In this document: positions 1 through 64,000 of the stretch, one piece after another | Layout of the letters: each line of letters starts with the position of its first letter | Position numbering within the stretch: position 1 is the stretch's first letter | NCBI RefSeq assembly: GCF_003841465.1 | Contig: NZ_REFZ01000008.1 | Location: forward strand, 1 to 64,000 | Direction of reading: 5' to 3' | Origin: Natrarchaeobius oligotrophus | Lineage (GTDB): Archaea > Halobacteriota > Halobacteria > Halobacteriales > Natrialbaceae | DNA: 64,000 nucleotides | Notes under the pieces: model-generated | Database searches by the model: none | What the model was told of the DNA's origin: nothing | Seen by the model: the letters and a program-made list of their open reading frames with translations, nothing else | Made by a program: the position numbers and the translations under genes

Positions 1-158
1 TGGTGGTCTCGTGTTCGCCCCCGCTCATCGGGGGCGAACACGTCATACTCACTGAGAAAGTCAAAGTCGAGGTATTCGAAGAGCGGAAGCGTCTCGACTG
101 CCACGAGATTAAAGAACTCGTCTATCCAAGGCTCATCTTGCAGGGTCGCTGAACTCAT
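1..158 (-). CDS. Insertion-sequence transposase, N-terminal part only (runs off the window)
   Basis: An open frame reads leftward from an ATG at 158-156 to the window edge, giving 52 codons. It begins MSSATLQDEPW and later contains LFEYLDFDFL and VFAPDERGRTRDH. From memory this matches the N-terminus of a family of haloarchaeal IS4/IS5-type DDE transposases, which usually start with a short acidic segment and a FAP..RGRTRDH motif; no search was run. The catalytic DDE region would lie outside the window, so intactness cannot be judged. It marks the left end as mobile-element territory next to the accessory genes that follow. Confidence 0.6.
   Translation of the reverse strand, partial: MSSATLQDEPWIDEFFNLVAVETLPLFEYLDFDFLSEYDVFAPDERGRTRDH
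11..41. repeat. Perfect 13-bp inverted repeat with 5-nt loop inside the transposase frame
   Basis: GTGTTCGCCCCCG (11-23) and its exact reverse complement (29-41) flank CTCAT. The hairpin lies inside the transposase coding sequence, over the FAPDERGRTR motif, so coding constraint may partly explain it. It could also form a strong mRNA hairpin near the 5' end of the transposase transcript. Confidence 0.7.
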
Positions 159-202
159 TCCACCTCAGCGTTCACCCTGCTCTTAGGTATGCTAACTGTT
201 CT

Positions 203-1027
203 ATGACACCCTCTATGAATCCAACTAGGGAACAATTCTCAGGTCATCCAACAATTCGATTCGGTAGCGGTACCGAACCGCTTGTCATTCTTCCCGGACT
301 TAGCGACGCGTTAGAGGGGGGTGACACGCCGAAAATAACACGGGTCCTTCTCGAACGGTACTACATGCGACCATTTGCTGACGACTTTGACGTGTATGTC
401 GTCAAGCGTCCACGTGACATGCCGGACGGCATCACGACCCGAGAGATGGCAAGTAATTATGGGGATGTTCTCGCCGAGATCGGGCCTGCGAATGTGCTCG
501 GACTCTCAATGGGCGGATTGATTGCACAGTATCTAGGCATCAAGCACGCTGAACACGTGCGAAACCTCGTTATCGCAATTGCCGGTCCGCAATTGAGCGA
601 ACGTGGCCGCGAAATCGTATCCGGCTGGCTCGCCGCCGGACGTGACGGGGATTGGGCAGACGTGTACGTTGGAAGCATCGAAACGACGTACTCCGCCGGG
701 ACGAAACGCGCTGCGTACGGTGCACTACTCAAAATTCCGGGGATTATCAAAGAACCACCGTACCCGAATGATTTCATCACCTCGGCACAGGCCTGTCTCG
801 ACCATGACGCCACAGGCGAACTCGATATGACCGAACCGGAAACACTCGTCATCGGCGGTTCCGAAGATCAACTTTTCGATGCTGAGGACCTCCAGGCGAT
901 GGGAACAACAATCCCGAACGCACGGACACATCTCATCGAAAACACTGGGCATGGTGCCTTCGAGGAACGCAGACGCGAATTCTGCTCCACGATCACGTCG
1001 TTCCTCTTTGAACAACGGTCAGCGTAA
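203..1027 (+). CDS. Alpha/beta hydrolase
   Basis: A 274-residue alpha/beta-hydrolase-fold protein. The strand before the nucleophile elbow and the elbow itself are visible as VLGLSMGGLI (about residues 98-107), giving Ser as nucleophile. A late strand LVIGGSEDQLFD supplies the probable acid, and ENTGHGAFEE near residue 250 supplies the catalytic His. Length is normal for single-domain esterases or C-C hydrolases. There is no signal peptide, so it should be cytoplasmic. An alternative start is the Met at residue 5. The substrate cannot be read from sequence. It precedes the methyltransferase/SAM-synthetase cluster but is separated from it by about 270 bases, so a shared pathway is only a possibility. 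Confidence 0.85.
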   Translation: MTPSMNPTREQFSGHPTIRFGSGTEPLVILPGLSDALEGGDTPKITRVLLERYYMRPFADDFDVYVVKRPRDMPDGITTREMASNYGDVLAEIGPANVLGLSMGGLIAQYLGIKHAEHVRNLVIAIAGPQLSERGREIVSGWLAAGRDGDWADVYVGSIETTYSAGTKRAAYGALLKIPGIIKEPPYPNDFITSAQACLDHDATGELDMTEPETLVIGGSEDQLFDAEDLQAMGTTIPNARTHLIENTGHGAFEERRREFCSTITSFLFEQRSA

Positions 1028-1296
1028 CCTGTCCCGTAGCGAGTACGTTCGGTATATGTGTGACGTCACAGTACTACTGATTACCTGACTCAACCCGAAT
1101 TGGTCGCAACAAACGAAATCGAGTGCTGAACTCATCCTCTGTGTCGATCACTCCGTTTATAACAAATATCCGCCATTTCATTCAGTGTGTGCTGAACTCA
1201 GGGCGCGAATGTCGCACGAGATCCAGGTGAATTTGTGAAGGTGACGATCGCTCAGCACAACCCCTCTACACATCAAGTCACCTAATACGTTCATCT
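1028..1296. other. Intergenic region with repeated TGCTGAACTCA motif
   Basis: No gene is seen. TGCTGAACTCATC occurs at 1124-1136 and TGCTGAACTCA again at 1190-1200 in the same orientation. A near copy overlaps the transposase start (around 148-158), and the exact reverse complement GATGAGTTCAGCA lies at 16761-16773. These may be insertion-sequence ends or scars. Confidence 0.4.
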
Positions 1297-2115
1297 TCAT
1301 ATCGATGACTTTCGAAATGACACCAGCCAAAACTTCCCGTTTGCGATCTTCATACTACTAATGTCGTGCATATTATCAGGAACAAGATCGATTGGTGGGT
1401 CGGCAACGCGGGTTGCACGCTCAGGAATCAGTCGTACAACAATCTGCGGTAAGTTGATGAATTCAGAAGTCTCGTCAGCAATATATAATTTAGCGTCAGG
1501 CTTTGCAACCCGAATCATCTCGTCGATAGCCGCTTGTTTGTCGTTGAAAAAATTGAATCCGCCGACATGAAACACTACATCGAAGCGTTCGCTTTGGAAC
1601 GGGAGCGCCTCGGCGTTTCCCTGCACAAGCCCAACATCGATGTCCCACTTTCTTAGGTTCTTCTGGCATTTGTTCAACATGCCGTAGGAGATGTCGTTTC
1701 CAAAAAAGTGCCCGTCCATACCATGTCGAGCTAAATTTCGGAATTGTTGTCCCGTTCCGACAGCCGTCTCAAGCACACGATCACCCGATTCTATCGTTAT
1801 GATTTCGGCGAGCTCATCTAACCACTGCTGTAATCTCGACAATGGAAGGGCATACATCAAATCATATGCGTAACTAAACCAATCGTAGCCGATTTGTTGT
1901 TTCCGATTGTTCCCGAAAACATCGTCTTTCCGGAGAATAACCGGTATTCCGTTCCTGATTTCGAACCGCTCTTCTGTAATCGGATCGATCATCACATCAT
2001 CTTCAAGAATTAGCGAATTTCCAGTAGTCGGATTCCGCAATAGAGTGAGTATTTCACGTTGTTTGGTTTGAACGGTCTCGGGGTCACCCTCACTAACCAT
2101 GCCAATTTGTACCAT
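1297..2115 (-). CDS. SAM-dependent class I methyltransferase with Trm112-like N-terminal domain
   Basis: A 272-residue protein. Residues about 25-65 (LLRNPTTGN ... FEIRNGIPVILR) resemble the Trm112-like module found before many UbiE-type methyltransferases, but the usual zinc cysteines are absent. The Rossmann methyltransferase follows: motif I DRVLETAVGTG, motif II GNDISYGML, then VQGNAEALPF and FDVVFHVGG. It would transfer a methyl group from SAM to an unidentified small molecule or lipid. It is clearly paralogous to the divergent gene at 2200-3009, sharing ISYGML.KCQKN and GLVQGNAE. Translation could also start at an internal Met at 2100. The 84-base gap to its paralogue suggests a shared promoter region. 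Confidence 0.85.
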   Translation of the reverse strand: MVQIGMVSEGDPETVQTKQREILTLLRNPTTGNSLILEDDVMIDPITEERFEIRNGIPVILRKDDVFGNNRKQQIGYDWFSYAYDLMYALPLSRLQQWLDELAEIITIESGDRVLETAVGTGQQFRNLARHGMDGHFFGNDISYGMLNKCQKNLRKWDIDVGLVQGNAEALPFQSERFDVVFHVGGFNFFNDKQAAIDEMIRVAKPDAKLYIADETSEFINLPQIVVRLIPERATRVADPPIDLVPDNMHDISSMKIANGKFWLVSFRKSSI

Positions 2116-2167
2116 TCGAGAACGATTAGCTGTTGTGTAGATTCCTGCTTCTTTTGAACCCGACCTA

Positions 2168-2174
2168 GGCTTTA
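2168..2174 (+). promoter_or_regulatory. TATA-like box for the 2200 methyltransferase
   Basis: GGCTTTAC is centred about 28 bases upstream of the ATG at 2200, the spacing expected of a haloarchaeal TATA element serving a leaderless or nearly leaderless transcript. It lies in the short divergent intergenic region 2116-2199. Confidence 0.4.
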
Positions 2175-2199
2175 CCTCCTACAATCCGTAATCCATTGT

Positions 2200-3009
2200 A
2201 TGGGGACAAGCGAAGAACAACGAACCAAACAGGCTGAACAGCTTCGGTTACTCCGGAATCCGTACACAGGCAATACAGTATTTCGTGACGATGGCGTATT
2301 GATTGATTCGGAGTCGGGAGAGCAGTTTCCGATCCGTGATGGAATTCCAGTGCTGCTCCGTGAGGAGGACGTGGTCGGTATCAACCGACGGATGCAATGG
2401 ACGTTCGATTTACAGAGTTATATCTATGATTTGTCGAGATCAAGGATACTGTCCGGTCTCGAAGCCGGGCGATCGGAATACTCCGAACAGTTGGATGTGA
2501 ACCCCGGGGACCGTGTACTCGAAAGCTGTGTGGGGACGGGACTGCAGCTTCGAAACCTCCAGGAAAACGGAAAGGAAGCTGACTACTTTGGAGTGGATAT
2601 CTCGTATGGAATGTTGAAAAAATGCCAGAAGAACGCTCGAAAATGGAGGATGAACGTCGGACTGGTTCAGGGGAATGCAGAACAACTTCCCTATGCGGAC
2701 GATACCTTTGATGTTGTGTTCGAGTTCGGAGGGATTCTGTTTGTGCCAGAAAAAGTTGAGGCCACGCTTCAGGAAATGATTCGGGTCACCAAACCTAGTG
2801 GACAAGTTGCGTTTGTGACGCCGACAGCAAAATTACTCGACGCTAACCTCTTTGTGAAAGCCGGCCTAAAGTGGTTTGGGATACCAGCGGAACCCGGGCC
2901 CTGGGAATCCGCATTGGAGGTCGTCCCAAACATTGCAACGAACAAATTCCAGAAGGATATCTGGAACGGAAAACTGAGCGTGATCTCGTTTCAAAAACCA
3001 GAAAAATGA
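2200..3009 (+). CDS. SAM-dependent class I methyltransferase, paralogue of the divergent gene
   Basis: A 269-residue methyltransferase. It has a cysteine-less Trm112-like N-terminal module (LLRNPYTGN ... FPIRDGIPVLLR), then SAM-binding motif I DRVLESCVGTG, acidic motif II GVDISYGMLKKC, GLVQGNAEQLPY and FDVVFEFGG. By eye it is close to the 1297-2115 protein through the Rossmann core, while the C-terminal thirds differ (ETSEFINLPQI against TPTAKLLDANLF), which suggests different substrates. Its stop codon overlaps the start of the SAM synthetase gene (ATGA at 3006-3009), so enzyme and cofactor supply are translationally coupled. The substrate is unknown. Confidence 0.87.
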   Translation: MGTSEEQRTKQAEQLRLLRNPYTGNTVFRDDGVLIDSESGEQFPIRDGIPVLLREEDVVGINRRMQWTFDLQSYIYDLSRSRILSGLEAGRSEYSEQLDVNPGDRVLESCVGTGLQLRNLQENGKEADYFGVDISYGMLKKCQKNARKWRMNVGLVQGNAEQLPYADDTFDVVFEFGGILFVPEKVEATLQEMIRVTKPSGQVAFVTPTAKLLDANLFVKAGLKWFGIPAEPGPWESALEVVPNIATNKFQKDIWNGKLSVISFQKPEK

Positions 3010-4175
3010 GTGATAGAATGAACACCTTCCCTGTGACCATCTCATCTCTTGCTGGCGATCCAATCGAGGACCGTCGGGCTGAGTTCGTCGAGCGCAAGGG
3101 CCCCGGTCACCCTGACACTATCTGTGATGGAATCGCTGAAGCCGTATCGCGGGAACTCTGTCGAGAATACCAGGCAGAATTTGACCGCGTCCTTCACCAC
3201 AACACGGATAGCGTCCTGTTGATTGCAGGTGACTCGACGCCTGAGTTCGGCGGCGGATCACTCGATTCGCCCATCCGGATCATTCTCGGCGGGCAGGCGA
3301 CGGCGGAAGTCGAAGACACGACAATTCCGATCAACGAGATCGCCGAACAGGCGGCCCGCGGGTATATAGAGACGCATTTCGAGGACTTACCCAGCGGCTA
3401 CGTCGATATCTGGCCGCATCTGGGACCGACCTCCGTGGATCTCCAGGATCTGTTCGATCGCGGTGACGTGTTGGCGAACGACACGAGCATCGCCGTTGGC
3501 TATGCGCCGCTCTCGGAGACCGAAGCGATCGTCAAAACGCTAGAGCCGAGAATCTGGCAGGAGATTGACGCTGCAGGCAAGGACGTCAAGCTAATGGGCG
3601 TCCGAACGAATGATCAACTCCACCTCATTATTGCAACCGCGATCCGTTCGTCACAGGTTTCATCGGTTGAGGAGTACCTCGATGTGAAGGCACAGATTCG
3701 AGACCTCGCACTGGGGCATGCACGAAACCACACGAATCGAGAGGTCCGTGTCGATGTGAACACTGCCGATAATCCGGATGAGGGAATCGTGTACATCACC
3801 GAAACGGGGCTATCCGCGGAGGACGGGGACGATGGTGGCGTCGGTCGCGGAAACCGGGTTACGGGATTGATCACGCCCCATCGCCACATGAGTATGGAGG
3901 CGACGGCTGGAAAGAATCCGATCTCACACGTCGGGAAACTCTACAACGTGCTCGCAAAACGGACGGCGGAACGAATCGCCACCGAAACCAGTGCGGATTT
4001 TGCGAGCGTTCACATGGTCTCCGAGATCGGCATGCCGATCGCAGCCCCCGACGCTGTTGATGTCGAAACAACAACCTCAGATCACAGCGAGGTAGAGGCC
4101 ATCGTGCGATCTGAGGCGGGGAGGATCGATGAGATCACGGAGGGTATCATCGCAGGCGATGTTGAGCTGTTCTGA
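3006..4175 (+). CDS. mat: S-adenosylmethionine synthetase, archaeal type
   Basis: Makes SAM from methionine and ATP in the cytoplasm. The 389-residue product is the usual size of the archaeal MAT family. It shows the family signature GPGHPDTICDGIAEAVSREL near residues 28-47, HHNTDSVLL, GGGSLDSPIRIILGGQAT, and the glycine-rich GGVGRGNRVTGLITPHRHMS toward the C-terminus. The frame is open further upstream, but the ATG at 3006, overlapping the methyltransferase stop, gives the normal N-terminus. Placement directly behind a methyltransferase, with two more methyltransferases within 2 kb, suggests a dedicated or additional copy rather than the housekeeping gene; whether another copy exists lies outside this window. 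Confidence 0.95.
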   Translation: MSDRMNTFPVTISSLAGDPIEDRRAEFVERKGPGHPDTICDGIAEAVSRELCREYQAEFDRVLHHNTDSVLLIAGDSTPEFGGGSLDSPIRIILGGQATAEVEDTTIPINEIAEQAARGYIETHFEDLPSGYVDIWPHLGPTSVDLQDLFDRGDVLANDTSIAVGYAPLSETEAIVKTLEPRIWQEIDAAGKDVKLMGVRTNDQLHLIIATAIRSSQVSSVEEYLDVKAQIRDLALGHARNHTNREVRVDVNTADNPDEGIVYITETGLSAEDGDDGGVGRGNRVTGLITPHRHMSMEATAGKNPISHVGKLYNVLAKRTAERIATETSADFASVHMVSEIGMPIAAPDAVDVETTTSDHSEVEAIVRSEAGRIDEITEGIIAGDVELF

Positions 4176-4480
4176 TGCTCCCTAATACTGGTCGGTATCT
4201 GGACAACTCCTGATTATCGTCTCATCGTCATCGAGTTAGTGCTGGATATGTGCGTTACATTGTATCCTGCACGATCCTTCCAACAACCTCTGAACCCGGT
4301 GGGTAGTTCTCACTTGTCAGAATCGGTTACCGAGGGCAACCTCTGGACAATATGTATCTTTGATTTAATCAGTTCGCCGTCCGTATCTCTGCTATCGGTT
4401 TCTGCCAGCAGAGGAGACTATTTTGGTATTGGTGAATGTGGGGTATTTTTTCCACGTAATGCTTGCAACCACGAGTGTGC
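4176..4480. other. Intergenic region, no gene recognised
   Basis: About 300 bases between two converging genes. Short open frames here have non-haloarchaeal composition and no recognisable motif. A T-run (GTATTTTTTCC, about 4443-4453) may help end transcription of the SAM synthetase gene. Confidence 0.35.
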
Positions 4481-4975
4481 TCAGCGCAGGAAGAACCATC
4501 GTGGCACCTCCTCGCGGTACTTTTCATACTCCTCGCCGTGCTTTTCGAGCAGGTGCGGTTCCTCGTATCCAATGGCCCGGTTGTGAAACCCGATCCACAT
4601 ACCCGCTCCCCACCAGAGGATCGCAACCGACCGACGTAGAAGCGCTTGGCCGAGGATCACCAGGAGGACCCCAATGTACATCGGGTTGCGGGAATGGGCG
4701 TAGATCCCGCCGGTGACGAGATGTTTGGGCTCGTCAGTTGGCGATGGCGTCCCCTCCCCTTCGGAGACAAATTGGAAAGACGTGTATACATAGAGCAGGA
4801 TGCCTGAGACGAGAGACAGAATTCCAAGGCCACGGGCCAGATGCTCGTTGAGTGGAAGTTCGGGGTGCTTTCGCCACCTTGCGAGTAACTGCGGGACGGC
4901 CACTGCAACGATGCCAGGGACAAGGATGGTGAAGACAATAGTCTTCAGATAGGTCGAAATTGACCCCATGCACAT
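4481..4975 (-). CDS. Isoprenylcysteine carboxyl methyltransferase-like membrane protein
   Basis: A 164-residue integral membrane methyltransferase of the ICMT/phospholipid-methyltransferase type. Hydrophobic segments lie at about residues 9-30 and 46-66. The conserved SAM-binding signature follows as GGIYAHSRNPMYIG (about residues 88-101), another membrane segment, and the C-terminal EEPHLLEKHGEEYEKYREEV. In this family the signature binds SAM at the membrane face and methylates lipids, isoprenoids or thiols. The start may be the Met two residues downstream (4969). It is the fourth SAM-related gene in 4 kb and converges on the SAM synthetase. The substrate is unknown. Confidence 0.88.
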   Translation of the reverse strand: MCMGSISTYLKTIVFTILVPGIVAVAVPQLLARWRKHPELPLNEHLARGLGILSLVSGILLYVYTSFQFVSEGEGTPSPTDEPKHLVTGGIYAHSRNPMYIGVLLVILGQALLRRSVAILWWGAGMWIGFHNRAIGYEEPHLLEKHGEEYEKYREEVPRWFFLR

Positions 4976-5102
4976 GTAAACGGATGAAAATGCTATAAAG
5001 GTTCGAGTGGTGGGGTTTCTTTGCTATCATCACAACAATGCACGTCATACTCGGTCGATCCATCTGCAGCGGGTTGTCGGAAACCTGGAGAGTGGCCATA
5101 CA

Positions 5103-5615
5103 ATGAAGGGTGGAAAGGACGTACTTCACAGCATTCTGAAGAGGAAATTGTGGGAATATTTCGGTCGCTTCACACTGCTCCATATCCTTTTGTATGTCGT
5201 GTTCGCGTCGATTTTCGTAACGCTCGCTCCATTGATCCCCGTCGAACATCGCGTCGCGTTCGATGTCGTCGAACCGTATTCCTTAGAGACGGCGTACATC
5301 CTTGGCCAGCTACTCCGTGGGGGTGTACTGGCGCTCATCCTGTATCCGTTCTACGACGTGTTCGTTCGAAACGAACGCGGTTGGATAGTGCTGTTCGGCG
5401 CGTTGTGGGGGATCGCCGTAATCGGGACGGTCGAACCGCAACCTGGATCGATCGAAGGCCTGATCTATACCCTGACGACCGCCACCGAACACACAATTAT
5501 CCTCACGATTAGTGCGATCCAAGTGTTCGTGTTCTCGGTGGTATTGGTTCACTGGGAACGACGAAATCGGGGAGTCAGCTCATATTCTCAAGGAGGTGAG
5601 ACCGATGATGGATGA
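5103..5615 (+). CDS. Hypothetical four-helix membrane protein (paralogue A)
   Basis: A 170-residue protein with about four predicted membrane segments: LLHILLYVVFASIFVTLA, LLRGGVLALILYPFYDVF, GWIVLFGALWGIAVIG and a C-terminal TISAIQVFVFSVVLVHW. The frame is open further upstream, but the ATG at 5103 gives a natural N-terminus. It is homologous to the next gene, with shared features RFT.LH, GQ..RG..LA..LYPFY..FV and RSGW/RGW..LFG. The family is not recognised. The C-terminus overlaps the next gene's start, so the two are co-translated and may form a heteromer. Confidence 0.72.
   Translation: MKGGKDVLHSILKRKLWEYFGRFTLLHILLYVVFASIFVTLAPLIPVEHRVAFDVVEPYSLETAYILGQLLRGGVLALILYPFYDVFVRNERGWIVLFGALWGIAVIGTVEPQPGSIEGLIYTLTTATEHTIILTISAIQVFVFSVVLVHWERRNRGVSSYSQGGETDDG
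5591..5599 (+). promoter_or_regulatory. Strong Shine-Dalgarno sequence inside the upstream gene
   Basis: AGGAGGTGA is complementary to the archaeal 16S rRNA 3' end and sits 5 to 8 bases before two candidate ATGs. Such a strong site is uncommon in this mostly leaderless genome, and it fixes the start of the second membrane protein. Confidence 0.7.
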
Positions 5616-6090
5616 TGGTCTCCGGGGTTTCGTCATTCGGTTTACCGTGCTCCACGTCGTCACGTACTGGGTCGTGGGAATGATGTTTTTTCAGTTACAA
5701 CCAGGGTACGAAGAGGCGCTGGCAGTTATCGAAACGTTCGAGCACTGGCGAGACCTGGAGGATATCACCATGGTGGCAGCCGTCTTTTTCGGTCAGTTCG
5801 TTCGCGGTGCCTTGCTTGCTGTCTTCTTGTATCCGTTTTACACGCGGTTCGTACACGCGCGATCTGGGTGGCTGTTGCTCTTTGGTCTCCTCTATGGATT
5901 GACATTCCTCGGATCACCAGTCTTCTTCCCCGAAACCGTCCAGGTGATACTGGACGGATCACTGCGCGACCTTCTCCGCTCTCTCGAAATCGGAGTTCCT
6001 GAAGTCACCGTGCAGATGCTGGTCTTCTCCTGGCTCCTCTGGCGGTGGGAACGCAGAGTGATTTCGAACCACTGTGAGATGGACTCGTGA
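5605..6090 (+). CDS. Hypothetical four-helix membrane protein (paralogue B)
   Basis: A 161-residue membrane protein resembling its upstream neighbour: FTVLHVVTYWVVGMMFF, FGQFVRGALLAVFLYPFY, SGWLLLFGLLYGLTFLG and a final VQMLVFSWLLWRWERR. A near-perfect Shine-Dalgarno (AGGAGGTGA, 5591-5599) precedes the ATGs at 5605 and 5608, fixing the start and showing leadered, coupled translation within the upstream gene's last codons. The short basic tail after the final helix is shared with the paralogue. No family is recognised. Confidence 0.73.
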   Translation: MMDDGLRGFVIRFTVLHVVTYWVVGMMFFQLQPGYEEALAVIETFEHWRDLEDITMVAAVFFGQFVRGALLAVFLYPFYTRFVHARSGWLLLFGLLYGLTFLGSPVFFPETVQVILDGSLRDLLRSLEIGVPEVTVQMLVFSWLLWRWERRVISNHCEMDS

Positions 6091-6126
6091 ATCACCTACA
6101 TGTATAGATCCAGTTCAGTTTTAAAC

Positions 6127-6429
6127 ATGATATTGGTAATTTTTGAAGGAAAGGATCCAAGACAGCGGATTTCGGCCGGTTTCCTCCTTCTGATAATCGC
6201 ACTTGGAGTACTCGTCGTACAACCTGCTGGCCCGGAAGTGTCTGCGTTCCTTGCCGGGATCAATCTCCTGTTGAGCGCCCTCTTTCTCGTGACTGTCGGG
6301 CGGGGGATACGACGGGTGAACCAGCCTACGTCACTTCCTAGTACTTTGCCATGTAGAGGAACGTCTAGTTCATTAAGAGCTTCTACGACCTGTTTTCGAG
6401 CGCTCAAACAAGGCCCAACAAAGCCATAA
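6127..6429 (+). CDS. Possible small membrane protein
   Basis: From the ATG at 6127 (another at 6100) the frame encodes a charged N-terminus, then two convincing membrane segments, ISAGFLLLIIALGVLVVQ and VSAFLAGINLLLSALFLVT. The final 35 residues (from about NQPTSLP) are Ser/Thr/Arg-rich and look unlike haloarchaeal protein, as if an original stop had been lost or a frameshift had occurred. It could be a real small transmembrane protein with a decayed tail. No family is recognised. Confidence 0.45.
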   Translation: MILVIFEGKDPRQRISAGFLLLIIALGVLVVQPAGPEVSAFLAGINLLLSALFLVTVGRGIRRVNQPTSLPSTLPCRGTSSSLRASTTCFRALKQGPTKP

Positions 6430-6513
6430 CGGTACAACGAATCAATCGGAGTTATATCTAAAGGAGAGAACCGACATTCTGAATCGTCTCAACCGTGTAT
6501 CTCGGCTATCCTC

Positions 6514-7398
6514 ATGCTCACGAACTGGATTCGAACACATCGCCTCGTTTCGTTTTTTCTTCTTACCTACGCAATCTCCTGGAGCCTCAACGGTGTCGTC
6601 ATCGCTCTTCAAATGGAACCGTCGTGGACACGATGGATCCTCAGTGGCTTTCTCAGTGCTTCCGGACCAGCGATCGCCGCCGCTATCGTGGTTCACGTCA
6701 GTGACGACGATCTTCGAGTGTGGGCGCGTGGCATCGTTCACTGGCGCGTTCATCCGAAGTGGTACGTGGCCGCGATCGGAATCCCTGCTGCGATTGCGCT
6801 GAGTGCCGGAGCCATAGCCGCGTTACTCGGTGGCCCGATCGATTTCGGTGCGTTCTCGCCTAACCTACTCACGCTCGCGTTCGGGATTCTCCTGGGGACG
6901 TTCATCGGCGGCGGCCAAGAAGAAATCGGCTGGCGTGGGTTCGCCCAGCCAGAACTCCAGCAGCGCTACGGTGGGCTCGTCGCGGCCATCGTGATCGGCG
7001 TCCTCTGGGGTGGCTGGCACCTTCCGTTGTTTTTCGATCCGACAGCTCCACATGCCCAATGGCCGCTCGCGTCACAGCTTTCGTATTTCGTTGGCATCAT
7101 TGGGTTCTCGGTACTTCTCGCCTGGGTCTACAACGGCTCGGGTGGAAGCATCCTGCTGGTCATGATCATGCACGGGAGTGAGAACGCCCTGGGTGCGCTC
7201 GTCCCACTCGACGTGGATCTCGTCATCGTAGACGGCGTCCCGGACTGGGGACTGCTCGTGTCACTCAACGTCTCTCACGTAGCGGTGACATGGGTGTTCG
7301 CGCTGGTTGTACTCATGGTCGTTGGAACCGGATTACGTGCTACGAGACTGTCAGCAGCCGGTGCTACCGGTACAACACGGCAGGACGAACGAGTGTGA
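6514..7398 (+). CDS. CPBP-family intramembrane metalloprotease
   Basis: A 294-residue polytopic membrane protein with about eight hydrophobic segments. It carries the CPBP/Abi (CAAX protease, Rce1-like) motifs: EEIGWRGF (about residues 136-143), a helix with GGWHLPLF (about 167-174) and the late HGSENA (about 225-230). The Glu-Glu-Arg and His residues form the family's active site. Bacterial and archaeal members act in regulated membrane proteolysis, bacteriocin immunity or prenyl-protein processing; the target here is unknown. It ends 15 bases before the convergent hydrolase gene. Confidence 0.9.
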   Translation: MLTNWIRTHRLVSFFLLTYAISWSLNGVVIALQMEPSWTRWILSGFLSASGPAIAAAIVVHVSDDDLRVWARGIVHWRVHPKWYVAAIGIPAAIALSAGAIAALLGGPIDFGAFSPNLLTLAFGILLGTFIGGGQEEIGWRGFAQPELQQRYGGLVAAIVIGVLWGGWHLPLFFDPTAPHAQWPLASQLSYFVGIIGFSVLLAWVYNGSGGSILLVMIMHGSENALGALVPLDVDLVIVDGVPDWGLLVSLNVSHVAVTWVFALVVLMVVGTGLRATRLSAAGATGTTRQDERV

Positions 7399-7413
7399 TC
7401 GTCTCTACGGTAC

Positions 7414-8658
7414 TCACGTCGAGAAGATGCCGTCCAGCCAGTCAAACGTAATCTGTTGCCCTCGCGTCCAGTTGTCCATCTGAACGTGATCGTCGGAGCC
7501 GTCCGCTTCGAGCGTGAAGACGTAGAGATCCTTCTCGTCAGCCGAAACGCCATCGATGAACGCCTCCGTCTGCATGATCATCTCGTCACCTTCGTCCTCA
7601 CCGACGAGCGCCAGGGTCGGGCACGTGATTTCGCCGAGGTCGTCCTCGATCACCATGTCCGAACCGATCGGTTCGTCAGTTTTCAGCCACTCCGAGATGG
7701 TCATCTCCGGCTCTCCGAAGGAGTAGAAGCCGTACTCGACGTACGCCTTCGCCAGCGGTGACTTGTCGAGTCGTCGTTCGACGAGCCGTTCGAGAAGCGG
7801 CCCGGGAACTCTACCGACGAGCGGATTGACGAGCCCCGACTGGATCTGCGGCACGTCGATCATCGGACTGTTTGCAATCAACGCGTCTACCCGGTCGTCG
7901 TGGATTGCGACACGTGGTGCTACGTACCCGCCGAAGCTGTAGCCAGCCATCGCAATTCTGCCATCGACCCCAGGAAGGTCTTCGACGTAGTCGAGGATCT
8001 CCGCGAACGGCACCTCGTAGTCGGGGCGTTTGACGCAGTCGTCATAGAGCAGAACCGCTCCGCGGTGACCCGGGTAGTCGATCGTGAAGTAGTTGTAGCC
8101 TCGACGAACCGCCGCGGGGCCGGTGAACACCGTGAGCGCTTCGAGCAACTCGTCGTTCCCACCGACGGCCACCATCGTGGGTCGTTCTTGGTTATCGTCG
8201 GCCGGTCGCCAGTAGTACGCTGGAAGCTTCCAGTCATCGACCTGAACCTCGTGCACTTCGATGGGGGGATCAAACAGCGGACACGCTCGCTGGAAACACT
8301 CCTGGCTCTTTTCCCACAGCTCGAAAAAACGGGGGTGAGATGGAGAGCAACCGTGTTCTGCGGCTCCATAATAATTCTGTGCCCGGAGGAATAATTCTCG
8401 GGCGCTGATTTCGTGACTCTCGTCGAGTGCGTCCTCGGCATCCTGTTCGAGACGTTCCGCGAGGGTGGCCCATTCCGAGATCCAGCTCTCGACGTCGCGT
8501 TCGTTGATTCGTCGAGCAGCAGAAAGACACTCACCGATCTCCGCACCCTTCTCGGTCATCTGCGCCAGTGTTCGAAGGAACGTCCAGTCCGTCTCGTGGT
8601 CGTCGAAGACGCCGAAGCCTTTCGTCGCTCGCGCTGTTCCAAAGGTTCGCTCAGACAT
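7414..8658 (-). CDS. Alpha/beta hydrolase with N-terminal helical cap (FrsA/DUF1100-like)
   Basis: A 414-residue protein if started at the Met in MSERTFG (8658); the frame extends ten codons further upstream. The N-terminal ~130 residues are helical and charged. The hydrolase domain follows, with MVAVGGNDE, DYPGHRG, nucleophile elbow AMAGYSFGGYVAP, LALVGEDEGDE for the acid and DDHVQMDNW for the catalytic His. Layout and length fit the FrsA/2,6-dihydropseudooxynicotine-hydrolase-like group, some of which cleave C-C bonds. The substrate is not deducible. It stands alone on the minus strand. Confidence 0.85.
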   Translation of the reverse strand: MSERTFGTARATKGFGVFDDHETDWTFLRTLAQMTEKGAEIGECLSAARRINERDVESWISEWATLAERLEQDAEDALDESHEISARELFLRAQNYYGAAEHGCSPSHPRFFELWEKSQECFQRACPLFDPPIEVHEVQVDDWKLPAYYWRPADDNQERPTMVAVGGNDELLEALTVFTGPAAVRRGYNYFTIDYPGHRGAVLLYDDCVKRPDYEVPFAEILDYVEDLPGVDGRIAMAGYSFGGYVAPRVAIHDDRVDALIANSPMIDVPQIQSGLVNPLVGRVPGPLLERLVERRLDKSPLAKAYVEYGFYSFGEPEMTISEWLKTDEPIGSDMVIEDDLGEITCPTLALVGEDEGDEMIMQTEAFIDGVSADEKDLYVFTLEADGSDDHVQMDNWTRGQQITFDWLDGIFST

Positions 8659-9302
8659 TACAAAGCCTGTCACCACACCGAGTAGCATAAACCGACTCCA
8701 CGATGGAAACTCCGTGATCCCTTATCCCATCATACAGATGTACGATCCCAATGAGGTTTCCCAACTTGATAACGTGTAATGAGGGTCTCCGTAGACGTTG
8801 AGTCGAGTTGCATTTCTCCTCGTATTCGTCGCTCCGCCAACGATTATTTGTGCCATATGAGCGGTAGATTACGGATCTAGTATCCTCTATTTTATAAATA
8901 TCTGCGTTACCCGGATTGTACTACTGGCTCTGCTGTTCGGATACTGGAATCTCGTACAGTTCCTGTTATCCTCGTACGAGGTTCTCCAATTCGACGCTGA
9001 ACAGAATCACCGCGATTTGCTCCCACTTGGCGCACCCGTCCGCGCCGTCCGGCGCAGCAGGTACGTCCGGATCGTCAACGTGCTGTTTGGCAAGGTTTCG
9101 ACACATCTGCGCTAGCAGTCTGAGCGATTCCATATCGCCAGACGGCGTCGATTTCTGGGTGAATTTGACGGAACCTTCCTGAGAGGCGTCTTAAGTTGCC
9201 GTCAATCGGCGGCAAAACAAGGCATGTTATCTCCATCGAATCGACGTGACAAATAATGATTGGGCCACGCGCGACGGTTGGTCAGGCGAGTATTCGTTTC
9301 CG
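8659..9302. other. Mostly non-coding stretch with one possible small ORF
   Basis: About 640 bases between two leftward genes. An AT-rich TTTTATAAATAT element lies near 8890-8902 and could be a TATA box, but no convincing gene follows it at the right distance. Apart from the small minus-strand frame at 8966-9133 nothing is recognised. Confidence 0.35.
8966..9133 (-). CDS. Possible 55-aa acidic protein or gene remnant
   Basis: A minus-strand ATG frame encodes MESLRLLAQMCRNLAKQ ... KWEQIAVILFSVELENLVRG, ending in TAA. The helical, acidic character is protein-like and the opposite strand reads as Cys/Ser/Thr-rich shadow. The frame stays open about 20 codons upstream of the ATG, so this may be the C-terminal piece of a once longer protein. 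No family is recognised. Confidence 0.35.
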   Translation of the reverse strand: MESLRLLAQMCRNLAKQHVDDPDVPAAPDGADGCAKWEQIAVILFSVELENLVRG

Positions 9303-10211
9303 CTAGTCGCTGGCGATCGGGATGCAACACACCGGAACGTCGGCGTGGCGGACCACGTTCTCCGTGACACTGCCGAGGAGTTGCCGCTCGATTCCGGAGC
9401 GACCGTGCGTTCCCATGACGATGAGATCGATTTCGTTGTCCTCGGCGTAGTCCAGGATGACGCGCACGGCCGGGCCGTTCGCGACCGTTCCGGTCACGCT
9501 GATCCCGGCCGCTCTCGCTCGTTCCCGAATCGTCTCGAGCGCGGTACGCCCCTCCTCTTTTAGTCCAGTCAGTATCGCGCTCGGCTCTGCACCCCCCGTG
9601 AATCGACTCTTGTCGGCCGAAAAGAGGACGTGACACATTGCGTCGTACGCGTTGGCGAGGCCGATCCCCCATTCGACAGCGACTGTCGCGCCCTCACTGC
9701 CGTCCGTCGGCAGCAGGACATTCTCGACCGCGTCTGGCGTGAGTGCCGAGTCGCTCGCTTCCGGCGGCACCGCGAGCACCGGAACCGTCACCGTGCGGAG
9801 CACGTGTTCGGTAACGCTTCCGAGCAGGACCCGGTCGAGGCCGGTCCACCCTTTCGTACCCATTGTGATGGCGTCGATATCCGCCTCCTCAGCGTACTCT
9901 CCGATAACTCGATGGGGTGTTCCGCGTTCGATCGCCGTCGTGATTTCGAGTTCCGGGTGACGATCGTGAACCACGTCTGCGACGGTCTCGACGGCCGACT
10001 CCGCTTCGGCTTCGATCGACGCTTTCTGCTCGTCGTCAATATCCGATGCAGACGCCGCGTCGAGTTCCGCTTCGTCGACGACCGAGAGCACGTGGACGTC
10101 GGCCCCGAACGAGCCAGCCAGGTCGATGCCCCGTTCCGCGCCGACGAGCGCGCCATCGCTGCCGTCGGTCGGAATCAGTATCGTCTCGAGCAGGTCGTTC
10201 CTCGTTGTCAT
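9303..10211 (-). CDS. Tandem universal stress protein (two UspA domains)
   Basis: A 302-residue cytoplasmic protein made of two UspA domains. Domain 1 starts ETILIPTDGSDGA and ends with ATP-loop GTKGWTGLDRVLLGS; domain 2 starts ENVLLPTDGSEGA and ends GTHGRSGIERQLLGS. Both keep the G-2x-G-9x-G-S nucleotide-binding pattern, so ATP or another adenine nucleotide should bind. Tandem Usps usually act as intramolecular dimers in stress or energy sensing. It is the first of nine Usp genes in the next 20 kb. It is transcribed away from the single-domain Usp-like gene at 10414. Confidence 0.93.
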   Translation of the reverse strand: MTTRNDLLETILIPTDGSDGALVGAERGIDLAGSFGADVHVLSVVDEAELDAASASDIDDEQKASIEAEAESAVETVADVVHDRHPELEITTAIERGTPHRVIGEYAEEADIDAITMGTKGWTGLDRVLLGSVTEHVLRTVTVPVLAVPPEASDSALTPDAVENVLLPTDGSEGATVAVEWGIGLANAYDAMCHVLFSADKSRFTGGAEPSAILTGLKEEGRTALETIRERARAAGISVTGTVANGPAVRVILDYAEDNEIDLIVMGTHGRSGIERQLLGSVTENVVRHADVPVCCIPIASD

Positions 10212-10413
10212 TGACGAGAGTACGCCTTCAGACCGGATAGTAATAGGCGGGACCGGTACGTTCGACTGACCATTTCGGTCGCCGCAGGGTTCGTCCTGGT
10301 GGCCCGATCGCGGACTCCCGACTCACCACCGATTGTCCCGAGCGGTCGAAGCCGGGTGTGCCGGCTCCGACCGTCCCCACGCAGTTATTCGTCGTGGAGT
10401 GGAAACGACCCAT

Positions 10414-10914
10414 ATGACATTCGCTGTGCCGTTCGACGGAACGGAACTGGCGGAAGCCGCCCTCGTCAGGGCCGTCGAGTACGGGAACGCGCTCGACGAG
10501 CCCGTCGCCGCGGTAACCGTGGTCCCTGAACGAAAACGATACGCGAGAGAGAAGGGCTGGATCGACGATGAAGACGAGTCGTTCGACGTCGAGGCGGTCA
10601 TCGAACGACTCCGCGACCGAGTACACGCGTTGGCGCCATCGGCGACCTTCGAGTACGAACGCATCCGCGAGTTTCCCCCCGAAGAGCGGATCGCCGACCT
10701 CGTCGAACGGCTGGCCCTGCGACACGACCCGAGCGTCGTGTTCCTCGGAAGCGACAACGTGGGCCGCGTCGTCACGCCGCTGACGAGCGTCGGCGTCCAC
10801 GTCGCCGCAGAGCGATCCTACGACGTGTTCATTGTTCGCCAGCTGTCGCCTCCCGGAGTCGACGCGGTGGAGGCCCACACGGAGTTCTATCGAGAGGATG
10901 AGGCGACGGGGTGA
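10414..10914 (+). CDS. Divergent Usp-like protein
   Basis: A 166-residue protein beginning MTFAVPFDGTELAEAALV, which matches the first beta-alpha unit of the Usp fold. The C-terminal ATP loop is missing: the equivalent region reads FLGSDNVGRVVTPLTSV, so it probably does not bind ATP in the classical way. The ATG at 10414 lies about 80 bases into a longer open frame and gives a normal Usp N-terminus. It is divergent from the tandem Usp gene at 9303-10211. Confidence 0.75.
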   Translation: MTFAVPFDGTELAEAALVRAVEYGNALDEPVAAVTVVPERKRYAREKGWIDDEDESFDVEAVIERLRDRVHALAPSATFEYERIREFPPEERIADLVERLALRHDPSVVFLGSDNVGRVVTPLTSVGVHVAAERSYDVFIVRQLSPPGVDAVEAHTEFYREDEATG

Positions 10915-11180
10915 TCGAACCTCGGAACACCGACGCTCCCCAACGTACCGGAACCGTCTGGGTTCTCGACCGGTGCGCCGCCTCCGTTTCGCAGCTGGTG
11001 TCGTCGTCGTCGGGGCTCGGATACACCGTCGTGTCGAAACCGGACGTGCATACCTCGGCAAATATGCTGCTCACTCCGTGTTCGCTCCCCGTTACCAACG
11101 AATCGATCGAATAGTCCGCGGTTCGATCAGAGCGTCTTCTCGTAGACGTACTCCTCGACTCCCGTTTTCAGGTCGCTTTC

Positions 11181-11633
11181 CTAGGTTCCGACCCGCTCGA
11201 AGCCGGCCGATTCGTAGAACGAGACGCCAACCTCGTTGTCCGCGAGGACAGCGAGGTACAGCCGATCGTACGCTTCCTCAAGGCGACCCTCGACGCGCTC
11301 GAGCAGCGCCGTACCGCTTCCGTTTCCCCACCGGTCGGGACAAACGTAGATCCGGTTCAGCGACGCGACCGCGGGCCGGTCACGGTGTGGACCGGCGTGT
11401 GCGAAGCCGACGAGTTCGCCCGCGTCTTCGGCGACCAGGAAGACAGCGTCTTCGCGGTCACGAGCCTCGGCGATCGACGCCCTGAGTTCGTCGATCGCGT
11501 ACCAGCGGTCGATCGTCTCCGCGACGGTCTCGCTCCCGAGGATCGAATCGTGGGCGGCGTGCCAGCTCTCGCGAGCGATTTCGCGGACCGCCGTCGCGTC
11601 GTCCGAGACTGCAGATCGAACGTTCGGAGACAC
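11181..11633 (-). CDS. GNAT acetyltransferase, truncated by an in-frame amber codon
   Basis: The first 150 residues form a GNAT N-acetyltransferase: VRSAVSDDATAVREIARESW, then beta-4 FLVAEDAGELVGFAH, the acetyl-CoA loop region VCPDRWGNGSGTALLE and the C-terminal VSFYESAGFERVGT. A GTG at 11633 is the likely start; the frame is open upstream but that part is not protein-like. TAG at 11183-11181 ends the frame, yet the next 17 codons in the same frame read ESDLKTGVEEYVYEKTL and then TGA (11129-11127), exactly the last beta strand expected of this family. It is either a recent nonsense mutation or a tolerated truncation. Substrate unknown. Confidence 0.75.
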   Translation of the reverse strand: MSPNVRSAVSDDATAVREIARESWHAAHDSILGSETVAETIDRWYAIDELRASIAEARDREDAVFLVAEDAGELVGFAHAGPHRDRPAVASLNRIYVCPDRWGNGSGTALLERVEGRLEEAYDRLYLAVLADNEVGVSFYESAGFERVGT

Positions 11634-11899
11634 ATCGCTCCGTACGTCGACTCGACAGTTAATCGCTTCTCCGTTCGAACGAGGGGTGGTTTTTGAACAG
11701 TAGGCGAAATGTGGGACGGATCCGTTTGACGATACTGGAACCGCCGCCCGGCCATCCAGCCCGAAGTCTCGAAGTGATCGACATATTCGGCACGTCACGA
11801 ACAGGCGCCGCTTCCGAATTGCCGCTGTTACTGGAGTATTTCGTTTCTATCGACGGAACAGAACTGGGGCTTTATTCGGTTCGTTCGCCTAACGTGTGT

Positions 11900-12361
11900 A
11901 TGGGCGAACAGGAACGTGCGGCCGCCGATCGAGCGGTGGACGACCTGGAGGCGTCGGTGGTGGATTCCCGGAGAGTCCCCGACGCCGAACGACGCCGGGT
12001 GTTGATTGCGGTTGGTGGTTCAGGCGCCGTCTTCCTCGCCGGCTGTTTGAACGAGGACGACGCGGCAACGTACGAGGTCGTGTTCGTCGACGGAGACGAG
12101 ACGTTTGACGTCGACGTCGAGGAAGACGAAGAGCTGTTGTATCCGGCGCTCGACGCCGGCGTAGATATCCCGTACACCTGTGAAGCGGGGACGCGCGGCC
12201 AGTGTACGGCGAAGTACGACGGCAATGCCGACGAGGTGGTCACACACGAGGGCAACGAGTACCTCGACGACGATCAGATCGCGGACGGCTGGGTGCTGAC
12301 CTGCGTCGCATACGCCAGAGCCGATTCCGAACTCGAGGTCGCCCATCCGGACGACGCCTGA
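11900..12361 (+). CDS. Tat-exported 2Fe-2S ferredoxin lipoprotein with one cluster Cys replaced
   Basis: A 153-residue protein from the ATG at 11900. It has a charged 33-residue leader, then a twin-arginine signal and lipobox (RRRVLIAVGGSGAVFLAGC), predicting Tat export and lipid anchoring outside the cell. The mature part is a plant-type 2Fe-2S ferredoxin fold: YEVVFVDGDETFDVDV, LLYPALDAGVDIPYTC, and the fourth ligand in GWVLTC. The ligand loop reads C-EAGT-R-GQ-C where the family has C-x4-C-x2-C; codon CGC at the second position is one base from TGC. The cluster may be absent or altered. An electron-transfer role is therefore doubtful. Confidence 0.8.
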   Translation: MGEQERAAADRAVDDLEASVVDSRRVPDAERRRVLIAVGGSGAVFLAGCLNEDDAATYEVVFVDGDETFDVDVEEDEELLYPALDAGVDIPYTCEAGTRGQCTAKYDGNADEVVTHEGNEYLDDDQIADGWVLTCVAYARADSELEVAHPDDA

Positions 12362-13038
12362 CTAATCGGGTGGTCTCGATTCCCGAGTCGCCGCGATAGG
12401 AAACGTTGTCCACGTTCGTCCTGTCTGCCGAGCGGACGTGGCGACACAACTCTGCGGGACCGGGACGGCTAGCGGAGGCACTTCGAGTTCCCCTGACTCA
12501 TTCCCACATAGCCTTTGTCAGCGCGCTTCGGGTTCTGGCCACTCGTCCAAGCGCACAAAACGCCTTACGTCGAAACTGTAGGAGTAATGGTTCGAGGATC
12601 TGTTGGATCCTCTCTACGTCACTGTCACTTCGATAAGCTGGTACGGTGAGCCCACCGGGATCGTCCGTGTCGAGATTTCGGCCATCCATCTGCGCCCTTC
12701 AATTTCGGTATCGCTGGTTCGCTCCCGCCGAGGTTTTCGAGGGAGCCCACCGCCTGGTTGGGTGTGGAGCCACGAAACCGACGCGTCTCGCGCAAGATCC
12801 ATTGCGAAACGATCGTTCGATCGGCGGGATCGCCTTGAAGGCGGCTCGTTACTTTCGCATCCGCGGCGTGAGTTCGGGTTGTGACATCGGGGACCTCTCA
12901 CTGGTTCATCGCCTGTCGAGGAGATAACCGCATAGCCTGCCGAACCGCACCGAGGTCCGCCGCACGATATTCGGATTCCAGCCGAAACCTTCGTACGGAC
13001 GACCCCGATTCGCGACGGTGGGACCGTTATCGTTCCAT
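12362..13038. other. Long intergenic region without recognisable genes
   Basis: About 680 bases. Several short overlapping open frames on both strands have mixed composition and no motif or acceptable start. A piece on the minus strand around 12560-12690 (DSDVERIQQILEPLLL) is faintly protein-like and could be a decayed gene. Nothing else is seen. Confidence 0.3.
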
Positions 13039-13557
13039 CTACTCGTTTGGTTCGTCACCCGGGTCGTCGGCATCGTCGGCGTCGCCCTTGGTTGTCGTTG
13101 CGGGTTGCGGGCCACCGCCGGTCTGGGCTTCCTGCGCCTCGCCCCACCCGCCGGCGTCGACTACCTCGAAGAGCTTTCGCCAGTTCTCGTCGTCCTGACT
13201 CTCCGGGAGCTGGTCACGGAGCTGCTGGAAGTCTGACGGCGGAACCTGGGTTTCCACGAAATCGACGATGATTCGGGCGTGGTAGGCGGCTTCGGAGGCG
13301 TCGACGCCCTCGCCTTCAATCTCGCTGACGCGCTCGATGAACTCCCGCCAGTCGAATCGCTGCCCGTGTTCGCGGACCGCCCCGGTCATGTACCACTTGA
13401 TTTCGAGCGGCAGGTTAGCGGCGAAGTCCTCTGCGTTCCCCTCGGGGATTCGCTGGCCCAGGGTCATGAGGGTCGCCCGGATCGCCCGAACCGTCCGGCC
13501 GGTGTCGGGCAGTTCGAGTCGGTGCTGGATCTCGCCGGTGAACTCGTCGAAATTCAT
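13039..13557 (-). CDS. DUF2267 protein
   Basis: A 172-residue protein starting MNFDEFTGEIQHRLELP, typical of DUF2267, an all-helical family found in haloarchaea and actinobacteria, often near stress genes. Core features are RATLMTLGQRIPEGNAEDFAANLPLEIKWYM cut by a charged HGQRFDW segment and YHARIIVDFVETQVPP. A Pro/Asp-rich acidic tail follows (residues 145-172). It resembles the DUF2267 gene at 26568-26963 (both have QHRLEL, LPMEI/LPLEI, HGQRFD, YHA). The biochemical function is unknown; a general stress role is suggested by context. Confidence 0.88.
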   Translation of the reverse strand: MNFDEFTGEIQHRLELPDTGRTVRAIRATLMTLGQRIPEGNAEDFAANLPLEIKWYMTGAVREHGQRFDWREFIERVSEIEGEGVDASEAAYHARIIVDFVETQVPPSDFQQLRDQLPESQDDENWRKLFEVVDAGGWGEAQEAQTGGGPQPATTTKGDADDADDPGDEPNE

Positions 13558-13917
13558 CGTACTAGATGGCGCGACGACCAACACCGTCAATGCACGTGGC
13601 ATCTGCGGGCGAGCGAGATTGTCGCCGCGACGATACATACCGTCCGGAGAACCGATAGACTGCCCCCACGAGAGTATTATATGGCGATCGGTCACGTGCG
13701 ATCGTTCCAAGGGCGGATCCCAGGCGGCTGGTCAACTCGTTCGTCCGATCGGGGGCACGGATCGGACCGAAATACCGGACGGTTGCAAGATACCGGGAAT
13801 GACCGAAACGAGAATCACCGTCGGGCGCGCAGGTACGACCGTCTAACAGCACCTGCGACGATACCGTCCTGGCGGCACCGAACCACGAAACCCTGCCACG
13901 AAAACCCACCACAAATC

Positions 13918-15135
13918 ATGAATATTGCAGATATCGTTTCGGAAGAGTACGTCGAATTCGAACCGGATACGCGCGTTTCGAAGCTCGTCGGTACGTTCGA
14001 GGATCCCGATGTCGACGGCGTCGTCGTCCGGGGTGAGGAGTACGAGGGAGTCGTCACCCGCCGACAGCTCGCTAGCTCGCATCGCCAGCCCGACGAGAAG
14101 GTTGGTTCGTTAGTCTGGCACGTCCCGCGACTCGCGCCCGACGAGGACGTTCGGAACGTCGCACAGCTCATGATCGACGGCGACTCGCAGCTGTTGCCAG
14201 TCTTCGAAGAGCAGGAACTGCTCGGCGTCGTCACCGCCGACGCGATCCTACGGAAGGTCGAACCGTTCCTCGACGCGGCAACCGTCGCCGAGGCGTACTC
14301 GTCGGATCTCGTCACGCTCGATCCCGACTCGACGATTGGCGACGCGGTCCACAAGTTCCGGGAGGAACGGATCACGCACTTGCCGGTCGTCGAGGACGAT
14401 TCCGCTGTCGGCATCTTGAGTCTCTACGACGTGAGCGGCCTCACCGTCCGAGCCGAGGTACAGAGCCAAGGCGGGGATCCGGGCGGAACGGATCCGTTCG
14501 GGGGTGAAATCTCCGACAGCAGCGGCCGAACGCGAGCTGGCGGCTTCGGCGCCCGGGAGGGAGAACTCGCCCGAATGCTCGATCTGCCGGTTCGGGACGT
14601 CATGGTCTCGCCGGTGCGGACGATCGCTCCCGACGAGACCCTCGACGTCGCTGTCGGGGAGATGTTTGCCGTCGACGCATCGTCGCTGGTCGTCACCGAC
14701 GACGGCTCTCCCCGCGGCATCGTCACGAAGACCGACGTCCTCGACTCGCTCACGTGGGAGGCCGGCGGCAACCGGGGCGTCCAGATCTACGGCGTCGACC
14801 TGATCGATGACGCGACCTACGACCAGATCGTGGCGATGATCGAGAAGTTCGACGACCGGGACCACGGGATGAACGTGTTGGACGCGAAGGTCCACCTCCA
14901 CGAGCACGACGAGAAACGCCGCGGGACACCGCTGCTGCTCGCTCGCATCCGGCTGCACACGGATCGCGGACTATACATCGCCTCTGGGGAGGGTTACGGC
15001 GCGAGCCACGCGATGAACGAAGCGCGCGAGGTACTCGAACGGCAGATCCGCGACAAGAAGACTCACGCCCGTTCCATGAAACCACCGGGCGAGGAATTCT
15101 GGGAGAAACGCTTCGGCTGGCTGTTAGAGGAGTGA
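13918..15135 (+). CDS. Four-CBS-domain protein with HPF/RaiA-like C-terminal domain
   Basis: A 405-residue protein from the ATG at 13918; the frame stays open far upstream but that part is not protein-like. CBS repeats occupy about residues 1-60, 60-120, 120-180 and 220-280 (for example ELLGVVTADAILRKVE, LPVVEDDSAVGILSLYDV, SLVVTDDGSPRGIVTKTDV). The last ~115 residues (YDQIVAMIEKFDD ... ARIRLHTDRGLYIAS ... NEAREVLERQI) resemble ribosome-hibernation factor HPF/RaiA. CBS domains bind adenine nucleotides or SAM, so this looks like an energy-sensing ribosome-silencing protein. The HPF assignment is by pattern and needs a profile search. Confidence 0.85.
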   Translation: MNIADIVSEEYVEFEPDTRVSKLVGTFEDPDVDGVVVRGEEYEGVVTRRQLASSHRQPDEKVGSLVWHVPRLAPDEDVRNVAQLMIDGDSQLLPVFEEQELLGVVTADAILRKVEPFLDAATVAEAYSSDLVTLDPDSTIGDAVHKFREERITHLPVVEDDSAVGILSLYDVSGLTVRAEVQSQGGDPGGTDPFGGEISDSSGRTRAGGFGAREGELARMLDLPVRDVMVSPVRTIAPDETLDVAVGEMFAVDASSLVVTDDGSPRGIVTKTDVLDSLTWEAGGNRGVQIYGVDLIDDATYDQIVAMIEKFDDRDHGMNVLDAKVHLHEHDEKRRGTPLLLARIRLHTDRGLYIASGEGYGASHAMNEAREVLERQIRDKKTHARSMKPPGEEFWEKRFGWLLEE

Positions 15136-15473
15136 TCGCAAGTCAGTGGGCGAGGCGGCGGTATCGCCCCTCGCGTTCGATCGGTATCGGTGTCGTTAGC
15201 CAGCGACGGGCCGTGAGACTCCCCCACCGACCGGTCGTGATCGGGATTGGTTCGTCCAGTCTCGGGAATTAACGAGGGACCCGTCTCGTGGGTGGTACCA
15301 GTCTCGGCGGTCCGGCACACGTCCCCGAGGGTAGCCACCAGTCCCAATTCTCAACGTTTGGAACCGACCCCAACGTTCGAAGAACCGGAAGAACGGGAAG
15401 TGACGCCATCACCGATCCCGTCGGATGGGAAGGAGAACACGCCTATACACCCGGGGACATGGAATGATTCTAC
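15136..15473. other. Intergenic region, nothing recognised
   Basis: About 340 bases between two rightward genes. No gene, RNA or clear repeat is seen; a purine-rich GGGAAGGAGAA tract lies about 50 bases before the next ATG. Confidence 0.3.
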
Positions 15474-15833
15474 ATGGACACGACAGTACAGCTTCGAGAC
15501 ACCACGCTCGTCGAAAAGGTCGTCCTGCTCGGCTGCGTCTGGCGCTCGGTCGAGGACCGAACGCCGGCCAGAGCAGACGAAATCCGATCCGCCTGCAACG
15601 ATCGACTCGACGAGCTCACCGGCCGGCTCTCCGAGGCCGACGTCTGTCGGGCGCTGAACGAACTCGCGGCGAGCGATCTCCTCGAGGCACGTACGCCGGA
15701 CGAGCGATCGCCGGCCGGAAAAGGACGACCGACGTACGAACTCCGTGTCGACGTCGACACAGTGTTGACGACGCTCGCTGCGGACGGGGACCTCGAGCCG
15801 CTCGTTAAGGAGGTCGATCGGATACGGGCTTGA
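15474..15833 (+). CDS. Winged-helix transcriptional regulator
   Basis: A 119-residue protein with a winged-helix layout: helices VEKVVLLGCVWRSVED, RADEIRSACNDRLDEL, recognition-helix region SEADVCRALNELAASDLLEAR, a wing with GKGRPTYEL, then a short acidic C-terminal helix. The AGKGRP.YEL wing is common in archaeal PadR/MarR-like regulators. It probably binds DNA as a dimer and may regulate the stress genes around it; no ligand domain is visible. Confidence 0.75.
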   Translation: MDTTVQLRDTTLVEKVVLLGCVWRSVEDRTPARADEIRSACNDRLDELTGRLSEADVCRALNELAASDLLEARTPDERSPAGKGRPTYELRVDVDTVLTTLAADGDLEPLVKEVDRIRA

Positions 15834-15890
15834 GGCTCTCGGATCGACGTCGGACCGATTCCGGGCCGGGATCGAGAGAGGGACGCGATG

Positions 15891-16103
15891 TCACTCGTCT
15901 GGGTCGTCTAGTTTCCGAACGAGGAGTTCTTCGACCGGTGCGTCGGACGCGTTGGTCTTCACGCTCTCGATACCCTTTTTCGCCGCGCGCTTGGAGCTGT
16001 ATCCCTGACTGCTGTCTGCGATGATGTTACCGCTGTCGTGGACGAGTCGGCAGCGCCACTGGCTTGCCCTGTCCTCGTAGAGTTCGAACGTCGCGGCGCT
16101 CAC
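15891..16103 (-). CDS. DUF1508 (YegP/HVO_2922-type) small protein
   Basis: A 70-residue protein from a GTG at 16103. The sequence SAATFELYEDRASQWRCRL, then SSQGYSSKRAAKKGIESVK, is the DUF1508 repeat (F.vy.D..g.wRwrl.a.NG.iia.s.eGY.sk..a..gI.svk). It is a cytoplasmic alpha/beta protein of unknown function that dimerises in solved homologues. A GTG start is needed because the upstream part of the frame is not protein-like. It sits among Usp genes, consistent with a stress role. Confidence 0.85.
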   Translation of the reverse strand: MSAATFELYEDRASQWRCRLVHDSGNIIADSSQGYSSKRAAKKGIESVKTNASDAPVEELLVRKLDDPDE

Positions 16104-16191
16104 ACTCCCAGGTCGGGAGCGACATCGATAAACTGTCGGTGAATCCGACGACCCCCATAACGTAATGCCGCCCGTTGGTGAAGCGTACACG

Positions 16192-16632
16192 ATGGCAGAG
16201 AAAGTTCTAGTTCCGACTGATGGCTCGCCGTTGTCGATTCGTGCGCTCCGACACGCACTGGAAAAGTTCCGCGATGCAGAGATCGTCGTCCTCCACGTCA
16301 TCGACGTCTTCGAGCCGTCGGATGGTGGCGGATTCGAGTCGCTCTACGAGCCGATGATCGGCTCGGAAGAGTGGGAGTCGATGGAACGGGAGGCGACGAG
16401 GGAACTGCTCGCCGAGGCAGAGGAGACCGCTGCGGAGTACGACCGGGAGATCGCAACCGACTCGGAGATCGGCGATCCACAGCGGATCATTCCGGATTAC
16501 GCCGAAGCGGAGTCGGTCGATCACGTCGTGATGGGCGTTCACGGTCGGGACGATCCGGGACGAACGCTGGTCGGACGGGTGGCAGAAACCGTCGTCTCTC
16601 GGTCGCCGGTTTCGGTTACCGTGATTCGCTGA
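16192..16632 (+). CDS. Universal stress protein (UspA domain)
   Basis: A 146-residue single-domain Usp starting MAEKVLVPTDGSPLSIRAL, the usual beta-1/loop. The C-terminal loop GVHGRDDPGRTLVGRVAETVV keeps the glycines but has Gly-Arg where ATP-binding members have Gly-Ser/Thr, so nucleotide binding may be weaker. The ATG at 16192 is chosen over one nine codons upstream because it gives the family N-terminus. It is divergent from the DUF1508 gene. Confidence 0.9.
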   Translation: MAEKVLVPTDGSPLSIRALRHALEKFRDAEIVVLHVIDVFEPSDGGGFESLYEPMIGSEEWESMEREATRELLAEAEETAAEYDREIATDSEIGDPQRIIPDYAEAESVDHVVMGVHGRDDPGRTLVGRVAETVVSRSPVSVTVIR

Positions 16633-16867
16633 CGGTGACGCCACCGTTCGACCGCGAACGCTCCGTGCCGGTCCGTTACTCATAGGGGTTCGCGTAATTC
16701 CACCGACGTTCCAATGAGGCAGATCACGGATACGTTGGAATCGGGGTGCAAGACTTAGAAGATGAGTTCAGCATTGCGTTTCCTCTCATTTCATATTTTT
16801 GACTATAAATCAAATATCCAATAGCACTGCGCGATGAACCCCACGCAATTCTATGATTTCGGAGAAA

Positions 16868-16876
16868 CTATATATG
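16868..16876 (+). promoter_or_regulatory. TATA box for the 16903 gene
   Basis: ACTATATATG is centred about 31 bases upstream of the ATG at 16903. It lies inside the longer open frame beginning at 16834 and supports the later ATG as the true, leaderless start. Confidence 0.5.
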
Positions 16877-16902
16877 ACGTTTTCCGAATTGCATACATCG
16901 AT

Positions 16903-17076
16903 ATGTCAAACCTCAGCGAAGGATGCAAAGATCATCTAGAGAAAGCTCTACAGTCGGACGAACCATCGAAGAAAGATTACCATATTCGGCAAGTGCTTCA
17001 GGCATGTGGTGTGGATGATCTTCCAGAAGGGTTTGAACCTGGACTCGAAACCGGTTCTAAAGAATCGAGCAAGTAG
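16903..17076 (+). CDS. Small haloarchaeal hypothetical protein
   Basis: A 57-residue acidic helical protein, MSNLSEGCKDHLEKALQS..EPSKKDYHIRQVLQACG, ending in a Lys/Ser tail. The frame is open from an ATG at 16834, but a TATA-like element lies within that extension and the extension is poorly protein-like. Residues 4-36 would form two helices. The DHLEKAL ... YHIRQVLQ pattern is familiar from short haloarchaeal proteins of unknown function; no role can be given. The surrounding DNA is AT-richer than the Usp genes on either side. Confidence 0.6.
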   Translation: MSNLSEGCKDHLEKALQSDEPSKKDYHIRQVLQACGVDDLPEGFEPGLETGSKESSK

Positions 17077-17242
17077 CACTGTGTACTGAACAGTTTGCAC
17101 TCGACATGCGTCCGATTCTGCTCCGTGCCACGTTCGTGCTGTATATTCATTACTTCAATATTATCAACATATAACGCTCACTGGAGCAAAGCGACGGATT
17201 GTCTTGCTAATTCCTGTCAATGCTTCATCGCGTACCGACCAC

Positions 17243-17662
17243 TCAGGCTGTCAATACCGGCCGGTCCGCGGTCCTGACGATCCGTTCGGCGACGCTGCCG
17301 ATCCGATCGGTCCGCGTATGGCCTTGTCCCTGATAGCCAATCACGATCAGGTCGGCGTCCAGTTCCGTCGCCTTCTCTCGAACTTCCTCCCAGGGACGTC
17401 CGTGGCAGACGTTCCAGGAACAGTTGATTCCGGCGTTGTCCGCCCGGTCGGCGATCTTCTCGAGCATCGCCGCGCCCTGATCCTCGAGGTTGTCGAGGAC
17501 GATTTCGGCGCTGCTCAGCGCGGGTTCGCCGTACCGGTGAGTCTCGACGCAGTACATTGCGTGGACGTCGGCGTCGTACTTGTCCGCGAGTTCCAGCGCG
17601 TGTTCGACTGCTCGGTTCGCTGGATCGCTGCCGTCCGTCGGGACGAGGATCGTGTCGTACAT
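17243..17662 (-). CDS. Universal stress protein (UspA domain)
   Basis: A 139-residue single-domain Usp. N-terminus MYDTILVPTDGSDPANRAVEH; C-terminal loop GYQGQGHTRTDRIGSVAERIV keeps the ATP-binding G..G...G-S pattern. The Cys residues in AMYCVETH and INCSWNVCHG are unusual for haloarchaeal Usps and could be redox-sensitive. It lies 300 bases from a divergent Usp gene at 17963. Confidence 0.93.
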   Translation of the reverse strand: MYDTILVPTDGSDPANRAVEHALELADKYDADVHAMYCVETHRYGEPALSSAEIVLDNLEDQGAAMLEKIADRADNAGINCSWNVCHGRPWEEVREKATELDADLIVIGYQGQGHTRTDRIGSVAERIVRTADRPVLTA

Positions 17663-17962
17663 CGGTGTGGACTATCCACGTCGAAAGCCGTGAAATAGCT
17701 CACACTGTTTCGAATGATATGACGGGAGAGTCGAGAGGGTAAAACGTCAGCCGCGTTCGGCCATTCGAGTAACTAAGGCCCACCGAAACGTCGGGCTACG
17801 GTTACGAACGCCAGGCCAGGATTTTGGCAGATTTCGCCCGGGTTCGTCAAACCGTGCGAGAGATACAGCGTAAATCGCTCTACCCGTCCTTCTCGGTCTC
17901 GACGGAAAGTGTAGAGTTGAGCACAGAGTATTTTGCTGGCTCGGTAGTAGGATAGGATACAT
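17663..17962. other. Divergent intergenic region between two Usp genes
   Basis: Three hundred bases holding the promoters of the flanking divergent Usp genes. No gene is seen. Confidence 0.35.
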
Positions 17963-18415
17963 ATGTACGATCGAATCCTGCTTCCCACAGATATGAGTCC
18001 CGGGGTCGACCGAGCGATCGATCATGCCATCGATGCCGCACAACGATACGATGCCGAGTTACACGTTCTCTACGTCGTTGATGCCGAGGCCTATAGCTCG
18101 TATCCCGGGGACGAGTATGTCCACGAATTCGAAGGGTTAGAGAAGGCGCTCGAACAGGCTGGCCAAGACGCAGTCGAGACGATCGCCAATCGTGCAGAAT
18201 CTGCAGGTATCGAGACAGAATCCGTGATCCGACACGGCGTCCCACACGCAGAGATTCTCGAGTATATGGATAAGAACGATATTGGGCTTACAGTCCTCGG
18301 CTCAAAAAATCGATCGGGAGAGTACAGACGGTTACTCGGTAGTGTGACTGAACGCGTTGCCAATATGGCGGAACGACCAATCACCATCGTCAAAACGCCG
18401 GTTCAAACAGCGTAG
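17963..18415 (+). CDS. Universal stress protein (UspA domain)
   Basis: A 150-residue single-domain Usp. N-terminus MYDRILLPTDMSPGVDRAIDH; an acidic YPGDEYVHEFEG insertion about residues 52-63; nucleotide loop GSKNRSGEYRRLLGSVTERV near the C-terminus with the G-S retained. The insertion between strand 2 and the long helix is similar in position to that of the 28704 gene. Probable ATP-binding stress sensor. Confidence 0.93.
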   Translation: MYDRILLPTDMSPGVDRAIDHAIDAAQRYDAELHVLYVVDAEAYSSYPGDEYVHEFEGLEKALEQAGQDAVETIANRAESAGIETESVIRHGVPHAEILEYMDKNDIGLTVLGSKNRSGEYRRLLGSVTERVANMAERPITIVKTPVQTA

Positions 18416-18485
18416 TTCGATCACTCCCTTTTCAAGATAGATCACGTTCCGATCTCTGCCCGCCACAAGAACTGTGCATTGATTG

Positions 18486-19895
18486 CTACGATGAGCTGTT
18501 GAGTCGGGATTCGAGGGTCCGTTTCAGTTCGTCCGTCTCGCGTTTCAGGCCGTCGCTGATTCGCACGTCGTAGGGCTCGGGGTCTTCAATCCAGCGGTGT
18601 TTCTCGGGCAGCTTCCGGCGGTTTCGTCGCGCAGTTTCCCGGATCTCGTCGAGTGACGGAAACTCGAGAACCCGATCGCCGTCCTCGGCGACGGTCACCA
18701 ACTGCTCCTCGCCGGGAAGATCCTCGTCTCGAAGGCCAACGACGTCGCCGTCGAACAGTCTGTCGGACTCGGTGCGTCGCACGCTCTTCGCTCCGGGGTA
18801 GGTGACCTTCCCCGTCGAGAGCTTCATGGTCGGCTCCATCACCCCCTCGCGTTCGACCGCGACGAGTTTGTAGACTCCTTCGACCTTCGGGGCATCCGTG
18901 CTCGTCACCAGTGCGGTTCCCGGCCCGAACCCCGACCCGACGCCGTCCCGATCGAAAAACTCCCGGATGGCGTACTCGTCGATGCCGGAGGAGATGTACT
19001 GATCGACCTCGGGGATGACCTCGTCGACTGCCTTCGAGAGCGCTGGGAGGTCGCCCGAGTCGAGTCGCACGCCACGGAGGTCGACGTCGTTCGTCTCGGC
19101 GACCTCGCCAGCGATCTCCGCTCCCCCGACGGTGTCGTAGGTGTCGATCAGGATGACGCTCTCGTCGCCGTACTCGTCGACGAACGTTTCGAACGAGTCG
19201 CGCTCGCGCTCGAAGCTCTGGACCCACGAATGGGCCATCGTTCCGGCGACGGGGATTTCGAACGCCTCCCCGGCCGCGACGTTCGACGTGGCGTCGAAGC
19301 CGCCGATGTAGGCAGCTCGCGCAGCTTTGATGCCAGCATCCGTGCCGTGGGCTCGCCGCGAACCGAAGTCCACCAGCTGCTGGTCACCTCCCCGGCGGTC
19401 GATCACGTCCCGCATCCGACTCGCTTTCGTCGCGACGAGTGACTGGTACCCGATCTGGTTGATCACCGCGGTCTCGAAGAGTTGCGCCTGCAGAATCGGT
19501 GCCGTCACCTCGAGCAAGGGTTCGTTCGCAAACGTTACCGTTCCCTCCGGTAGGGCGCGGATCTCGCCACTGAACTCGAAGTCGGCCAAGTACGAAAGGA
19601 AGTCTTCGTCGAATCCCTGTTCGATCAGGAACTCGAGGGATCGATCCCCAAACGATACGTTCTCCACGTAGTGAATCGCCTGCTCCAGTCCGGCAGCGAT
19701 CATGAACCCGCGATCCGGCGGCAGATCGCGGACGAAGAGGCTGAACGTCGCCCTCGGATTGTGATTCTGGTTGTAGTACGCCTGCATCATCCGCAACTCG
19801 TAGAGGTCGGTAAACAGCGGGAGCGTCTCGTCCCCCAAGAAGCCGAAGGTCGTTTTGGACATCGTTTCGGTTAAACGTACCACATCACTCGTCAT
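18486..19895 (-). CDS. pncB: Nicotinate phosphoribosyltransferase
   Basis: Joins nicotinate to PRPP with ATP hydrolysis to make nicotinate mononucleotide in NAD salvage. The 469-residue length fits the family. Signatures are PLFTDLYELRMMQAYY at the N-terminus, FGSRRAHGTDAG, VAGTMAHSWVQSF and VRLDSGDL; the His in the TMAHS segment corresponds to the phosphorylated active-site region. The second Met (19862, MSKTTFGFL) is an alternative start. Placement in a Usp/CBS stress island suggests a role in keeping the NAD pool under stress. It stands alone on the minus strand. Confidence 0.93.
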   Translation of the reverse strand: MTSDVVRLTETMSKTTFGFLGDETLPLFTDLYELRMMQAYYNQNHNPRATFSLFVRDLPPDRGFMIAAGLEQAIHYVENVSFGDRSLEFLIEQGFDEDFLSYLADFEFSGEIRALPEGTVTFANEPLLEVTAPILQAQLFETAVINQIGYQSLVATKASRMRDVIDRRGGDQQLVDFGSRRAHGTDAGIKAARAAYIGGFDATSNVAAGEAFEIPVAGTMAHSWVQSFERERDSFETFVDEYGDESVILIDTYDTVGGAEIAGEVAETNDVDLRGVRLDSGDLPALSKAVDEVIPEVDQYISSGIDEYAIREFFDRDGVGSGFGPGTALVTSTDAPKVEGVYKLVAVEREGVMEPTMKLSTGKVTYPGAKSVRRTESDRLFDGDVVGLRDEDLPGEEQLVTVAEDGDRVLEFPSLDEIRETARRNRRKLPEKHRWIEDPEPYDVRISDGLKRETDELKRTLESRLNSSS

Positions 19896-20050
19896 AATTA
19901 GCCGTCCTTCAGACGATTCGTTCGCCGTCTCGATCGATGGGCGGTACCGACGGGCTCGACCCTGCGGACGGGTTGTCGTGTACGTCGGAGTCGGTCCGAC
20001 TGCAGGGCGATCGGTCGCTACGTGGGACGATGATCAATCGTACTGGGTGT

Positions 20051-20389
20051 TCATCGTAGATCGATTGCGGCGAGAACGCTCGAGAGCAGTTGGCACTGAT
20101 AGTACCGGATCGCCCCGCTCTGCCTGTCGTATTCGATCAGCCCCAGATCCTCGAGCATTGGTAAATGTACGTGATGGAGCGCGTCCCTCGCCTCGATCGC
20201 CTCCATACCGTCGTCCGTGCCTGACGGGTCAGCGAGCAGCCTGTCACGCTCGATCCAATTGGCATCAGACGAGTCGAGGACGGCAACGATCTCGCGGCGA
20301 CGAGCGTTAGCGAGAAGTCTGAAGACATCGTCTAACCCGCAGCTTCCCTGAACGACGCCGTCCTCGTCCGTGATCAGGCACTCGGTCAT
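20051..20389 (-). CDS. DUF7344-type winged-helix protein
   Basis: A 112-residue protein from the Met in MTECLITDEDG; upstream codons are not protein-like. The body LDDVFRLLANARRREIVAVL, then LHHVHLPMLEDLGLIEYD, matches the winged-helix domain DUF7344 that is abundant in haloarchaea and usually regulates transcription. It probably binds DNA as a dimer. It is located between pncB and a CorC-like gene, all on the minus strand, but gaps over 100 bases make a single operon uncertain. Confidence 0.8.
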   Translation of the reverse strand: MTECLITDEDGVVQGSCGLDDVFRLLANARRREIVAVLDSSDANWIERDRLLADPSGTDDGMEAIEARDALHHVHLPMLEDLGLIEYDRQSGAIRYYQCQLLSSVLAAIDLR

Positions 20390-20511
20390 CGTTTTATGTA
20401 GTTTGAACCAGGATAGCAATGGACAAAGAACCACTCCCAGTTCCCGAGCTTTGAAAGATTTCACATGTTTGGACTGTCGAAACGGCCGAAACAACGCCGG
20501 TAGGGAGACGG

Positions 20512-21948
20512 TCAGCGTTCGCGCTCAGTTGTCGATCCCGTCCGCGTGAGGCGGACGTTAATGATTCGCGTGTCCTCGACGGTCTCGACGACGATCGCGA
20601 CCCCGTCGACCGTGAACCGTTCGCCCGGCTCGGGAAGACGGCCGGCCCGATCGAGAACGAGTCCGGCCACCGTGTCGGCGGTCGGCGGTTCTGGCAGCTC
20701 GAGATCTAGCACGTCGTTGACTTCGGTCACAGAGACGTCGCCACGGACGACGGCGGTCCGGTCGTCGATCGCCCGGATCGGGACCGTCTCGAGCGGTCGG
20801 AGGATTTCGCCGACGATCACTTCGGTGGGGTCTTCGGTGGTAACGATGCCTTCGGTGGTGCCGAACTCATCGATGGCGATCGCGATATGGGTCTGAGCCC
20901 GCTGCATCTCCGCGAGCACGTCGTCGGCCGGCATCGTCTCCGGGACGTGAATCGTCGGCTCCATCACGTCCGTGAGCGCGAGGTCGTCGGGATCGCGTGC
21001 GCCGTAGTCGCGCTCTCGGAGGAGCTCGCAGACGTGGACCGTCCCAACGACGGTATCGAGGTCGTCCTCGTACACAGGCAGATGCGTGAAGCCGCTGTAT
21101 GCGCAGACCTGGAGCGCCTCCTCGATCGAGTCCGTCGTCGAGACCGCCACGACATCGGGACGGGGGACCATGATCTCGCTCACGGGCAGTTCGTCGAATC
21201 TGAACGCCCGGCGAAGCCGGTCTCGCTCGTCGGGCTCGATGGCGCCCGCCCGCTCGCCCGCGGCGATCAAGTCCTGGAGTTCGCGTCTGGTGAGGTAGGC
21301 AGACTCGATCGCCGTCTCGGCGCCGACGAGACCGTTGACGGCGCGGGTCAGCTTGTCGAAAACGACGACGAACGGGTACAACAGGTGCTCCGAAAGGCGT
21401 ATCGGCCGGGCGACGCGGAGCGCCCACGACTCCGTATTCTCGATGGCGTAGGACTTGGGCGCGCTCTCGCTGAAGAGCAAGACGAGCGACGTGATCCCGA
21501 CGGTCGTCAGCAGGACCGCCTGTGCCCCGGAGACGTAGAACCCGAGGAGGGCGGTCGCGACGCTCGACATGGCGACGTTCGCGACGTTATTCCCCACCAA
21601 GATCGTGACGAGGAGGCGATGCGGATCGCCGCGGAGCTCCTCGACGACGGTCGCGTTCCTCGCCCCGGTCTCGACGAGGGCCTCGAGTCGGTGTCTCGGC
21701 AGCGCGAACATCGCGATCTCCGACGACGAGAAGAACCCCGAAACCGCCATCAGGAGCACTATCACCAGCACGCCACCGGCGGTGAGCAACCACAGCGGCA
21801 GCTCCGGTACGGGGATTGACGGCCAGACGGTAGCCACGGTTGCGGTCGCCTCTACCGGATCCGTGACCGCCGCGACGACCGATACAGTGTACTCGAGGGG
21901 ACCTGTGGGTTCCAGGAGCATTGGGATCACTACGGCGAGGAGGTCCAA
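20512..21948 (-). CDS. CorC/HlyC-family (DUF21 + CBS pair) membrane protein
   Basis: A 478-residue protein with the CNNM/CorC architecture. A DUF21 transmembrane domain covers about residues 55-190, including SGFFSSSEIAMFAL, LVTILVGNNVANVAMSS and LLFSESAPKSYA. A CBS pair follows at about 225-360 (VSEIMVPRPDVVAVS, FTHLPVYEDDLDTVVGTVHV, EFGTTEGIVTTEDPTEVIVG). A C-terminal CorC_HlyC domain ends the protein (DVLDLELPEPPTADTVAGLV). Homologues act in Mg2+ (or Na+/Mg2+) efflux and in membrane-damage resistance; CBS domains bind Mg-ATP. Usually named hemolysin family protein. Confidence 0.92.
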   Translation of the reverse strand: MDLLAVVIPMLLEPTGPLEYTVSVVAAVTDPVEATATVATVWPSIPVPELPLWLLTAGGVLVIVLLMAVSGFFSSSEIAMFALPRHRLEALVETGARNATVVEELRGDPHRLLVTILVGNNVANVAMSSVATALLGFYVSGAQAVLLTTVGITSLVLLFSESAPKSYAIENTESWALRVARPIRLSEHLLYPFVVVFDKLTRAVNGLVGAETAIESAYLTRRELQDLIAAGERAGAIEPDERDRLRRAFRFDELPVSEIMVPRPDVVAVSTTDSIEEALQVCAYSGFTHLPVYEDDLDTVVGTVHVCELLRERDYGARDPDDLALTDVMEPTIHVPETMPADDVLAEMQRAQTHIAIAIDEFGTTEGIVTTEDPTEVIVGEILRPLETVPIRAIDDRTAVVRGDVSVTEVNDVLDLELPEPPTADTVAGLVLDRAGRLPEPGERFTVDGVAIVVETVEDTRIINVRLTRTGSTTERER

Positions 21949-21999
21949 AAACCGCCGTGAGCGGATCCGTTCTCTCGTAGTTCGGGATGGTCGATCTCG

Positions 22000-22875
22000 T
22001 CAGGGGAGCAGTCGCCGCAGACGCGACGGAACGGGATCGTGGCGCTTCGTCAGGATTACCGTCCCGGCGGCATGTCTGCCGACGCCTTCCGAGATCGTTC
22101 CGAGTAGTGCTCGCCGGAGGAGCCCGCCCCGCGAGATGCCCAACACTGTAACGTCGTGTTCGGTCGTCTGATCGGTGATCGTGCCCCCGACGTCGTCGTC
22201 CTCGACCACGTTTTGATCGACGGATTGGACGCCCTCGAATCCGTCGGCCCGTTCGGCGAGTAGCGCCGTCGCCTCGTCCCGCGACAGTTCCGGCTCCGCC
22301 GGCTCGAGCACGTGCAGCAGGGTGACCGAGGCATCGTTGTGCCGGGCGATCGAGGCGGCAGTCTCGGCGGCGAAGGCATCGTGGGGGCCGCCGGCGACCG
22401 GAACCAAGACCGAGTCGACGTTCTCGGGTCGCGACGTCTTGATTCGCTGGACGAGTACGTCACACTGGGCGTCGCCGAGGACTCTATCGACGTGACTTCC
22501 GAGGACGACGTTCTGACGGGGCGGCCGGCCGCGCCATCCCAGCAGGGTCGCGTCGACGTCGTGCTTGTCGACGGCCCCAACGATCCCCGTCGCGACGCTG
22601 CGAGCCATTCGAATTCGCTGCTCGGCCGGGATTCCGTGGGACTCGACGCGCTCTACGGCGTCCGCGAGGAGTTCCTCGTGTTCGTCCTCGAGTAGGTACC
22701 GGCGGCCGTCGACGAGCGACAGCTGCGGCGGGATCTCGAGGACGAACACGAGGAGAATTCGGTAGGAACGGTCGGCCGCGATGTCGATCGCGGTATCGAG
22801 CTGACGATCCGCGGTTTCTTCGTTCGCTATGGGTACGAGTAGCGTTCCGTCGGCGTCCCCGGTGTCCTTGCTCAT
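22000..22875 (-). CDS. Tandem Usp-like protein
   Basis: A 291-residue protein from the Met in MSKDTGDADGTLLVPIANEE. Two Usp folds are present. The loops GWRGRPPRQNVVLGSHVDRV (domain 1) and GISRGGLLRRALLGTISEGV (domain 2) keep the final Gly-Ser/Thr. The start motif is P-IANEE rather than PTDGS, so the phosphate-side contacts are altered. This arrangement is often seen next to amino-acid or ion transporters in haloarchaea; here it lies between CorC-like and DUF389 membrane proteins on the same strand. Confidence 0.85.
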   Translation of the reverse strand: MSKDTGDADGTLLVPIANEETADRQLDTAIDIAADRSYRILLVFVLEIPPQLSLVDGRRYLLEDEHEELLADAVERVESHGIPAEQRIRMARSVATGIVGAVDKHDVDATLLGWRGRPPRQNVVLGSHVDRVLGDAQCDVLVQRIKTSRPENVDSVLVPVAGGPHDAFAAETAASIARHNDASVTLLHVLEPAEPELSRDEATALLAERADGFEGVQSVDQNVVEDDDVGGTITDQTTEHDVTVLGISRGGLLRRALLGTISEGVGRHAAGTVILTKRHDPVPSRLRRLLP

Positions 22876-22956
22876 ATTGACAGTTGAATGTATGTTTCGA
22901 ACCGTTATTAGGTTCGGCTCTGGATGGCGAGGAATTTGGATCACGCTTGGATTCGC

Positions 22957-24303
22957 TCATGAATCGCGGTCACCGCTCGAGGTATGAACAATCTGTTCGC
23001 TGGCGTCTCCCTCTCGATCTTCCGCAACGACGAACCGCACCTCGACGACGACTGGTCCGTCCGCATGGGTTGTGATCCCCTCATGGAGATGATCTGTCAG
23101 CGCCGGCATCGGACCGGGATCGGAACTGGAGACCGTGACGACGACCCGATCGACCGAGCGTAGCGGGTAATCGTCGTCGAGGAGTACCTCGGTTGATTCG
23201 ACCTCGAGGTGGTTGTACTCCGGCTCCGCGAGTACCGCGTCAACTTCTTCGTCCGCCGCGGACTTCAGCTGCGTCGCTTGGAACTCGACCAGCGTGACTC
23301 CGACGAGAGGCGCGGCGAGCACGAGCAGTGCGACCCCGAAGATTGTCGCGTACGCGTAGGTCGGCTTGCGGGTCGGCGACACCTCGAACAGTCCCTGCGG
23401 GCGGTAGCCGGCGATCCAGAGCGTGGTCAGCGCGGCGAAGTTGATCGAGAGGACGTTGACGATCACCAGCACGGCGGCGCCGATCGCCGCTCCGTACATC
23501 CCCCAGGCGACCGTGATCCCGACCGCGGCGGCGGGCGGGATGAGCGCGGCCGCGATCATGACGCCGACGATGGCCTCCGAGAAACCGCGCGTGAGGCTCA
23601 GTATCCCAGCGACGCCGGCGCCCAGCGCGACCGCCAGCGAGAGCACGTTCGGTGAGACTCGCTCTTGCAGTTCAGCGACGACGACGATGTCGACTCCCGC
23701 GGGCTCGAGGCCGGCAAGTCGGGCAAGAACGGCGAGCCCGATCGAGGCACCCACTACGATAGCGAGTCCGGTGGCCTGGTAGGTGAATCCCGTCGAAGTG
23801 AGTCCGTCGTCGCCGGTGACGATGCCGACGTTCGCCGCCAGCGCGGGGCCGATAAGTGGGGCGATGACCATCGAGCCGACCACGACCGCCGGCGAGTCCG
23901 CCAGGAGCCCGGCGGTGGCGACGACGGCGCTGATGAGCAACATCGTCACGTAGATGGGAAACGCAGGCGTGAGTTCCTCGGCTTTCGTTCGGAGGACCTG
24001 CCGCGAGGTTCGCGATCCCTTCGTGCCGCCGTGGCTGTGTTGGTCGAGCAGATCGTCGAACTCCTGGGAGATGACGGTCTCCGCGTCGATGACGACGACG
24101 CGCGTGTCGTCGCTGATTCCGGCTCGATTCAGTCGATCGAGAACCGGCTCGACGGCCCGCGTCGGGAGCGGGAATCGAACGACCGCCGCGAAGCCACGGC
24201 CGCTCGTCTCGTCGCTGACGACGTAGTCGATCCCCTCGTCATCGAGGACGTCGAGCACTGCCCGTCGGCGTCCCTTCGGAACCGTAACCTCGAGATATCG
24301 CAT
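22957..24303 (-). CDS. DUF389 / TIGR00341 membrane protein
   Basis: A 448-residue protein. The soluble N-terminus (MRYLEVTVPKGRRRAVLDVLDDEGIDYV) is followed by the DUF389 membrane domain: AFPIYVTMLLISAVVATAGLL, the conserved SPAVVVGSMVIAPLIGPALA, and several more helices to about residue 350. A C-terminal soluble domain (about 355-448) follows. Function is unknown; it is fairly common in haloarchaea. It lies between tandem Usp genes, suggesting a transporter or channel gated by Usp/adenine-nucleotide status, which is inference. Confidence 0.9.
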   Translation of the reverse strand: MRYLEVTVPKGRRRAVLDVLDDEGIDYVVSDETSGRGFAAVVRFPLPTRAVEPVLDRLNRAGISDDTRVVVIDAETVISQEFDDLLDQHSHGGTKGSRTSRQVLRTKAEELTPAFPIYVTMLLISAVVATAGLLADSPAVVVGSMVIAPLIGPALAANVGIVTGDDGLTSTGFTYQATGLAIVVGASIGLAVLARLAGLEPAGVDIVVVAELQERVSPNVLSLAVALGAGVAGILSLTRGFSEAIVGVMIAAALIPPAAAVGITVAWGMYGAAIGAAVLVIVNVLSINFAALTTLWIAGYRPQGLFEVSPTRKPTYAYATIFGVALLVLAAPLVGVTLVEFQATQLKSAADEEVDAVLAEPEYNHLEVESTEVLLDDDYPLRSVDRVVVTVSSSDPGPMPALTDHLHEGITTHADGPVVVEVRFVVAEDREGDASEQIVHTSSGDRDS

Positions 24304-24384
24304 GCGAAGCCCACCACCGGAGAACGTAAAAACGTGAAAACGGTCGTGGTTCGGGTTTCACGGCCCTCGACGAACGCGGTCCGT

Positions 24385-25266
24385 TCATCCGACCGTCAGG
24401 AGCGGACGGTCGAATCGGCGGACGACGCGGGCGGTTGTGCTTCCTATTACCCGCTCCGTGCCCGCGGCTCGGCCCCGCGTCCCCATCGCAACGAGATCGG
24501 CGTCGACGCCCTCGGCATACTCGAGTATCTCCATCTCGGGACTCCCCCGGAGCACGTCGCTCGTGGCAGAGAGACCGCGGTCGCGAGCGTCCGTCGCGAT
24601 GGCATCGACGGCCTGGTGGCCGCCCTCCTTCAGCAATCCGACGATGCTGCCCGGAGCGTCCTGAAGGTCGGAGATGGCCTCGTCGATCACGTAGATCGCG
24701 TGGACGGTGGCACCGCTTAGCTCCGCGATCGAGAGCGCGTGCTCCGCGGCTCGGTCGGCGAACTCGCTGCCGTCGGTTGGAAACACCACATCGCCTATAG
24801 CGTCGCGCAGGTCTGCGGGCGCCGTTCTCTCGTCGGCCGCGCGAACGGAGAGGACGGGGACGTCGGAGAGCATGAGCACGCGTTCCGTCGTACTGCCCAA
24901 TCTGACCTGCTCGGCTCCTCGCCGCCCGTGCGTTCCCATCACGATCAGGTCGGCGTCGTTCGTGCGAGCGTACTTGCGAATCGAGCGGTGAGCCACGCCG
25001 TCGATCACCTCCTCAATGACGGCGACGTCGCGATCCGCGGCGCGCTCTGCGACCGCCGCTGTCACCTCCCGACCGCGTTGCTCGGCAAAGCGCCGGAGTT
25101 CCTGCTGCTGGGTCTCGTCGAGGTTGGCGGTGGGCTCGGCCGGCAGTTCCAGGACGTGCAGGATATGGACAGTGGCGTCGAACGCGTCCGCGAACGATAG
25201 CGCCCGCACCGTCGCGGCTTCGGCGCCGGTACTGCCGTCCACGGGAAGAAGGATCGTTTCGTACAT
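24385..25266 (-). CDS. Tandem universal stress protein (two UspA domains)
   Basis: A 293-residue protein from the Met in MYETILLPVDGSTGAEAA. Domain 1 ends with GTHGRRGAEQVRLGSTTERV, and domain 2 starts DVVFPTDGSEFADRAAEH and ends GTRGRAAGTERVIGSTTARV. Both nucleotide loops are intact. It follows the DUF389 gene's promoter side by 82 bases on the same strand, so the order of transcription is this gene, DUF389, then the tandem Usp-like gene. This possible operon is bounded on its upstream side by a palindromic element. Confidence 0.92.
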   Translation of the reverse strand: MYETILLPVDGSTGAEAATVRALSFADAFDATVHILHVLELPAEPTANLDETQQQELRRFAEQRGREVTAAVAERAADRDVAVIEEVIDGVAHRSIRKYARTNDADLIVMGTHGRRGAEQVRLGSTTERVLMLSDVPVLSVRAADERTAPADLRDAIGDVVFPTDGSEFADRAAEHALSIAELSGATVHAIYVIDEAISDLQDAPGSIVGLLKEGGHQAVDAIATDARDRGLSATSDVLRGSPEMEILEYAEGVDADLVAMGTRGRAAGTERVIGSTTARVVRRFDRPLLTVG

Positions 25267-25390
25267 CTGATTCGTGCAGCGTACACCGACGGCAACCAAA
25301 AAGGTCGGGAACAGATCGACTGCGATAACTGCCCGAAATTCATTGCCTCCGGCCTCGCTGGGCGTCTACCGACAGCCCTTGGGAGGCGTC

Positions 25391-25473
25391 TATAGTAGTC
25401 AGTGACACTATTTACAACTGATCGCGACGCTGTCGGGCGATCAGGCGTGCATTGACTTTCACTGACTACTATA
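25391..25473. repeat. 83-bp nested palindromic element with 15-bp perfect terminal inverted repeats
   Basis: TATAGTAGTCAGTGA (25391-25405) is the exact reverse complement of 25459-25473. Inside lies a second inverted repeat, CTGATCGC (25418-25425) with GCGATCAG (25437-25444). It lies in the intergenic region between two divergent Usp genes. It could be a MITE-like mobile scar or a large regulatory or terminator hairpin; no coding frame is present. Confidence 0.75.
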
Positions 25474-25609
25474 CCCACAGTCTTCCACTGAGGATCTGCT
25501 GTCGATCTCCCGCCGGGTCCTCTCGCCCGATTTTCGGCACTGACGGACGAGTCGAACACCCTCGCGAGGTACACGACAATTATCGGGCCGGGTCGTGAAG
25601 ATATCCCCT

Positions 25610-26056
25610 ATGAGCAAGACCATTCTCGTCCCCGTCGACGGATCCGGACCGTCCCGGGCCGCGGCTAACTACGCGTCCGAACAGTTCTCTGGCGCGAACA
25701 TCACGCTGCTGTACGTGATGGATCCGATGATCGAATACAGTCGACGGCGAGCGTTTCCCGGGTACAGGGCGGAAGACGAGTACAAGAACGAACGCGAGAA
25801 AGGCGAATGGGTCCTCGAATCGATACTCGAAGAACTACCCGGCGACGTCAAAGCCGAAACCGAACTCGCCCCCGGTGAGCCGGCGCGAACAATCCTCCAG
25901 TACGCAGACGAACACGAGGTCGACGCGATCGTCATCGGCAGCCACGGACGGGAGGGTGCCGCACGCGTTCTGCTGGGAAGCGTCGCGGAGACGGTGGTTC
26001 GCCGAGCGGCCGTCCCAGTGACAGTGGTTCGTTCGGAGGAGCCACCGAACGGGTAG
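25610..26056 (+). CDS. Universal stress protein (UspA domain)
   Basis: A 148-residue single-domain Usp from the ATG in MSKTILVPVDGSGPSRAA. A Tyr/Arg-rich insertion (SRRRAFPGYRAEDEYKNE, about residues 42-59) sits between strand 2 and the long helix. The ATP loop GSHGREGAARVLLGSVAETVV is intact and nearly identical to that of the 28704 gene. It is divergent from the tandem Usp at 24385-25266, with the palindromic element between them. Confidence 0.94.
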   Translation: MSKTILVPVDGSGPSRAAANYASEQFSGANITLLYVMDPMIEYSRRRAFPGYRAEDEYKNEREKGEWVLESILEELPGDVKAETELAPGEPARTILQYADEHEVDAIVIGSHGREGAARVLLGSVAETVVRRAAVPVTVVRSEEPPNG

Positions 26057-26170
26057 CGGTCCAGCACCCGCAAAACGGTACGGCATCTACGAACGACCTC
26101 GCGGCGCCCGGTTTGGAGTCGGCCGCCGATCCGCCTGGACGGATGCCAGCCGATCGGCGGTAAACTCGCG

Positions 26171-26419
26171 TCAGAGAATTGCAACCAGAAGCACCCAGAC
26201 GAGGAGTACGTGCCAGACGATCGCGGCGACGGTGCGCCGGGTATCGTTTTCCGGAATCGGCGGATTCCTGAAGATCGCGTCGTAGACGAACGGCGTCGCG
26301 ACGAGGACGCTGCCGGCCATCGCCATCTCCATCGGAACGGCCGTAGCTAAGCCTACGACGAACCCCGACGCGAGAGCTGCCGCGATGGCGACTAGGATCC
26401 AGTCGTAGTATTCGACCAT
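26171..26419 (-). CDS. Small three-helix membrane protein
   Basis: An 82-residue protein from the Met in MVEYYDWILVAIAAAL; the longer frame upstream is not protein-like. Three membrane segments are seen: WILVAIAAALASGFVVGLATA, MAGSVLVATPFVYDAIF and AAIVWHVLLVWVLLVAIL, with a polar RNPPIPENDTRR loop. The family is one of the short haloarchaeal membrane proteins often found beside Usp genes. No function is known. Confidence 0.72.
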   Translation of the reverse strand: MVEYYDWILVAIAAALASGFVVGLATAVPMEMAMAGSVLVATPFVYDAIFRNPPIPENDTRRTVAAIVWHVLLVWVLLVAIL

Positions 26420-26567
26420 CGTGCCTCCCCTCATCAGAGAGTACAGGAGGATGGAGGAAAGGGACCCCGCACAGTCCCGACCGGTGGGAGCCATCCCCGT
26501 CCTACTTTTCGCTGGTCGGAGGAGTGTCTAGTGGCGGATCGCATCAATCATCCGTCCGGTGATTCCA

Positions 26568-26963
26568 ATGAAATACAACGAATTCGTAGGGCAGGTGCAG
26601 CACAGGCTCGAGCTCGCAGAAATGGGCCCTGCGGTTCGGGCGACCAGGGCGGTCCTGACGACGCTCGGCGAGCGACTACACGAAGGTGAAGCGACAGATC
26701 TCGCCAGCCCGCTGCCGATGGAGATCGATCGGTACCTGGCCGAGGCCGAGCACGGCCAGCGGTTCGACTACGGGGAATTCCTTGACCGGATCGCCGACCG
26801 CGAGGGCGAAAGTGTCGACCGTTCGGATGCGAACTACCACGCCCAGCAGGTCCTGACCGTCGTCGCAGATGTCGTCCCGCCCGGAAACGTCACGAAGGTC
26901 CGCGACGGGCTCCCTGAGGACTACGAGAAGCTCTTCACGCAGGTCGACGTGGCCCGACCGTGA
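26568..26963 (+). CDS. DUF2267 protein
   Basis: A 131-residue all-helical DUF2267 protein from MKYNEFVGQVQHRLELAEMG. It is a shorter paralogue of the 13039-13557 protein, lacking that protein's acidic tail. Shared features are RATRAVLTTLGERL, LPMEIDRYL, HGQRFDYGEFLDR and NYHAQQVL. Its stop overlaps the GTG start of the following methyltransferase (GTGA at 26960-26963), suggesting a two-gene operon. Function unknown; probably stress-related. Confidence 0.88.
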   Translation: MKYNEFVGQVQHRLELAEMGPAVRATRAVLTTLGERLHEGEATDLASPLPMEIDRYLAEAEHGQRFDYGEFLDRIADREGESVDRSDANYHAQQVLTVVADVVPPGNVTKVRDGLPEDYEKLFTQVDVARP

Positions 26964-27793
26964 GCGAGCCGAGCGATCCCTCTGTTGCCGGCGATGGTGC
27001 GGATGGCCGGTCGGCGACCGGAAGCGAGTCGGGACCCGCGACGGGGGACGGCGACGAGCCGTCGCCGGGAGCCGCGGCACGGGAACGGGTAACGTCGAAA
27101 ATCGCGGAGAGCGCATCCGGAAACGCGATCCCGCCCGGTCCGATCGCCCGCGTCCCTCGGTCGAAGATGGCGGCCCGCGAATGGTACAACTCACTCAGCC
27201 GGTGGTACGACGTCATCGCCGACCCGTTCGAGGCACCGGCGCGAGAGGCAGGGCTCAAACTGCTTGACGCCGCGCCCGGCGAGCGAGTCCTCGATATCGG
27301 CTGCGGGACCGGCACCGCGCTCGTCGAACTCAATTGCGCGGTCGGTTCGGACGGCGTCGCCGTCGGGATCGACCTCTCGAGAGGGATGTGTCGGAGAACC
27401 TCGCGAACGCTCGCGGCCGCCGATCTGGACCCGGGCGTGGTCGTCGAGGGCGACGCGTCGACCGCGCCGTTCTCGGACGGGACGTTCGACGCGTGCTTCG
27501 CGAGCTTCGTCCTCGACCTCTTCGACACACCCGAAATTCCGGCTGTCCTCGAGGAGTGGCGTCGCGTGCTTGCCCCGGACGGGCGTCTCTGCGTTGTCTC
27601 GCTTTCCCGTCGGGAGGCGGGCCTGATAACCCGATTGTACGAATCGATCCACGAATTGTATCCGACGTACGTTGACTGCCGGCCACTCTACCTCCGCGAC
27701 ACGCTTCTCGACGTCGGGTTCGAGATCGACGCCGAACAGGTCGCCAGCGCCTGGGGACTGCCGGTCGAAGTCGTGCTCGCCCGGAACGGGTAG
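26960..27793 (+). CDS. SAM-dependent methyltransferase (UbiE/COQ5-like)
   Basis: A 277-residue protein if started at the GTG overlapping the DUF2267 stop; the first ~69 residues are Gly/Ser/Asp-rich and disordered, and an internal ATG at 27167 (MAAREWYNSLSRWYD) would give a compact 208-residue enzyme. The Rossmann core has motif I RVLDIGCGTGTALVEL, motif II GIDLSRGM, motif III VVEGDASTAPFSDGTFDACFAS and LAPDGRLCVVSLSR. It resembles quinone or lipid methyltransferases. The N-terminal SRWYDVIADPFE matches UbiE-type enzymes. Substrate unknown; the coupling to DUF2267 is unusual. Confidence 0.85.
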   Translation: MSEPSDPSVAGDGADGRSATGSESGPATGDGDEPSPGAAARERVTSKIAESASGNAIPPGPIARVPRSKMAAREWYNSLSRWYDVIADPFEAPAREAGLKLLDAAPGERVLDIGCGTGTALVELNCAVGSDGVAVGIDLSRGMCRRTSRTLAAADLDPGVVVEGDASTAPFSDGTFDACFASFVLDLFDTPEIPAVLEEWRRVLAPDGRLCVVSLSRREAGLITRLYESIHELYPTYVDCRPLYLRDTLLDVGFEIDAEQVASAWGLPVEVVLARNG

Positions 27794-27817
27794 CAACGGC
27801 GACGGCGGCCCACCGGT

Positions 27818-28576
27818 TCACAAGTCCGTCGCGAGGTGGTTCCTCGCTCTCCGTGCGGAGTCGCGCAACAGCCCGACATCGTCGGTGAAAACCTCGACCG
27901 CGACGGTCCCGTCGAATCCCCCGAGATGATCCGCGATGACGTCGTAATCGACCTCGCCGGCACCGATCGGCAGGTGGGTGTCGCCCCTGGAACGAACGTC
28001 GTGGACGTGCAGGTGCGAGACGAGATCGCCCCATCCCGAGAGGAAGCGCTCGACGCCGTCATCGCCGTCCTCCATGTAGGCGTGGCCGACGTCGAAGCAG
28101 ACCGCCGTGTCCGTCTCTCGAGCGAGGTCGCCGAGAACCGAGAGCGGGAGGCCCCGCGCCTGGTGCCCGACGTTCTCGACGACGAGTTTGACACCCGCAT
28201 CGTCGCCGGCCGCGGCGATCGCCGCGAGCTGGTCGGCGAAGACGGGACGTAGGTCGGTGTCGTGGGGATCCCGGAGCGTGCCGTGGAGGACGGCCTTGTC
28301 GGCGTCGAGTTCGCCCGCTCGGTCGAGCAGTCGCGTCATGTAGTCGACGATCCCGGCGTTGATTTCGGGGCTGGGCGTAGCCACGACCTGCTTGTACGGG
28401 AGGTGCACGGAGAGGTCGGCGTCGGCATCCGATAAAATCGTCTCGAGGCGGCTCTCGTCAAGTTCGGCCGCGGACGTCCCGTCGCCGATCGAGAGCTCGG
28501 CGAAGTCGAAGCCCTCGACGGTCGCCGCCAACCGGTCGATCGAGTCGCCCACGGTGAGTCCGACATCGGCGTCCAT
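27818..28576 (-). CDS. Sugar phosphate isomerase/epimerase-like TIM-barrel protein
   Basis: A 252-residue protein from the Met in MDADVGLTVGDSID. It is a xylose-isomerase-like/AP-endonuclease-2 TIM barrel: LSVHLPYKQVVATPS, KAVLHGTLRD, VKLVVENVGH, VCFDVGHAYMED, HLHVHDVRSRGDTHLPIGAGEVDY and VAVEVF. The Glu (VEN), Asp/His (DVGH) and His (HVHD) are the expected metal ligands. It could act on a sugar, an inositol or damaged DNA; the family alone does not decide. It converges on the methyltransferase gene. Confidence 0.87.
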   Translation of the reverse strand: MDADVGLTVGDSIDRLAATVEGFDFAELSIGDGTSAAELDESRLETILSDADADLSVHLPYKQVVATPSPEINAGIVDYMTRLLDRAGELDADKAVLHGTLRDPHDTDLRPVFADQLAAIAAAGDDAGVKLVVENVGHQARGLPLSVLGDLARETDTAVCFDVGHAYMEDGDDGVERFLSGWGDLVSHLHVHDVRSRGDTHLPIGAGEVDYDVIADHLGGFDGTVAVEVFTDDVGLLRDSARRARNHLATDL

Positions 28577-28703
28577 ACCAGACGCTCGGCCGCCTCCCCT
28601 AAAACGATCCTGACCATCGTTAGCTGGACGACGGTCGGTCCGTCTGGACCTGCTGGTCAGCGGGCTACTGTCGGCGGGAAGCGGTGACCGACGATCGTAC
28701 CGG

Positions 28704-29141
28704 TCAGCGGACAACCGTCACTGGACAGGGCGACCGGCGGACGACCGTCTCGGCGACGCTGCCGAGCAGGATTCGCGAAACGCCCTCGCGTCCGTGGCTG
28801 CCGATGACGATGTGATCGACGTCGTACTCGTCGGCGTACTCGACGATTGTCCGGGCCGCTTTGCCGGTCTCCACGGCGGTGTCGAGTTCGATCCGGTTGA
28901 GCGCGCCGTCGTCCCGGAGCCGCTCGCGCGCTTGCTCGCAGAGGTTCTCGCCGCGTTCCCTGGCCCGGTTGAACGCCTCGGCGTCGTAGTAGCCGCCCTC
29001 CGCCCCGGCGTAAACGCCCTCCGCCGGATCGACGACGTGGAGGACTGTGATCCTGTCCCCGTCCGCGTTCGCCGCCGCGTGGTCGAGGGCCTCCCAGCTC
29101 GGTTTCGATCCATCGAGCGGAACCAGCACGTGTCGGTCCAT
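28704..29141 (-). CDS. Universal stress protein (UspA domain)
   Basis: A 145-residue single-domain Usp starting MDRHVLVPLDGSKPSWEALDH. It has a Tyr/Gly-rich loop (YAGAEGGYYDAEAFN) before the long helix and an intact ATP loop GSHGREGVSRILLGSVAETVV. The C-terminal half is close to the 25610-26056 protein, suggesting recent duplication within the island. It is the last of the nine Usp genes. Confidence 0.94.
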   Translation of the reverse strand: MDRHVLVPLDGSKPSWEALDHAAANADGDRITVLHVVDPAEGVYAGAEGGYYDAEAFNRARERGENLCEQARERLRDDGALNRIELDTAVETGKAARTIVEYADEYDVDHIVIGSHGREGVSRILLGSVAETVVRRSPCPVTVVR

Positions 29142-29314
29142 GCCGGAGTCGACGGAGTCGCGGTACAAAATACCACTCGACGATGGGCGGAGAGCCGCTG
29201 CGAGCTGGTTGTCTTCCGCCGAGTGAATCGACGATGTGCCATCCTCGGGGAATGCGTACCGGGACCCCGGTCAGCAACTCAGTGCGGCGGCGTTCACTCT
29301 TCGACCACTAAGAG

Positions 29315-29524
29315 TTAGAAGAACGTGACAATGAGCGTAAGCTGTATGAGCGCGTCAACGATTCCCAGCGCGAATAACGGCGTTCCGTCGAGCATCCAGA
29401 GGATCAGCAACATTATGACGTAGACCGCCCCGAGCAGATACAATACCGGTTGCCACAGCGTGGTGAAAAAGAGGACGAAACCCGCGAACAGTCCTGCACC
29501 CATGAGAAAGAAGTACGCCGACAT
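29315..29524 (-). CDS. Small hydrophobic membrane protein
   Basis: A 69-residue protein with three membrane segments (YFFLMGAGLFAGFVLFFTTL, PVLYLLGAVYVIMLLILWML, FALGIVDALIQLTLIVTFF) and hardly any loops. It resembles the short membrane proteins that accompany transporters or stress genes in haloarchaea. No domain is recognised. Confidence 0.7.
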   Translation of the reverse strand: MSAYFFLMGAGLFAGFVLFFTTLWQPVLYLLGAVYVIMLLILWMLDGTPLFALGIVDALIQLTLIVTFF

Positions 29525-30248
29525 AGACGTGGATACCAGTCGTGACGAGCGCGAGCGTTACGACAAGGACGTGGGCAGGCCGCCAGTTGATTGGACGAAG
29601 AACCGATCGCTCCCAGAGCCCGTCTCGCTGCTCCATGAATGGTGACTTTTCGTTTACTGTTCAAATAAACCTCGTGACGTCTGCGAAAGCGGCCGACGGC
29701 AGCATCTGCGACCGTCCCGTCGCCCATGGCCCAAAATCGCTTCCGTGGCCCTCAGCAATGGTATCAGGTACGTCCAATAGACTGGAGACCACGACTCGCG
29801 GCTCGTCACCACCGTGAGCGGTGACAACCCTTGATCATTCGTGGGGCGTTGGTAACCTCGTTGATGAACGGGTTGTCGAAAAGGTACACGTCCGTCGGTC
29901 GACATCCTTCGTGGCAGGCCCGTTCAACGGGTTGATCTTCGGCGCGATGCTCGTATTCCCGTTCCTGATCCACACGCGCTCCATAGAGCAACTACAACCT
30001 ACAGGCCCAATAAGTATAATTCACCCAATAATTGTGGGTGCTACCTCGGTTATTTCGCGGTATTTCACTTCAGAATCACGTGTCATGAGTGAATTTACAC
30101 GCCCTCTCATTAGAGAAGGTGTCGGACGAATCCATTGTTGACGCTTCTTGACGGTACTACTGACCGAATGCTGTCGACGTGATTCGACCGTTTCGGACCT
30201 TTCTTCACGACCCTAAAACCAATACTGTGGTTCTTCCCATCTGTTATT
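29525..30248. other. Long non-coding or decayed region
   Basis: About 720 bases without a convincing gene. Around 29857-29990 one plus-strand frame reads LVDERVVEKVHVRR then a hydrophobic FVAGPFNGLIFGAMLVFPFLI, which looks like a piece of a membrane protein but lacks a credible start and end. The right part becomes AT-rich, with a short CACCCA...TGGGTG palindrome at 30022-30040. It starts the compositionally different island that runs to about 33.2 kb. Confidence 0.35.
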
Positions 30249-30674
30249 ATGACCACAATTGACCCGGACAGCCGAGACATCATACGTGCGATTGAAGGGC
30301 ACGATGGAGGGGCCTCTACCACGGAAATACGACGCGAGACCGGACTCGACAACTCCAGCGTTCGATACCGGTTCCAAAAATTAGAGGAACTGGGTCTCAT
30401 CGAAACCGAACGAGACCCAACTGCGACCCCCGAGGGCGTAGCGCCGATTACGATCGCCAAACTCACGGGTGACGGTCGCGAAGAAATCCAGAAAGGTCTG
30501 ATCGTTGAATCTAAACGTCAGCGGGCGACAATCGAGCCTGTAGACAACGCGGAGAGTATCAAAGAATTAGAAGACGAGCTCGAGCAACTACGCGACCGTG
30601 TGGACCTCCTTCAGAGCAATCAAAATTGGATCGGCCCGCGAATTGAGGAATTAGTAGAAAACCAAGAGGAGTAA
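30249..30674 (+). CDS. Winged-helix regulator with C-terminal coiled coil
   Basis: A 141-residue protein. Residues 5-75 form an ArsR/MarR-like winged helix: SRDIIRAIEGHDGG, STTEIRRETGLDNSSVRYRFQKLEELGLIE, and a wing ending APITIAKLT. Residues 95-130 (ESIKELEDELEQLRDRVDLLQSN) form a heptad-rich coiled coil for dimerisation. This layout is typical of small haloarchaeal regulators on plasmids and proviruses. It is the only regulator in the small-ORF island. Confidence 0.85.
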   Translation: MTTIDPDSRDIIRAIEGHDGGASTTEIRRETGLDNSSVRYRFQKLEELGLIETERDPTATPEGVAPITIAKLTGDGREEIQKGLIVESKRQRATIEPVDNAESIKELEDELEQLRDRVDLLQSNQNWIGPRIEELVENQEE

Positions 30675-30805
30675 GCCACATAGTCGGTACTATATCATCG
30701 ACCATCTTCGATATTGAGATTGGTTCTCGATCTAAAACAGGCTCACACCTTCTATGGGTTCCGCCCAATTTGCGAGACAAGCCGTACTCCCGACGAGCAT
30801 CCCGC

Positions 30806-31153
30806 CTACGCCGCATGGTCGGCGAGCAGCGCGCGAGCAAGCCGGTAATCCAACGACCTCTGCGAAATGATAATAAGTCGGTCTGTTCCGCCGTACGACG
30901 TCTTTCCGTCAACATTGAATCCGGCGAATTCGACGATCGCGGACGACAGGTTATTCCGGTACCCGTTACCACTCTGCTGCATCTTCGAGAACTCCGCGGC
31001 TCCCAGCGGGTTTTCTGCGTCAGCGCCTGCGACGATAATCTGCGTGCGGTCACCGTCGGATACCCTGTTATAGTTAAAGACGAAGACAAGTTCCCCCAGC
31101 GCAATACAGTAGAGGTTCGCGAGGCGCGGCGGCCTACTACTATTAATAGATAT
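30806..31153 (-). pseudogene. Protein-like open frame without a start codon
   Basis: On the minus strand a frame between TAA (31156-31154) and TAG (30808-30806) reads convincingly as protein: NRVSDGDRTQIIVAGADAE, AAEFSKMQQSGNGYRNNLS, IVEFAGFNVDGKTSYGGTD, ending SLDYRLARALLADHAA. There is no ATG or GTG before the middle, so it is either a 5'-truncated gene, a frameshifted gene (an adjacent minus frame starts MNKYLLIVVGRR at 31161) or a non-canonical start. The family is not recognised. Confidence 0.4.
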
Positions 31154-31287
31154 TTATTCACCGCTTTTCAATAAGCGAGTCGCCTACAGGGCGTATGCCT
31201 ACCCCGCTCTCTTGATGTTGTGTTTATCTCGAACAATTGAATTAATCATTGCCTTAGCATAAACGTGTGTCGGTTACTCGAACGGTC

Positions 31288-31440
31288 TTAGAGCGCGTAC
31301 TCCGTACACGTCGGACATCGATGGTCGGCCGGTAGCCCCGTTGAGTTGAGGGACCGTCGGCAATCCTCGCACACGTGAACACCGCAATTGTCGCAATTGA
31401 TATGCGTTCGCCTCTCGCAGAGATAGCAATCGGCGGTCAT
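31288..31440 (-). CDS. Eight-cysteine zinc-binding microprotein
   Basis: A 50-residue protein from the ATG at 31440. It has four CxxC knuckles (CYLC, CDNC, CEDC, CPTC), enough to bind two zinc ions, with the pattern of a small RING- or ribbon-like fold. It starts one base after the stop of the gene at 31442-31609, so it is the last gene of a three-gene microprotein operon. Such proteins are common in haloarchaea and their viruses and plasmids. Function unknown; nucleic-acid or protein binding is likely. Confidence 0.75.
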   Translation of the reverse strand: MTADCYLCERRTHINCDNCGVHVCEDCRRSLNSTGLPADHRCPTCTEYAL

Positions 31441-31441
31441 G

Positions 31442-31609
31442 CTATCCGAAGAGCGTGAAGTCCTGTGGCTCCGTTCTAACGCATGCTCCGCTAATCTCTG
31501 ACCATTGACGCATCTGCCACTCCTGTAGGTCCCTACAGATTTCAGCGAGTTCTGCGGGGTCTGCGTCTTCCCCGCCGGATACGTCGACTGAGAGGGCACC
31601 TGCGGTCAT
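31442..31609 (-). CDS. 55-aa hypothetical microprotein
   Basis: A 55-residue protein from the ATG at 31609 (MTAGALSVDVSGGEDADP), with a central helix AELAEICRDLQEWQMRQW and the C-terminus CVRTEPQDFTLFG. The layout beta, helix with EIC, Trp, beta parallels the preceding 64-residue protein (LQEICQAAHTEFQWLW ... SVNVVKPD), so the two may be distant paralogues. It is the middle gene of the operon. No family is recognised. Confidence 0.6.
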   Translation of the reverse strand: MTAGALSVDVSGGEDADPAELAEICRDLQEWQMRQWSEISGACVRTEPQDFTLFG

Positions 31610-31635
31610 TTTGATTGAGTTCCTGGATTTTGGGC

Positions 31636-31830
31636 TTAGTCCGGTTTGACGACGTTGACGCTGGTGTGGTCGATGTACGCCATGCCATCCTTGTCCCACA
31701 ACCATTGGAATTCGGTGTGGGCAGCTTGACATATTTCTTGGAGGTCAGCCTCGGCCGATGAGACGCGGACGTATATCCGGTCCTCTGCCGCGAGCAATTC
31801 GCACTCCGAGCCTTTGGGAGTCTGCTGCAT
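31636..31830 (-). CDS. 64-aa hypothetical microprotein
   Basis: A 64-residue protein: strand CELLAAEDRIYVRVSSA, helix ADLQEICQAAHTEFQWLW, strand MAYIDHTSVNVVKPD. A TATA-like element 30 bases upstream supports the ATG at 31830 as a leaderless start. It is the first gene of the three-gene microprotein operon running to 31288. No family is recognised. Confidence 0.62.
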   Translation of the reverse strand: MQQTPKGSECELLAAEDRIYVRVSSAEADLQEICQAAHTEFQWLWDKDGMAYIDHTSVNVVKPD

Positions 31831-31856
31831 TGTGTATCCAAATTATCCGACTACTG

Positions 31857-31864
31857 TATTATAC
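31857..31864 (-). promoter_or_regulatory. TATA box of the microprotein operon
   Basis: GTATAATA on the minus strand is centred 30 bases upstream of the ATG at 31830. It is at the usual distance for a leaderless haloarchaeal promoter and lies in the divergent gap before the 31915 gene. Confidence 0.5.
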
Positions 31865-31914
31865 GGGCGACTATCTTCCATAAACCAATATTCTTGAAAC
31901 TATATATGTTGTGA

Positions 31915-32079
31915 ATGGGAATATCAGACCGAAAACAAGAAATCCTTGACCAGCATTACCGGCCCGTTGACGATGACCCACACTTCTACCAATGTCTCAC
32001 GTGTGGCAAGAAGGTACACGCAGGGGAGCGGGACGCGACAGATTTGGCTCGTCACGAGTTGGAATGTGACCGACAATAA
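31915..32079 (+). CDS. 54-aa zinc-finger microprotein
   Basis: A 54-residue protein: MGISDRKQEILDQHYRP, then a single zinc finger with CLTCGKKV, a spacer containing LARHELEC. The ligands would be Cys27, Cys30, His47 and Cys51 (C2HC), a layout like the single-finger proteins common in haloarchaeal genomes and viruses. Its ATG lies 84 bases from the divergent microprotein operon. It ends 36 bases before the 3' end of the tRNA-Gln gene. DNA or protein binding is the likely role. Confidence 0.7.
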   Translation: MGISDRKQEILDQHYRPVDDDPHFYQCLTCGKKVHAGERDATDLARHELECDRQ

Positions 32080-32115
32080 GTCAATCTAAAAAGAGGATTC
32101 GATACCAAAGGTATA

Positions 32116-32218
32116 TAGTCCCGGGCGGATTCGAACCGCCGTCCTGAGCTCGCTTCCGTGACGGCCGGAACCGGACACGTCCAAAGGCTCAGATGATTGG
32201 CCACTACACCACGGGACT
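32116..32218 (-). tRNA. tRNA-Gln(UUG) with a 30-nt intron
   Basis: The minus strand folds as a tRNA: acceptor AGTCCCG pairs with CGGGACT, discriminator A at 32116. The anticodon stem is TGAGC/GCTCA, with loop C-TTTGG-A and anticodon TTG (32184-32182). The T arm is GGCGG-TTCGAAT-CCGCC. A 30-nt insert (32180-32151) follows position 37, the canonical archaeal intron site, and holds an internal TTCCG/CGGAA stem suited to a bulge-helix-bulge. Mature length is 73 without CCA. An intron in tRNA-Gln(UUG) is known from Haloferax volcanii. Confidence 0.93.
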
Positions 32219-32317
32219 GCCTCGTTTCACTCGTCCCTTTGCAGGTAGCTCCCTGCTGTCCGCGGGACTCAATCGCTGGATAGAGCGCCGTCGCACAATA
32301 GTGTTACTTTTCGACTC

Positions 32318-32403
32318 GAGTCGCTCCTCGCTCGCGGCGTAGGAGATTCGCGAGTAGCCGGGCGTGGTGAAGGCGCTTCCCGGGACCGTCGCGATGTCGG
32401 CGC
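32318..32403 (-). pseudogene. Duplicated fragment of the aminotransferase gene 3' region
   Basis: The minus strand encodes ADIATVPGSAFTTPGYSRISYAASEERLE, nearly the same as residues near the C-terminus of the aminotransferase at 33309-34457. Thirty bases (32318-32347) are identical to 33351-33380, and the next 55 are clearly similar. No rest of an aminotransferase is present, so this is a broken partial duplication in the same orientation, about 1 kb from its source. Confidence 0.85.
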
Positions 32404-32482
32404 GGCACTGGAGCGGGTCAACGAAGCTCATCGTCGACTCGGTCGGGCGTCTATAATTTATACTGCTCGGATAATCACTATT

Positions 32483-32596
32483 TTAGTAATATTTCTTGTT
32501 ACGGCTCATCTCTGACCCAATGTGGGTTGTTACGCCTAGCAGGAGTGCGGTACCTACACCGGCCCCGGATATCGATTTCAGGACGGGCAGTCTCAC
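32483..32596 (-). CDS. Possible 37-aa single-helix microprotein
   Basis: A GTG at 32596 opens 37 codons, VRLPVLKSISGAGVGTALLLG, followed by a polar tail ending NKKYY and TAA. It would be one membrane helix with a basic tail. A GAGGTTGA sequence just upstream could serve as a Shine-Dalgarno. It is very short and could be chance. Confidence 0.25.
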   Translation of the reverse strand: MRLPVLKSISGAGVGTALLLGVTTHIGSEMSRNKKYY

Positions 32597-32668
32597 CGTA
32601 TCAACCTCTTTTTCTCTTATCCCTGTCTGAATGTTACTCTAATGTCCCCCAATACATCTATCGATAGA

Positions 32669-32676
32669 TTATATTA
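32669..32676 (+). promoter_or_regulatory. TATA box for the 32697 lipoprotein gene
   Basis: TTATATTA is centred about 25 bases upstream of the ATG at 32697 in a strongly AT-rich stretch, which supports that ATG rather than the later one at 32742. Confidence 0.5.
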
Positions 32677-32696
32677 AAGACATTGTGTACTAATGA

Positions 32697-33137
32697 ATGT
32701 CGCTGAAAAAGGTATTTAAATATTGGGCAGGAAAGACAGATATGAAAGAACACCGACGTTATTTCATCCTCTCTTGCGCATGTTTGTTGAGTGTATCTGG
32801 TTGTTTATCCAGGAACAGTGGCCCAAATCCGGACATAAAGTTGAGATTGTATAATAATAGTGCTGAGCGAAAGATTTTTCATTTTGCACTAGAAGACGAC
32901 GGTGGAATTGATGAATGGATAACCCGCGAAGTCAATGCGGGTACCGATGAAACCGTTAGTGTAGAGGTCGATCGAAACCAGATGTGGAATACGTTTCACG
33001 GAGTTATCGATGACCACGTTATAACTGGTGAACTGATTAGCCCGGAGTCTGCCTCTTGTATAGAATTACGATTTATCTCCGAAATAGATGATTCAGATGA
33101 GCCAGAAATACTACAGGATGCGACGGAGGGATGCTGA
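32697..33137 (+). CDS. Secreted lipoprotein, hypothetical
   Basis: A 146-residue protein. The signal region HRRYFILSCACLLSVSGC ends in a lipobox with the modified Cys at about residue 36, and the Arg pair suggests Tat export. The mature part is a beta-rich domain (IKLRLYNNSAERKIFHFALE ... TVSVEVDRNQMW) typical of haloarchaeal lipoproteins of unknown function. The TATA position favours the ATG at 32697; 32742 would give a shorter, more usual signal peptide. Codon use and base composition are AT-richer than the core genes, indicating foreign origin. Confidence 0.7.
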   Translation: MSLKKVFKYWAGKTDMKEHRRYFILSCACLLSVSGCLSRNSGPNPDIKLRLYNNSAERKIFHFALEDDGGIDEWITREVNAGTDETVSVEVDRNQMWNTFHGVIDDHVITGELISPESASCIELRFISEIDDSDEPEILQDATEGC

Positions 33138-33308
33138 GTGTAGACAGAACCGGTGAGGGTAGATAGGGCACTAATTACGGAGGCGGCACGTTGATTTCCG
33201 ACAGTGGAAATTGAATGAAATACCCGTAGAATAACGATCTCCTTCTCTGAATCGTCGATCGGCAGTTTGTATCGGATCTCGAATCGAGCAAACCGGAAGT
33301 CCGAATCG

Positions 33309-34457
33309 CTAGATGTAGCCCTCGTCGGCCAGTCGCTCGATACCCTCGCGGAGTCGCTCCTCGCTCGCGGCGTAGGAGATGCGGGCGTAGCCGGGCGTGC
33401 CGAAGGCGCTGCCGGGGACGGTGGCGACGTGGGCGTCCTCGATGGCACCTTCACACCAGCTCTGGTCGTCTTCCGCGACGGGAAGCATCATGTAGAACGC
33501 GCCGTCGGGGACGGCGACGTCGACGTCGTGTTCGGCCAGCAGGTCGACGACGAGGTCGCGACGCCCCTCGAAGGCCTCGACCATCTCGGCGACGGCCTCG
33601 TCGGTGTTCTCGAGCGCCTCGATGCCGGCGTGCTGGACGAAGTTGACGGCCGACGACACGGAGTGGCTGTGGAGCTTGCCGGCCTGGTCGATCAGCTCCG
33701 ACGGGCCGGCGAAGTAGCCGAGCCGCCACCCGGTCATCGAGTAGGCCTTCGAGAAGCCGTTGACCGTCACCGTGCGATCGGCCATCCCCTCGAGCGTCCC
33801 CAGACTGGTGGGCTCGACGCCGTAGGTGATCTCCTTGTAGATCTCGTCGGAGATGACGGTGACGTCGTGTTCGACCGCCAGGTCGCGGACGCCCTCGAGT
33901 GCGGCGTCGGAGTAGACGGCTCCGGTGGGGTTCGACGGCGAGTTGACGATCAACAGCGCGGTGTCGTCCGAAACGGCCTCCGAAAGCTCGTCTATGGCCG
34001 GCTCGAGCTGGAAGTCGTGGGGCGAGAGGTCGACGCGCGACAGCGAGCCGCCGGCCATCTTCACCATCGCCTCGTAGGAGACCCACGCCGGGTCCAGCAG
34101 GACGACCTCGTCGCCGTCCTGGACGAGCGAGCTGACGATTTCGTACAGCGCCTGCTTCGCGCCGGGGGTGACGATGATCTCGTCGGTACCGTGATCGAGG
34201 CCGTCGTCCGCGAGCTTCTCCGAGATCGCTTCGCGCAGCGCGAGGATGCCGGACGAGGTGGTGTAGCCGGTGTGGCCGGCGTCCATCGCCCCCTGGCCGG
34301 CGTCGACGATATTCCGCGGGGTCGGGAAGTCGGGTTCGCCGACGGAGAGGTCGACGACGTCCGCGCCGTCGGCCTCGAGTTCGGTGGCCAGCGCGGAGAT
34401 CGCGAGCGTTGCGGACGGTTCGACTCGGGTTACGCGGTCGGTGAATTCCATCGTCAT
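33309..34457 (-). CDS. Class I pyridoxal-phosphate aminotransferase
   Basis: A 382-residue aminotransferase of the AspC/AspB I-gamma type. It shows VVDLSVGEPDFPTP, GYTTSSGILALREAI, the substrate-side SPSNPTGA (Asn), VISDEIYKEITYG (Asp, Tyr) and the lysine motif SKAYSMTGWRLGY, where Lys forms the PLP Schiff base. The C-terminal Arg lies in GYARISYAASEERL. Probable amino donor/acceptor pairs are aspartate or aromatic amino acids with 2-oxoglutarate; the exact specificity is not readable. It follows ribH by four bases on the same strand. A fragment of its 3' end is duplicated at 32318-32403. Confidence 0.92.
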   Translation of the reverse strand: MTMEFTDRVTRVEPSATLAISALATELEADGADVVDLSVGEPDFPTPRNIVDAGQGAMDAGHTGYTTSSGILALREAISEKLADDGLDHGTDEIIVTPGAKQALYEIVSSLVQDGDEVVLLDPAWVSYEAMVKMAGGSLSRVDLSPHDFQLEPAIDELSEAVSDDTALLIVNSPSNPTGAVYSDAALEGVRDLAVEHDVTVISDEIYKEITYGVEPTSLGTLEGMADRTVTVNGFSKAYSMTGWRLGYFAGPSELIDQAGKLHSHSVSSAVNFVQHAGIEALENTDEAVAEMVEAFEGRRDLVVDLLAEHDVDVAVPDGAFYMMLPVAEDDQSWCEGAIEDAHVATVPGSAFGTPGYARISYAASEERLREGIERLADEGYI

Positions 34458-34461
34458 CGTA

Positions 34462-34875
34462 TCACTCCGGTCTCGGCAGTTCGGAAACGAGATCGAGCGC
34501 GCCGTCGACGGCTTTCGCCGCGTTCTCGACGCGTTCGCGCGCTTCCGCCGCTGACATTCCGGGCCCCGTCACGCCGAGGGTAACGGGGGTATCACGCTCG
34601 AGACTGACGTCGGACAGCCGCTGGGCCGTCGCGTCGGAGATCACCTGATCGTGATCCGTGTCGCCGGTGATGACGGTTCCGACGACGACGACGGCGTCGA
34701 TCTCCTCGAGACGAGCGAGACGATCGGCGGCCAGCGGAGCGTCGTACGCGCCGGGAACGTGGACGGTGTCGCGAACCTCCGCGCCCGCGGCGTTCGCCGC
34801 CTCGAGGGCCGCCTCTTCCATCTGCTCGGTGATCGGGCGATTGAACTGCGCGACCACCAGTCCGAGCGTGGTCAT
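34462..34875 (-). CDS. ribH: 6,7-dimethyl-8-ribityllumazine synthase
   Basis: Condenses 5-amino-6-ribitylamino-uracil with dihydroxybutanone phosphate, the step before riboflavin. The 137-residue protein shows the family pattern: LGLVVAQFNRPITEQM, HVPGAYDAPLAADRLA, VVVVGTVITGDTDHDQVISDAT (with the conserved His) and TPVTLGVTGPG. It likely forms a pentamer or icosahedral shell. It is cotranscribed with the following aminotransferase (four-base gap). Confidence 0.93.
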   Translation of the reverse strand: MTTLGLVVAQFNRPITEQMEEAALEAANAAGAEVRDTVHVPGAYDAPLAADRLARLEEIDAVVVVGTVITGDTDHDQVISDATAQRLSDVSLERDTPVTLGVTGPGMSAAEARERVENAAKAVDGALDLVSELPRPE

Positions 34876-35148
34876 ACGCGAGCGGTGGAGTGGACCGGTA
34901 AAAGAGGTACCGTTCTCGTCCGATCCGTCACGCGCCGGATCGTCGTCGCTCGACGCGGCTTCTCGTCGATCGCTCGAGACACCGTCTCGTCCGGTCTATC
35001 GTACCATTTGTCGGGAGGACTGCAGACGGATCGCAGTCTCAACGGCAGTGACGAACGGTAGTCCGTCTCACACCCGTTCATCCCCGTCCGCCGCGGTGGA
35101 CGGTTCGAAGCGGGACGAGCGATGCCCGCGTTCTCCTCGTTTGGGAAT

Positions 35149-35155
35149 CCTTAAG
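35149..35155 (+). promoter_or_regulatory. TATA-like box of purK
   Basis: CCTTAAG is centred about 28 bases before the purK ATG (35181), consistent with a leaderless promoter. Confidence 0.5.
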
Positions 35156-35180
35156 CGCGGTCGTCGTCAACCGGCGCGCA

Positions 35181-36365
35181 ATGACTACGCTCGAGACGCC
35201 GGGACCGACGGTCGGCGTCGTCGGCGGGGGACAGCTCGGTCGAATGCTCGCGGAGGCCGCGTCGCCGCTGGGGGTCGATCTCATCGTCCTCGATCCGACG
35301 CCGGACTGTCCGGCGGCGACGGTCGCCCGCGACCAGATCGTCGCCGACTTCGACGACGAGGAGGGAATTCGAGAGCTCGCCGACCGATCGGACGTGCTCA
35401 CCTTCGAGATCGAACTGGCCGACCAGACCGTCCTCGAGCGCGTCGGCGAGGAGACCGGGACGCCGGTGCACCCGAAGCCGGCGACGCTCGAGACGATCCA
35501 CGACAAACTCGTCCAGAAGCGCGAACTCGCGGACGCCGGCGTTCCCGTCCCGCCGTTTCGCGAGGTCGAGGACGCCGACGACGTTCGGGACGCCATCGAC
35601 GACGTTCGGGACGCCATCGACGACTACGGCGCGCCGGTGATGCTCAAGGCTCGCACCGGCGGCTACGACGGCCGCGGCAACGTCCCCGTCGAGTCGAAAG
35701 CCGACGCTGAGGACGCACTCGAGTCGGTCGCCGGCCCCGCGATGGTCGAGGCGTTCGTCGACTTCGAGCGCGAGGTGTCCGTGATCGCCGTCAAGGGCGA
35801 CGGAGAGCTCGCCACCTTCCCGCTCGGTGAGAACGTCCACGAAGACGAGATTCTGCGGGAGACGATCGTTCCCGCGCGATCCGGCGAGACCGCGACGGAA
35901 CGCGCCTACGAGGTTGCCCGCGACGTCCTCTCCGTGATGGAGGGCCGCGGCGTCTACGGGATCGAGCTGTTCGAAACTGGCGAGGGTGAGATTCTGCTCA
36001 ACGAGATCGCGCCGCGGCCGCACAACTCGGGACACTGGACGATCGAGGGGGCCCAGAGCTCGCAGTTCGAACAGCACGTCCGGGCCGTCCTCGGCTGGCC
36101 GCTCGGTTCGACCGAACTGCGCTCGCCGACGGCGCTCGCCAACCTGCTCGCGGACGTCGAGGAGACCCGAAACGCACGGCTTCGAAACGTCGACCGCGTC
36201 CTCGAGACGCCCGGCGCGCACCTCCACTGGTACGGCAAACGGGAGGCGCGTCCGGGCAGAAAGATGGGGCACGTGACGGTGTCGGGACGCGACGACGACG
36301 CGACCGTCGAGGAGTTACTCGAGATCGCACGCGACGTAGAGGACGCCGTGACGTTCCGGGATTGA
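35181..36365 (+). CDS. purK: N5-carboxyaminoimidazole ribonucleotide synthase
   Basis: ATP-grasp enzyme that carboxylates AIR with bicarbonate in purine synthesis. The 394-residue protein has GVVGGGQLGRMLAEAA at the N-terminus, FEIE, the ATP-grasp segments PVMLKARTGGYDGRGN, MVEAFVDFEREVSVI, YGIELFETGEGEILLNEIAPRPHNSGHWTIE and AHLHWYGK. An internal 21-base tandem duplication (35577-35618) adds seven residues (DDVRDAI twice) between the N-terminal and ATP-grasp domains, with no frameshift. Its partner purE follows 115 bases downstream. Confidence 0.95.
   Translation: MTTLETPGPTVGVVGGGQLGRMLAEAASPLGVDLIVLDPTPDCPAATVARDQIVADFDDEEGIRELADRSDVLTFEIELADQTVLERVGEETGTPVHPKPATLETIHDKLVQKRELADAGVPVPPFREVEDADDVRDAIDDVRDAIDDYGAPVMLKARTGGYDGRGNVPVESKADAEDALESVAGPAMVEAFVDFEREVSVIAVKGDGELATFPLGENVHEDEILRETIVPARSGETATERAYEVARDVLSVMEGRGVYGIELFETGEGEILLNEIAPRPHNSGHWTIEGAQSSQFEQHVRAVLGWPLGSTELRSPTALANLLADVEETRNARLRNVDRVLETPGAHLHWYGKREARPGRKMGHVTVSGRDDDATVEELLEIARDVEDAVTFRD
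35577..35618 (+). repeat. Perfect 21-bp tandem duplication inside purK
   Basis: GACGACGTTCGGGACGCCAT plus C occurs twice in direct succession (35577-35597, 35598-35618), duplicating residues DDVRDAI. The two copies show no difference, indicating a recent replication slip. Confidence 0.95.
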
Positions 36366-36479
36366 TCGTCGTCCCGTCGATCCCGCGTTATCGGCAGCCG
36401 ATGCGGATCTCTCCGGACTCGACCCCGGGGCGGTCGACGTTTCGCGGAGTTGAAGTCACCTCCCCCACCACCACCACGC

Positions 36480-37118
36480 ATGAGCGACAGCGTTCGCGAC
36501 CTGATCGATCGGTTGCACCGCGAGGCCGACCGGGATCGACCGACCGAGGAGACGCCCGACGTCGGGATCGTCATGGGCAGCGACTCGGACCTCGAGACGA
36601 TGATGACCGGCGGGAAGCGCCGCGGGGCGTACGACGCGTTCGTCGACGAGCTCGGCTTCGCGGAGCAGACGGACTTCGAAAACCCACCGGAAGAGCGCTT
36701 TGCGTTCGAGACGTACGTGACGTCGGCCCACCGGACGCCGGACCTGATGACGGCGTACGCCGAGACGGCCGAAGACCGCGGCCTCGAGGTGATCATCGCG
36801 GGCGCAGGCGGGAAGTCGGCCGATCTGCCGAACATGACGGCCTCGATCGCGTACCCGCTGCCGGTCATCGGCGTCCCGGTCCAGGAGAAGTCGGTCGACA
36901 GCGTGATCGGGATGCCGACCGGCGCGCCGATCGTCGCCGTCGACGCGGGCAAGTCGTTCAACGCGGCGCTCTCTGCGGCCCAGATCCTCGCCCGCCAGTA
37001 CGACGAGATTCGAGAGCGGCTGGTCGCCTACCACGAGGACCTCCGCGAGGGCGTGGGGACCGTCTCGCGGGAACTTCACGACGACGGGACGGCGGCGTTT
37101 CGATCGCGCGATCGGTAG
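36480..37118 (+). CDS. purE: N5-carboxyaminoimidazole ribonucleotide mutase
   Basis: Converts N5-CAIR to CAIR, the step after PurK. The 212-residue protein starts at the ATG at 36480. It shows GIVMGSDSDLETM, a segment TYVTSAHRTPDLM, IIAGAGGKSADLPNMTAS, PVIGVPVQEKSVDSVIGMPTGAP with the usual order, and NAALSAAQILA. Compared with bacterial PurE (about 160-170 residues) it has an N-terminal ~28-residue acidic extension, an insertion around residues 46-70 and a C-terminal extension, as is usual for haloarchaeal members. Same strand as purK. Confidence 0.94.
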   Translation: MSDSVRDLIDRLHREADRDRPTEETPDVGIVMGSDSDLETMMTGGKRRGAYDAFVDELGFAEQTDFENPPEERFAFETYVTSAHRTPDLMTAYAETAEDRGLEVIIAGAGGKSADLPNMTASIAYPLPVIGVPVQEKSVDSVIGMPTGAPIVAVDAGKSFNAALSAAQILARQYDEIRERLVAYHEDLREGVGTVSRELHDDGTAAFRSRDR

Positions 37119-37357
37119 GCGAACGGTGGGGTGGGGCGTGGACGTTTCGATCGTGCGATCAGTGAATGCAGATTACGGGTCGCCGACGTCCGGTCTCGAG
37201 GCAGGGCGTGACAGTCGCCCAACGGGCGCGTCGGCTCGAGATGGCGAATCGTTCGATCGTTCACGGTTCCTGATGGCCGGATGCAGCCCCTTTTGAGCCG
37301 GAAATCGAACAATCAACCCTTATGTGGGTGCGGTTTGAACGTCCGAACGTTACCGAG

Positions 37358-37771
37358 ATGAACGACTGGATAGCGATTGGGGCGCTGGCGTTCGTGGGAC
37401 TGCTGATACCGCTCGGGATGATGGCGGTATCGTACCTCCTTCGGCCGAGCGTTCCGGAAACGAGCAAACGCGCCACCTACGAGAGTGGCGAGATTCCGAC
37501 CGGCGGAACGCGCATCCGATTCAACATCCAGTACTACATGGTTGCGCTTCTGTTCGTCATCTTCGATATCGAGACCGTCCTGCTGTTCCCGTGGGCGGTC
37601 GTGTATCTGGATGCCATCGAGTCGGACGCCGTCACGCTGCTCGAGATTCTCGGGCCGATGGTTGCGTTCGTCGTCATCCTGCTCGTCGGACTCGCGTGGG
37701 CGTGGCGAAACGGCGCGGTACAGTGGGCACAGACACCCCGTCAGGTAGACACCGACCACAACCGACCATGA
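37358..37771 (+). CDS. nuoA: NADH dehydrogenase-like complex subunit A
   Basis: A 137-residue membrane subunit with three helices, at the Q-module/membrane-arm junction. It has the family's SKRATYESGEIPTGGTRIRFNIQYYMVALLFVIFDIETVLLFPW cut into short motifs: YESG, RFNIQYY and FDIE. The ATG at 37358 (MNDWIAIGAL) is chosen over 37322 because it gives the usual N-terminus. It is the first gene of the operon and overlaps nuoB by four bases. Confidence 0.95.
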   Translation: MNDWIAIGALAFVGLLIPLGMMAVSYLLRPSVPETSKRATYESGEIPTGGTRIRFNIQYYMVALLFVIFDIETVLLFPWAVVYLDAIESDAVTLLEILGPMVAFVVILLVGLAWAWRNGAVQWAQTPRQVDTDHNRP

Positions 37772-38475
37772 GTAGCGACGATCCACGGCAAACGATCCGC
37801 GACAGCACCGCACCGTCCACCGACACCCGTGACGCGCGAATGGGAGAGGGCGTCGACGATCGGTTCAACTCGAAGCTTCGGGAGGCGTTCGGCACGTCGC
37901 CGTTCATCCTCACCAAGTTCGACGAGTTCATGAACTGGGTGCGCGGGAACTCGATGTTCATGCTCCAGTTCGGGATCGCTTGCTGTAGCATCGAGATGAT
38001 CCACACGTACGCGATCAAACACGACGTCGACCGCTACGGGGCCGGCGTTCCCCGGGCGTCGCCGCGACAGGCCGACGTCATGATCGTTCCGGGAACGATC
38101 GTCTCGAAGTTCGGCCCGCGGATGAAACGCGTCTACGACCAGATGCCCGAACCCAAGTTCGTCGTCGGGATGGGATCGTGTACGATCTCCGGCGGCCCCT
38201 TCCAGGAGGGATACAACGTCGTCAAGGGCGCAGAGGAGATCATCCCGATCGACATCCACGTCCCGGGCTGTCCCCCCCGACCCGAGGCGCTGATCTACGG
38301 CATCCTCAAACTGCAAGAGCGAATCAAAAACGGCGAGTCCTCTCCCGTCGTCGTCAAACCGTACGAGCTCGAGGAGTTCGGCGACCTCCCGGAGGACGAA
38401 CTGGTACAGAAGCTCGCGAGCGAGATCGACGAAGACGACCTCGTCATGCGGTACAACTGGGCTGATTCGCCATGA
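37768..38475 (+). CDS. nuoB: NADH dehydrogenase-like complex subunit B
   Basis: A 235-residue peripheral subunit that carries iron-sulfur cluster N2, the last electron carrier before quinone. Cluster ligands are in GIACCSIEM, GSCTISGG and PGCPPRPE. The first ~45 residues are an acidic, disordered N-terminal extension. Start at ATG 37768, overlapping the nuoA stop. The C-terminal ~50 residues (SPVVVKPYELEEFGD onwards) are an extra acidic tail. Confidence 0.96.
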   Translation: MSSDDPRQTIRDSTAPSTDTRDARMGEGVDDRFNSKLREAFGTSPFILTKFDEFMNWVRGNSMFMLQFGIACCSIEMIHTYAIKHDVDRYGAGVPRASPRQADVMIVPGTIVSKFGPRMKRVYDQMPEPKFVVGMGSCTISGGPFQEGYNVVKGAEEIIPIDIHVPGCPPRPEALIYGILKLQERIKNGESSPVVVKPYELEEFGDLPEDELVQKLASEIDEDDLVMRYNWADSP

Positions 38476-40133
38476 GTACGGGAGCCGAAGCCGATGTCGA
38501 AGCCGACGCCGACCTCGTCCACGACGAACTCGAGGGGGTGATCGGTGATCGCGCGCTCGCACGCGACGATCACGTGAACGCACCGGGGTTCGTCGTCAAC
38601 CCGGACGACGTCCAGGACGTGCTGGTCGACCTGCGAGACGAGGCGGGCTACGATCACTGCTCGTGTGTCACCGCACAGCAGTACGACGACCGCTTCGAGA
38701 CGATCTACCACCTCAAGAAGTACGCGGACCCGACCGACGAGGTGAGCATCGTGGTTCCGACGTCGCTGTCGGAGCCGGTCAGCCAAAGTGCCGAACCCGT
38801 CTATCGAACCGCCGACTGGCACGAACGGGAAGCGTACGATCTCGTCGGCATCGAGTACGAGGGCCACCCCGACCTCAGACGGATCCTGCTGCCCGAGACG
38901 TGGCAGGGTCACCCGCTGTCGGCGGATTACGACCAGGAGAAACCCCAGATCGTCACGCTCTCCGAACACGCGAACCCGCTCGAGCCGGACCACAGGGATC
39001 CGGAATCCGACACCATGTTCCTGAACGTCGGACCCCACCACCCGGCGACCCACGGCGTCCTCCACGTCAAGACGGTCCTCGACGGCGAGACGATCGCCGA
39101 CCTCGAGCCCGACATCGGCTACCTGCACCGTTGCGAAGAGCAGATGTGCCAGCAGGGAACCTACCGTCACCAGATCATGCCCTACCCCGACCGCTGGGAC
39201 TACGTCTCGTCGGGGCTGCTCAACGAGTGGGCGTACGCGCGCGCGATCGAGGATCTCGCGGACATCGAGGTACCCGAGTACGCCCAGGTGATCCGGACGC
39301 TCGGGGCGGAGCTGTGTCGGATCGCCTCGCACATGCTCGCGCTCGGGACGTTCGCGCTCGACGTCTACGGGGAGTTCACCGCGACGTTCATGTACACGTT
39401 CCGCGACCGGGAGATCGTCCAGGACCTCCTCGAAGACCTCACCGGCCAGCGGATGATGTTCAACTACTTCCGCGTCGGTGGCGTCGCGTGGGACCTTCCC
39501 GAACCTCGCGAGGAGTTCTTCGAGCAGGCGCGGGACTTCCTCGACGAACTGCCGGCGAAGGTCGCGGAGTACAACGACCTGATCACGACCAACGAGATCT
39601 TCCAGACGCGCTGTATCGACACCGGAGTCCTCGAGCCCGACGTCGCGAAGGACTACGGCTGTACGGGTCCCGTCGCTCGCGGCTCGGGCGTCGACTACGA
39701 CCTTCGACGCGACGACCCCTACGGCTACTACGAGAGCCTGGAGTGGGACGTCGTCACGCGCGACGGCTGTGACAACTACGCCCGCGTCCTCTGTCGGATG
39801 GAGGAGGTCGAGGAGTCGGCGAAGATCGTCGAGCAGTGTCTCGACCTGCTCGAGGACTGGCCGGAAGACGACCGCGAGATTCAGGCGAACGTCCCGCGAA
39901 CCCTGAAGCCGGACGCCGACGCCGAGACCTACCGCGCCGTCGAGGCCGCCAAGGGCGAACTCGGCATCTACATCCGATCGGACGGGACGGACAAGCCGGC
40001 GCGGTTCAAGATCCGCAGCCCGTGCTTTTCGAATCTCTCGGCGCTCGCGGAGATGTCCGAGGGAGAGTACATTCCCGACCTGATCGCGTCGCTGGGTAGT
40101 CTGGACATCGTCCTCGGGGAGGTGGATCGATGA
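38472..40133 (+). CDS. nuoCD: Fused NADH dehydrogenase-like subunits C and D
   Basis: A 553-residue fusion. Residues about 30-165 are NuoC (QDVLVDLRDEAGYDHCSCVTA, DWHEREAYDLVGIEYEGHPDLRRILLPETW). From about residue 175 it is NuoD (MFLNVGPHHPATHGVLH, GYLHRCEEQMCQQGTYRHQ, GAELCRIASHMLALGTFALD), which with NuoB forms the quinone site. The conserved His/Tyr of the quinone pocket are in the PHHPATHG and early Tyr regions. The C/D fusion is standard in haloarchaea and some bacteria. It overlaps both neighbours by four bases. Confidence 0.95.
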   Translation: MSTGAEADVEADADLVHDELEGVIGDRALARDDHVNAPGFVVNPDDVQDVLVDLRDEAGYDHCSCVTAQQYDDRFETIYHLKKYADPTDEVSIVVPTSLSEPVSQSAEPVYRTADWHEREAYDLVGIEYEGHPDLRRILLPETWQGHPLSADYDQEKPQIVTLSEHANPLEPDHRDPESDTMFLNVGPHHPATHGVLHVKTVLDGETIADLEPDIGYLHRCEEQMCQQGTYRHQIMPYPDRWDYVSSGLLNEWAYARAIEDLADIEVPEYAQVIRTLGAELCRIASHMLALGTFALDVYGEFTATFMYTFRDREIVQDLLEDLTGQRMMFNYFRVGGVAWDLPEPREEFFEQARDFLDELPAKVAEYNDLITTNEIFQTRCIDTGVLEPDVAKDYGCTGPVARGSGVDYDLRRDDPYGYYESLEWDVVTRDGCDNYARVLCRMEEVEESAKIVEQCLDLLEDWPEDDREIQANVPRTLKPDADAETYRAVEAAKGELGIYIRSDGTDKPARFKIRSPCFSNLSALAEMSEGEYIPDLIASLGSLDIVLGEVDR

Positions 40134-41227
40134 ACGCGGCGATCGCCCCGCTGCAAAACGGCGATACGGTCCTGTTGCCGGAGCGGATCGGCGAGCTGAC
40201 CGGGCTGAGCGAGTTCGGGATCGCCGGCGAACTGATCGCGGCGTTTCTCGGCGCGTTCATCGTCGCCAACCTGATGCTCGCGATGACCGGCGTCGCCGGC
40301 CCGTGGGCGAAACGGAAGATCACCGCCGCGTTCACCGACCGGATCGCCGTCAACCACATCGGACCCGGCGGCATCCTGATCATCGTCGCCGACGCGGTTC
40401 GGCTGCTCTCGAAGGAGAACATCATCCCCGAGAACGCCGACCGACCGGCGTACGACCTCGCACCGATTGTCATCGCGGGTTCGGCGCTGCTCGGGTTCGC
40501 GGTGATCCCGATGGGAAGTGGCATCCACCTCGCCGATCCCGAGGTCGGGCTCGCGTTCGTCTTCGCGGTCGCCGGCATCGCCTCGATCGGCCTGGTGATG
40601 GCCGGCTACGCGTCGGGGAACAAGTACTCGATGCTCGGCGGGCTGCGCGCGGTCGCACAGAACATCGCCTACGAAATTCCGCTGGTCGTGACCGGGATGT
40701 CGGTCGTGCTCTTTGCGGGCTCGCTGCGGATGAGCGAGATCGTCGCGGTCCAGAACGAGACGACGCTGTTTACGATCCCCGGACTCGAGTGGGCGGTGCC
40801 GGCCTGGTTCGCGCTGGTGAACCCGTTCGCGTTCGTGCTGTTTCTGATCGCGAACTTCGCCGAGGTCGGACGTAACCCGTTCGACATGCCGGAAGCGCCG
40901 GCCGAGCTGATCGCCGGCTACCAGACCGAGTACTCCTCGGTTTACTTCGTGCTGGTCTACCTCGGGGAGTTCCTGCACATCTTCCTCGGGGGCGCGATCA
41001 TCGCGACCATCTTCCTCGGCGGTCCGGCCGGGCCGGGGCCGGCCGAGCTGGGCATCGTCTGGTTCCTGCTGAAGATCTGGGCGGTGTTCCTGCTCACGCA
41101 GTGGCTGCGCTCGGCGGTGCCGCGCGTCAGGATCGACCAACTGATCGAAATCGGCTGGAAGGGACTGCTGGTCCTTTCGTTCGCGAACCTCGCACTCACC
41201 GCAGCAATCGTGGGGCTGATAGCATGA
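40130..41227 (+). CDS. nuoH: NADH dehydrogenase-like complex subunit H
   Basis: A 365-residue membrane subunit with about eight to nine helices that links the quinone site to the proton pumps. Signatures are GPWAKRKITAAFTDRIAVNHIGPGGILIIVADAVRLLSKE split by loops, NIAYEIPLVV, NFAEVGRNPFDMPEAPAELIAGYQTEYSS and the C-terminal RSAVPRVRIDQLIEIGWK. The Glu-rich loop AEVGRNPFDMPEAPAE is the conserved E-channel segment. It overlaps nuoI by four bases (ATGA). Confidence 0.96.
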   Translation: MNAAIAPLQNGDTVLLPERIGELTGLSEFGIAGELIAAFLGAFIVANLMLAMTGVAGPWAKRKITAAFTDRIAVNHIGPGGILIIVADAVRLLSKENIIPENADRPAYDLAPIVIAGSALLGFAVIPMGSGIHLADPEVGLAFVFAVAGIASIGLVMAGYASGNKYSMLGGLRAVAQNIAYEIPLVVTGMSVVLFAGSLRMSEIVAVQNETTLFTIPGLEWAVPAWFALVNPFAFVLFLIANFAEVGRNPFDMPEAPAELIAGYQTEYSSVYFVLVYLGEFLHIFLGGAIIATIFLGGPAGPGPAELGIVWFLLKIWAVFLLTQWLRSAVPRVRIDQLIEIGWKGLLVLSFANLALTAAIVGLIA

Positions 41228-41685
41228 TCGGAGTACTCAAATCGATGGCGACGACGATGAAACACGCACTGGACGGCACCACCTTCACGGTGGAGTATCC
41301 GAAGACGGCACCGGACGTCTCCCCGCGGTTCAGGGGCGTCCACAAGTTCAGCCAGGAGCGCTGTATCTGGTGTCGTCAGTGCGAGAACGTCTGTCCGAAC
41401 GATACGATCCAGATCGTGATGGACGATCAGCGAAACGGCGAACAGTACAACCTCCACATCGGACAGTGCGTCTACTGTCGCCTCTGTGAGGAGGTGTGTC
41501 CGGTCGACGCCATCCTCCTCACCCAGAACTTCGAGTTCACCGCGGACACGAAACACGAGTTCGTCTACAACAAAGAACAGCTCAAGTCGGTACCGTGGTA
41601 CAAGGACATCGACCCGCTCGAGTCGCGCGAACCCGATCGGGGCGCGTGGATCGGCGAAGGTGAGGGGGAGGTCGATTACCAGTAA
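41224..41685 (+). CDS. nuoI: NADH dehydrogenase-like complex subunit I (2x 4Fe-4S ferredoxin)
   Basis: A 153-residue peripheral subunit carrying two 4Fe-4S clusters in CIWCRQCENVCPN and CVYCRLCEEVCPV. It passes electrons to NuoB. In complexes that lack NuoEFG it is the likely docking point for the electron donor. The ATG at 41224 overlaps the nuoH stop. The acidic C-terminus (EGEGEVDYQ) is typical for halophiles. Confidence 0.96.
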   Translation: MIGVLKSMATTMKHALDGTTFTVEYPKTAPDVSPRFRGVHKFSQERCIWCRQCENVCPNDTIQIVMDDQRNGEQYNLHIGQCVYCRLCEEVCPVDAILLTQNFEFTADTKHEFVYNKEQLKSVPWYKDIDPLESREPDRGAWIGEGEGEVDYQ

Positions 41686-41721
41686 CGGGTCGCCCGTCCC
41701 GAACGGGCAGTTACGACAACA

Positions 41722-41997
41722 ATGACATACGACCTAATCGCGTTCGCGCTGTTCGCCTTCGTCACGCTCGCCAGCGCGCTGGGTGTGGTCCTGTTGCGGG
41801 ATCCGTGGCACTCGGCGCTGATGCTCGGCGTGACGCTGCTCAGCGTCGCGGTGTACTACGTGATGCTCGCGGCGGAGTTCGTCGCGATGATGCAGATCCT
41901 CGTCTACGTCGGCGGGGTCCTCATCCTCATCACGTTCGCCGTGATGCTGACTCAGCGGGAGGAAACAGACGAAGTCGACGAGGTGGCACAGACATGA
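41722..41997 (+). CDS. nuoJ1: NADH dehydrogenase-like complex subunit J, N-terminal part
   Basis: A 91-residue membrane protein with three helices, corresponding to the N-terminal half of bacterial NuoJ: LLRDPWHSALMLGVTLLSVAVYYVMLAAEFVAMMQILVYVGGVLIL in short motifs (YYVML, EFVAMMQILVYVGGV). The pi-bulge helix region is the VYVGGVLIL segment. Haloarchaea split NuoJ into two genes, as seen here. A 36-base gap separates it from nuoI, the largest gap in the operon. Confidence 0.93.
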   Translation: MTYDLIAFALFAFVTLASALGVVLLRDPWHSALMLGVTLLSVAVYYVMLAAEFVAMMQILVYVGGVLILITFAVMLTQREETDEVDEVAQT

Positions 41998-42467
41998 CGA
42001 CCGGTCCGAAACTTCGACTCGACAGCTCGCTCGCTCCCGGCGTTCTCGCGGTCGCCCTGTTCGTGATCATGGCGACGATCGTCCTGAACACCGGCTTTTC
42101 GCCGGAGATGGAAGGCTTCGAGGGAGTCGACTCGATCACGGCCGAGATCGGCTACGCGATGTTCGATCTCGAGGCCTTGCAGTCGACCGAAGGGTCGATC
42201 CCCGACACCGAGGCCTTCCTGGCCGCGTTCTTGCTGATCGCGGTCGCACTCGACGCGGCGCTCGACGCGTCGCTGGTCCTCGCGAAACGCGAAGAGGAGG
42301 GCGAACCCGTCGCCGCGCTCGCGAGCCGGGGAACCGGAAGCGACGGTGCGGGATCGGCCGCCTCGGGTGTTGCAGGTTCCGATCGATCGGCCGCCACCGA
42401 CGGCGGTCACGAGGGCTCGACCGTCGACGCAGATCGGGCGGACGACCCGGGAGGTGAGTCGCGATGA
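41994..42467 (+). CDS. nuoJ2: NADH dehydrogenase-like complex subunit J, C-terminal part
   Basis: A 157-residue protein with two membrane helices (APGVLAVALFVIMATIVLNT and TEAFLAAFLLIAVALDAALDASLVLAKR), matching the C-terminal part of NuoJ. After residue 105 comes a 50-residue low-complexity tail rich in Gly, Ser and Asp that is not part of the NuoJ fold. The ATG overlaps the nuoJ1 stop and the stop overlaps nuoK. Confidence 0.88.
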   Translation: MTTGPKLRLDSSLAPGVLAVALFVIMATIVLNTGFSPEMEGFEGVDSITAEIGYAMFDLEALQSTEGSIPDTEAFLAAFLLIAVALDAALDASLVLAKREEEGEPVAALASRGTGSDGAGSAASGVAGSDRSAATDGGHEGSTVDADRADDPGGESR

Positions 42468-42769
42468 CGGTGCCGATCGAGTACTACGTGTTGCTCTCGA
42501 TGGCGCTGTTCTGTATCGGTCTCTTTGGCATTCTGACGCGCCGGAACGCACTGATGTTCCTGATGTCCGTCGAACTCATGCTGAACGCGGCGAACATCAA
42601 TCTGATCGCGTTCGCGTTCTACCACGGCAACCTCACGGGGCAGGTGTTCGCGCTGTTTACGATGGCGCTGGCCGCCGCCGAGGTCGCCGTCGGACTCGGG
42701 ATCATCCTGGTGTTGTACCGAAACTTCCGTGACGTCGACGTCACGGTACCGACGACGATGAGGTGGTAA
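42464..42769 (+). CDS. nuoK: NADH dehydrogenase-like complex subunit K
   Basis: A 101-residue three-helix membrane subunit: YYVLLSMALFCIGLFGILTRRNALMFLMSVELMLNAANINLIAF, with the conserved Glu in SVELMLNA and a second Glu in AAAEVAVGLGI, both on the proton path. Normal length. Separated from nuoL by one base. Confidence 0.96.
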   Translation: MTVPIEYYVLLSMALFCIGLFGILTRRNALMFLMSVELMLNAANINLIAFAFYHGNLTGQVFALFTMALAAAEVAVGLGIILVLYRNFRDVDVTVPTTMRW

Positions 42770-42770
42770 G

Positions 42771-44804
42771 ATGGAAGGGTTATTCGACTACGCGCCGGCG
42801 ATCGCGCTGTTCCCGCTCGTGGCGTTCGTCGTCGCTCTCGCCTTCGGCAACTCCCTGCCGAAGAAAGGAGCGATTCCGGGCATCCTCGCGACGGGAGGAT
42901 CGTTGCTCCTGTCGATCGCGATGCTCGCGGCGGTCGCAAGCGGCGAAGTGTATCACGAAACGCTGTACGAGTGGGCGATCGGGGACGCGGTGAGCGACAC
43001 CGGCGTCGACGGAGTCGAGTTCACGTTCGGCATCCTGATCGATCCGCTCTCGGCGCTGATGCTGGTTATCGTTTCGCTGATCGCATTCCTCGTCCACGTC
43101 TTCAGCCTCGGCTACATGAACGCGGAGGGCGAGACCGGGCTGCCGCGGTACTACGCCGGGCTCGGACTCTTTACGTTCAGCATGCTCGCGTTCGTCTACG
43201 CGGACAACCTGCTGATGGCGTTCATGTTCTTCGAGCTGGTGGGGCTGTGTTCGTTCCTGCTGATCGGGTTCTGGTTCCGCACGCGAAGCGCCCCCTCGGC
43301 GGCGAAGAAGGCGTTTCTGGTCACCCGGTTCGGTGACTACTTCTTCTTGATCGGCGTCGTCGCCATCGCGGCGACGTTCGGAACGCTCCAGTTCGCGGGC
43401 GACGACTCGTTCGTCGCGGCTGCCGAAACGGCGATCGCCGACGGCACGACGCTGTTCGGATTCGCGCCCGAAACCTGGGTGACGATCACCGGACTGCTCG
43501 TGCTGGGCGGTGTCGTCGGCAAGTCCGCGCAGTTCCCGCTGCACACCTGGCTGCCGGACGCGATGGAGGGTCCGACGACCGTCTCGGCGCTCATCCACGC
43601 GGCGACGATGGTCGCGGCCGGCGTCTACCTCGTCGCCCGGATGTTCGGCTACTACGCACTCAGTCCGACCGCGCTCGCCATCATCGCGTTCGTCGGTGGT
43701 TTCACGGCGCTGTTCGCCGCGACGATGGGCGTCGTCAAAGACGACATCAAGCAGGTGCTCGCCTACTCGACGATCAGCCAGTACGGCTACATGATGCTCG
43801 GACTCGGCGTCGGCGGCTACGTCGCCGGCGTCTTCCACCTGATGAATCACGCCTTCTTCAAGGCGCTTTTGTTCCTCGGGGCCGGTTCCGTCATCGTCCT
43901 CATGCACCACGAACAGGACATGTGGAAGATGGGCGGGCTCAAAGAGAAAGCGCCCGTTACCTACTGGACGTTCCTCGCCGGCGCGCTCGCGCTCGCGGGG
44001 ATCATCCCGTTCTCGGGCTTTTGGTCCAAAGACGAGATCCTCTACGACGCCCTCATCGTCGGCCTCGAGGAGCCGATCATCCTCGCGGCGTACGCGATGG
44101 GGCTGGTCGCCGTCTTCTTCACCGGCTTCTACACGTTCCGGATGGTCTTTTTGACCTTCCACGGCGAGCCGCGATCCGAAGCCGCCGAGGATCCACACCC
44201 GGTGGGCTGGTCGATCAAAGCGCCGCTGATCGTCCTCGGCGTGCTCGCGCTCGTGGCCGGCGTCGCCAACCTCGCGCCGGTCGCGAAGCTCGCCCAGCTC
44301 GACATCACGTTCCTCGAGTCCTGGCTCGACGGCGAGTTCGGCGCGATCGAGGGGCTGACCTACGGCGCGTACGGCGAGTTGCTGGCCTACGAGACGAGCT
44401 ACATCGGCACCGAGTCGACGACCGTCCTGATCGCCGCGGGCGTCTCGCTGTTGCTCGCGTTCTCCGGGGCCGGCGTGGCCTGGACGCTGTACAACGTCCC
44501 CGAGCCGGTCGAACACAAGGAGCGACTCGGCTCGATCGGCAAAACCGTCGAGGACAACTACTACCAGGACGAGTACCAGGTCTGGCTCGCAGAGGGGCTG
44601 ACGCTGCCGCTGTCTCGAGCCGCCGATCGGTTCGACCAGACCGTCGTCGACGGCGTGGTCAACGGCGTCTCGACGGCCAGCCTGTTCGGTAGCGACCGGA
44701 TGAAGCGACTGCAGACGGGTATCGTGACCAACTACGCGGCACTACTGGTGACCGGGTTCATCGCCCTGTTGCTCGTACTCGGGATCCTCGGAGGGTGGTT
44801 CTGA
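42771..44804 (+). CDS. nuoL: NADH dehydrogenase-like complex subunit L
   Basis: A 677-residue antiporter-like proton-pumping subunit with about 16 helices and the long lateral C-terminal helix. Core motifs: FFELVGLCSFLLIGFWF (conserved Glu), KSAQFPLHTWLPDAMEGPTTVSALIHAATMVAAGVYL in short pieces, DDIKQVLAYSTISQYGYM (Lys) and HAFFKALLFLGAGSV (His, Lys). The region DNYYQDEYQVWLAEG precedes the last amphipathic part. Typical size for haloarchaea. Confidence 0.96.
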   Translation: MEGLFDYAPAIALFPLVAFVVALAFGNSLPKKGAIPGILATGGSLLLSIAMLAAVASGEVYHETLYEWAIGDAVSDTGVDGVEFTFGILIDPLSALMLVIVSLIAFLVHVFSLGYMNAEGETGLPRYYAGLGLFTFSMLAFVYADNLLMAFMFFELVGLCSFLLIGFWFRTRSAPSAAKKAFLVTRFGDYFFLIGVVAIAATFGTLQFAGDDSFVAAAETAIADGTTLFGFAPETWVTITGLLVLGGVVGKSAQFPLHTWLPDAMEGPTTVSALIHAATMVAAGVYLVARMFGYYALSPTALAIIAFVGGFTALFAATMGVVKDDIKQVLAYSTISQYGYMMLGLGVGGYVAGVFHLMNHAFFKALLFLGAGSVIVLMHHEQDMWKMGGLKEKAPVTYWTFLAGALALAGIIPFSGFWSKDEILYDALIVGLEEPIILAAYAMGLVAVFFTGFYTFRMVFLTFHGEPRSEAAEDPHPVGWSIKAPLIVLGVLALVAGVANLAPVAKLAQLDITFLESWLDGEFGAIEGLTYGAYGELLAYETSYIGTESTTVLIAAGVSLLLAFSGAGVAWTLYNVPEPVEHKERLGSIGKTVEDNYYQDEYQVWLAEGLTLPLSRAADRFDQTVVDGVVNGVSTASLFGSDRMKRLQTGIVTNYAALLVTGFIALLLVLGILGGWF

Positions 44805-46330
44805 TGATGATCGAGACACTGATCGCGGTCGCACTGATCGGCGCGCTCGTGACGTTCGTCGCGCCGAATCGAATCGCCGGCAAGCTGGCGTTTCTGATCA
44901 GCCTCGTCCCGGCGGGTCTCTCGCTGTGGATGTTCGCCACCTTCGACGGCCGGGGCAACGCCCTGCTCGAGGGCGACCTCGCGTTCGAATCGCGCCTCGA
45001 GTGGATTCAACTCGGCGCGTACGACATCAGCTGGTTCGTCGGTCTCGACGGCATCTCGATGCCGCTGGTCGTGCTGACGACGATCCTCGTTACGCTCGCG
45101 ATCGTGAGTTCGTGGACGCCGATCGACGACCGCGAGTCCCAGTTCTACGGGCTCGTGCTGTTCATCGAGGCGAACCTGATCGGCGTCTTCGCCGCCCTCG
45201 ATTTCTTCGTCTGGTTCATCTTCTGGGAGGCCGTGTTGATCCCGATGTACCTGTTGATCGGGATCTGGGGCGGCCCCCGACGCAAGTACGCCGCGATCAA
45301 GTTCTTCGTCTACACGAACGTCGCGTCGCTCGTGATGTTCGGCGCGGTCATCGCGCTCGTCTTCGGCCTCGGCGACGCCGTCACGAGCTTCGCGTTGCCC
45401 GAGATCACGGCGGCGATGCTCGACGGCGGACCGGACGGCTTCTTCGGCGTCGCCGGACCGACGCTCGCCTCGGCCGTCTTCGTCGCGACGTTCGTCGGGT
45501 TCGCGGTGAAGGTTCCAGTCGTCCCGTTCCACACGTGGCTGCCGGACGCACACGTCGAGGCGCCGACGCCCGCGTCGGTGCTGCTGGCGGGCGTCCTGTT
45601 GAAGATGGGAACGTACGCGCTGTTGCGGTTCAACTTCACCATGTTCCCGACCGAGATCGTCGAACCGTTCGTGGTTCCGATCGCCGTCGTCGCGGTGATC
45701 AGCGTCATCTACGGCGCGATGTTGGCGCTCGCACAGACGGACCTGAAACGAATCGTCGCGTACTCGTCGGTCTCCTCGATGGGCTACGTCATCCTGGGAC
45801 TGATCGCCTACACTCACTTCGGAGTCGGCGGCGCGACGTTCCAGATGGTCAGTCACGGACTCATCTCCGGGCTGATGTTCATGGCCGTCGGCGTCATCTA
45901 CAACGCCACTCACACCCGGATGGTCACCGACATGTCCGGGATGGCGGATCGGATGCCGATCGCGGTCGGCATCTTCGTCGCCGGCTCGTTCGGTTACATG
46001 GGCCTGCCGCTGATGAGCGGCTTCGCGGCGGAGTACTTCATCTTCTTCGGCTCGTTCGGGGCCGACTTCCCGTACGCGCCGGTCTTTACGGCGCTCGCGA
46101 TGTTCGGCATCGTCGTCGTCGCGGGCTACCTGCTGTACGCGATGCAGCGGGCGATCTTCGGGCCCTACTCGCTCGAAACCGACTACGAGGTGAGCCGCGC
46201 GCCGCTTCACGACGTCGCACCGATGTTCGTGTTGCTCGGACTGATCATCGTCCTGGGCGTGGCTCCCGAGCTGATCTTCGAGATGATACACGACGCTGTC
46301 GATCCGATCGTCGACGGAGGTGAGCTGTAA
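44804..46330 (+). CDS. nuoM: NADH dehydrogenase-like complex subunit M
   Basis: A 508-residue antiporter-like subunit. Motifs include GLDGISMPLVVLTTILVTLAI, FFVWFIFWEAVLIPMYLLIGIWGG (conserved Glu), KVPVVPFHTWLPDAHVEAPTPASVLLAGVLLKMGTYALLRF in short pieces and DLKRIVAYSSVSSMGYVILGL. The first ATG (44804) shares its A with the nuoL stop (TGATG); 44807 is an alternative. It pumps protons in the distal membrane arm next to NuoL. Confidence 0.96.
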   Translation: MMIETLIAVALIGALVTFVAPNRIAGKLAFLISLVPAGLSLWMFATFDGRGNALLEGDLAFESRLEWIQLGAYDISWFVGLDGISMPLVVLTTILVTLAIVSSWTPIDDRESQFYGLVLFIEANLIGVFAALDFFVWFIFWEAVLIPMYLLIGIWGGPRRKYAAIKFFVYTNVASLVMFGAVIALVFGLGDAVTSFALPEITAAMLDGGPDGFFGVAGPTLASAVFVATFVGFAVKVPVVPFHTWLPDAHVEAPTPASVLLAGVLLKMGTYALLRFNFTMFPTEIVEPFVVPIAVVAVISVIYGAMLALAQTDLKRIVAYSSVSSMGYVILGLIAYTHFGVGGATFQMVSHGLISGLMFMAVGVIYNATHTRMVTDMSGMADRMPIAVGIFVAGSFGYMGLPLMSGFAAEYFIFFGSFGADFPYAPVFTALAMFGIVVVAGYLLYAMQRAIFGPYSLETDYEVSRAPLHDVAPMFVLLGLIIVLGVAPELIFEMIHDAVDPIVDGGEL

Positions 46331-47853
46331 TGGCGTTCGTCGAACTTCCGGAGTGGGCGGCGCTCGCACCGGTGTTGATCCTCGCGGGAACCGCGCTGGC
46401 GCTGTTCGTCTTCGACAGCGTCAACCCGCACTCGACGAACCGGGCCGTCCTCGCCGGAACGTCGGCCGTCGGCTCGCTGGCCGCACTCGGCGTCGCCGTC
46501 TGGTTCACCGCCGCCGGCGTCGGCGCGCCCGGAATGGACGGCTTCGGCGTCATCGAACTGTTCGACGGCCAGATCGTCGTCGATCAGATGGCGCTGTTCT
46601 TTATCATCGTCGTCACCGTCGTCACGGCGCTGGTCGTGGTCGCGAGCTACGACTACATGGAGGGTCACGCCTACCAGGCCGAGTACTACTCGCTCGTCAT
46701 GCTGGCGGCGACGGGGATGGCGACGATGGCCACGGCGAACAGCCTCGTCACCATCTTCATCGCCCTCGAGCTGGCGAGCCTGCCGTCCTACGCGCTGGTC
46801 GCGATCCTCAAGGACAACCGCGGAAGCGTCGAAGCCGGGCTGAAGTACTTCCTGCTCGGCGCGCTCTCGTCGGCCATCTTCGTCTACGGCATCTCGCTCG
46901 TCTACGGTGCGACCGGCTTCCTGCAACTCGACGCCATCGCGGCCGAACTCGAGGCGCTCGCGGCCGGCGACGGCGGCGACTTCGGCGGGCTGCTCGGACT
47001 CGGCATCCTGATGTTGATCGGCGGCTTCGCGTTCAAGACCGCCAGCGTGCCGTTTCACTTCTGGGCGCCCGAGGCGTACGAGGGCGCGCCCGCGCCGATC
47101 AGCGCGTTCCTCTCGTCGGCCTCGAAGGCCGCCGGCTTCGTGATCGCCTTCCGCGTGTTCACGACGGCGTTCCCTGTCGACGTAACCGGACAGCTCATCG
47201 GCGTCGACTGGACGCTCGCGTTCGTCATCCTCGCGGTCGTCACGATGACGGTCGGCAACTTCGCGGCCGCGACCCAGGAGAACGTCAAGCGGATGCTCGC
47301 GTACTCCTCGATCGGACACGCGGGCTACGTGCTGATCGGCCTCGCCGGCCTGGGTGCAGGCAGCGAACTCGTGATGGGCGCGGCGATGATGCATCTGCTC
47401 GTCTACGGCTTCATGAACACCGGTGCGTTCCTGTTCGTCGGACTGGCAGAACACTGGGGCGTCGGCAGGACGTTCGAGGACTACAACGGGCTCTCGAGGC
47501 AGGCCCCGATCGCCTGTGCTGCGCTCGCGGTCTTCATGTTCAGTCTGGCCGGCGTACCGCCGTTCGGCGGCTTCTGGAGCAAGTACTTCCTGTTCACCGG
47601 CGCGCTCGAAGCCGGGCTGCTCGTCGTCGCCGTCGCGCTCGTGGTCAACAGCGCCCTCTCGCTGTACTACTACGCGCGGCTGGTCAAGGCCGTCTGGATC
47701 GAGGATCCGATCGTCGAACGTGACGGGCTGACCCAGCCCACCGGACTGTACGCGGCCATCGTCGTCGCCGCCGTGATGACGGTCGTGTTGCTGCCGGGCT
47801 TCGGTCCGATCGCCGACGCGGCACTCGAGGCCGCCGCGGTCGTCATCGCGTAA
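46330..47853 (+). CDS. nuoN: NADH dehydrogenase-like complex subunit N
   Basis: A 507-residue antiporter-like subunit, last gene of the operon. Motifs: LVTIFIALELASLPSYALVAI (conserved Glu), GLKYFLLGALSSAIFVYGISL, FKTASVPFHFWAPEAYEGAPAPISAFLSSASKAAGF in short pieces, NVKRMLAYSSIGHAGYVLIGLAG and PPFGGFWSKYFLF. The ATG shares its A with the nuoM stop (TAATG). No nuoE, nuoF or nuoG gene follows, so the complex lacks an NADH module. Confidence 0.96.
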   Translation: MAFVELPEWAALAPVLILAGTALALFVFDSVNPHSTNRAVLAGTSAVGSLAALGVAVWFTAAGVGAPGMDGFGVIELFDGQIVVDQMALFFIIVVTVVTALVVVASYDYMEGHAYQAEYYSLVMLAATGMATMATANSLVTIFIALELASLPSYALVAILKDNRGSVEAGLKYFLLGALSSAIFVYGISLVYGATGFLQLDAIAAELEALAAGDGGDFGGLLGLGILMLIGGFAFKTASVPFHFWAPEAYEGAPAPISAFLSSASKAAGFVIAFRVFTTAFPVDVTGQLIGVDWTLAFVILAVVTMTVGNFAAATQENVKRMLAYSSIGHAGYVLIGLAGLGAGSELVMGAAMMHLLVYGFMNTGAFLFVGLAEHWGVGRTFEDYNGLSRQAPIACAALAVFMFSLAGVPPFGGFWSKYFLFTGALEAGLLVVAVALVVNSALSLYYYARLVKAVWIEDPIVERDGLTQPTGLYAAIVVAAVMTVVLLPGFGPIADAALEAAAVVIA

Positions 47854-47875
47854 CCGCCGGGCGGCGACCCGGTAA

Positions 47876-47882
47876 CTTTTAC
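47876..47882 (+). promoter_or_regulatory. TATA-like box of the DHH phosphoesterase gene
   Basis: CTTTTAC is centred about 29 bases before the ATG at 47908, marking a separate transcription unit after the nuo operon. Confidence 0.4.
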
Positions 47883-47907
47883 CCGTCGGGGTCGCAACCC
47901 GCGACAT

Positions 47908-49404
47908 ATGGTTTTCCGGCTCGTGCTCGGCTGCGGGACCGTGGGACGCCACGTCGTCGAACAGCTGTCCGAGCGCGACGGTGACGGGCGGTTGCTGGTG
48001 ATCACCGACGACGAGAGCGTCGTCGAGGCGCTTCGCGACGAGAGCGTTCCCGCTCGTCGGGGCGATCCGACCGACGCCGTCACGACGAACCAGCAGCCGG
48101 ACGTGATCTTCGTCGCGAGCGACCGCACCGACGTGAATCGCGCCGCCCTCGAGGCGGCCCGACGCCGGTTTCCGGCCGCGTCGATCGTCGCTTACCTGGG
48201 TGGGAATCCGACCCGCGCCGACCGATCGGCCTTCGAAGACCGCGCGGATCACGTCGTCGACGCGGCGGACGCGATCGTCGACGAGGTGCTCGACGAAACG
48301 GCCAGCCCGTCGGCCGAGACGGCGATCGAACTCCGCAGGCAACTCGAGACGATCGACGGCAGACTGGCCGTCGTCACCCACGACAACCCCGATCCGGACG
48401 CGATCGCGAGCGCGGTCGCGCTCGTCGACGTCGCGACGTCGGTCGGTCTCGAGGCCGACGCGTGTTACTTCGGAGACATCTCCCACCAGGAAAATCGCGC
48501 GATGGTCAATCTGCTCGATCTCGACCTCCGAAACCTGAGGCCGGAGGACTCGCTGTCGGCGTACGCCGCGTTCGCGCTGGTCGATCACTCGCGACCGGGC
48601 GTCAACGACCAGCTCCCCGAGGAACTCGACGTCGACATCGTCATCGACCACCACCCGCCGCGTGGCCCGGTTTCGGCGTCGTTCGTCGATCTCCGTGAAC
48701 ACGCCGGCGCGACCAGCACGGTCATGACCGAGTACGTCGACCGGTTCAGCCTCCCGTTCGATCCCGCGACGGCGACCGCGTTGCTGTACGGTATCCGGAT
48801 CGACACGAACGACTTCACGCGGGAGGTGTCGCCGGCGGACTTTCGCGCCGCGTCGATCCTCTGGCCGCACGTAGAGACGTCGCTGCTCGAGCAGATCGAA
48901 CAGCCCACGATCGAAGGCGAGACGCTCGAGACGATCGCTCGAGCCATCAAAAATCGGGTGCAGCGCGATTCGGTTGCGGTCGCCAGCGTCGGTCGAATCA
49001 CGAACCGGGACGCCCTTCCGCAGGCTGCGGATCAGTTACTCGCGATGGAAGGGGTCGGGACGACGCTGGTCTTCGGGTTCAGAGACGAGATGGTGTTTCT
49101 CTCCGCGCGCTCGCGGGCGAACGACGTCGACCTCGGGGAGACGCTTCGAGATGCGTTCGAGCGGATCGGCAGCGCCGGCGGACACGCCGACATGGCCGGC
49201 GCACAGCTCGAGATCGGCATCCTCGGCGGCGTCGACGACGAGGACGAGGTCGACTCGATCGTCAGCGTCGTCGAGGAGGTGATCGCGAACCGCTTTTTCG
49301 AGGCGATCGACACGCGCCCCGGCGCGTCCGTCGGCGCGTACACCCGGACGAGCGAGTTGCTGTTCACCAGGGGTGGGGAGTACGAACGCGGCGGACCACC
49401 CTGA
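47908..49404 (+). CDS. TrkA-N / DHH-DHHA1 phosphoesterase fusion
   Basis: A 498-residue protein. Residues 1-115 form a Rossmann TrkA-N (RCK-like) nucleotide-binding domain (MVFRLVLGCGTVGRHVVEQL, DVIFVASDRTDVN). Residues about 155-300 form a DHH phosphoesterase domain with metal motifs HDNPDPDAIASAVAL, ALVDHSRPG and VIDHHPPRG. A DHHA1 domain follows with AGGHADMAGAQL. DHH-DHHA1 enzymes cleave short RNA or cyclic/linear dinucleotides (RecJ, NrnA, GdpP types). The fusion could be a c-di-AMP or pApA phosphodiesterase controlled by a nucleotide; this is inference. Cytoplasmic; upstream TATA-like box. Confidence 0.88.
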   Translation: MVFRLVLGCGTVGRHVVEQLSERDGDGRLLVITDDESVVEALRDESVPARRGDPTDAVTTNQQPDVIFVASDRTDVNRAALEAARRRFPAASIVAYLGGNPTRADRSAFEDRADHVVDAADAIVDEVLDETASPSAETAIELRRQLETIDGRLAVVTHDNPDPDAIASAVALVDVATSVGLEADACYFGDISHQENRAMVNLLDLDLRNLRPEDSLSAYAAFALVDHSRPGVNDQLPEELDVDIVIDHHPPRGPVSASFVDLREHAGATSTVMTEYVDRFSLPFDPATATALLYGIRIDTNDFTREVSPADFRAASILWPHVETSLLEQIEQPTIEGETLETIARAIKNRVQRDSVAVASVGRITNRDALPQAADQLLAMEGVGTTLVFGFRDEMVFLSARSRANDVDLGETLRDAFERIGSAGGHADMAGAQLEIGILGGVDDEDEVDSIVSVVEEVIANRFFEAIDTRPGASVGAYTRTSELLFTRGGEYERGGPP

Positions 49405-49466
49405 ACGAACTCGGTGAAACCGCCGGGTAACAGTACTTTTGCGTTCTCGCCCGTTACGGTTCGCGT

Positions 49467-50273
49467 ATGGACGTTGCGTCGGACAGGAGAAAACCCCAGG
49501 TCGAAGAGTACATGACCCGGGACGTCGCGACGGTCTCGCCCGACACCACGGTCGGCTCGGTCGCGACGCGGATCGCTGAGAGCGACGAACACAGCGGCTT
49601 TCCCGTCTGCGAACGCCGGCGCGTCGAGGGGTTCGTCAGCGCGCGCGATCTGTTGCTCGCGGGGGACGACGAGCCGATCTTCAAAGTGATGACGACCGAT
49701 CTGCTCGTCGCCCACCCCGAGATGAAGGTGACCGACGCGGCGCGCGTCATCCTTCGATCGGGCATCCAGAAGCTTCCCGTCGTCGACGACGCCGGCAACC
49801 TCGTGGGGATCATCTCCAACGCCGACGTGATACGCAGCCAGATCGAGCGCGCGACCCCCGAGAAGGTGGGAAAGCTCAAACGCACGCTCGAACAGATTCA
49901 CGAGATCGAACTCTCGGAGGAACGGCGAACCGTCCCGCTCGCCGCGCTGACGCCGACGCAGGGACGCGTGTACGCCGACGAACTCGAAGGGAGACGCTAC
50001 GAACTCGAGCGAGGGCTCGCCGAGCCGCTGGTCGTGATCGACAACGACGGGACCCTTCTGCTCGCCGACGGCCACCACCGCGTCCTCGCGGCGGATCGAC
50101 TCGGGATCGACGAGATGGACGCGTACGTCATCGTCGTCGACCGCGAGATCGACCTGGGAATGGCCCGGACCGCCGCGAAAGAAGGGCTCGAACGGATCGG
50201 CGACATCGACGTCGTCGACTACGCCCGCCACCCGCTGGTGCAGACGACCAAGCGGCTTCAGTCCGAGGAGTAA
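49467..50273 (+). CDS. CBS-pair protein with ParB/Srx-like C-terminal domain
   Basis: A 268-residue protein. Two CBS domains cover about residues 10-125 (VEEYMTRDVATVSPDT, LPVVDDAGNLVGIISNADV). From about residue 150 it is a ParB/sulfiredoxin-like domain: VPLAALTPTQGRVYADEL, LAEPLVVIDNDGTLLLADGHHRVLAADRLG. The DGHHR motif is characteristic of this fold; the archaeal member SerK is an ADP-dependent serine kinase. A regulated small-molecule kinase is therefore possible besides DNA binding. The gene follows the DHH gene with a 62-base gap on the same strand. Confidence 0.82.
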   Translation: MDVASDRRKPQVEEYMTRDVATVSPDTTVGSVATRIAESDEHSGFPVCERRRVEGFVSARDLLLAGDDEPIFKVMTTDLLVAHPEMKVTDAARVILRSGIQKLPVVDDAGNLVGIISNADVIRSQIERATPEKVGKLKRTLEQIHEIELSEERRTVPLAALTPTQGRVYADELEGRRYELERGLAEPLVVIDNDGTLLLADGHHRVLAADRLGIDEMDAYVIVVDREIDLGMARTAAKEGLERIGDIDVVDYARHPLVQTTKRLQSEE

Positions 50274-50458
50274 CGCGGTCGAGCGCACTCGCGGTCGGAG
50301 TGAGAAGCGACGACGACCGGACGAACGGCGGCCGGAATCGACGGACGATCGAACGGATCGAAATCGCAAACTGCGGATTCGAGACGTCTCTCGAGCGCTA
50401 CTCAGCGGTCCGGAATGCCTGCTGCACAGTTATCCGTCTCCGTGAACTACCCCGCTCG

Positions 50459-51241
50459 ATGGCTGGCTCCGAACCGAACGACGATACCGCCTCACACTCG
50501 GGCGGAGAACTCGACGACGTCGAGCGCGTCCTCGTCGCGGGCGCGAGCGGTGATACGGGAACAGAACTGCTGTCGGTGCTGCGACCGACCGACCTGACCG
50601 TTCGCGCGACCACCACGTCGTACGCGAACGTCGACGACCTCGAGCAACTCGGCGCGGACGAGATCGTCGTCGCCGACTTCTTCGAGCCGCGCGACGCGAT
50701 CGTCGCCGTCGAGGACTGCGACGTCGTCTTCTGTACGCTCGGCACGTCGCCGAGTTACCGCCACACCGTCGGCGGGAAGCTGATCGACCGGACCGGCGTC
50801 GTCAACCTCGTGACGGCCGGACTGGGCCAACACGTCTCGCACTTCGTCCACCAGAGCGCGATCGGCGTCGGGAGTTCGAAATCGGGACTTCCCCTCCCGG
50901 CGCGACTGTTGATTCGCGGCTCGCTTCGCGCAAAGCGCGACGCAGAAGCTGCGTTGGGCCGATCCGGGCTGTCGTATACGATCGTCCGTCCCGGAAAACT
51001 CACCACCGATCCGCCACGCGGCGATCTCGTCGTCGGCGAAGGTGGCGACTCCGTCTCCGGATCGGTCCCGCGGGCCGATGTCGCCCGACTCATGGCGGCT
51101 GCGCCGTTCACACCGGAGGCGCGAAATCGCACGTTCGAAGTCGTCAGCCGCGAGGGACTGTCGGGAGCGCCGACGCAGCTCGTCGACGTCGACTGGGCGT
51201 TCGATTGCATCGAGGCCGACAGAGAACGCATGCGGTTGTAA
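50459..51241 (+). CDS. NAD(P)-binding atypical SDR protein
   Basis: A 260-residue protein from the ATG at 50459. The dinucleotide motif VLVAGASGDTGTELL (about residues 24-38) and later FCTLGTSPSYRHTVGG, HFVHQSAIGVGSSK and YTIVRPGKLTTDPPRG place it in the atypical SDR family (NmrA/SDR_a5-like), often NADP-binding without the full Ser-Tyr-Lys triad. The Tyr-x3-Lys motif is absent. It may be a redox sensor or an epimerase-like protein. No operon partner is obvious. Confidence 0.85.
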   Translation: MAGSEPNDDTASHSGGELDDVERVLVAGASGDTGTELLSVLRPTDLTVRATTTSYANVDDLEQLGADEIVVADFFEPRDAIVAVEDCDVVFCTLGTSPSYRHTVGGKLIDRTGVVNLVTAGLGQHVSHFVHQSAIGVGSSKSGLPLPARLLIRGSLRAKRDAEAALGRSGLSYTIVRPGKLTTDPPRGDLVVGEGGDSVSGSVPRADVARLMAAAPFTPEARNRTFEVVSREGLSGAPTQLVDVDWAFDCIEADRERMRL

Positions 51242-51351
51242 CAACGAAGCGGTACTCCGAGTTCGACGCGAGACGACCGATCTCCGATCGTCCCGTCGCG
51301 ATCGGACACGCAGATGCCGCGTTTCGAGCCTCAAACGCCGCGTTTCGAGGC

Positions 51352-52416
51352 TCAGACGTCCCGTTCGATCACGAACCGGGTGAACTCCTCGAGTTGGTGT
51401 GCGATCTCGTCGTCGAACCCGAGGCCGTCGATCTCCTCGCGGGCTTGCGCCGCGAGTTCGAGCGCCCGGTCGCGGGCGTACTCGATGCTGCCCGCGTCCT
51501 CGATGATCGAAAGCGCCTCGAGCACTTCCTCGTCGGTGTTGGCGTCGGACTCGAGGATCTCCTCGAGGCGAAGCGCCCGACCCGGCGGACTCTCCTCGAT
51601 CGCGTGGATGACGAGCAGGGTTTTCTTCCCCTCGCGGACGTCGTTGCCGAACTCCTTTCCGAACTCGCCGGCGCGTCCGAGCGAGTTTTCCACGTCGAGG
51701 ATGTCGTCGCCGATCTGGAACGCGACCGCCGTCAGTTCCGCATAGTTTGCGACCGCCTCCTCGACGTGGTCCGGCTGGTCGGTGATGATCGCGGCGAGAC
51801 GAGCGACGATCCGTCCGAGACAGCCCGTCTTGCACGCGCACATCTCGAGGTACTCCGCGGGTGTGACCCGAACCTCGCGTTCGTTGTGCCAGCAGATGTC
51901 CATCCCCTGACCGAGGTGGGTGCGGTTGAGTTCGTACATCAACATCTCGTAGGCGGCCAGCCGACGGTCGGGTGCCAGATCGGCCGGGTTCTCGGTCAGG
52001 ATCTTCAACGGAAGGAAGTACATCGCGTTGCCGGCGTTCAACGCGACGTCCTGTCCGTGAAGGTGGTGCAACGCCGGCTCTCCCCGCCGCTTTGCGGCCT
52101 CGTCCTCGACGTCGTCGACGATGATCGTCCCGTTGTGGAGAATCTCCGGAATGCACGCGTACGGCAGGTACTCGGCCGGATCGTCCCCGAACCCCTCGAC
52201 GAACACGAGAAAGAGCACCGCCCGCCACCGTTTGCCGCCCCGATCGAGCAGATCCCAGAGCGGATCCGACAGCGCCCGCTGGATCCCGTCCGGATCGTAC
52301 GCGTAGGTTGGCTCGCCGAAAAACGACTCCAGGTATTCGGCGTCGATCTCCCGCGGGACGAGGTCGGCGATCGCCTCGTCTACGGCCGGCCGCCACTCGA
52401 GAAGCGTCTCCCGCAT
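51352..52416 (-). CDS. Polyprenyl diphosphate synthase
   Basis: A 354-residue all-trans prenyltransferase. The first Asp-rich motif is IIVDDVEDEAAKRRG (DDxxD) and the second FQIGDDILDVENSLG (DDxxD). GGKRWRAVL near residue 60 binds IPP. The chain-length pocket before the first motif reads IPEILHNGT. It is cytoplasmic, making prenyl diphosphates (perhaps geranylgeranyl or longer) for archaeal lipids or quinones. The chain length cannot be settled from motifs. It converges with the SDR gene. Confidence 0.9.
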   Translation of the reverse strand: MRETLLEWRPAVDEAIADLVPREIDAEYLESFFGEPTYAYDPDGIQRALSDPLWDLLDRGGKRWRAVLFLVFVEGFGDDPAEYLPYACIPEILHNGTIIVDDVEDEAAKRRGEPALHHLHGQDVALNAGNAMYFLPLKILTENPADLAPDRRLAAYEMLMYELNRTHLGQGMDICWHNEREVRVTPAEYLEMCACKTGCLGRIVARLAAIITDQPDHVEEAVANYAELTAVAFQIGDDILDVENSLGRAGEFGKEFGNDVREGKKTLLVIHAIEESPPGRALRLEEILESDANTDEEVLEALSIIEDAGSIEYARDRALELAAQAREEIDGLGFDDEIAHQLEEFTRFVIERDV

Positions 52417-52566
52417 ACCCGTCTCGAGAGTGAGCGGGGTAAAAAAGATTCAGTTCTTCGTGTCGTGACCGGTCGTGCGAATTACCGATTGCCGAGACGG
52501 CACCACGGCGTCGCCACGGGTGTTCGAATCCGCACGCTTTTGGTCGCCCCACCGGAAAGAACGCGT

Positions 52567-53394
52567 ATGAATCGCACCGCGTGGACGCCCGACGCCGATC
52601 CCGTCGTCGGGATCGTCACCGACGATCCCCGTCGAAAAGCGGAAGCGACAGGGTCGACGACGTCCACCGCGCCGACGCTCGAGCCCTCGGCCGCCCTCGA
52701 GACGGCGATCGCGGATCGCGACGGAACGCTCGTCACCGGATCGCCCGAGGACGTGCTCGCGGCCGAACCGTCGCTCGTCGTGGCGGCCGCCGAACGGACG
52801 GTCGCCGCGGTCGCCGCCGCGGACCTCGACGCGGCGATTCTTCCGCTCGGCGACGTCACCGGGATCGAGGGGATCGAGCCCGCGGCCCTCGAGGCCGCGA
52901 TCGAGGCGGCGTTAGCCGGCGAAACCGCCGTCGAAACGCGTCCGCTCCTTTCGGTGGAGACGCCCCAGGGCCGGCGCGAACGCGCCGTTTTCGACGTCAC
53001 GCTCGTCACGGAGGAGCCGGCCCAGATCTCCGAGTACACCGTCTCGAGTCGGGGCGATCGCGTGGCACGGTTTCGCGCCGACGGCGTGGTCGCCGCGACG
53101 CCGGCCGGGAGCGACGGCTACGCGAACGCCGTCGACGGACCGCTCCTCTCGGCCGCGCTCGAGGCGCTGGCCGTGGTGCCGATCGCGCCGTTCGTCACGC
53201 GGACGCGTCGGTGGGTGCTCCCGGACGACGGGCTGACGATCTCGGTCGAGCGCGACGAGGACCCGGTCGTCGTCTGCGTCGACGACCGGACGCTCGAGCG
53301 GGTGCCGGCGGGCGAACGCGTCTCGATCGCCGCCGACGGCTCGTTTTCGACACTGGTCGCATCGACCGTCGACGGCGTCGAGACGAGCCGCTGA
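52567..53394 (+). CDS. Divergent NAD-kinase-like protein
   Basis: A 275-residue protein from the ATG at 52567 (the frame is open much further upstream, antisense to the prenyl synthase). The C-terminal half resembles ATP-NAD kinase: ISEYTVSSRGDRVARFRADGVVAATPAGSDGYANAVDGPLLS matches the TP.GS.AY region, followed by VVPIAPF. The N-terminal GGDG motif that binds the nucleotide phosphate is not present; the equivalent stretch reads DAAILPLGDVTG. It may be inactive or use another substrate. The function is unknown. Confidence 0.75.
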   Translation: MNRTAWTPDADPVVGIVTDDPRRKAEATGSTTSTAPTLEPSAALETAIADRDGTLVTGSPEDVLAAEPSLVVAAAERTVAAVAAADLDAAILPLGDVTGIEGIEPAALEAAIEAALAGETAVETRPLLSVETPQGRRERAVFDVTLVTEEPAQISEYTVSSRGDRVARFRADGVVAATPAGSDGYANAVDGPLLSAALEALAVVPIAPFVTRTRRWVLPDDGLTISVERDEDPVVVCVDDRTLERVPAGERVSIAADGSFSTLVASTVDGVETSR

Positions 53395-53613
53395 CGGGCG
53401 TTCTGCTAATTATCCGGCGACGAGGTGTCGGTATCGATCGGCGTCACACTGGAGAAAGCGACGACCGTCTCCATACGCATTCGCCTGTGAGGGCGGGGGC
53501 CGCCGAACCGTTCCTCGAGAGCGCGGCCCCAAACAGATCTCGGGAACGCGCCGCAGAGTCGTCGCCCGGAGGCACTACGAGACGGAGATACCGAACCCGA
53601 AACCTCGTTCGCG

Positions 53614-53874
53614 CTAACTGTCGTACGGCTCCTCGTCCCGGTGGTGGTCGGGATTCGCGTTCTCGAGGGCGTCGTTTTCGCGCTGTGTCGACTTCTGTTC
53701 GATGTCCTGGCGTCGTTGCTCTTCGTCCTCGCGTTCGCGCGCTCGCTTTTCCTCCTCGGTGAGTCCCTCCTCGTCCGCAGTCTCCTCCGGATCTGTCTTC
53801 TCTCGGGCCAGTTCGACGTCCCGACCGTGCTCGTTCTCGTCGGTCTCGCCAGTCTCGTTTTCGTTCGTGGTCAT
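53614..53874 (-). CDS. Highly charged acidic protein, hypothetical
   Basis: An 86-residue, very hydrophilic protein (MTTNENETGETDENEHGRD ... EEPYDS), mostly Glu, Asp, Arg, Asn and Gln, with a probable helix around EEEKRAREREDEEQRRQD. The frame continues far upstream but that part antiparallels endonuclease III. It is likely disordered or a single helix. It follows nth on the same strand, 107 bases downstream. Small proteins like this are common in halophiles; no function is known. Confidence 0.65.
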   Translation of the reverse strand: MTTNENETGETDENEHGRDVELAREKTDPEETADEEGLTEEEKRAREREDEEQRRQDIEQKSTQRENDALENANPDHHRDEEPYDS

Positions 53875-53981
53875 CGTGATCCCGGCCGGAGGTTCCGGCG
53901 AACGACGGAAAAGGGTTCGGCCTGCCACCGCGATCCGTCCGAAATCGGCCTCGAGCGCGCGCTTCGGCCCGGTTTCGGAAC

Positions 53982-54665
53982 TCACCAGGGCTCGCCCGAG
54001 GCGAGGTCGATCGGGGCGTCGCCGCGCTCGGAGGGACAGACGTCCGCGAGCACGCAGTCGTCGCAGTCCGGATTTCGCGCCGTGCAGGTGGCGCGGCCGT
54101 GATCGATACAGAGGTGGGTGAACTGCTGCCAGTACCCGTCCGGAACGATCTCCATCAGTTCCCGCTCGATCTTCTCCGGTCGCTGCTCTTCGGTGAGCCC
54201 CAGCCGACGCGAGAGACGCTGGACGTGCGTGTCGACGACGATCCCCTCGACGATGTCGTGGCCGTGCTGGAGGACGACGTTCGCCGTCTTCCGGCCGACG
54301 CCCGAGAGGTCGGTCAGCGCCGACATCGTATCCGGCACCTCGCCGTCGTGTTCCTCGACGATCGCCTCGCAGGCGCTGCGGATGTACGTCGCCTTGTTGT
54401 TGTAGTAGGTGATCGAGCTCAGGTCCTCGGCGAGTTCCTCCTGGGGCGCGTTCGCGTACTCTTGGGGCCCGTCGTACTTCTCGAAGAGGTGTTCCGTCTC
54501 CTGGTTCACCCGCTCGTCCGTACACTGCGCCGAGAGGATCACCGCGATCAACAGCTCGAGGCGGTTCGAGTACCGAAGCGAGATCGTCGAATCGGGGTAC
54601 TCCTCCTCGAGACGCTCGATCACGACCTCGGCCTGGGCCGCGTTCGTCTCGCGTGGGGTTCCCAT
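53982..54665 (-). CDS. nth: Endonuclease III (DNA glycosylase/AP lyase)
   Basis: Removes oxidised pyrimidines and cuts the abasic site in base excision repair. The 227-residue protein shows the helix-hairpin-helix LSGVGRKTANVVL with the catalytic Lys, the catalytic Asp in VDTHVQRLSRRLG, and the C-terminal 4Fe-4S ligands C-x6-C-x2-C-x5-C in CTARNPDCDDCVLADVC. Alternative starts within the first residues are possible. Normal length and core location. Confidence 0.95.
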   Translation of the reverse strand: MGTPRETNAAQAEVVIERLEEEYPDSTISLRYSNRLELLIAVILSAQCTDERVNQETEHLFEKYDGPQEYANAPQEELAEDLSSITYYNNKATYIRSACEAIVEEHDGEVPDTMSALTDLSGVGRKTANVVLQHGHDIVEGIVVDTHVQRLSRRLGLTEEQRPEKIERELMEIVPDGYWQQFTHLCIDHGRATCTARNPDCDDCVLADVCPSERGDAPIDLASGEPW

Positions 54666-54880
54666 AGGGGTGTGATCGGAGCCCCCTCGTTTTAGCGTTC
54701 GGATTCGCTCGAGTGCGAGCGGTGAGTAACTCGCTTCACCGACTACGATAGTCGCCCGATCGGTCGTCGAATACCCGCCTCTTCGTGCACGAGTACGGTG
54801 TCGTCTCTTCGTTCCGATCTGTTTTCCACTGTTCCCTCTGTGTGGGAAAAATACAAGTTAATCACACCACCTAGATAGAG

Positions 54881-55138
54881 ATGAGACAGATGGGTACTGA
54901 AACGGACGAACGCGGTCGGCTGTATCTTTCGAAGGACATCCGCGATCGATACGGCGAACGATTCCACGTGGTCGAGTACAGCGATCACGTCGAGCTCATA
55001 CCGATCGACGACGATCCGCTACAGGGACTTCGAGACGCGGTCGGCGACGCGCTCGAGGGAAAATCGATCGAAGAGCTTCGCGACGAGGCCAGAGAGCTGG
55101 CGAGACGAGAGGCTGAAGATGGTGTACGTCGAGACTGA
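54881..55138 (+). CDS. vapB: AbrB/VapB-type antitoxin
   Basis: An 85-residue protein. The N-terminal ~45 residues form a swapped-hairpin AbrB DNA-binding domain (TDERGRLYLSKDIRDRYG, FHVVEYSDHVELIPI), and the C-terminal helix (LRDAVGDALEGKSIEELRDEARELARREAE) would wrap the toxin. An alternative start is the Met at residue 4. It overlaps the downstream PIN-domain gene by 20 bases. It likely represses its own promoter, which has an AT-rich box around 54850. Confidence 0.88.
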   Translation: MRQMGTETDERGRLYLSKDIRDRYGERFHVVEYSDHVELIPIDDDPLQGLRDAVGDALEGKSIEELRDEARELARREAEDGVRRD

Positions 55139-55505
55139 CTTCCTCCTCGCACTCGCCAAAGAGTCCGACTGGTTGAAGAGCGAAGCGGAGGAAGCACTCG
55201 AGAAACGAGAGGTAGCCACCTCGATTCTCGCTTACGCCGAGTTCCTGCTCCTCGCTGAGAAATACGATATCGATCGGGTACGCGCAGTATCGAACCTCGT
55301 CGAATTAGTCCCCGCACTGCCCGAAGAACACTCACAGGCCGTCTTGAAGGGGGTTCAGTATCAGGACGCACACGGGATGACCAGCCTCGATGCGCTCCAT
55401 GCGGGAATGATCGACACGTGGGACGCGCCGGTGCTCGGTTCCGAACAGGATTACGACGAACTCGACATCGATCGAATCCCGTTAGAACCCGGTCGAAACG
55501 AGTGA
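55119..55505 (+). CDS. vapC: VapC-type PIN-domain ribonuclease toxin
   Basis: A 128-residue PIN-domain protein. The acidic active-site residues are visible: Asp in VETDFLLAL, Glu in AYAEFLLL, Asp in TSLDALHAG and Asp in SEQDYDEL. It should cut RNA (often tRNA or rRNA) when released from VapB. The gene order, 20-base overlap and sizes are those of a classic VapBC pair. It lies next to a tyrosine recombinase gene. Confidence 0.92.
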   Translation: MVYVETDFLLALAKESDWLKSEAEEALEKREVATSILAYAEFLLLAEKYDIDRVRAVSNLVELVPALPEEHSQAVLKGVQYQDAHGMTSLDALHAGMIDTWDAPVLGSEQDYDELDIDRIPLEPGRNE

Positions 55506-55533
55506 CACGTGCGAGGAACGAGCGTTCGCCAAA

Positions 55534-56631
55534 TCACTTTCGAATCTCGTCGATCGAATCCGCGACGTCCGCCGCCTGGATGTCGGAGTACGCCTGGTGG
55601 GTCGTCTCGATCGACTTGTGGCGCAACGCCGACTGCGCTAACTCCGAGTGTCCCTGTTCGTACAACTCCGCGCCGAGCGCCCGGCGCGCGCCGTGGGGCT
55701 GGAGGTAGTCCGCGTCGCCCTCGAGTCGGATATTCGCTTCCTCGGTGAGCCGTTTCATCACCCGTCGGCCGCCTTCCTTCGTGAGCGCCGGCGGCGTCAC
55801 CTCGTGATCGCGCAGCAGGTCGTCGATCGATCGGCTCTCGTCGACGTCGTCGACGGCCGCCCGAAGCGCGGCCCACTTCGAGGGGGCGTGGCCGGTCGGG
55901 AACACCGGCCACTCGTCCGACGGTGGCTCGAGCACCCGACGATACCGCTCGAGGGCGTCGCGTGCGGCCGTCGGGAGCGCCGCCTCCTCGTACTGGCGGG
56001 ACTTCCCGAACACGCGCATCCGTTTTCGCTCCAAGTCGACGTCCCCCCACCGGAGGCCGTCGCGGGCGTCGTCGTTCGTATCCCGGAAGATCTCGGCCCC
56101 GCGCACGCCGGCCTCCGCGAGCAACACGACGATCGCCCGGTCGCGAAACGCCAGCTCGCGGGAGACGTCGATCGTCCCCTCGAGGGACGTGTCGACGCGT
56201 TCGGTCGCGTAGGCGATTATCCGTTCGCGCTGTTCGGGCGACCAGAACTGTCGCGTGCGATCGCCCTTGTCCTCCGGGAGGTACTCGGTCGCCCGGTTGG
56301 TGTGTGCGGGGTTGCGATCGAGCAGTTCCTCGCGGACGCAAAACGAGAGAAACGCCCGCACGTAGTCGAAGTACGTGTTCGCGGTCGACGCTTTGAGTTC
56401 GCCGTCGACGTGGCGCTCCCGCAGGTGGAAGGCGTACTCGCGGAGGTCGCCCGTCTCCAGATCGCCGACGCGGTCGATCCCCTCGCGCTCGCAAAACCGG
56501 GCGAAGCGCGACAGCGGCGAGCGCATCGTCGCCCGCGAGCCGCCGGAGTCGAGCGACTCGAGGTAGCGGCTCACGGCGTCCTCGACGGTCTTGGGGCGGA
56601 GTGACGACCGACGACTCGAAGGCTCTGACAT
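55534..56631 (-). CDS. Tyrosine recombinase/integrase (XerC/D-like)
   Basis: A 365-residue site-specific recombinase. A SAM-like N-terminal DNA-binding domain (residues ~15-115; TVEDAVSRYLESLDSGG ... LSFCVREELLDRNPA) precedes the catalytic domain. Catalytic Arg is in AEAGVRGAEIF, then Lys/His region VFGKSRQ, His-x-x-Arg in QPHGARRALG, and the late His and Tyr in LRHKSIETTHQAYSD. It resembles haloarchaeal chromosomal XerA-like or integron-like recombinases. No tRNA, phage genes or att repeat is seen nearby, so it may be a house-keeping or relic recombinase. It converges on vapC with a 28-base gap. Confidence 0.9.
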   Translation of the reverse strand: MSEPSSRRSSLRPKTVEDAVSRYLESLDSGGSRATMRSPLSRFARFCEREGIDRVGDLETGDLREYAFHLRERHVDGELKASTANTYFDYVRAFLSFCVREELLDRNPAHTNRATEYLPEDKGDRTRQFWSPEQRERIIAYATERVDTSLEGTIDVSRELAFRDRAIVVLLAEAGVRGAEIFRDTNDDARDGLRWGDVDLERKRMRVFGKSRQYEEAALPTAARDALERYRRVLEPPSDEWPVFPTGHAPSKWAALRAAVDDVDESRSIDDLLRDHEVTPPALTKEGGRRVMKRLTEEANIRLEGDADYLQPHGARRALGAELYEQGHSELAQSALRHKSIETTHQAYSDIQAADVADSIDEIRK

Positions 56632-56815
56632 TCGTGTCCAGAGTACAGTGTCACTCTCAATAAAGACACTCGGTTACATCCTCGGGTAGGCGAGTGGACG
56701 TTCCGCGGGGCTTTACGACGGGACGGCCGACGCCGGGGGCGCGAATCCGCCACGACGGTTCCGTTCGTCCACCGCTCGAACGAGCGGGAGCGGCCGGCGG
56801 GAACGAATGCCGTGA

Positions 56816-56823
56816 CCTTTAAG
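56816..56823 (+). promoter_or_regulatory. TATA-like box of the phosphomevalonate decarboxylase gene
   Basis: CCTTTAAG is centred about 28 bases before the ATG at 56848, giving a leaderless transcript. Confidence 0.55.
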
Positions 56824-56847
56824 CGGCCTTCACTCACGTGTGGGGGT

Positions 56848-57831
56848 ATGAAAGCAACCGCGATGGCCCATCCGATTCAGGGGCTGGTCAAGTACCACGG
56901 GATGCGCGACGACATCGAACGGCTCCCGTACCACGACAGCATCAGCCTCTGTACGGCCCCGAGTCACACCCGGACGACCGTCGAGTTCTCGATGGACCAC
57001 GACGAGGACGCGTTCGTCGTCGACGGCGAGGAACTCGAGGGCCGCGCCGCCGAACGGGTCGAAGCCGTCGTCGAGAAGGCGCGCTCGCTGTCGGATGCCG
57101 CACACACGGTGTACCCCGTCCGCCTCGAGAGCGAGAACAGCTTTCCCTCGAACGTCGGCCTCGGCTCGTCGTCGTCGGGATTCGCGGCTGCGGCGATGGC
57201 GCTCGCGGAGGCGGCCGAACTCGACCTCTCGCTGCCCGAAATCTCGACGATCGCTCGCGTCGGCTCGGCGTCTGCCGCCCGGTCGGTGACGGGCGCGTTC
57301 TCGCAGCTTCACGCCGGGCTGAACGACGACGACTGTCAGTCACGACGCGTTCCGACGAACCTCCACGAGGATCTGAAGATCGTCGTCGGCCTCGTCCCCT
57401 ACCACAAAGAGACCGAGGACGCCCACGAGGAGGCCGCCGACAGCCACATGTTCCAGGCCCGGAACGCTCACATCCACGACCAGATCGTCGAGATGCGCGA
57501 CGCGTTACGAAGCGACGACTTCGATCGCGCGTTCGGACTCGCCGAGCAGGACTCGCTCTCGCTCGCGGCGACGACGATGACCGGCCCCTCGGGCTGGGTC
57601 TACTGGCAGCCCGCGACGCTGGCGATCTTCAACCGGGTGCGCGAACTCCGTGAACAAGAGGAGATCCCGGTCTACTTCTCGACCGACACCGGCGCGAGCG
57701 TCTACGTTAACACCACCGAGGAACACGCCGAACGCGTCGAAGAGGAGATCGCCGACTGCGGCGTCTCGACGACGATCTGGGACGTCGGCGGCCCCGCCAG
57801 GCTGCTCGAGGACGACGAGCACCTGTTCTAA
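56848..57831 (+). CDS. Phosphomevalonate decarboxylase (diphosphomevalonate-decarboxylase-like)
   Basis: A 327-residue GHMP-type decarboxylase. It starts MKATAMAHPIQGLVKYHGM; the nucleotide loop is VGLGSSSSGFAAAAMALAE, followed by TIARVGSASAARSV and the substrate loop. FSTDTGASVYVN lies near the C-terminus. The haloarchaeal orthologue in Haloferax volcanii decarboxylates mevalonate 5-phosphate to isopentenyl phosphate, part of an alternative mevalonate pathway; this is established for that organism and inferred here. It supplies C5 units for lipids. An upstream TATA-like box supports the start. Confidence 0.9.
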   Translation: MKATAMAHPIQGLVKYHGMRDDIERLPYHDSISLCTAPSHTRTTVEFSMDHDEDAFVVDGEELEGRAAERVEAVVEKARSLSDAAHTVYPVRLESENSFPSNVGLGSSSSGFAAAAMALAEAAELDLSLPEISTIARVGSASAARSVTGAFSQLHAGLNDDDCQSRRVPTNLHEDLKIVVGLVPYHKETEDAHEEAADSHMFQARNAHIHDQIVEMRDALRSDDFDRAFGLAEQDSLSLAATTMTGPSGWVYWQPATLAIFNRVRELREQEEIPVYFSTDTGASVYVNTTEEHAERVEEEIADCGVSTTIWDVGGPARLLEDDEHLF

Positions 57832-57923
57832 ACCGCCCGGTTGCACTGCGGACGTCGCGATCGTTCTCCGCACGGATGCGCCGTTGACCGGCGAACGGCT
57901 ACCGCGAGCCCGCTCCCGGCTTA

Positions 57924-59039
57924 CTACTCGAGCGGCGTCCAGGTTCGCGGCGAGTCGTTCAACCGCTCGTAGCCGTCCTCGGTGACGACGACCAGATCTT
58001 CGATTCTCACCCCGAACTCGCCCTCGAGGTAGACGCCGGGTTCGACGCTGAACACCATTCCCGGCTCGAGTTCGCGGTCGTTCTCGCTCGTGATGTAGGG
58101 GGGTTCGTGGACGTCGAGGCCGACGCCGTGGCCCGTCCGGTGGACGAACTGCTCGCCGTAGCCGCGCTCTTCGATCACCTCGCGGGCGGCCCGATCGATC
58201 TCGCGGGCTTCGACGCCGGGTTCGACGGCGTCGACCGCGACGTTGTGGGCCTCGAGGACCGTCTCGTGGACGGCTTCGAACTCGGCGGACGGCTCGCCGT
58301 CGAAGACGACGGTTCGGGTCTGATCGCCGGGGTAGCCCCCGATTCGGGTGCCGAAATCGAGGACAACGGGGTCGCCGGCTCCGATCTCGCGGTCGCCGTG
58401 GCGATGGTGCGGTCGAGCGCCGTTCGGTCCGCTCCCGACGACGGTTTCGAAGGAGACGCCCTCGCCGCCCGCGGCGGCGAGTCGGTCGTCGATCTCGGCG
58501 GCGAGTTCGGTCTCGGTCATCCCGATCGCCTCGGAGCCGAGGCGACGGATCGCCTCGCTGACGTCGTCCGAGATCCGCGCCGCCTCCGACAGCGCCTCGA
58601 GTTCGGCCTCGTCCTTGCGCAGGCGCAGGTCCTCGAGCACCTCGCTCGCTAAGCCGAACGTGGCGTCGGGGAACGTCGCCCGGAGGTCGTGGGTGAACAT
58701 CGCCCACATCCGATCGTCGGCCAGGATCCGACCGCCGTCGAGGTCGAGTTCGCCGCCGACGGCCTCGAGCAGGTGAGTCGGGTCCTCGTCGTCGCCCCAG
58801 GTTCGAACGTCGTCGATTGGGGACGCGTCTCTGATCTGGTGGTCGTACATCTCCGGGGCGACGAACAGGTCGGCGTCGGACGTGACGAACAGGAGCAGGT
58901 GCCGCTCCATCGGCTCGTCCTCGAATCCCGAGAGGTAGTACATGTTCGTGCTCGGGAAGCAGACGAGCGCGTCCGCACCGCTCGCCGCGAGCGCTTCCCG
59001 GGCGCGCTCGAGTCTGGCCTCGATGGCGGCGTCGGTCAT
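57924..59039 (-). CDS. M24-family (Xaa-Pro) aminopeptidase
   Basis: A 371-residue creatinase/prolidase-fold protein. The N-terminal domain (residues 1-125) is followed by the pita-bread domain with metal ligands: Asp in VVLDFGTRI, Asp in PGDQTRTV, His in RTGHGVGLDVHE, Glu in FSVEPGVYL and Glu in VRIEDLVVV. It is cytoplasmic and likely uses two divalent ions. It follows hyuB with a 31-base gap on the same strand, suggesting a joint role in degrading cyclic amides or dipeptides. Confidence 0.93.
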   Translation of the reverse strand: MTDAAIEARLERAREALAASGADALVCFPSTNMYYLSGFEDEPMERHLLLFVTSDADLFVAPEMYDHQIRDASPIDDVRTWGDDEDPTHLLEAVGGELDLDGGRILADDRMWAMFTHDLRATFPDATFGLASEVLEDLRLRKDEAELEALSEAARISDDVSEAIRRLGSEAIGMTETELAAEIDDRLAAAGGEGVSFETVVGSGPNGARPHHRHGDREIGAGDPVVLDFGTRIGGYPGDQTRTVVFDGEPSAEFEAVHETVLEAHNVAVDAVEPGVEAREIDRAAREVIEERGYGEQFVHRTGHGVGLDVHEPPYITSENDRELEPGMVFSVEPGVYLEGEFGVRIEDLVVVTEDGYERLNDSPRTWTPLE

Positions 59040-59070
59040 CGGGATCGACCTACGATGGCGGGTGCCTCAG

Positions 59071-60873
59071 TCATTCCGATCTGAGAGCAGCCGTCTCGTC
59101 GCGGTCGATCTCGAGGTCGTCGGTGATCGCGACGCCGTACTCCTCGCGGGCGGCCTCGCGCGAGACGTAGCCGTCGATCACGTCCTCGAGGACGGCTTCG
59201 AGGTCGCGGTCGAAGGGCTCGCCGTATCCCCCGCCACCGCCGGTCCGGTTGGAGATGACCTCGCCCTCGTGGAAGGTGCCTCGGAACATGCCGACCCATC
59301 GTCGGTCGTCGTCGTAGATGTCGGCGTTGTCGACGAGCACCTGGACGCGCTCGTCGGCGTCGTCGTGGAGGTCGAGTACGATGCCGTTTTTCGCGCCGGG
59401 CTCGCCGCCGTCGATCCCCCAGCCAGCCGTTCGCGTCTTCTGGACGATCGAGAGCGCGCCGACGGGGTGGTCGATCCGGAAGTCGCGCCTGAGTCCGAGC
59501 CCGCCGCGGTGTTTACCGGCACCGCCGGAGTCCTGGCGTAACGAGAGTCGGTCGAAGGAGACGGGCGCTTTGTTCTCGAACACCTCGACGGGGATGTTCT
59601 GGACCATCGTCTCGGTGACGTGCATGATCGCGTTCGCGCCGTCGTGGTCGTCCGTGCCACCCCAGCCGACCGCGTCGTTGTTGGCTTCGACGAACTGTCG
59701 GCCGGTCTCCGGATCCTCCCCGAAGAGCATGACGTCGTTCAGGTCGCCGCCCGAACTCGCCGGAATCCGGTCGGGCATGGCCTTCGAGAGCGCCTCGAAG
59801 ACGACGTCGACGCTGACGATCGCGGTCCAGATGGTGAACGTCGGGGCCGGATAGCTCGCGTTGAACAGGTTCCCCTCGGGTGCGTGGATCGACAGCGGCT
59901 CGTACTGGCCTGCGTTCGAATCCTCCTTGGGCGTCGTGATCGTCTTGAAACAGAGCTTGCAGACGGTCTCGGTCATCCCGCGAGGGATGTTGAGCGGCTC
60001 GTCGACCTGATCGGCCGATCCCGAGAAGTCGACGTGAACCTCGTCGCCGTCGATCGTCACCTCGACTTCGATCCGGATGCCGTCGCCGGTCGTCCCGTCG
60101 GCGTGGTCGACCGCCGACCACGTCCCGTCGGGGAGGTCCCGGACGGCCTCGCGGGCGGTCCGCTCGCCGTGGTCCTGGATCCGATCGATGCAGGCGTCGA
60201 TCGTCTCGCCGCCGTACTTCTCGTGGAGCTCCCGAAGCCGTCGCGTTCCGGTCCGGATCGCGGCGATCTGGGCGTTCAGGTCGCCGAGTACCTTGTCCGG
60301 GAGGCGGGAGTTAAACCGGATCAGGTCGAGCACCTCCTCGTCGGGCTCGCCACGTTTGTGGACCTTCGTGCCGGGGAAGATGACTCCTTCCTGGTGGACG
60401 TCGGTCGAATCGAGGACGTACCCCTCGTCTTTCGCCCCCAGATCGAGCCAGTGAGCGCGCGTCGCGGCGTAGCCGAGTAGTTCGTTCTCCGCACGGGGTA
60501 CCTCGGGTCCCTCCCGAAAGATGGGGGCGAAGACGCCCACGTCGAGGGTGTGGGTCGAACTCCAGTAGGGGTAGTTCATCAGTATCACGTCGCCGGGCGC
60601 TAGGTCTTCCTCGCCGACGTGTTCGATCACCTTCTCGAGTGCGTAGTCGTTGGCCCCGAGAAACAACGCGAGCCCCGGCGAGTCCGCGATCAGGTTCCGG
60701 TCGCGGTCGTACAGCGAGATGCCGAAATCGAGAATCTCGTAGACGATGGTGTTGTAGGCGGTCCTGATCAGCGTCCGCTGCATCTCCGTCGCAGCCGAGG
60801 TGAGGTAGTTTCGCACCACCTCGACGGTGGCGGCGTCGACGTCGGTCCGACCGGTCGCGTTCGTGTCGCTCAT
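59071..60873 (-). CDS. hyuB: Hydantoinase B / oxoprolinase family subunit
   Basis: A 600-residue protein of the HyuB family: RTAYNTIVYEILDFGISLYD, PGDVILMNYPYWSSTHTLDV, FSGSADQVDEPLNIPRGMT and a C-terminal RDFRIDHPVGALSIVQKTRT. With HyuA it forms ATP-dependent N-methylhydantoinase, 5-oxoprolinase or acetone/acetophenone carboxylase-type enzymes; the substrate is unknown. It overlaps hyuA by four bases (ATGA) and is followed by the M24 peptidase. Cytoplasmic. Confidence 0.93.
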   Translation of the reverse strand: MSDTNATGRTDVDAATVEVVRNYLTSAATEMQRTLIRTAYNTIVYEILDFGISLYDRDRNLIADSPGLALFLGANDYALEKVIEHVGEEDLAPGDVILMNYPYWSSTHTLDVGVFAPIFREGPEVPRAENELLGYAATRAHWLDLGAKDEGYVLDSTDVHQEGVIFPGTKVHKRGEPDEEVLDLIRFNSRLPDKVLGDLNAQIAAIRTGTRRLRELHEKYGGETIDACIDRIQDHGERTAREAVRDLPDGTWSAVDHADGTTGDGIRIEVEVTIDGDEVHVDFSGSADQVDEPLNIPRGMTETVCKLCFKTITTPKEDSNAGQYEPLSIHAPEGNLFNASYPAPTFTIWTAIVSVDVVFEALSKAMPDRIPASSGGDLNDVMLFGEDPETGRQFVEANNDAVGWGGTDDHDGANAIMHVTETMVQNIPVEVFENKAPVSFDRLSLRQDSGGAGKHRGGLGLRRDFRIDHPVGALSIVQKTRTAGWGIDGGEPGAKNGIVLDLHDDADERVQVLVDNADIYDDDRRWVGMFRGTFHEGEVISNRTGGGGGYGEPFDRDLEAVLEDVIDGYVSREAAREEYGVAITDDLEIDRDETAALRSE

Positions 60874-62906
60874 GCTGGGTCACCTCCGGCGACGACGAGT
60901 TGACCGTACTCGTCGACGGTCGCCGTCTGGTCCGAGTGAAAGACGATGGTCGTGGTCGGCTCACGGACGATCGCCGGTCCGTCGATCGCGGTTCCCGCGG
61001 ACAGGTCGTCGCGGTCGTAGACGTCGAACGTCGCGCGCTCGCCGACCGCGAAGCAGTACGCGTCCCTCATTTCGGTCGGATCGGTCGATCCCCCGGCGGG
61101 ATCCGGACGCTCGAGCGGCGGCCTGTCGTTGTGGCCGATCGCCCGAACTCGCTGGTGGACGACCTCCGGTGGGTCGCCCATCGTGTGGCCGTAGCGGTCC
61201 TCGTGGGTGCGCTCGAACCGCTCGCCGATCTCGTCGATCGACTCGACGTCGGTCGCGTCCACCTCGACGGTGTGCTCCTGACCGAGATAGCGCATCTCGA
61301 GGGTGCGTTCGAGAGCGATCTCGCTTTCGTCGAACCCTTCGGCCGTGAGCGTCTCGACGGCCTCCGCGTCGAGATCGTCGAACGTCGACTCGAGGTCGGC
61401 GAGGGCGAGATCCGACAGCGCCGCGACGTTCGTCCGGGCGAAGTCGGAGACGACGTCCGCCATCAGCATCCCGAGCGCCGAGAAAACGGACGGCGCTCGC
61501 GGGACGACGACCTCCTCGACGTCCATTTCGCGGGCCAGCAGCGGAACGAACATCGGCCCCGCGCCGCCGAACGCCAGCATCGTGAACTCGCGGGGGTCGA
61601 GTCCCTTCTCGACGGTGGTCTCGCGGATCGCACCGACCGTGTTCGCGATCGTCACGTCGAAAATCCCCCGCGAGACGTCCGTCACGCTCGAGTCGAGCGG
61701 CCGAGCGAGCGACCGATCGATCGCCTCGCGAGCGCCCTCGGCGTCGAGTTCCACGTCGCCGCCGAGGAAGTCGTCGGGATCGAGGTAGCCGAGCGCGACT
61801 GCGGCGTCGGTGACCGTCGGCTCGGTTCCGCCCTGTCCGTACGCGACCGGTCCTGGATCGGCACCGGCGCTCCGGGGACCGACCTTCAGGAGGTCGCCGT
61901 CGAGCCAGGCGATCGAGCCGCCGCCTGCGCCGATCGTCCGGATGTCGTAGACCGGGATCTGCAGCGGCTGGTGCTCGAGCCGGGTGTCGTACTCGACGGC
62001 TGGCGTCCCGTCTTCGACGACGCAGGCGTCGAGGCTCGTCCCGCCCATATCGACGGTGATGAGATCCTCCCGGCCGGTTTCGCGGCCGACGTGGGACGCG
62101 CCGATGAGACCGCCGGCCGGACCCGAGAGGATCGTGTGAACCGGTGCGTCAGTCGCGCGCTCGGCGGCGAGCGTTCCGCCGCCCGACCGCGTGACGAAAA
62201 ACGGCGCGTCGAATCCCTCGCTCTCGAGCGCGGCCGCGAGGTTCCCGACGTACGTCTCGAAGACGGGTTTGACGTAGGCGTCCATCACCGCCGTGCTCGT
62301 CCGTTCGTACTCTCGGTACTCGCGGGAGACGTCGCTCGAGATGGAGACGCTGACGTCGGGGTCGACGTCGCGGACGATCCGAGCGGCCCGCCGCTCGTGG
62401 TCCGGGTTCCGGTAGGCGTGGAGGAAGCAAATCGCGATCGCCTCGACGCCGTGGGACTCGATCAGGTGCGTCGCTGCCTCCTCGACTGCGGCTTCGTCGA
62501 GCGGTTCGACCTCCGAGCCGTCGGCGGCCAGCCGCCCCGGAACGCCGACGCGTCGTCGCCGGTCGACGAGCGACTCCGGTTTCTCGTACCGAATGTCGTA
62601 CATCGACCCCCGCTCGACGTTGGTGCGACCGATCTCGTAGACGTCCCTGAACCCCTCGTTCGTGATGATCCCGGTCGTCGCACCCTCGCGCTCGAGGACG
62701 GCGTTCAGGCCGAGCGTCGTGCCGTGGACGAACGCGTCGGTCTCCTCGAGCGTCGCGCCGACGTTCTCGATCGAGGAGACGACGCCCGCTTCGGGCTCCT
62801 CCGGCGTCGTCGAAACTTTTTCGACGGTAACCTCGCCGCTCGAGCGGTCGAACGTGATCGCGTCGACGAACGTCCCGCCGACGTCGACTGCCAGTCGTTC
62901 TGTCAC
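60870..62906 (-). CDS. hyuA: Hydantoinase A / oxoprolinase family subunit (ATP-binding)
   Basis: A 678-residue protein of the HyuA family with the ASKHA-type ATPase fold. The N-terminal phosphate loop is AVDVGGTFVDAITFD, the later motif VHTILSGPAGGLIGASH and DLITVDMGGTSLDA form the nucleotide site, and TIGAGGGSIAWLDG follows. MLAFGGAGPMFVPLLAREM lies in the second half. It activates the cyclic amide or carbonyl substrate with ATP and works with HyuB. It is the first gene of the operon hyuA-hyuB-M24 peptidase. Promoter region 62907-63057. Confidence 0.94.
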   Translation of the reverse strand: MTERLAVDVGGTFVDAITFDRSSGEVTVEKVSTTPEEPEAGVVSSIENVGATLEETDAFVHGTTLGLNAVLEREGATTGIITNEGFRDVYEIGRTNVERGSMYDIRYEKPESLVDRRRRVGVPGRLAADGSEVEPLDEAAVEEAATHLIESHGVEAIAICFLHAYRNPDHERRAARIVRDVDPDVSVSISSDVSREYREYERTSTAVMDAYVKPVFETYVGNLAAALESEGFDAPFFVTRSGGGTLAAERATDAPVHTILSGPAGGLIGASHVGRETGREDLITVDMGGTSLDACVVEDGTPAVEYDTRLEHQPLQIPVYDIRTIGAGGGSIAWLDGDLLKVGPRSAGADPGPVAYGQGGTEPTVTDAAVALGYLDPDDFLGGDVELDAEGAREAIDRSLARPLDSSVTDVSRGIFDVTIANTVGAIRETTVEKGLDPREFTMLAFGGAGPMFVPLLAREMDVEEVVVPRAPSVFSALGMLMADVVSDFARTNVAALSDLALADLESTFDDLDAEAVETLTAEGFDESEIALERTLEMRYLGQEHTVEVDATDVESIDEIGERFERTHEDRYGHTMGDPPEVVHQRVRAIGHNDRPPLERPDPAGGSTDPTEMRDAYCFAVGERATFDVYDRDDLSAGTAIDGPAIVREPTTTIVFHSDQTATVDEYGQLVVAGGDPA

Positions 62907-63057
62907 GTGATATCACACCTCAATAATCGACTCGATGACGCCGAAACAAATAGACGTTGCGTCGACGAAAGCGAGAACGGAGACGGGGTGGGACGCCGGC
63001 TCGGTTTCCGCCTCGCATTCGGCCGACAGTTATGGGGATAGAGCGGCTAGGTATCGT

Positions 63058-64000
63058 ATGCACGTCGTCGTGCTCGGTGCGGGATACGCGGGGATTTCGG
63101 TGACGCGAAGGCTCGAGCGCCGGCTTCCCTCGGACGTCGAGCTCACGCTGGTCAACGACTCGCCCGACCACCTTATCCAGCACGAACTCCACCGCGTCAT
63201 CAGGCGGCCCGAACTCGCCCCGGAGATCACCGTCTCGCTCCCCGAAGTGCTCGATCGCGCGGCCGTCCAGGTCGCGCGGGTGGAACGGATCGACCGCGAC
63301 GAACGGACGGTCGTCCTCTCGAACGAGCGGCTGTCCTACGACGTCGCGGCGGTCTGTCTGGGTGCGGAGACGGCGTACTACGGACTCGAGGGCGTCCGCG
63401 AGCACGCGACGCCGCTCAAGCGACTCTCGCACGCCCACCGGATTCGCTCGCGCGCGCTCGAGGTCCTCACCGACGGCGGAGCGCGGATCGTCGTCGGCGG
63501 AGCCGGCCTCTCCGGGGTTCAGGTCGCCGGCGAACTGGCCGCGCTCGCGCGGGAGAGAGACCCCGACGCCACCGTGGCGCTCCTCGAACAGTTCGATTCC
63601 GTCGCGCCGCAGTTTCCCGCGAACTTCCAGCGAGCCGTCGATCGGGCCCTTTCGGACGCGGGCGTCGAGGTGCGCACGGGCGCGACCGTCGAGACCGCCG
63701 ACGAGCGCGCCGTTCACCTCGAAGCGGGCGAGCGGATTCCGTTCGACCAGTTCGTCTGGACTGGCGGTATCCGCGGACCGGACGCCCTCGACGGTGAGCG
63801 GCCGACGGTCCGCAGCGACCTCCGACTCGGCGAGCGCACGTTCGCGCTGGGAGACGCCGCTCGAGTCGTGGACGAAGACGGCGACCCCACCCCGGCGAGC
63901 GCCCAGGCGGCCGTACGCCAGGCGCGGACGGCGGCGGCGAACGTGACGAAACTGGTCGAGGCGCTGGGGGAAACCGGAACCGCCGACGCCGGCTTCGAAC
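63058..64000 (+). CDS. NAD(P)/FAD-dependent oxidoreductase (NDH-2-like), 3' end outside window
   Basis: The frame opens at ATG 63058 and runs past the window edge (314 codons seen). It begins MHVVVLGAGYAGISVTRRLE, an FAD-binding G-x-G-x-x-G. A second dinucleotide fold follows with RIVVGGAGLSGVQVAGELA, which should bind NAD(P)H. The later RTFALGDAARVVDEDG contains the FAD-binding GD motif. This is the pattern of type II NADH dehydrogenases or related sulfide:quinone-type enzymes. With a Nuo complex lacking NADH oxidation, an NDH-2 could feed quinone, but the substrate is unproven. Confidence 0.88.
   Translation, partial: MHVVVLGAGYAGISVTRRLERRLPSDVELTLVNDSPDHLIQHELHRVIRRPELAPEITVSLPEVLDRAAVQVARVERIDRDERTVVLSNERLSYDVAAVCLGAETAYYGLEGVREHATPLKRLSHAHRIRSRALEVLTDGGARIVVGGAGLSGVQVAGELAALARERDPDATVALLEQFDSVAPQFPANFQRAVDRALSDAGVEVRTGATVETADERAVHLEAGERIPFDQFVWTGGIRGPDALDGERPTVRSDLRLGERTFALGDAARVVDEDGDPTPASAQAAVRQARTAAANVTKLVEALGETGTADAGFE

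Follow-up and report, generated by a model that had tools for sequence, protein, structure and literature searches.

A probably mobile three-gene module of haloarchaea couples an accessory S-adenosylmethionine synthetase to two divergent methyltransferases

In the analysed stretch of DNA from Natrarchaeobius oligotrophus (64,000 nucleotides, positions 1 to 64,000 of contig NZ_REFZ01000008.1, hereafter called the window), two head-to-head methyltransferase genes, A and B, and a gene for an accessory S-adenosylmethionine (SAM) synthetase (MAT) form, as judged from sequence comparison, a unit of exactly three genes (Table 1). With a probability of about 60%, we regard this unit as a horizontally acquired module, with the accessory MAT as the source of SAM and with A and B as the enzymes that methylate a small molecule. 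The MAT would convert methionine and ATP to SAM, which A and B would spend on the small molecule, perhaps in two successive steps or on two related substrates. We infer that the SAM made by this MAT goes mainly to A and B, that the flux is large enough to call for such a supply and that the molecule methylated is a small one. This reading is favored by the presence of two MATs in the genome, by the same trio with its ATGA overlap in Natronosalvus hydrolyticus, by homology that stops at the cassette edges, by a low GC content, by an integrase-like gene and a tRNA-Thr, by a general pairing of accessory MATs with methyltransferases, by purifying selection and by nearest folds that act on small molecules.

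Table 1 Features of the cassette region in the window (positions of the window; start of A by conservation, the ORF being annotated from 2115)
Feature	Position	Strand	Basis
Cassette A-B-MAT	1272..4178	.	delimited by comparison with Natronosalvus hydrolyticus
Methyltransferase A, class I SAM-dependent	1297..2100	-	Pfam, start by conservation
Trm112-type module of A without zinc cysteines	1924..2058	-	hhalign
Divergent intergenic region between A and B	2101..2199	.	direct reading
Methyltransferase B, divergent paralogue of A	2200..3009	+	Pfam Methyltransf_25, 74.2 bits
Trm112-type module of B without zinc cysteines	2233..2367	+	aligned to the A module, part of the hhalign profile
Accessory SAM synthetase, archaeal type, second genome copy	3006..4175	+	PF01941, 434 bits
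Alpha/beta hydrolase, bystander, not part of the cassette	203..1027	+	distribution and blastn borders
PEMT/ICMT-like membrane methyltransferase, bystander, not part of the cassette	4481..4975	-	distribution and blastn borders

The first 9 kb of the window gave a single blastn match in N. hydrolyticus, in which 1272-4178 corresponds to L071:13038-15944 with 88.4% identity; nothing beyond these positions matched. The N. hydrolyticus contig stops about 280 bases past MAT, so that only the left cassette edge is fully testable there, and at the right edge the match of a genome that shares the MAT alone (G359) also ends at 4178. The head-to-head order of A and B is preserved in L071 and likewise in L073, a locus where A has decayed. 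A first-pass annotation had called the ORFs of A, B, MAT and a membrane methyltransferase, all four of which were found in place, and had described B as coupled to MAT by an ATGA overlap; this overlap (3006-3009) is also present in N. hydrolyticus (L003: B stop 6822, MAT start 6819). The 84 bases that it had given for the gap between A and B hold with the annotated start of A. However, both relatives (L071, L073) conserve as their start the Met found at residue 6 of A, so that A probably begins at 2100 rather than at 2115 and a gap of 99 bases is more likely.

The pathway proposed at that stage had also included an ICMT-like membrane enzyme and perhaps the flanking hydrolase. The membrane methyltransferase gene is indeed convergent with MAT, 305 bases apart, but its Pfam family is PEMT (PF04191, 46.9 bits, cut-off 25), with ICMT (PF04140) just below the cut-off (23.7 vs 24). 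Genomes that lack the cassette carry orthologues of it (66-72% identity), and N. oligotrophus itself has a second copy (63%); the matches in N. hydrolyticus reach just 33%, and G359 yielded none. For the hydrolase, N. hydrolyticus has no real counterpart although A-B-MAT is present there. Both genes were ruled out as cassette members by their distribution.

SAM synthetase is usually a single, essential housekeeping gene. N. oligotrophus encodes a housekeeping MAT at G000:C7:89867-91042 that is 46% identical to the window MAT. The proposal of a dedicated pathway had been tied to such a further gene in the genome and to the same gene order elsewhere, and both were found, as A-B-MAT recurs in another genus. 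Like other archaeal MATs, the window MAT is full length (PF01941 covers residues 10-384) with intact catalytic motifs; it differs in belonging to an accessory clade and in adjoining methyltransferases. Of 97 residues that do not vary among the housekeeping and methanogen-type enzymes used for comparison, it retains 84 and is therefore probably active. Its scores of 421 (NCBIfam equivalog, cut-off 553) and 420 (subfamily model, cut-off 435) place it as a divergent PF01941 member outside the equivalog.

A and B belong to the class I methyltransferases, A matching Pfam Methyltransf_25 with 69.7 bits and Methyltransf_11 with 69.1 bits, and the two are about 45% identical (44-45%), in line with their earlier description as divergent paralogues. 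A recent duplication as the origin of the twins was ruled out: A shares more with single genes of other Halobacteriota (63% with one of them) than with its twin (44%), and in the tree B falls outside the group that A forms with these relatives (support 0.85). The full-length relatives of A are single genes in four other Halobacteriota genomes, with no MAT adjoining, and the closest ones sit in non-haloarchaeal genomes, probably those of methanogens. B lacks 32 of 100 residues that are invariant in the A family, and therefore the substrates of the twins have probably diverged. Compared between the two genera, the dN/dS values are 0.22 for A, 0.16 for B and 0.09 for MAT, which indicates purifying selection on each gene. 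In structure comparison, the folds nearest to a predicted structure of A (pLDDT 78, pTM 0.80) are those of the small-molecule methyltransferases NovO, RebM, CouO and Coq5. A and B share the fold and the SAM-binding core with the UbiE/COQ5-like enzymes RebM, NovO and CouO, but the identity in the fold alignments is only 16-19%.

The N-termini of both proteins had been suspected to be a Trm112-type module devoid of its zinc cysteines, and profile comparison bore this out. Over 45 aligned N-terminal residues, A and B match a reference of 10 haloarchaeal Trm112 proteins with an hhalign probability of 95%, a score of 41.9 and an E-value of 2.8e-8, whereas the best of 30 column shuffles scored 12.7. 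The zinc ligand pattern [C/D]PX[C/D]...CX2C is replaced by RNPTTGN and DPITE in A and by RNPYTGN and DSESG in B. Pfam Trm112p did not match A or B, and a distant homologue (L100) reached 14.8 bits vs 22. Fusions of Trm112 with methyltransferases have been described in Euryarchaeota, where they form a third subfamily (PMC5372719); in these as in A and B, a class I methyltransferase carries a Trm112-type module at its N-terminus, but A and B differ by the lost zinc cysteines and by the pairing with a MAT. The zinc-less module probably braces the catalytic domain. Such a fused module bears on the mode of action of Trm112, pointing to the structural brace and not to the metal.

The A-B-MAT block is best read as horizontally acquired and moving between hosts. 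Its GC content is low (A 46%, B 50%, MAT 57%); the window as a whole has 62% and the housekeeping MAT 65%. About 3-4 kb ahead of the cassette in N. hydrolyticus lie a tRNA-Thr (L071:8843-8914) and an integrase-like gene (L071:9232-10368), whose product was judged by eye alone to resemble tyrosine recombinases. The cassette was not found in other genomes of the own genus. G359 has the MAT (86%) without A or B. There, a DUF7509 protein (L072:7931-8614) lies directly upstream of the accessory MAT, and a hydrogenase-like operon adjoins. In G029 only B is whole (93%), with no accessory MAT behind it, and A, still placed head-to-head with B, is reduced to a truncated remnant (L073:10228-10561) that carries in-frame stops and has lost an internal segment. 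A phage or plasmid origin was rejected, as only distant generic methyltransferases were found, and no relatives were present in viral contigs. A defence system was likewise rejected, the sole match being a generic methyltransferase match to mad2.

Beyond this cassette, accessory MATs, taken as those closer to the window MAT than any housekeeping copy (E 8e-115 or better, next best 1e-97), were present in 21 of the 391 haloarchaeal genomes sampled including the own genome (~5%), and in 11 of 125 Natrialbaceae genomes. A further 393 genomes of the phylum contained none beyond the haloarchaeal genomes already counted, and a literature search on accessory haloarchaeal MATs found nothing. These MATs form one clade (tree, support 0.84). 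With a methyltransferase profile derived from 33 other loci (6 from the own genome, 27 from other haloarchaea), a class I methyltransferase was detected within 2 kb at 16 of 20 accessory-MAT loci in comparison to 2 of 20 housekeeping-MAT loci (Fisher p 1.7e-5, shared ancestry ignored); seeds taken from the accessory-MAT loci themselves, a biased choice, gave the same 16/20. The partner family differs by MAT subclade: it is TPMT-like at all five loci of one subclade and DVU1556-like at nine of eleven in another, and A plus B accompany two of four MATs in the subclade of the window MAT. Among four additional loci, L173 and L174 fit the pairing pattern; the partner at L172 lies about 2.6 kb off, beyond a transposase-like gene, and the fourth locus, that of G654, showed no partner in view. 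What remains of the dedicated pathway proposed earlier is thus supported by the second MAT, the recurring gene order, the purifying selection and the methyltransferases that generally adjoin accessory MATs, but extends neither to the membrane gene nor to the hydrolase.

The TPMT-like methyltransferases (motif WDIGRPQ) stand head-to-head with the accessory MAT (L088:8886-9503, L089:8559-9176, L174:6360-6971 and similar) and resemble thiol methyltransferase 1 in the PDB (9h0d, E 9e-10) and the mycobacterial Rv0560c. The DVU1556-like family (L074:7183-7926, L080:8249-9019, L086:10330-10989 and similar) has 1vlm as its nearest PDB entry (E 4e-62) and a weak match to DVU_1556; a ZIP transporter and a proteasome-subunit-like protein sometimes lie alongside.

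Clusters that join a MAT, and also SAH hydrolase, to the glycine-betaine enzymes GSMT and SDMT are known from Methanohalophilus, Halorhodospira and Ectothiorhodospira, and their authors propose a local supply of SAM (PMC3176816, PMC7824335). A-B-MAT has the same architecture of paired methyltransferases clustered with a MAT, likewise in a halophile, the two enzymes of Methanohalophilus having 263 and 278 amino acids. In contrast to those clusters, A-B-MAT has neither SAH hydrolase nor MTHFR, A and B carry the Trm112-type module and the MAT belongs to a separate haloarchaeal clade. Betaine synthesis was ruled out, because B scored 23.5 bits against a cut-off of 550 in the NCBIfam model for sarcosine/dimethylglycine methyltransferase. 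As A and B thus do not qualify as betaine enzymes, A-B-MAT would work like GSMT-SDMT-MAT without being a member of that group.

Several observations stand against the module reading and feed other explanations. The MATs of G359 and G654 have no methyltransferase beside them (in G654, whose MAT is 64% identical, none was in view), B of G029 has no MAT, and the relatives of A have none either; thus neither A/B nor the MAT strictly needs the other. MAT copies and methyltransferases might pile up on mobile islands and adjoin by chance; in favor of this, no methyltransferase was found within 2 kb at G359 (L072), G654, L075, L081 and L087. We nevertheless consider such neutral co-occurrence quite unlikely in view of the difference between 16/20 and 2/20 loci, of three partner families of which two are kept across most of their MAT subclade, and of the conserved ATGA overlap and dN/dS values of 0.09-0.22. 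The model of A also matches RlmA(I) (1p91), an rRNA methyltransferase with a Trm112-like domain, over its full length. Together with the Trm112-type module, a match to the Haloferax volcanii Trm112 partner Hvo_0019 (6f5z) and the fusions known in Euryarchaeota (PMC5372719), this would fit A and B being RNA or translation-factor methyltransferases, either RlmA-like or Trm112-dependent with a fused activator, and the MAT a co-travelling spare. The zinc ligands are lost, however, small-molecule enzymes rank highest structurally, the patchy presence is unlike that of housekeeping RNA modification and an RNA modification enzyme would hardly need its own SAM supply, which makes this explanation unlikely.

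As a narrower version of the module reading, a sporadically selected detoxification module that moves between hosts and methylates a toxic metalloid, thiol or heterocycle is possible, if doubtful: A is weakly similar to arsenite methyltransferase models, the partners at sister loci resemble thiol or toxin methyltransferases (9h0d, Rv0560c) and the distribution is mobile and patchy, but the scores stay far under the ArsM cut-offs (57-65 bits vs 263-575) and no gene near the cassette was recognised as a resistance gene. Methylation of quinones or lipids by A and B, perhaps together with the membrane enzyme, was the substrate suggested by the first-pass annotation. It could draw on the Ubie_methyltran family (PF01209), which scored above its Pfam cut-off, and on methylmenaquinone, which has been reported in the haloalkaliphile Natronobacterium gregoryi (PMC5437934). 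This idea is not supported, because its lipid part rested on the membrane enzyme, a bystander, and because the closest homologues of A are single, non-haloarchaeal genes, probably of methanogens, which are probably quinone-less; A and B also remain under the cut-off of the MenG/UbiE family TIGR01934 (66.8 and 59.0 vs 158). We regard it as highly improbable.

Returning to the module with its own SAM supply, the presence of a separate MAT clade beside three methyltransferase families points to a methylation chemistry demanding enough for its own donor supply and suggests a recurring plug-in methylation unit in haloarchaea. In its widest form, which we put forward only tentatively, the accessory MAT clade would be a general haloarchaeal plug-in, a private SAM synthetase re-paired with different small-molecule methyltransferases for an undiscovered methylated metabolite made in bulk, such as an osmolyte or a volatile, e.g. 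a thioether or methyl halide. The accessory MAT could serve as bait for finding new methylated products of hypersaline archaea.

Farther along the window, the PEMT/ICMT-like gene and a gene for an Rce1-like CAAX protease (6514-7398) lie less than 2 kb apart. In eukaryotes, these are the two activities by which CAAX processing continues after prenylation. Two neighbouring paralogous ORFs that resemble membrane proteins (5007-6090), for which Pfam gave no match, end about 420 bases before the Rce1-like gene, and a long series of universal stress protein-like genes, recognised by eye, occupies 9303-29168.

Follow-up and report, generated by a model that had tools for sequence, protein, structure and literature searches.

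A long-loop branch of the HibA family in haloarchaea, with a probable role in ribosome hibernation

Introduction

HibA consists of four CBS domains followed by an HPF/RaiA domain and was reported in 2026 to bind 70S ribosomes (Nat Commun; PMC13324472; statements on HibA refer to the parts of that report covered here). In Pyrococcus it occupies the mRNA channel and the tRNA sites of idle 70S ribosomes, adopting three conformations in this space. It inhibits translation, protects the ribosome and preserves 70S particles, and a Thermococcus deletion mutant shows slower recovery and contains less 70S. The loop between CBS3 and CBS4 contacts the peptidyl-transferase centre (PTC). As the conserved residues of the CBS module sit in its core, the authors argue that the module fills vacant sites rather than making conserved specific contacts. 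In the parts covered, no HibA-bound 50S was seen with the Pyrococcus protein, and aIF6 held 50S apart from 30S. Pull-downs linked HibA to recombination and replication proteins, and the family was found in 47% of archaeal genomes.

Other ribosome-bound proteins with four-CBS modules are Dri of Pyrobaculum and Sri of Methanosarcina. A Haloferax relative of HibA, HVO_2384, was noted in 2025 (PMC12607858, as far as covered here). Here, we compare with these systems a gene of Natrarchaeobius oligotrophus found in a 64,000-nucleotide stretch of DNA, hereafter the window. From the sequence alone, the first-pass annotation had proposed that its product joins adenine-nucleotide sensing to ribosome silencing in one chain.

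Results and discussion

Gene and domain organization

The coordinates of the gene, of its domains and of the neighbouring stress-related genes are given in Table 1. The reading frame stays open upstream of the ATG. Nonetheless, this ATG is the likely start because all 59 aligned sequences of the same branch, called type A below, begin with M-[N/D/E]-I at the equivalent site (window included; 58 are distinct, one identical pair having been drawn from two collections), in a comparison for which the script chose the Met closest to the alignment start.

Table 1. Features of the hibA locus in the window
Feature	Position	Strand	Remarks
Universal-stress gene	10414-10908	+	Pfam
DUF2267 gene, divergent	13039-13710	-	Pfam
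Long-loop (type A) hibA gene	13918-15135	+	405 aa, intact frame (ORF reading); ATG at 13918, stop at 15133-15135
CBS1	13918-14082	+	~residues 1-55; Gln50 at the nucleotide-site Asp position
CBS2	14113-14268	+	~residues 66-117; Ala109 at the variable Asp site
CBS3	14275-14448	+	~residues 120-177; Asp171 invariant
Long glycine-rich CBS3-CBS4 loop	14452-14565	+	residues 179-216; site of the published PTC loop
CBS4	14578-14760	+	~residues 221-281; Asp273 invariant
HPF/RaiA-fold domain	14773-15075	+	residues 286-386; predicted models, structure comparison
C-terminal tail	15076-15132	+	short helix predicted at low confidence; motif W-[EDT]-[KR]-R-F-G
Universal-stress gene	16165-16632	+	Pfam

The Pfam search found the CBS signature PF00571 in four stretches (E 8.9e-33), in agreement with the four repeats first annotated, and the two motifs that had suggested an HPF pattern, ARIRLHTDRG and NEAREVLERQI, are present at residues 342-351 and 367-377, respectively. 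The Ribosomal_S30AE match covers residues 296-382 with an E value of 0.013; at 16.6 bits, it falls below the Pfam cut-off of 23.7, and membership of the bacterial HPF family (PF02482) by sequence alone was rejected. Among 70 aligned haloarchaeal relatives, all have a CBS match and 40 a Ribosomal_S30AE match (E <= 0.1). Full-length orthologues at 63-82% identity are spread over many genera; the best ones, 82% identical, are all from Natrialbaceae, and identity reaches 77% in some other families. Judging from these alignments, the combination of CBS and HPF domains is far beyond chance.

The C-terminal domain has a predicted HPF fold

An AlphaFold2 model of the full-length protein, built with 70 haloarchaeal sequences, comprises the four-CBS module, a low-confidence stretch at residues 177-216, and a C-terminal domain with strands at 288-291, 320-334, 337-348 and 351-360 and helices at 301-314 and 362-386, followed by a short helix at 392-403. 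With a mean pLDDT of 75.7 (pTM 0.58), the model is of moderate quality. The pLDDT of the loop is below 50, and its placement therefore rests on sequence position. When the C-terminal 121 residues were modelled separately, the order of strands and helices was identical (mean pLDDT 80.5).

The Foldseek and VIA matches of the full model were CBS chains, which left its HPF part unprobed, and the HPF domain was therefore folded and searched separately. Foldseek then returned 19 matches at E <= 0.001, 18 of which are, by their titles, HPF/YfiA/RaiA proteins or chains of chloroplast or hibernating ribosomes, and the remaining one a mitoribosome chain. With VIA-align, the first 29 matches are of HPF type (Z 12.1 to 8.6; a few by entry title only), and double-stranded RNA-binding domains come next, at Z 8.2 and below. 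The fold comparison that had been named beforehand as the check on the HPF/RaiA-like domain thus placed HPF/YfiA/RaiA or protein Y chains first, and the predicted models and both searches bear out this part of the annotation. The fold is like that of bacterial HPF/RaiA/YfiA proteins (Z 12.1 to 4hei_B over 89 residues, rmsd 2.7), which, unlike the window protein, have no CBS module.

The CBS module resembles Dri, the Methanosarcina Sri proteins (PDB 9znf/9zng/9zni) and MJ1225 (Z 23.7 to the latter over 250 residues, rmsd 3.0). According to the parts of PMC13324472 covered here, Dri has two four-CBS modules per chain and no fused HPF domain, in contrast with the single module followed by HPF in the window protein. 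PDB entries 9l96 and 9sr9, discussed below, were absent from the 50 matches listed per Foldseek or VIA search (structure releases to 8 April 2026).

We also noted a DUF1508/UPF0339 gene nearby (window 15891-16301, minus strand). UPF0339 structures were weakly matched by the profile of the HPF domain (E 0.22 and 0.59), possibly owing to a shared hairpin-helix piece or to chance.

The protein belongs to the HibA family

Using phmmer, two full-length relatives were found in the PDB, 9l96_a (E 9.6e-199) and 9sr9_H. The match to 9sr9_H has a whole-chain E value of 3.8e-34 and consists of two stretches that span the CBS module and the HPF domain. This chain, named 'Dehydrogenase' in its file, was taken as P. 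abyssi HibA because its length of 392 residues, the residues quoted and the insertions fit the published description (PMC13324472, parts covered); over its whole length, the window protein thus groups with HibA. In the HPF domain, both share the archaeal RG-containing insertion, KRRGTPL (333-339) of the window protein aligning with KFRGVHL (324-330) of P. abyssi HibA, and R335 and G336 are invariant in 70 sequences. At the SAL insertion of P. abyssi HibA (283-285), aligned residues exist, with an adjoining one-residue gap. Also shared with the P. abyssi and T. barophilus proteins, as far as they are described in the parts of the report covered, are the four CBS domains with the HPF/RaiA fold, the loop between CBS3 and CBS4 and the conserved CBS3-CBS4 nucleotide site. 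The differences are an approximately doubled loop and an additional conserved tail motif in the window protein, and the presence of three HibAs in its genome. Since PMC13324472 describes HibA with the same architecture, the fusion of CBS and HPF domains is no longer new and corresponds to a named, experimentally studied family.

HVO_2384 of Haloferax volcanii similarly combines tandem CBS domains with a hibernation-factor-like domain (PMC12607858, parts covered). Its reported mass of 42.5 kDa falls within the range of short-loop type C proteins (41.7-42.8 kDa, n=3) rather than that of type A (44.4-44.6 kDa, n=2), and from this mass we infer that it is a type C form.

Short-loop and long-loop HibAs in haloarchaea

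The source genome harbours three HibA-like genes, namely the window gene and two others, of which that on contig C2 is 46% and that on contig C21 39-45% identical. We surveyed 145 haloarchaeal genomes at least 90% complete, source genome included. Short-loop proteins of the C21 type (type C) were matched in 143 of them (73/73 and 70/72 in the two parts of the set; E <= 1e-60), the sole match in genome G021 being just 49% identical. At the same limit, no type C match was found in G129, which has a type A HibA, or in G131, which has no HibA match at the limits used. Type A proteins, defined by at least 63% identity to the window protein, were found full-length in 26 of the 145 genomes and partial in one (G069). 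Other long-loop forms (40-54% identity, that of G021 included) occur at 30 loci in 27 genomes, all with a GGxGxRxG motif. Second C-like copies were observed in G134 (54%) and G058 (43%), and at locus L049 a type C gene (308-1450) adjoins a type A gene (1495-2715) on the same strand. The type A genes of L042 (Natronosalvus hydrolyticus) and L069 (G069) are broken or partial, which suggests that the accessory copy is sometimes lost.

A tree was built from 90 proteins after removal of the loop and tail columns. Omitted were a duplicate (L004, of L003), the broken or partial L042 and L069, the short L155 and sequences at least 82% identical to a retained one. Haloarchaeal HibAs form a clade (bootstrap/SH-aLRT 99/95), as do type C (99/99) and type A (100/100), and all long-loop forms group in one clade (99/95) with that of G021 at its base; the outgroup was confined to the same phylum, and the program warned of its long branches. 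Based on these sequence analyses, the window gene is an extra, long-loop HibA paralogue (A branch) beside the near-universal short-loop form. This branch is not described in the parts of PMC13324472 covered, the main text of which has a single 'paralog' passage, concerning CBS-module families. Our literature searches found no paper on type A structures or haloarchaeal HibA paralogues, although the supplements of PMC13324472 could mention the latter.

Conserved loop and tail of type A proteins

Counted between the alignment columns of R178 and L223, the loop region has 37-44 residues in type A proteins (n=59) and 33-44 in other long-loop forms (n=30), compared with 19-20 in type C (n=34) and 17-20 in other archaeal HibAs of the phylum (n=17). 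Given the lengths in these last two groups, the short loop is probably ancestral. Ten loop positions (S183, G185, G186, G208, G209, G211, R213, E214, G215 and E216) do not vary among 43 type A proteins less than 85% identical to one another, and they fall in the stretch predicted to be disordered. Conservation in type A is 0.83 for the HPF domain and 0.76-0.80 for the CBS domains; it amounts to 0.89 for the loop ends and the tail and to 0.71 for the middle of the loop (190-206). Such invariant ends would be compatible with the loop being gripped by a fixed partner, and they set the type A loop apart from the Pyrococcus CBS module, whose conserved residues are in its core (PMC13324472, parts covered).

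The tail motif W[EDT][KR]RFG is present in all 59 type A proteins and in none of 64 other haloarchaeal forms. The tail after K381 counts 23-27 residues in type A and 17-25 among the HibAs of type C and of the outgroup that were sampled.

GGQ is the motif of release factors. We compared it with the GGxGxRxG of the loop and rejected the likeness: in the loop region, GGQ is found in 1/59 type A and 8/30 other long-loop proteins, and these occurrences look like chance in stretches rich in glycine.

Nucleotide site

The aspartates D171 of CBS3 and D273 of CBS4 are present in every one of the 140 aligned proteins, 17 of which are outgroup sequences, and the nucleotide-site aspartates of CBS1 and CBS2 are not conserved in the haloarchaeal forms. 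This pattern agrees with the single adenylate site reported between CBS3 and CBS4 of Pyrococcus HibA, which binds AMP (PMC13324472, parts covered). Thus, AMP probably binds the window protein between CBS3 and CBS4, and the invariant aspartates are in line with the nucleotide-binding half of the proposal that adenine-nucleotide sensing is joined to silencing. The coupling itself fared less well, as neither AMP nor ATP had a clear effect on ribosome binding by Pyrococcus HibA in the parts of that report covered, and we found no report showing such coupling for any HibA.

A type A orthologue in ribosome entries of the PDB

Plasmid pHME505 of Haloferax mediterranei encodes a type A protein that matches chain 9l96_a without a difference over 406 residues and shares 294 of 404 residues (73%) with the window protein without gaps. 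Chain a of 9l96, 9l98, 9l9c and 9l9v thus belongs to the same A branch, although it stems from a plasmid gene of another haloarchaeal family. The large-subunit protein uL2 is present in all four entries; one uL2 sequence is held by eight entries, these four among them. Searches for uS12 matched no 9l9x entry (40 sequences, E <= 1e-45), and nor did those for uS3, eS4, uS5 and uS7 joined together (best 60 of 66 matches, E <= 1e-40). As each top match was from Methanosarcina, a haloarchaeal chain of these four proteins would have ranked first. aIF6 was found in 9l9c, 9l9j and 9l9v, and no 9l9x entry matched SBDS. Thus, 9l9c and 9l9v hold aIF6 and type A HibA together, on apparent 50S models.

With uL2 present, the five tested small-subunit proteins absent and aIF6 in two of the entries, type A proteins may sit on free 50S subunits, in contrast with Pyrococcus HibA, which was unseen on 50S alone (PMC13324472, parts covered). 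This is the least secure point of our analysis, its basis being the chain lists of the entries; their composition could also result if the protein had been added, if the model were incomplete or if the map derived from 70S. Of the two plasmid-encoded long-loop HibAs of H. mediterranei, one, the pHME505 form, was found among PDB sequences; the pHME132 form matched no entry but 9l96 (E <= 1e-60). For the type C protein of the source genome, 9l96 and 9sr9 were the only close matches in the PDB.

Proposed function and alternatives

Taken together, these features make it very likely that the gene encodes a ribosome hibernation factor of the HibA family, from its haloarchaeal long-loop branch, that acts as follows. 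Once growth has ceased, its C-terminal HPF domain would enter the decoding (mRNA) channel of 30S, its CBS module would take up the tRNA space of 50S, and the glycine-rich CBS3-CBS4 loop of ~40 residues would reach the PTC, whereby translation would be blocked and the subunits shielded from degradation. These binding sites are proposed by homology to Pyrococcus HibA, and the stress role is likewise a presumed one.

The long loop might, in addition, let type A proteins grip free 50S subunits, as the composition of the PDB entries suggests. On this basis we tentatively consider a second, large-subunit-anchored class of HibA, in which the loop (GG..GG.GxREGE) would fill the PTC and perhaps the exit tunnel, and which would guard free 50S subunits together with aIF6. 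Spreading partly through megaplasmids and coexisting with the near-universal short-loop form, this class would give a single cell one hibernation factor for free 50S and another for 70S. A somewhat doubtful alternative is that type A is an ordinary, redundant copy of HibA whose loop and tail are lineage marks devoid of a separate role. The two further HibA forms of the source genome, the patchy distribution of type A (26 full-length and one partial in 145 genomes) and its broken or partial copies (L042, L069) are consistent with redundancy. Nevertheless, the ten loop positions are invariant in 43 non-redundant sequences despite predicted disorder, the tail motif is found in 59 of 59, G129 has type A without a type C match, and the PDB composition suggests binding to free 50S, unlike what is described for Pyrococcus HibA in the parts of PMC13324472 covered.

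It is quite improbable that the long-loop paralogue has left hibernation, to act mainly as an adenylate-dependent regulator of another partner, such as an enzyme or recombination proteins, with the HPF fold as a relic. Such a change of partner could be read into the co-purification of HVO_2384 with an inactive variant of the acetyltransferase Pat2 in H. volcanii (PMC12607858, parts covered), the pull-downs that link HibA to proteins of recombination and replication (PMC13324472, parts covered) and the Rad51/RecA-family gene often found beside the short-loop gene (21/34 loci). However, the HPF domain of type A is about as conserved as its CBS domains, the loop ends and tail are more conserved and only the middle of the loop less so, and a type A orthologue is itself present in ribosome entries.

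In bacteria, an extra domain of long HPF makes ribosome dimers. That the tail helix of type A similarly makes 70S or 50S dimers is very improbable, since the Pfam scan (E <= 1) found no C-terminal domain of long HPF and the tail of ~20 residues is all that lies beyond the HPF domain. Moreover, as the type C and outgroup HibAs already have tails, that of type A adds a median of just ~5 residues.

If the hibernation reading holds, haloarchaea offer a natural experiment, as some cells have the short-loop HibA together with one or more long-loop HibAs, some of them plasmid-borne, including in a cultured Haloferax species. They make it possible to test the effect of loop length on the choice between 70S and free 50S as the particle guarded, to ask why megaplasmids would carry a hibernation factor, and to find out what is controlled by the binding of AMP to the CBS module.

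Plasmids and gene neighbourhood

A search at E <= 1e-30 found HibA relatives on 42 plasmid records, all typed as non-mobilizable in PLSDB; in 12 of these records, identity is 60-80%. H. mediterranei carries the type A gene on pHME505 (L160) and a different long-loop HibA gene on pHME132 (L164). Other type A genes are chromosomal, e.g. L012, L019, L030 and L032. On pNMAG01 of Natrialba magadii (L162), a TnpB-family gene is directly upstream of the type A gene.

With its DUF2267 gene and two universal-stress (Usp) genes, the surroundings of the window hibA are a stress-gene neighbourhood. Across 59 type A loci, analyses of the genetic environments revealed no conserved operon partner: a divergent DUF2267 gene precedes hibA within 2 kb in 12 of them, and a Usp gene lies within 2 kb in at most 10, some loci offering just 1.5-2 kb of flank. 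A looser count of clustered ORFs over all the flank fetched gave Usp at 32 and DUF2267 at 19 of 60 loci, the window locus being included twice in this set.

The short-loop type C genes are convergent with a Rad51/RecA-family (radB-like) gene, within ~1.1 kb, in 21 of 34 loci. An example is found at L003:2777-3553 (minus strand). Proteins of recombination and replication were also reported from HibA pull-downs (PMC13324472, parts covered).
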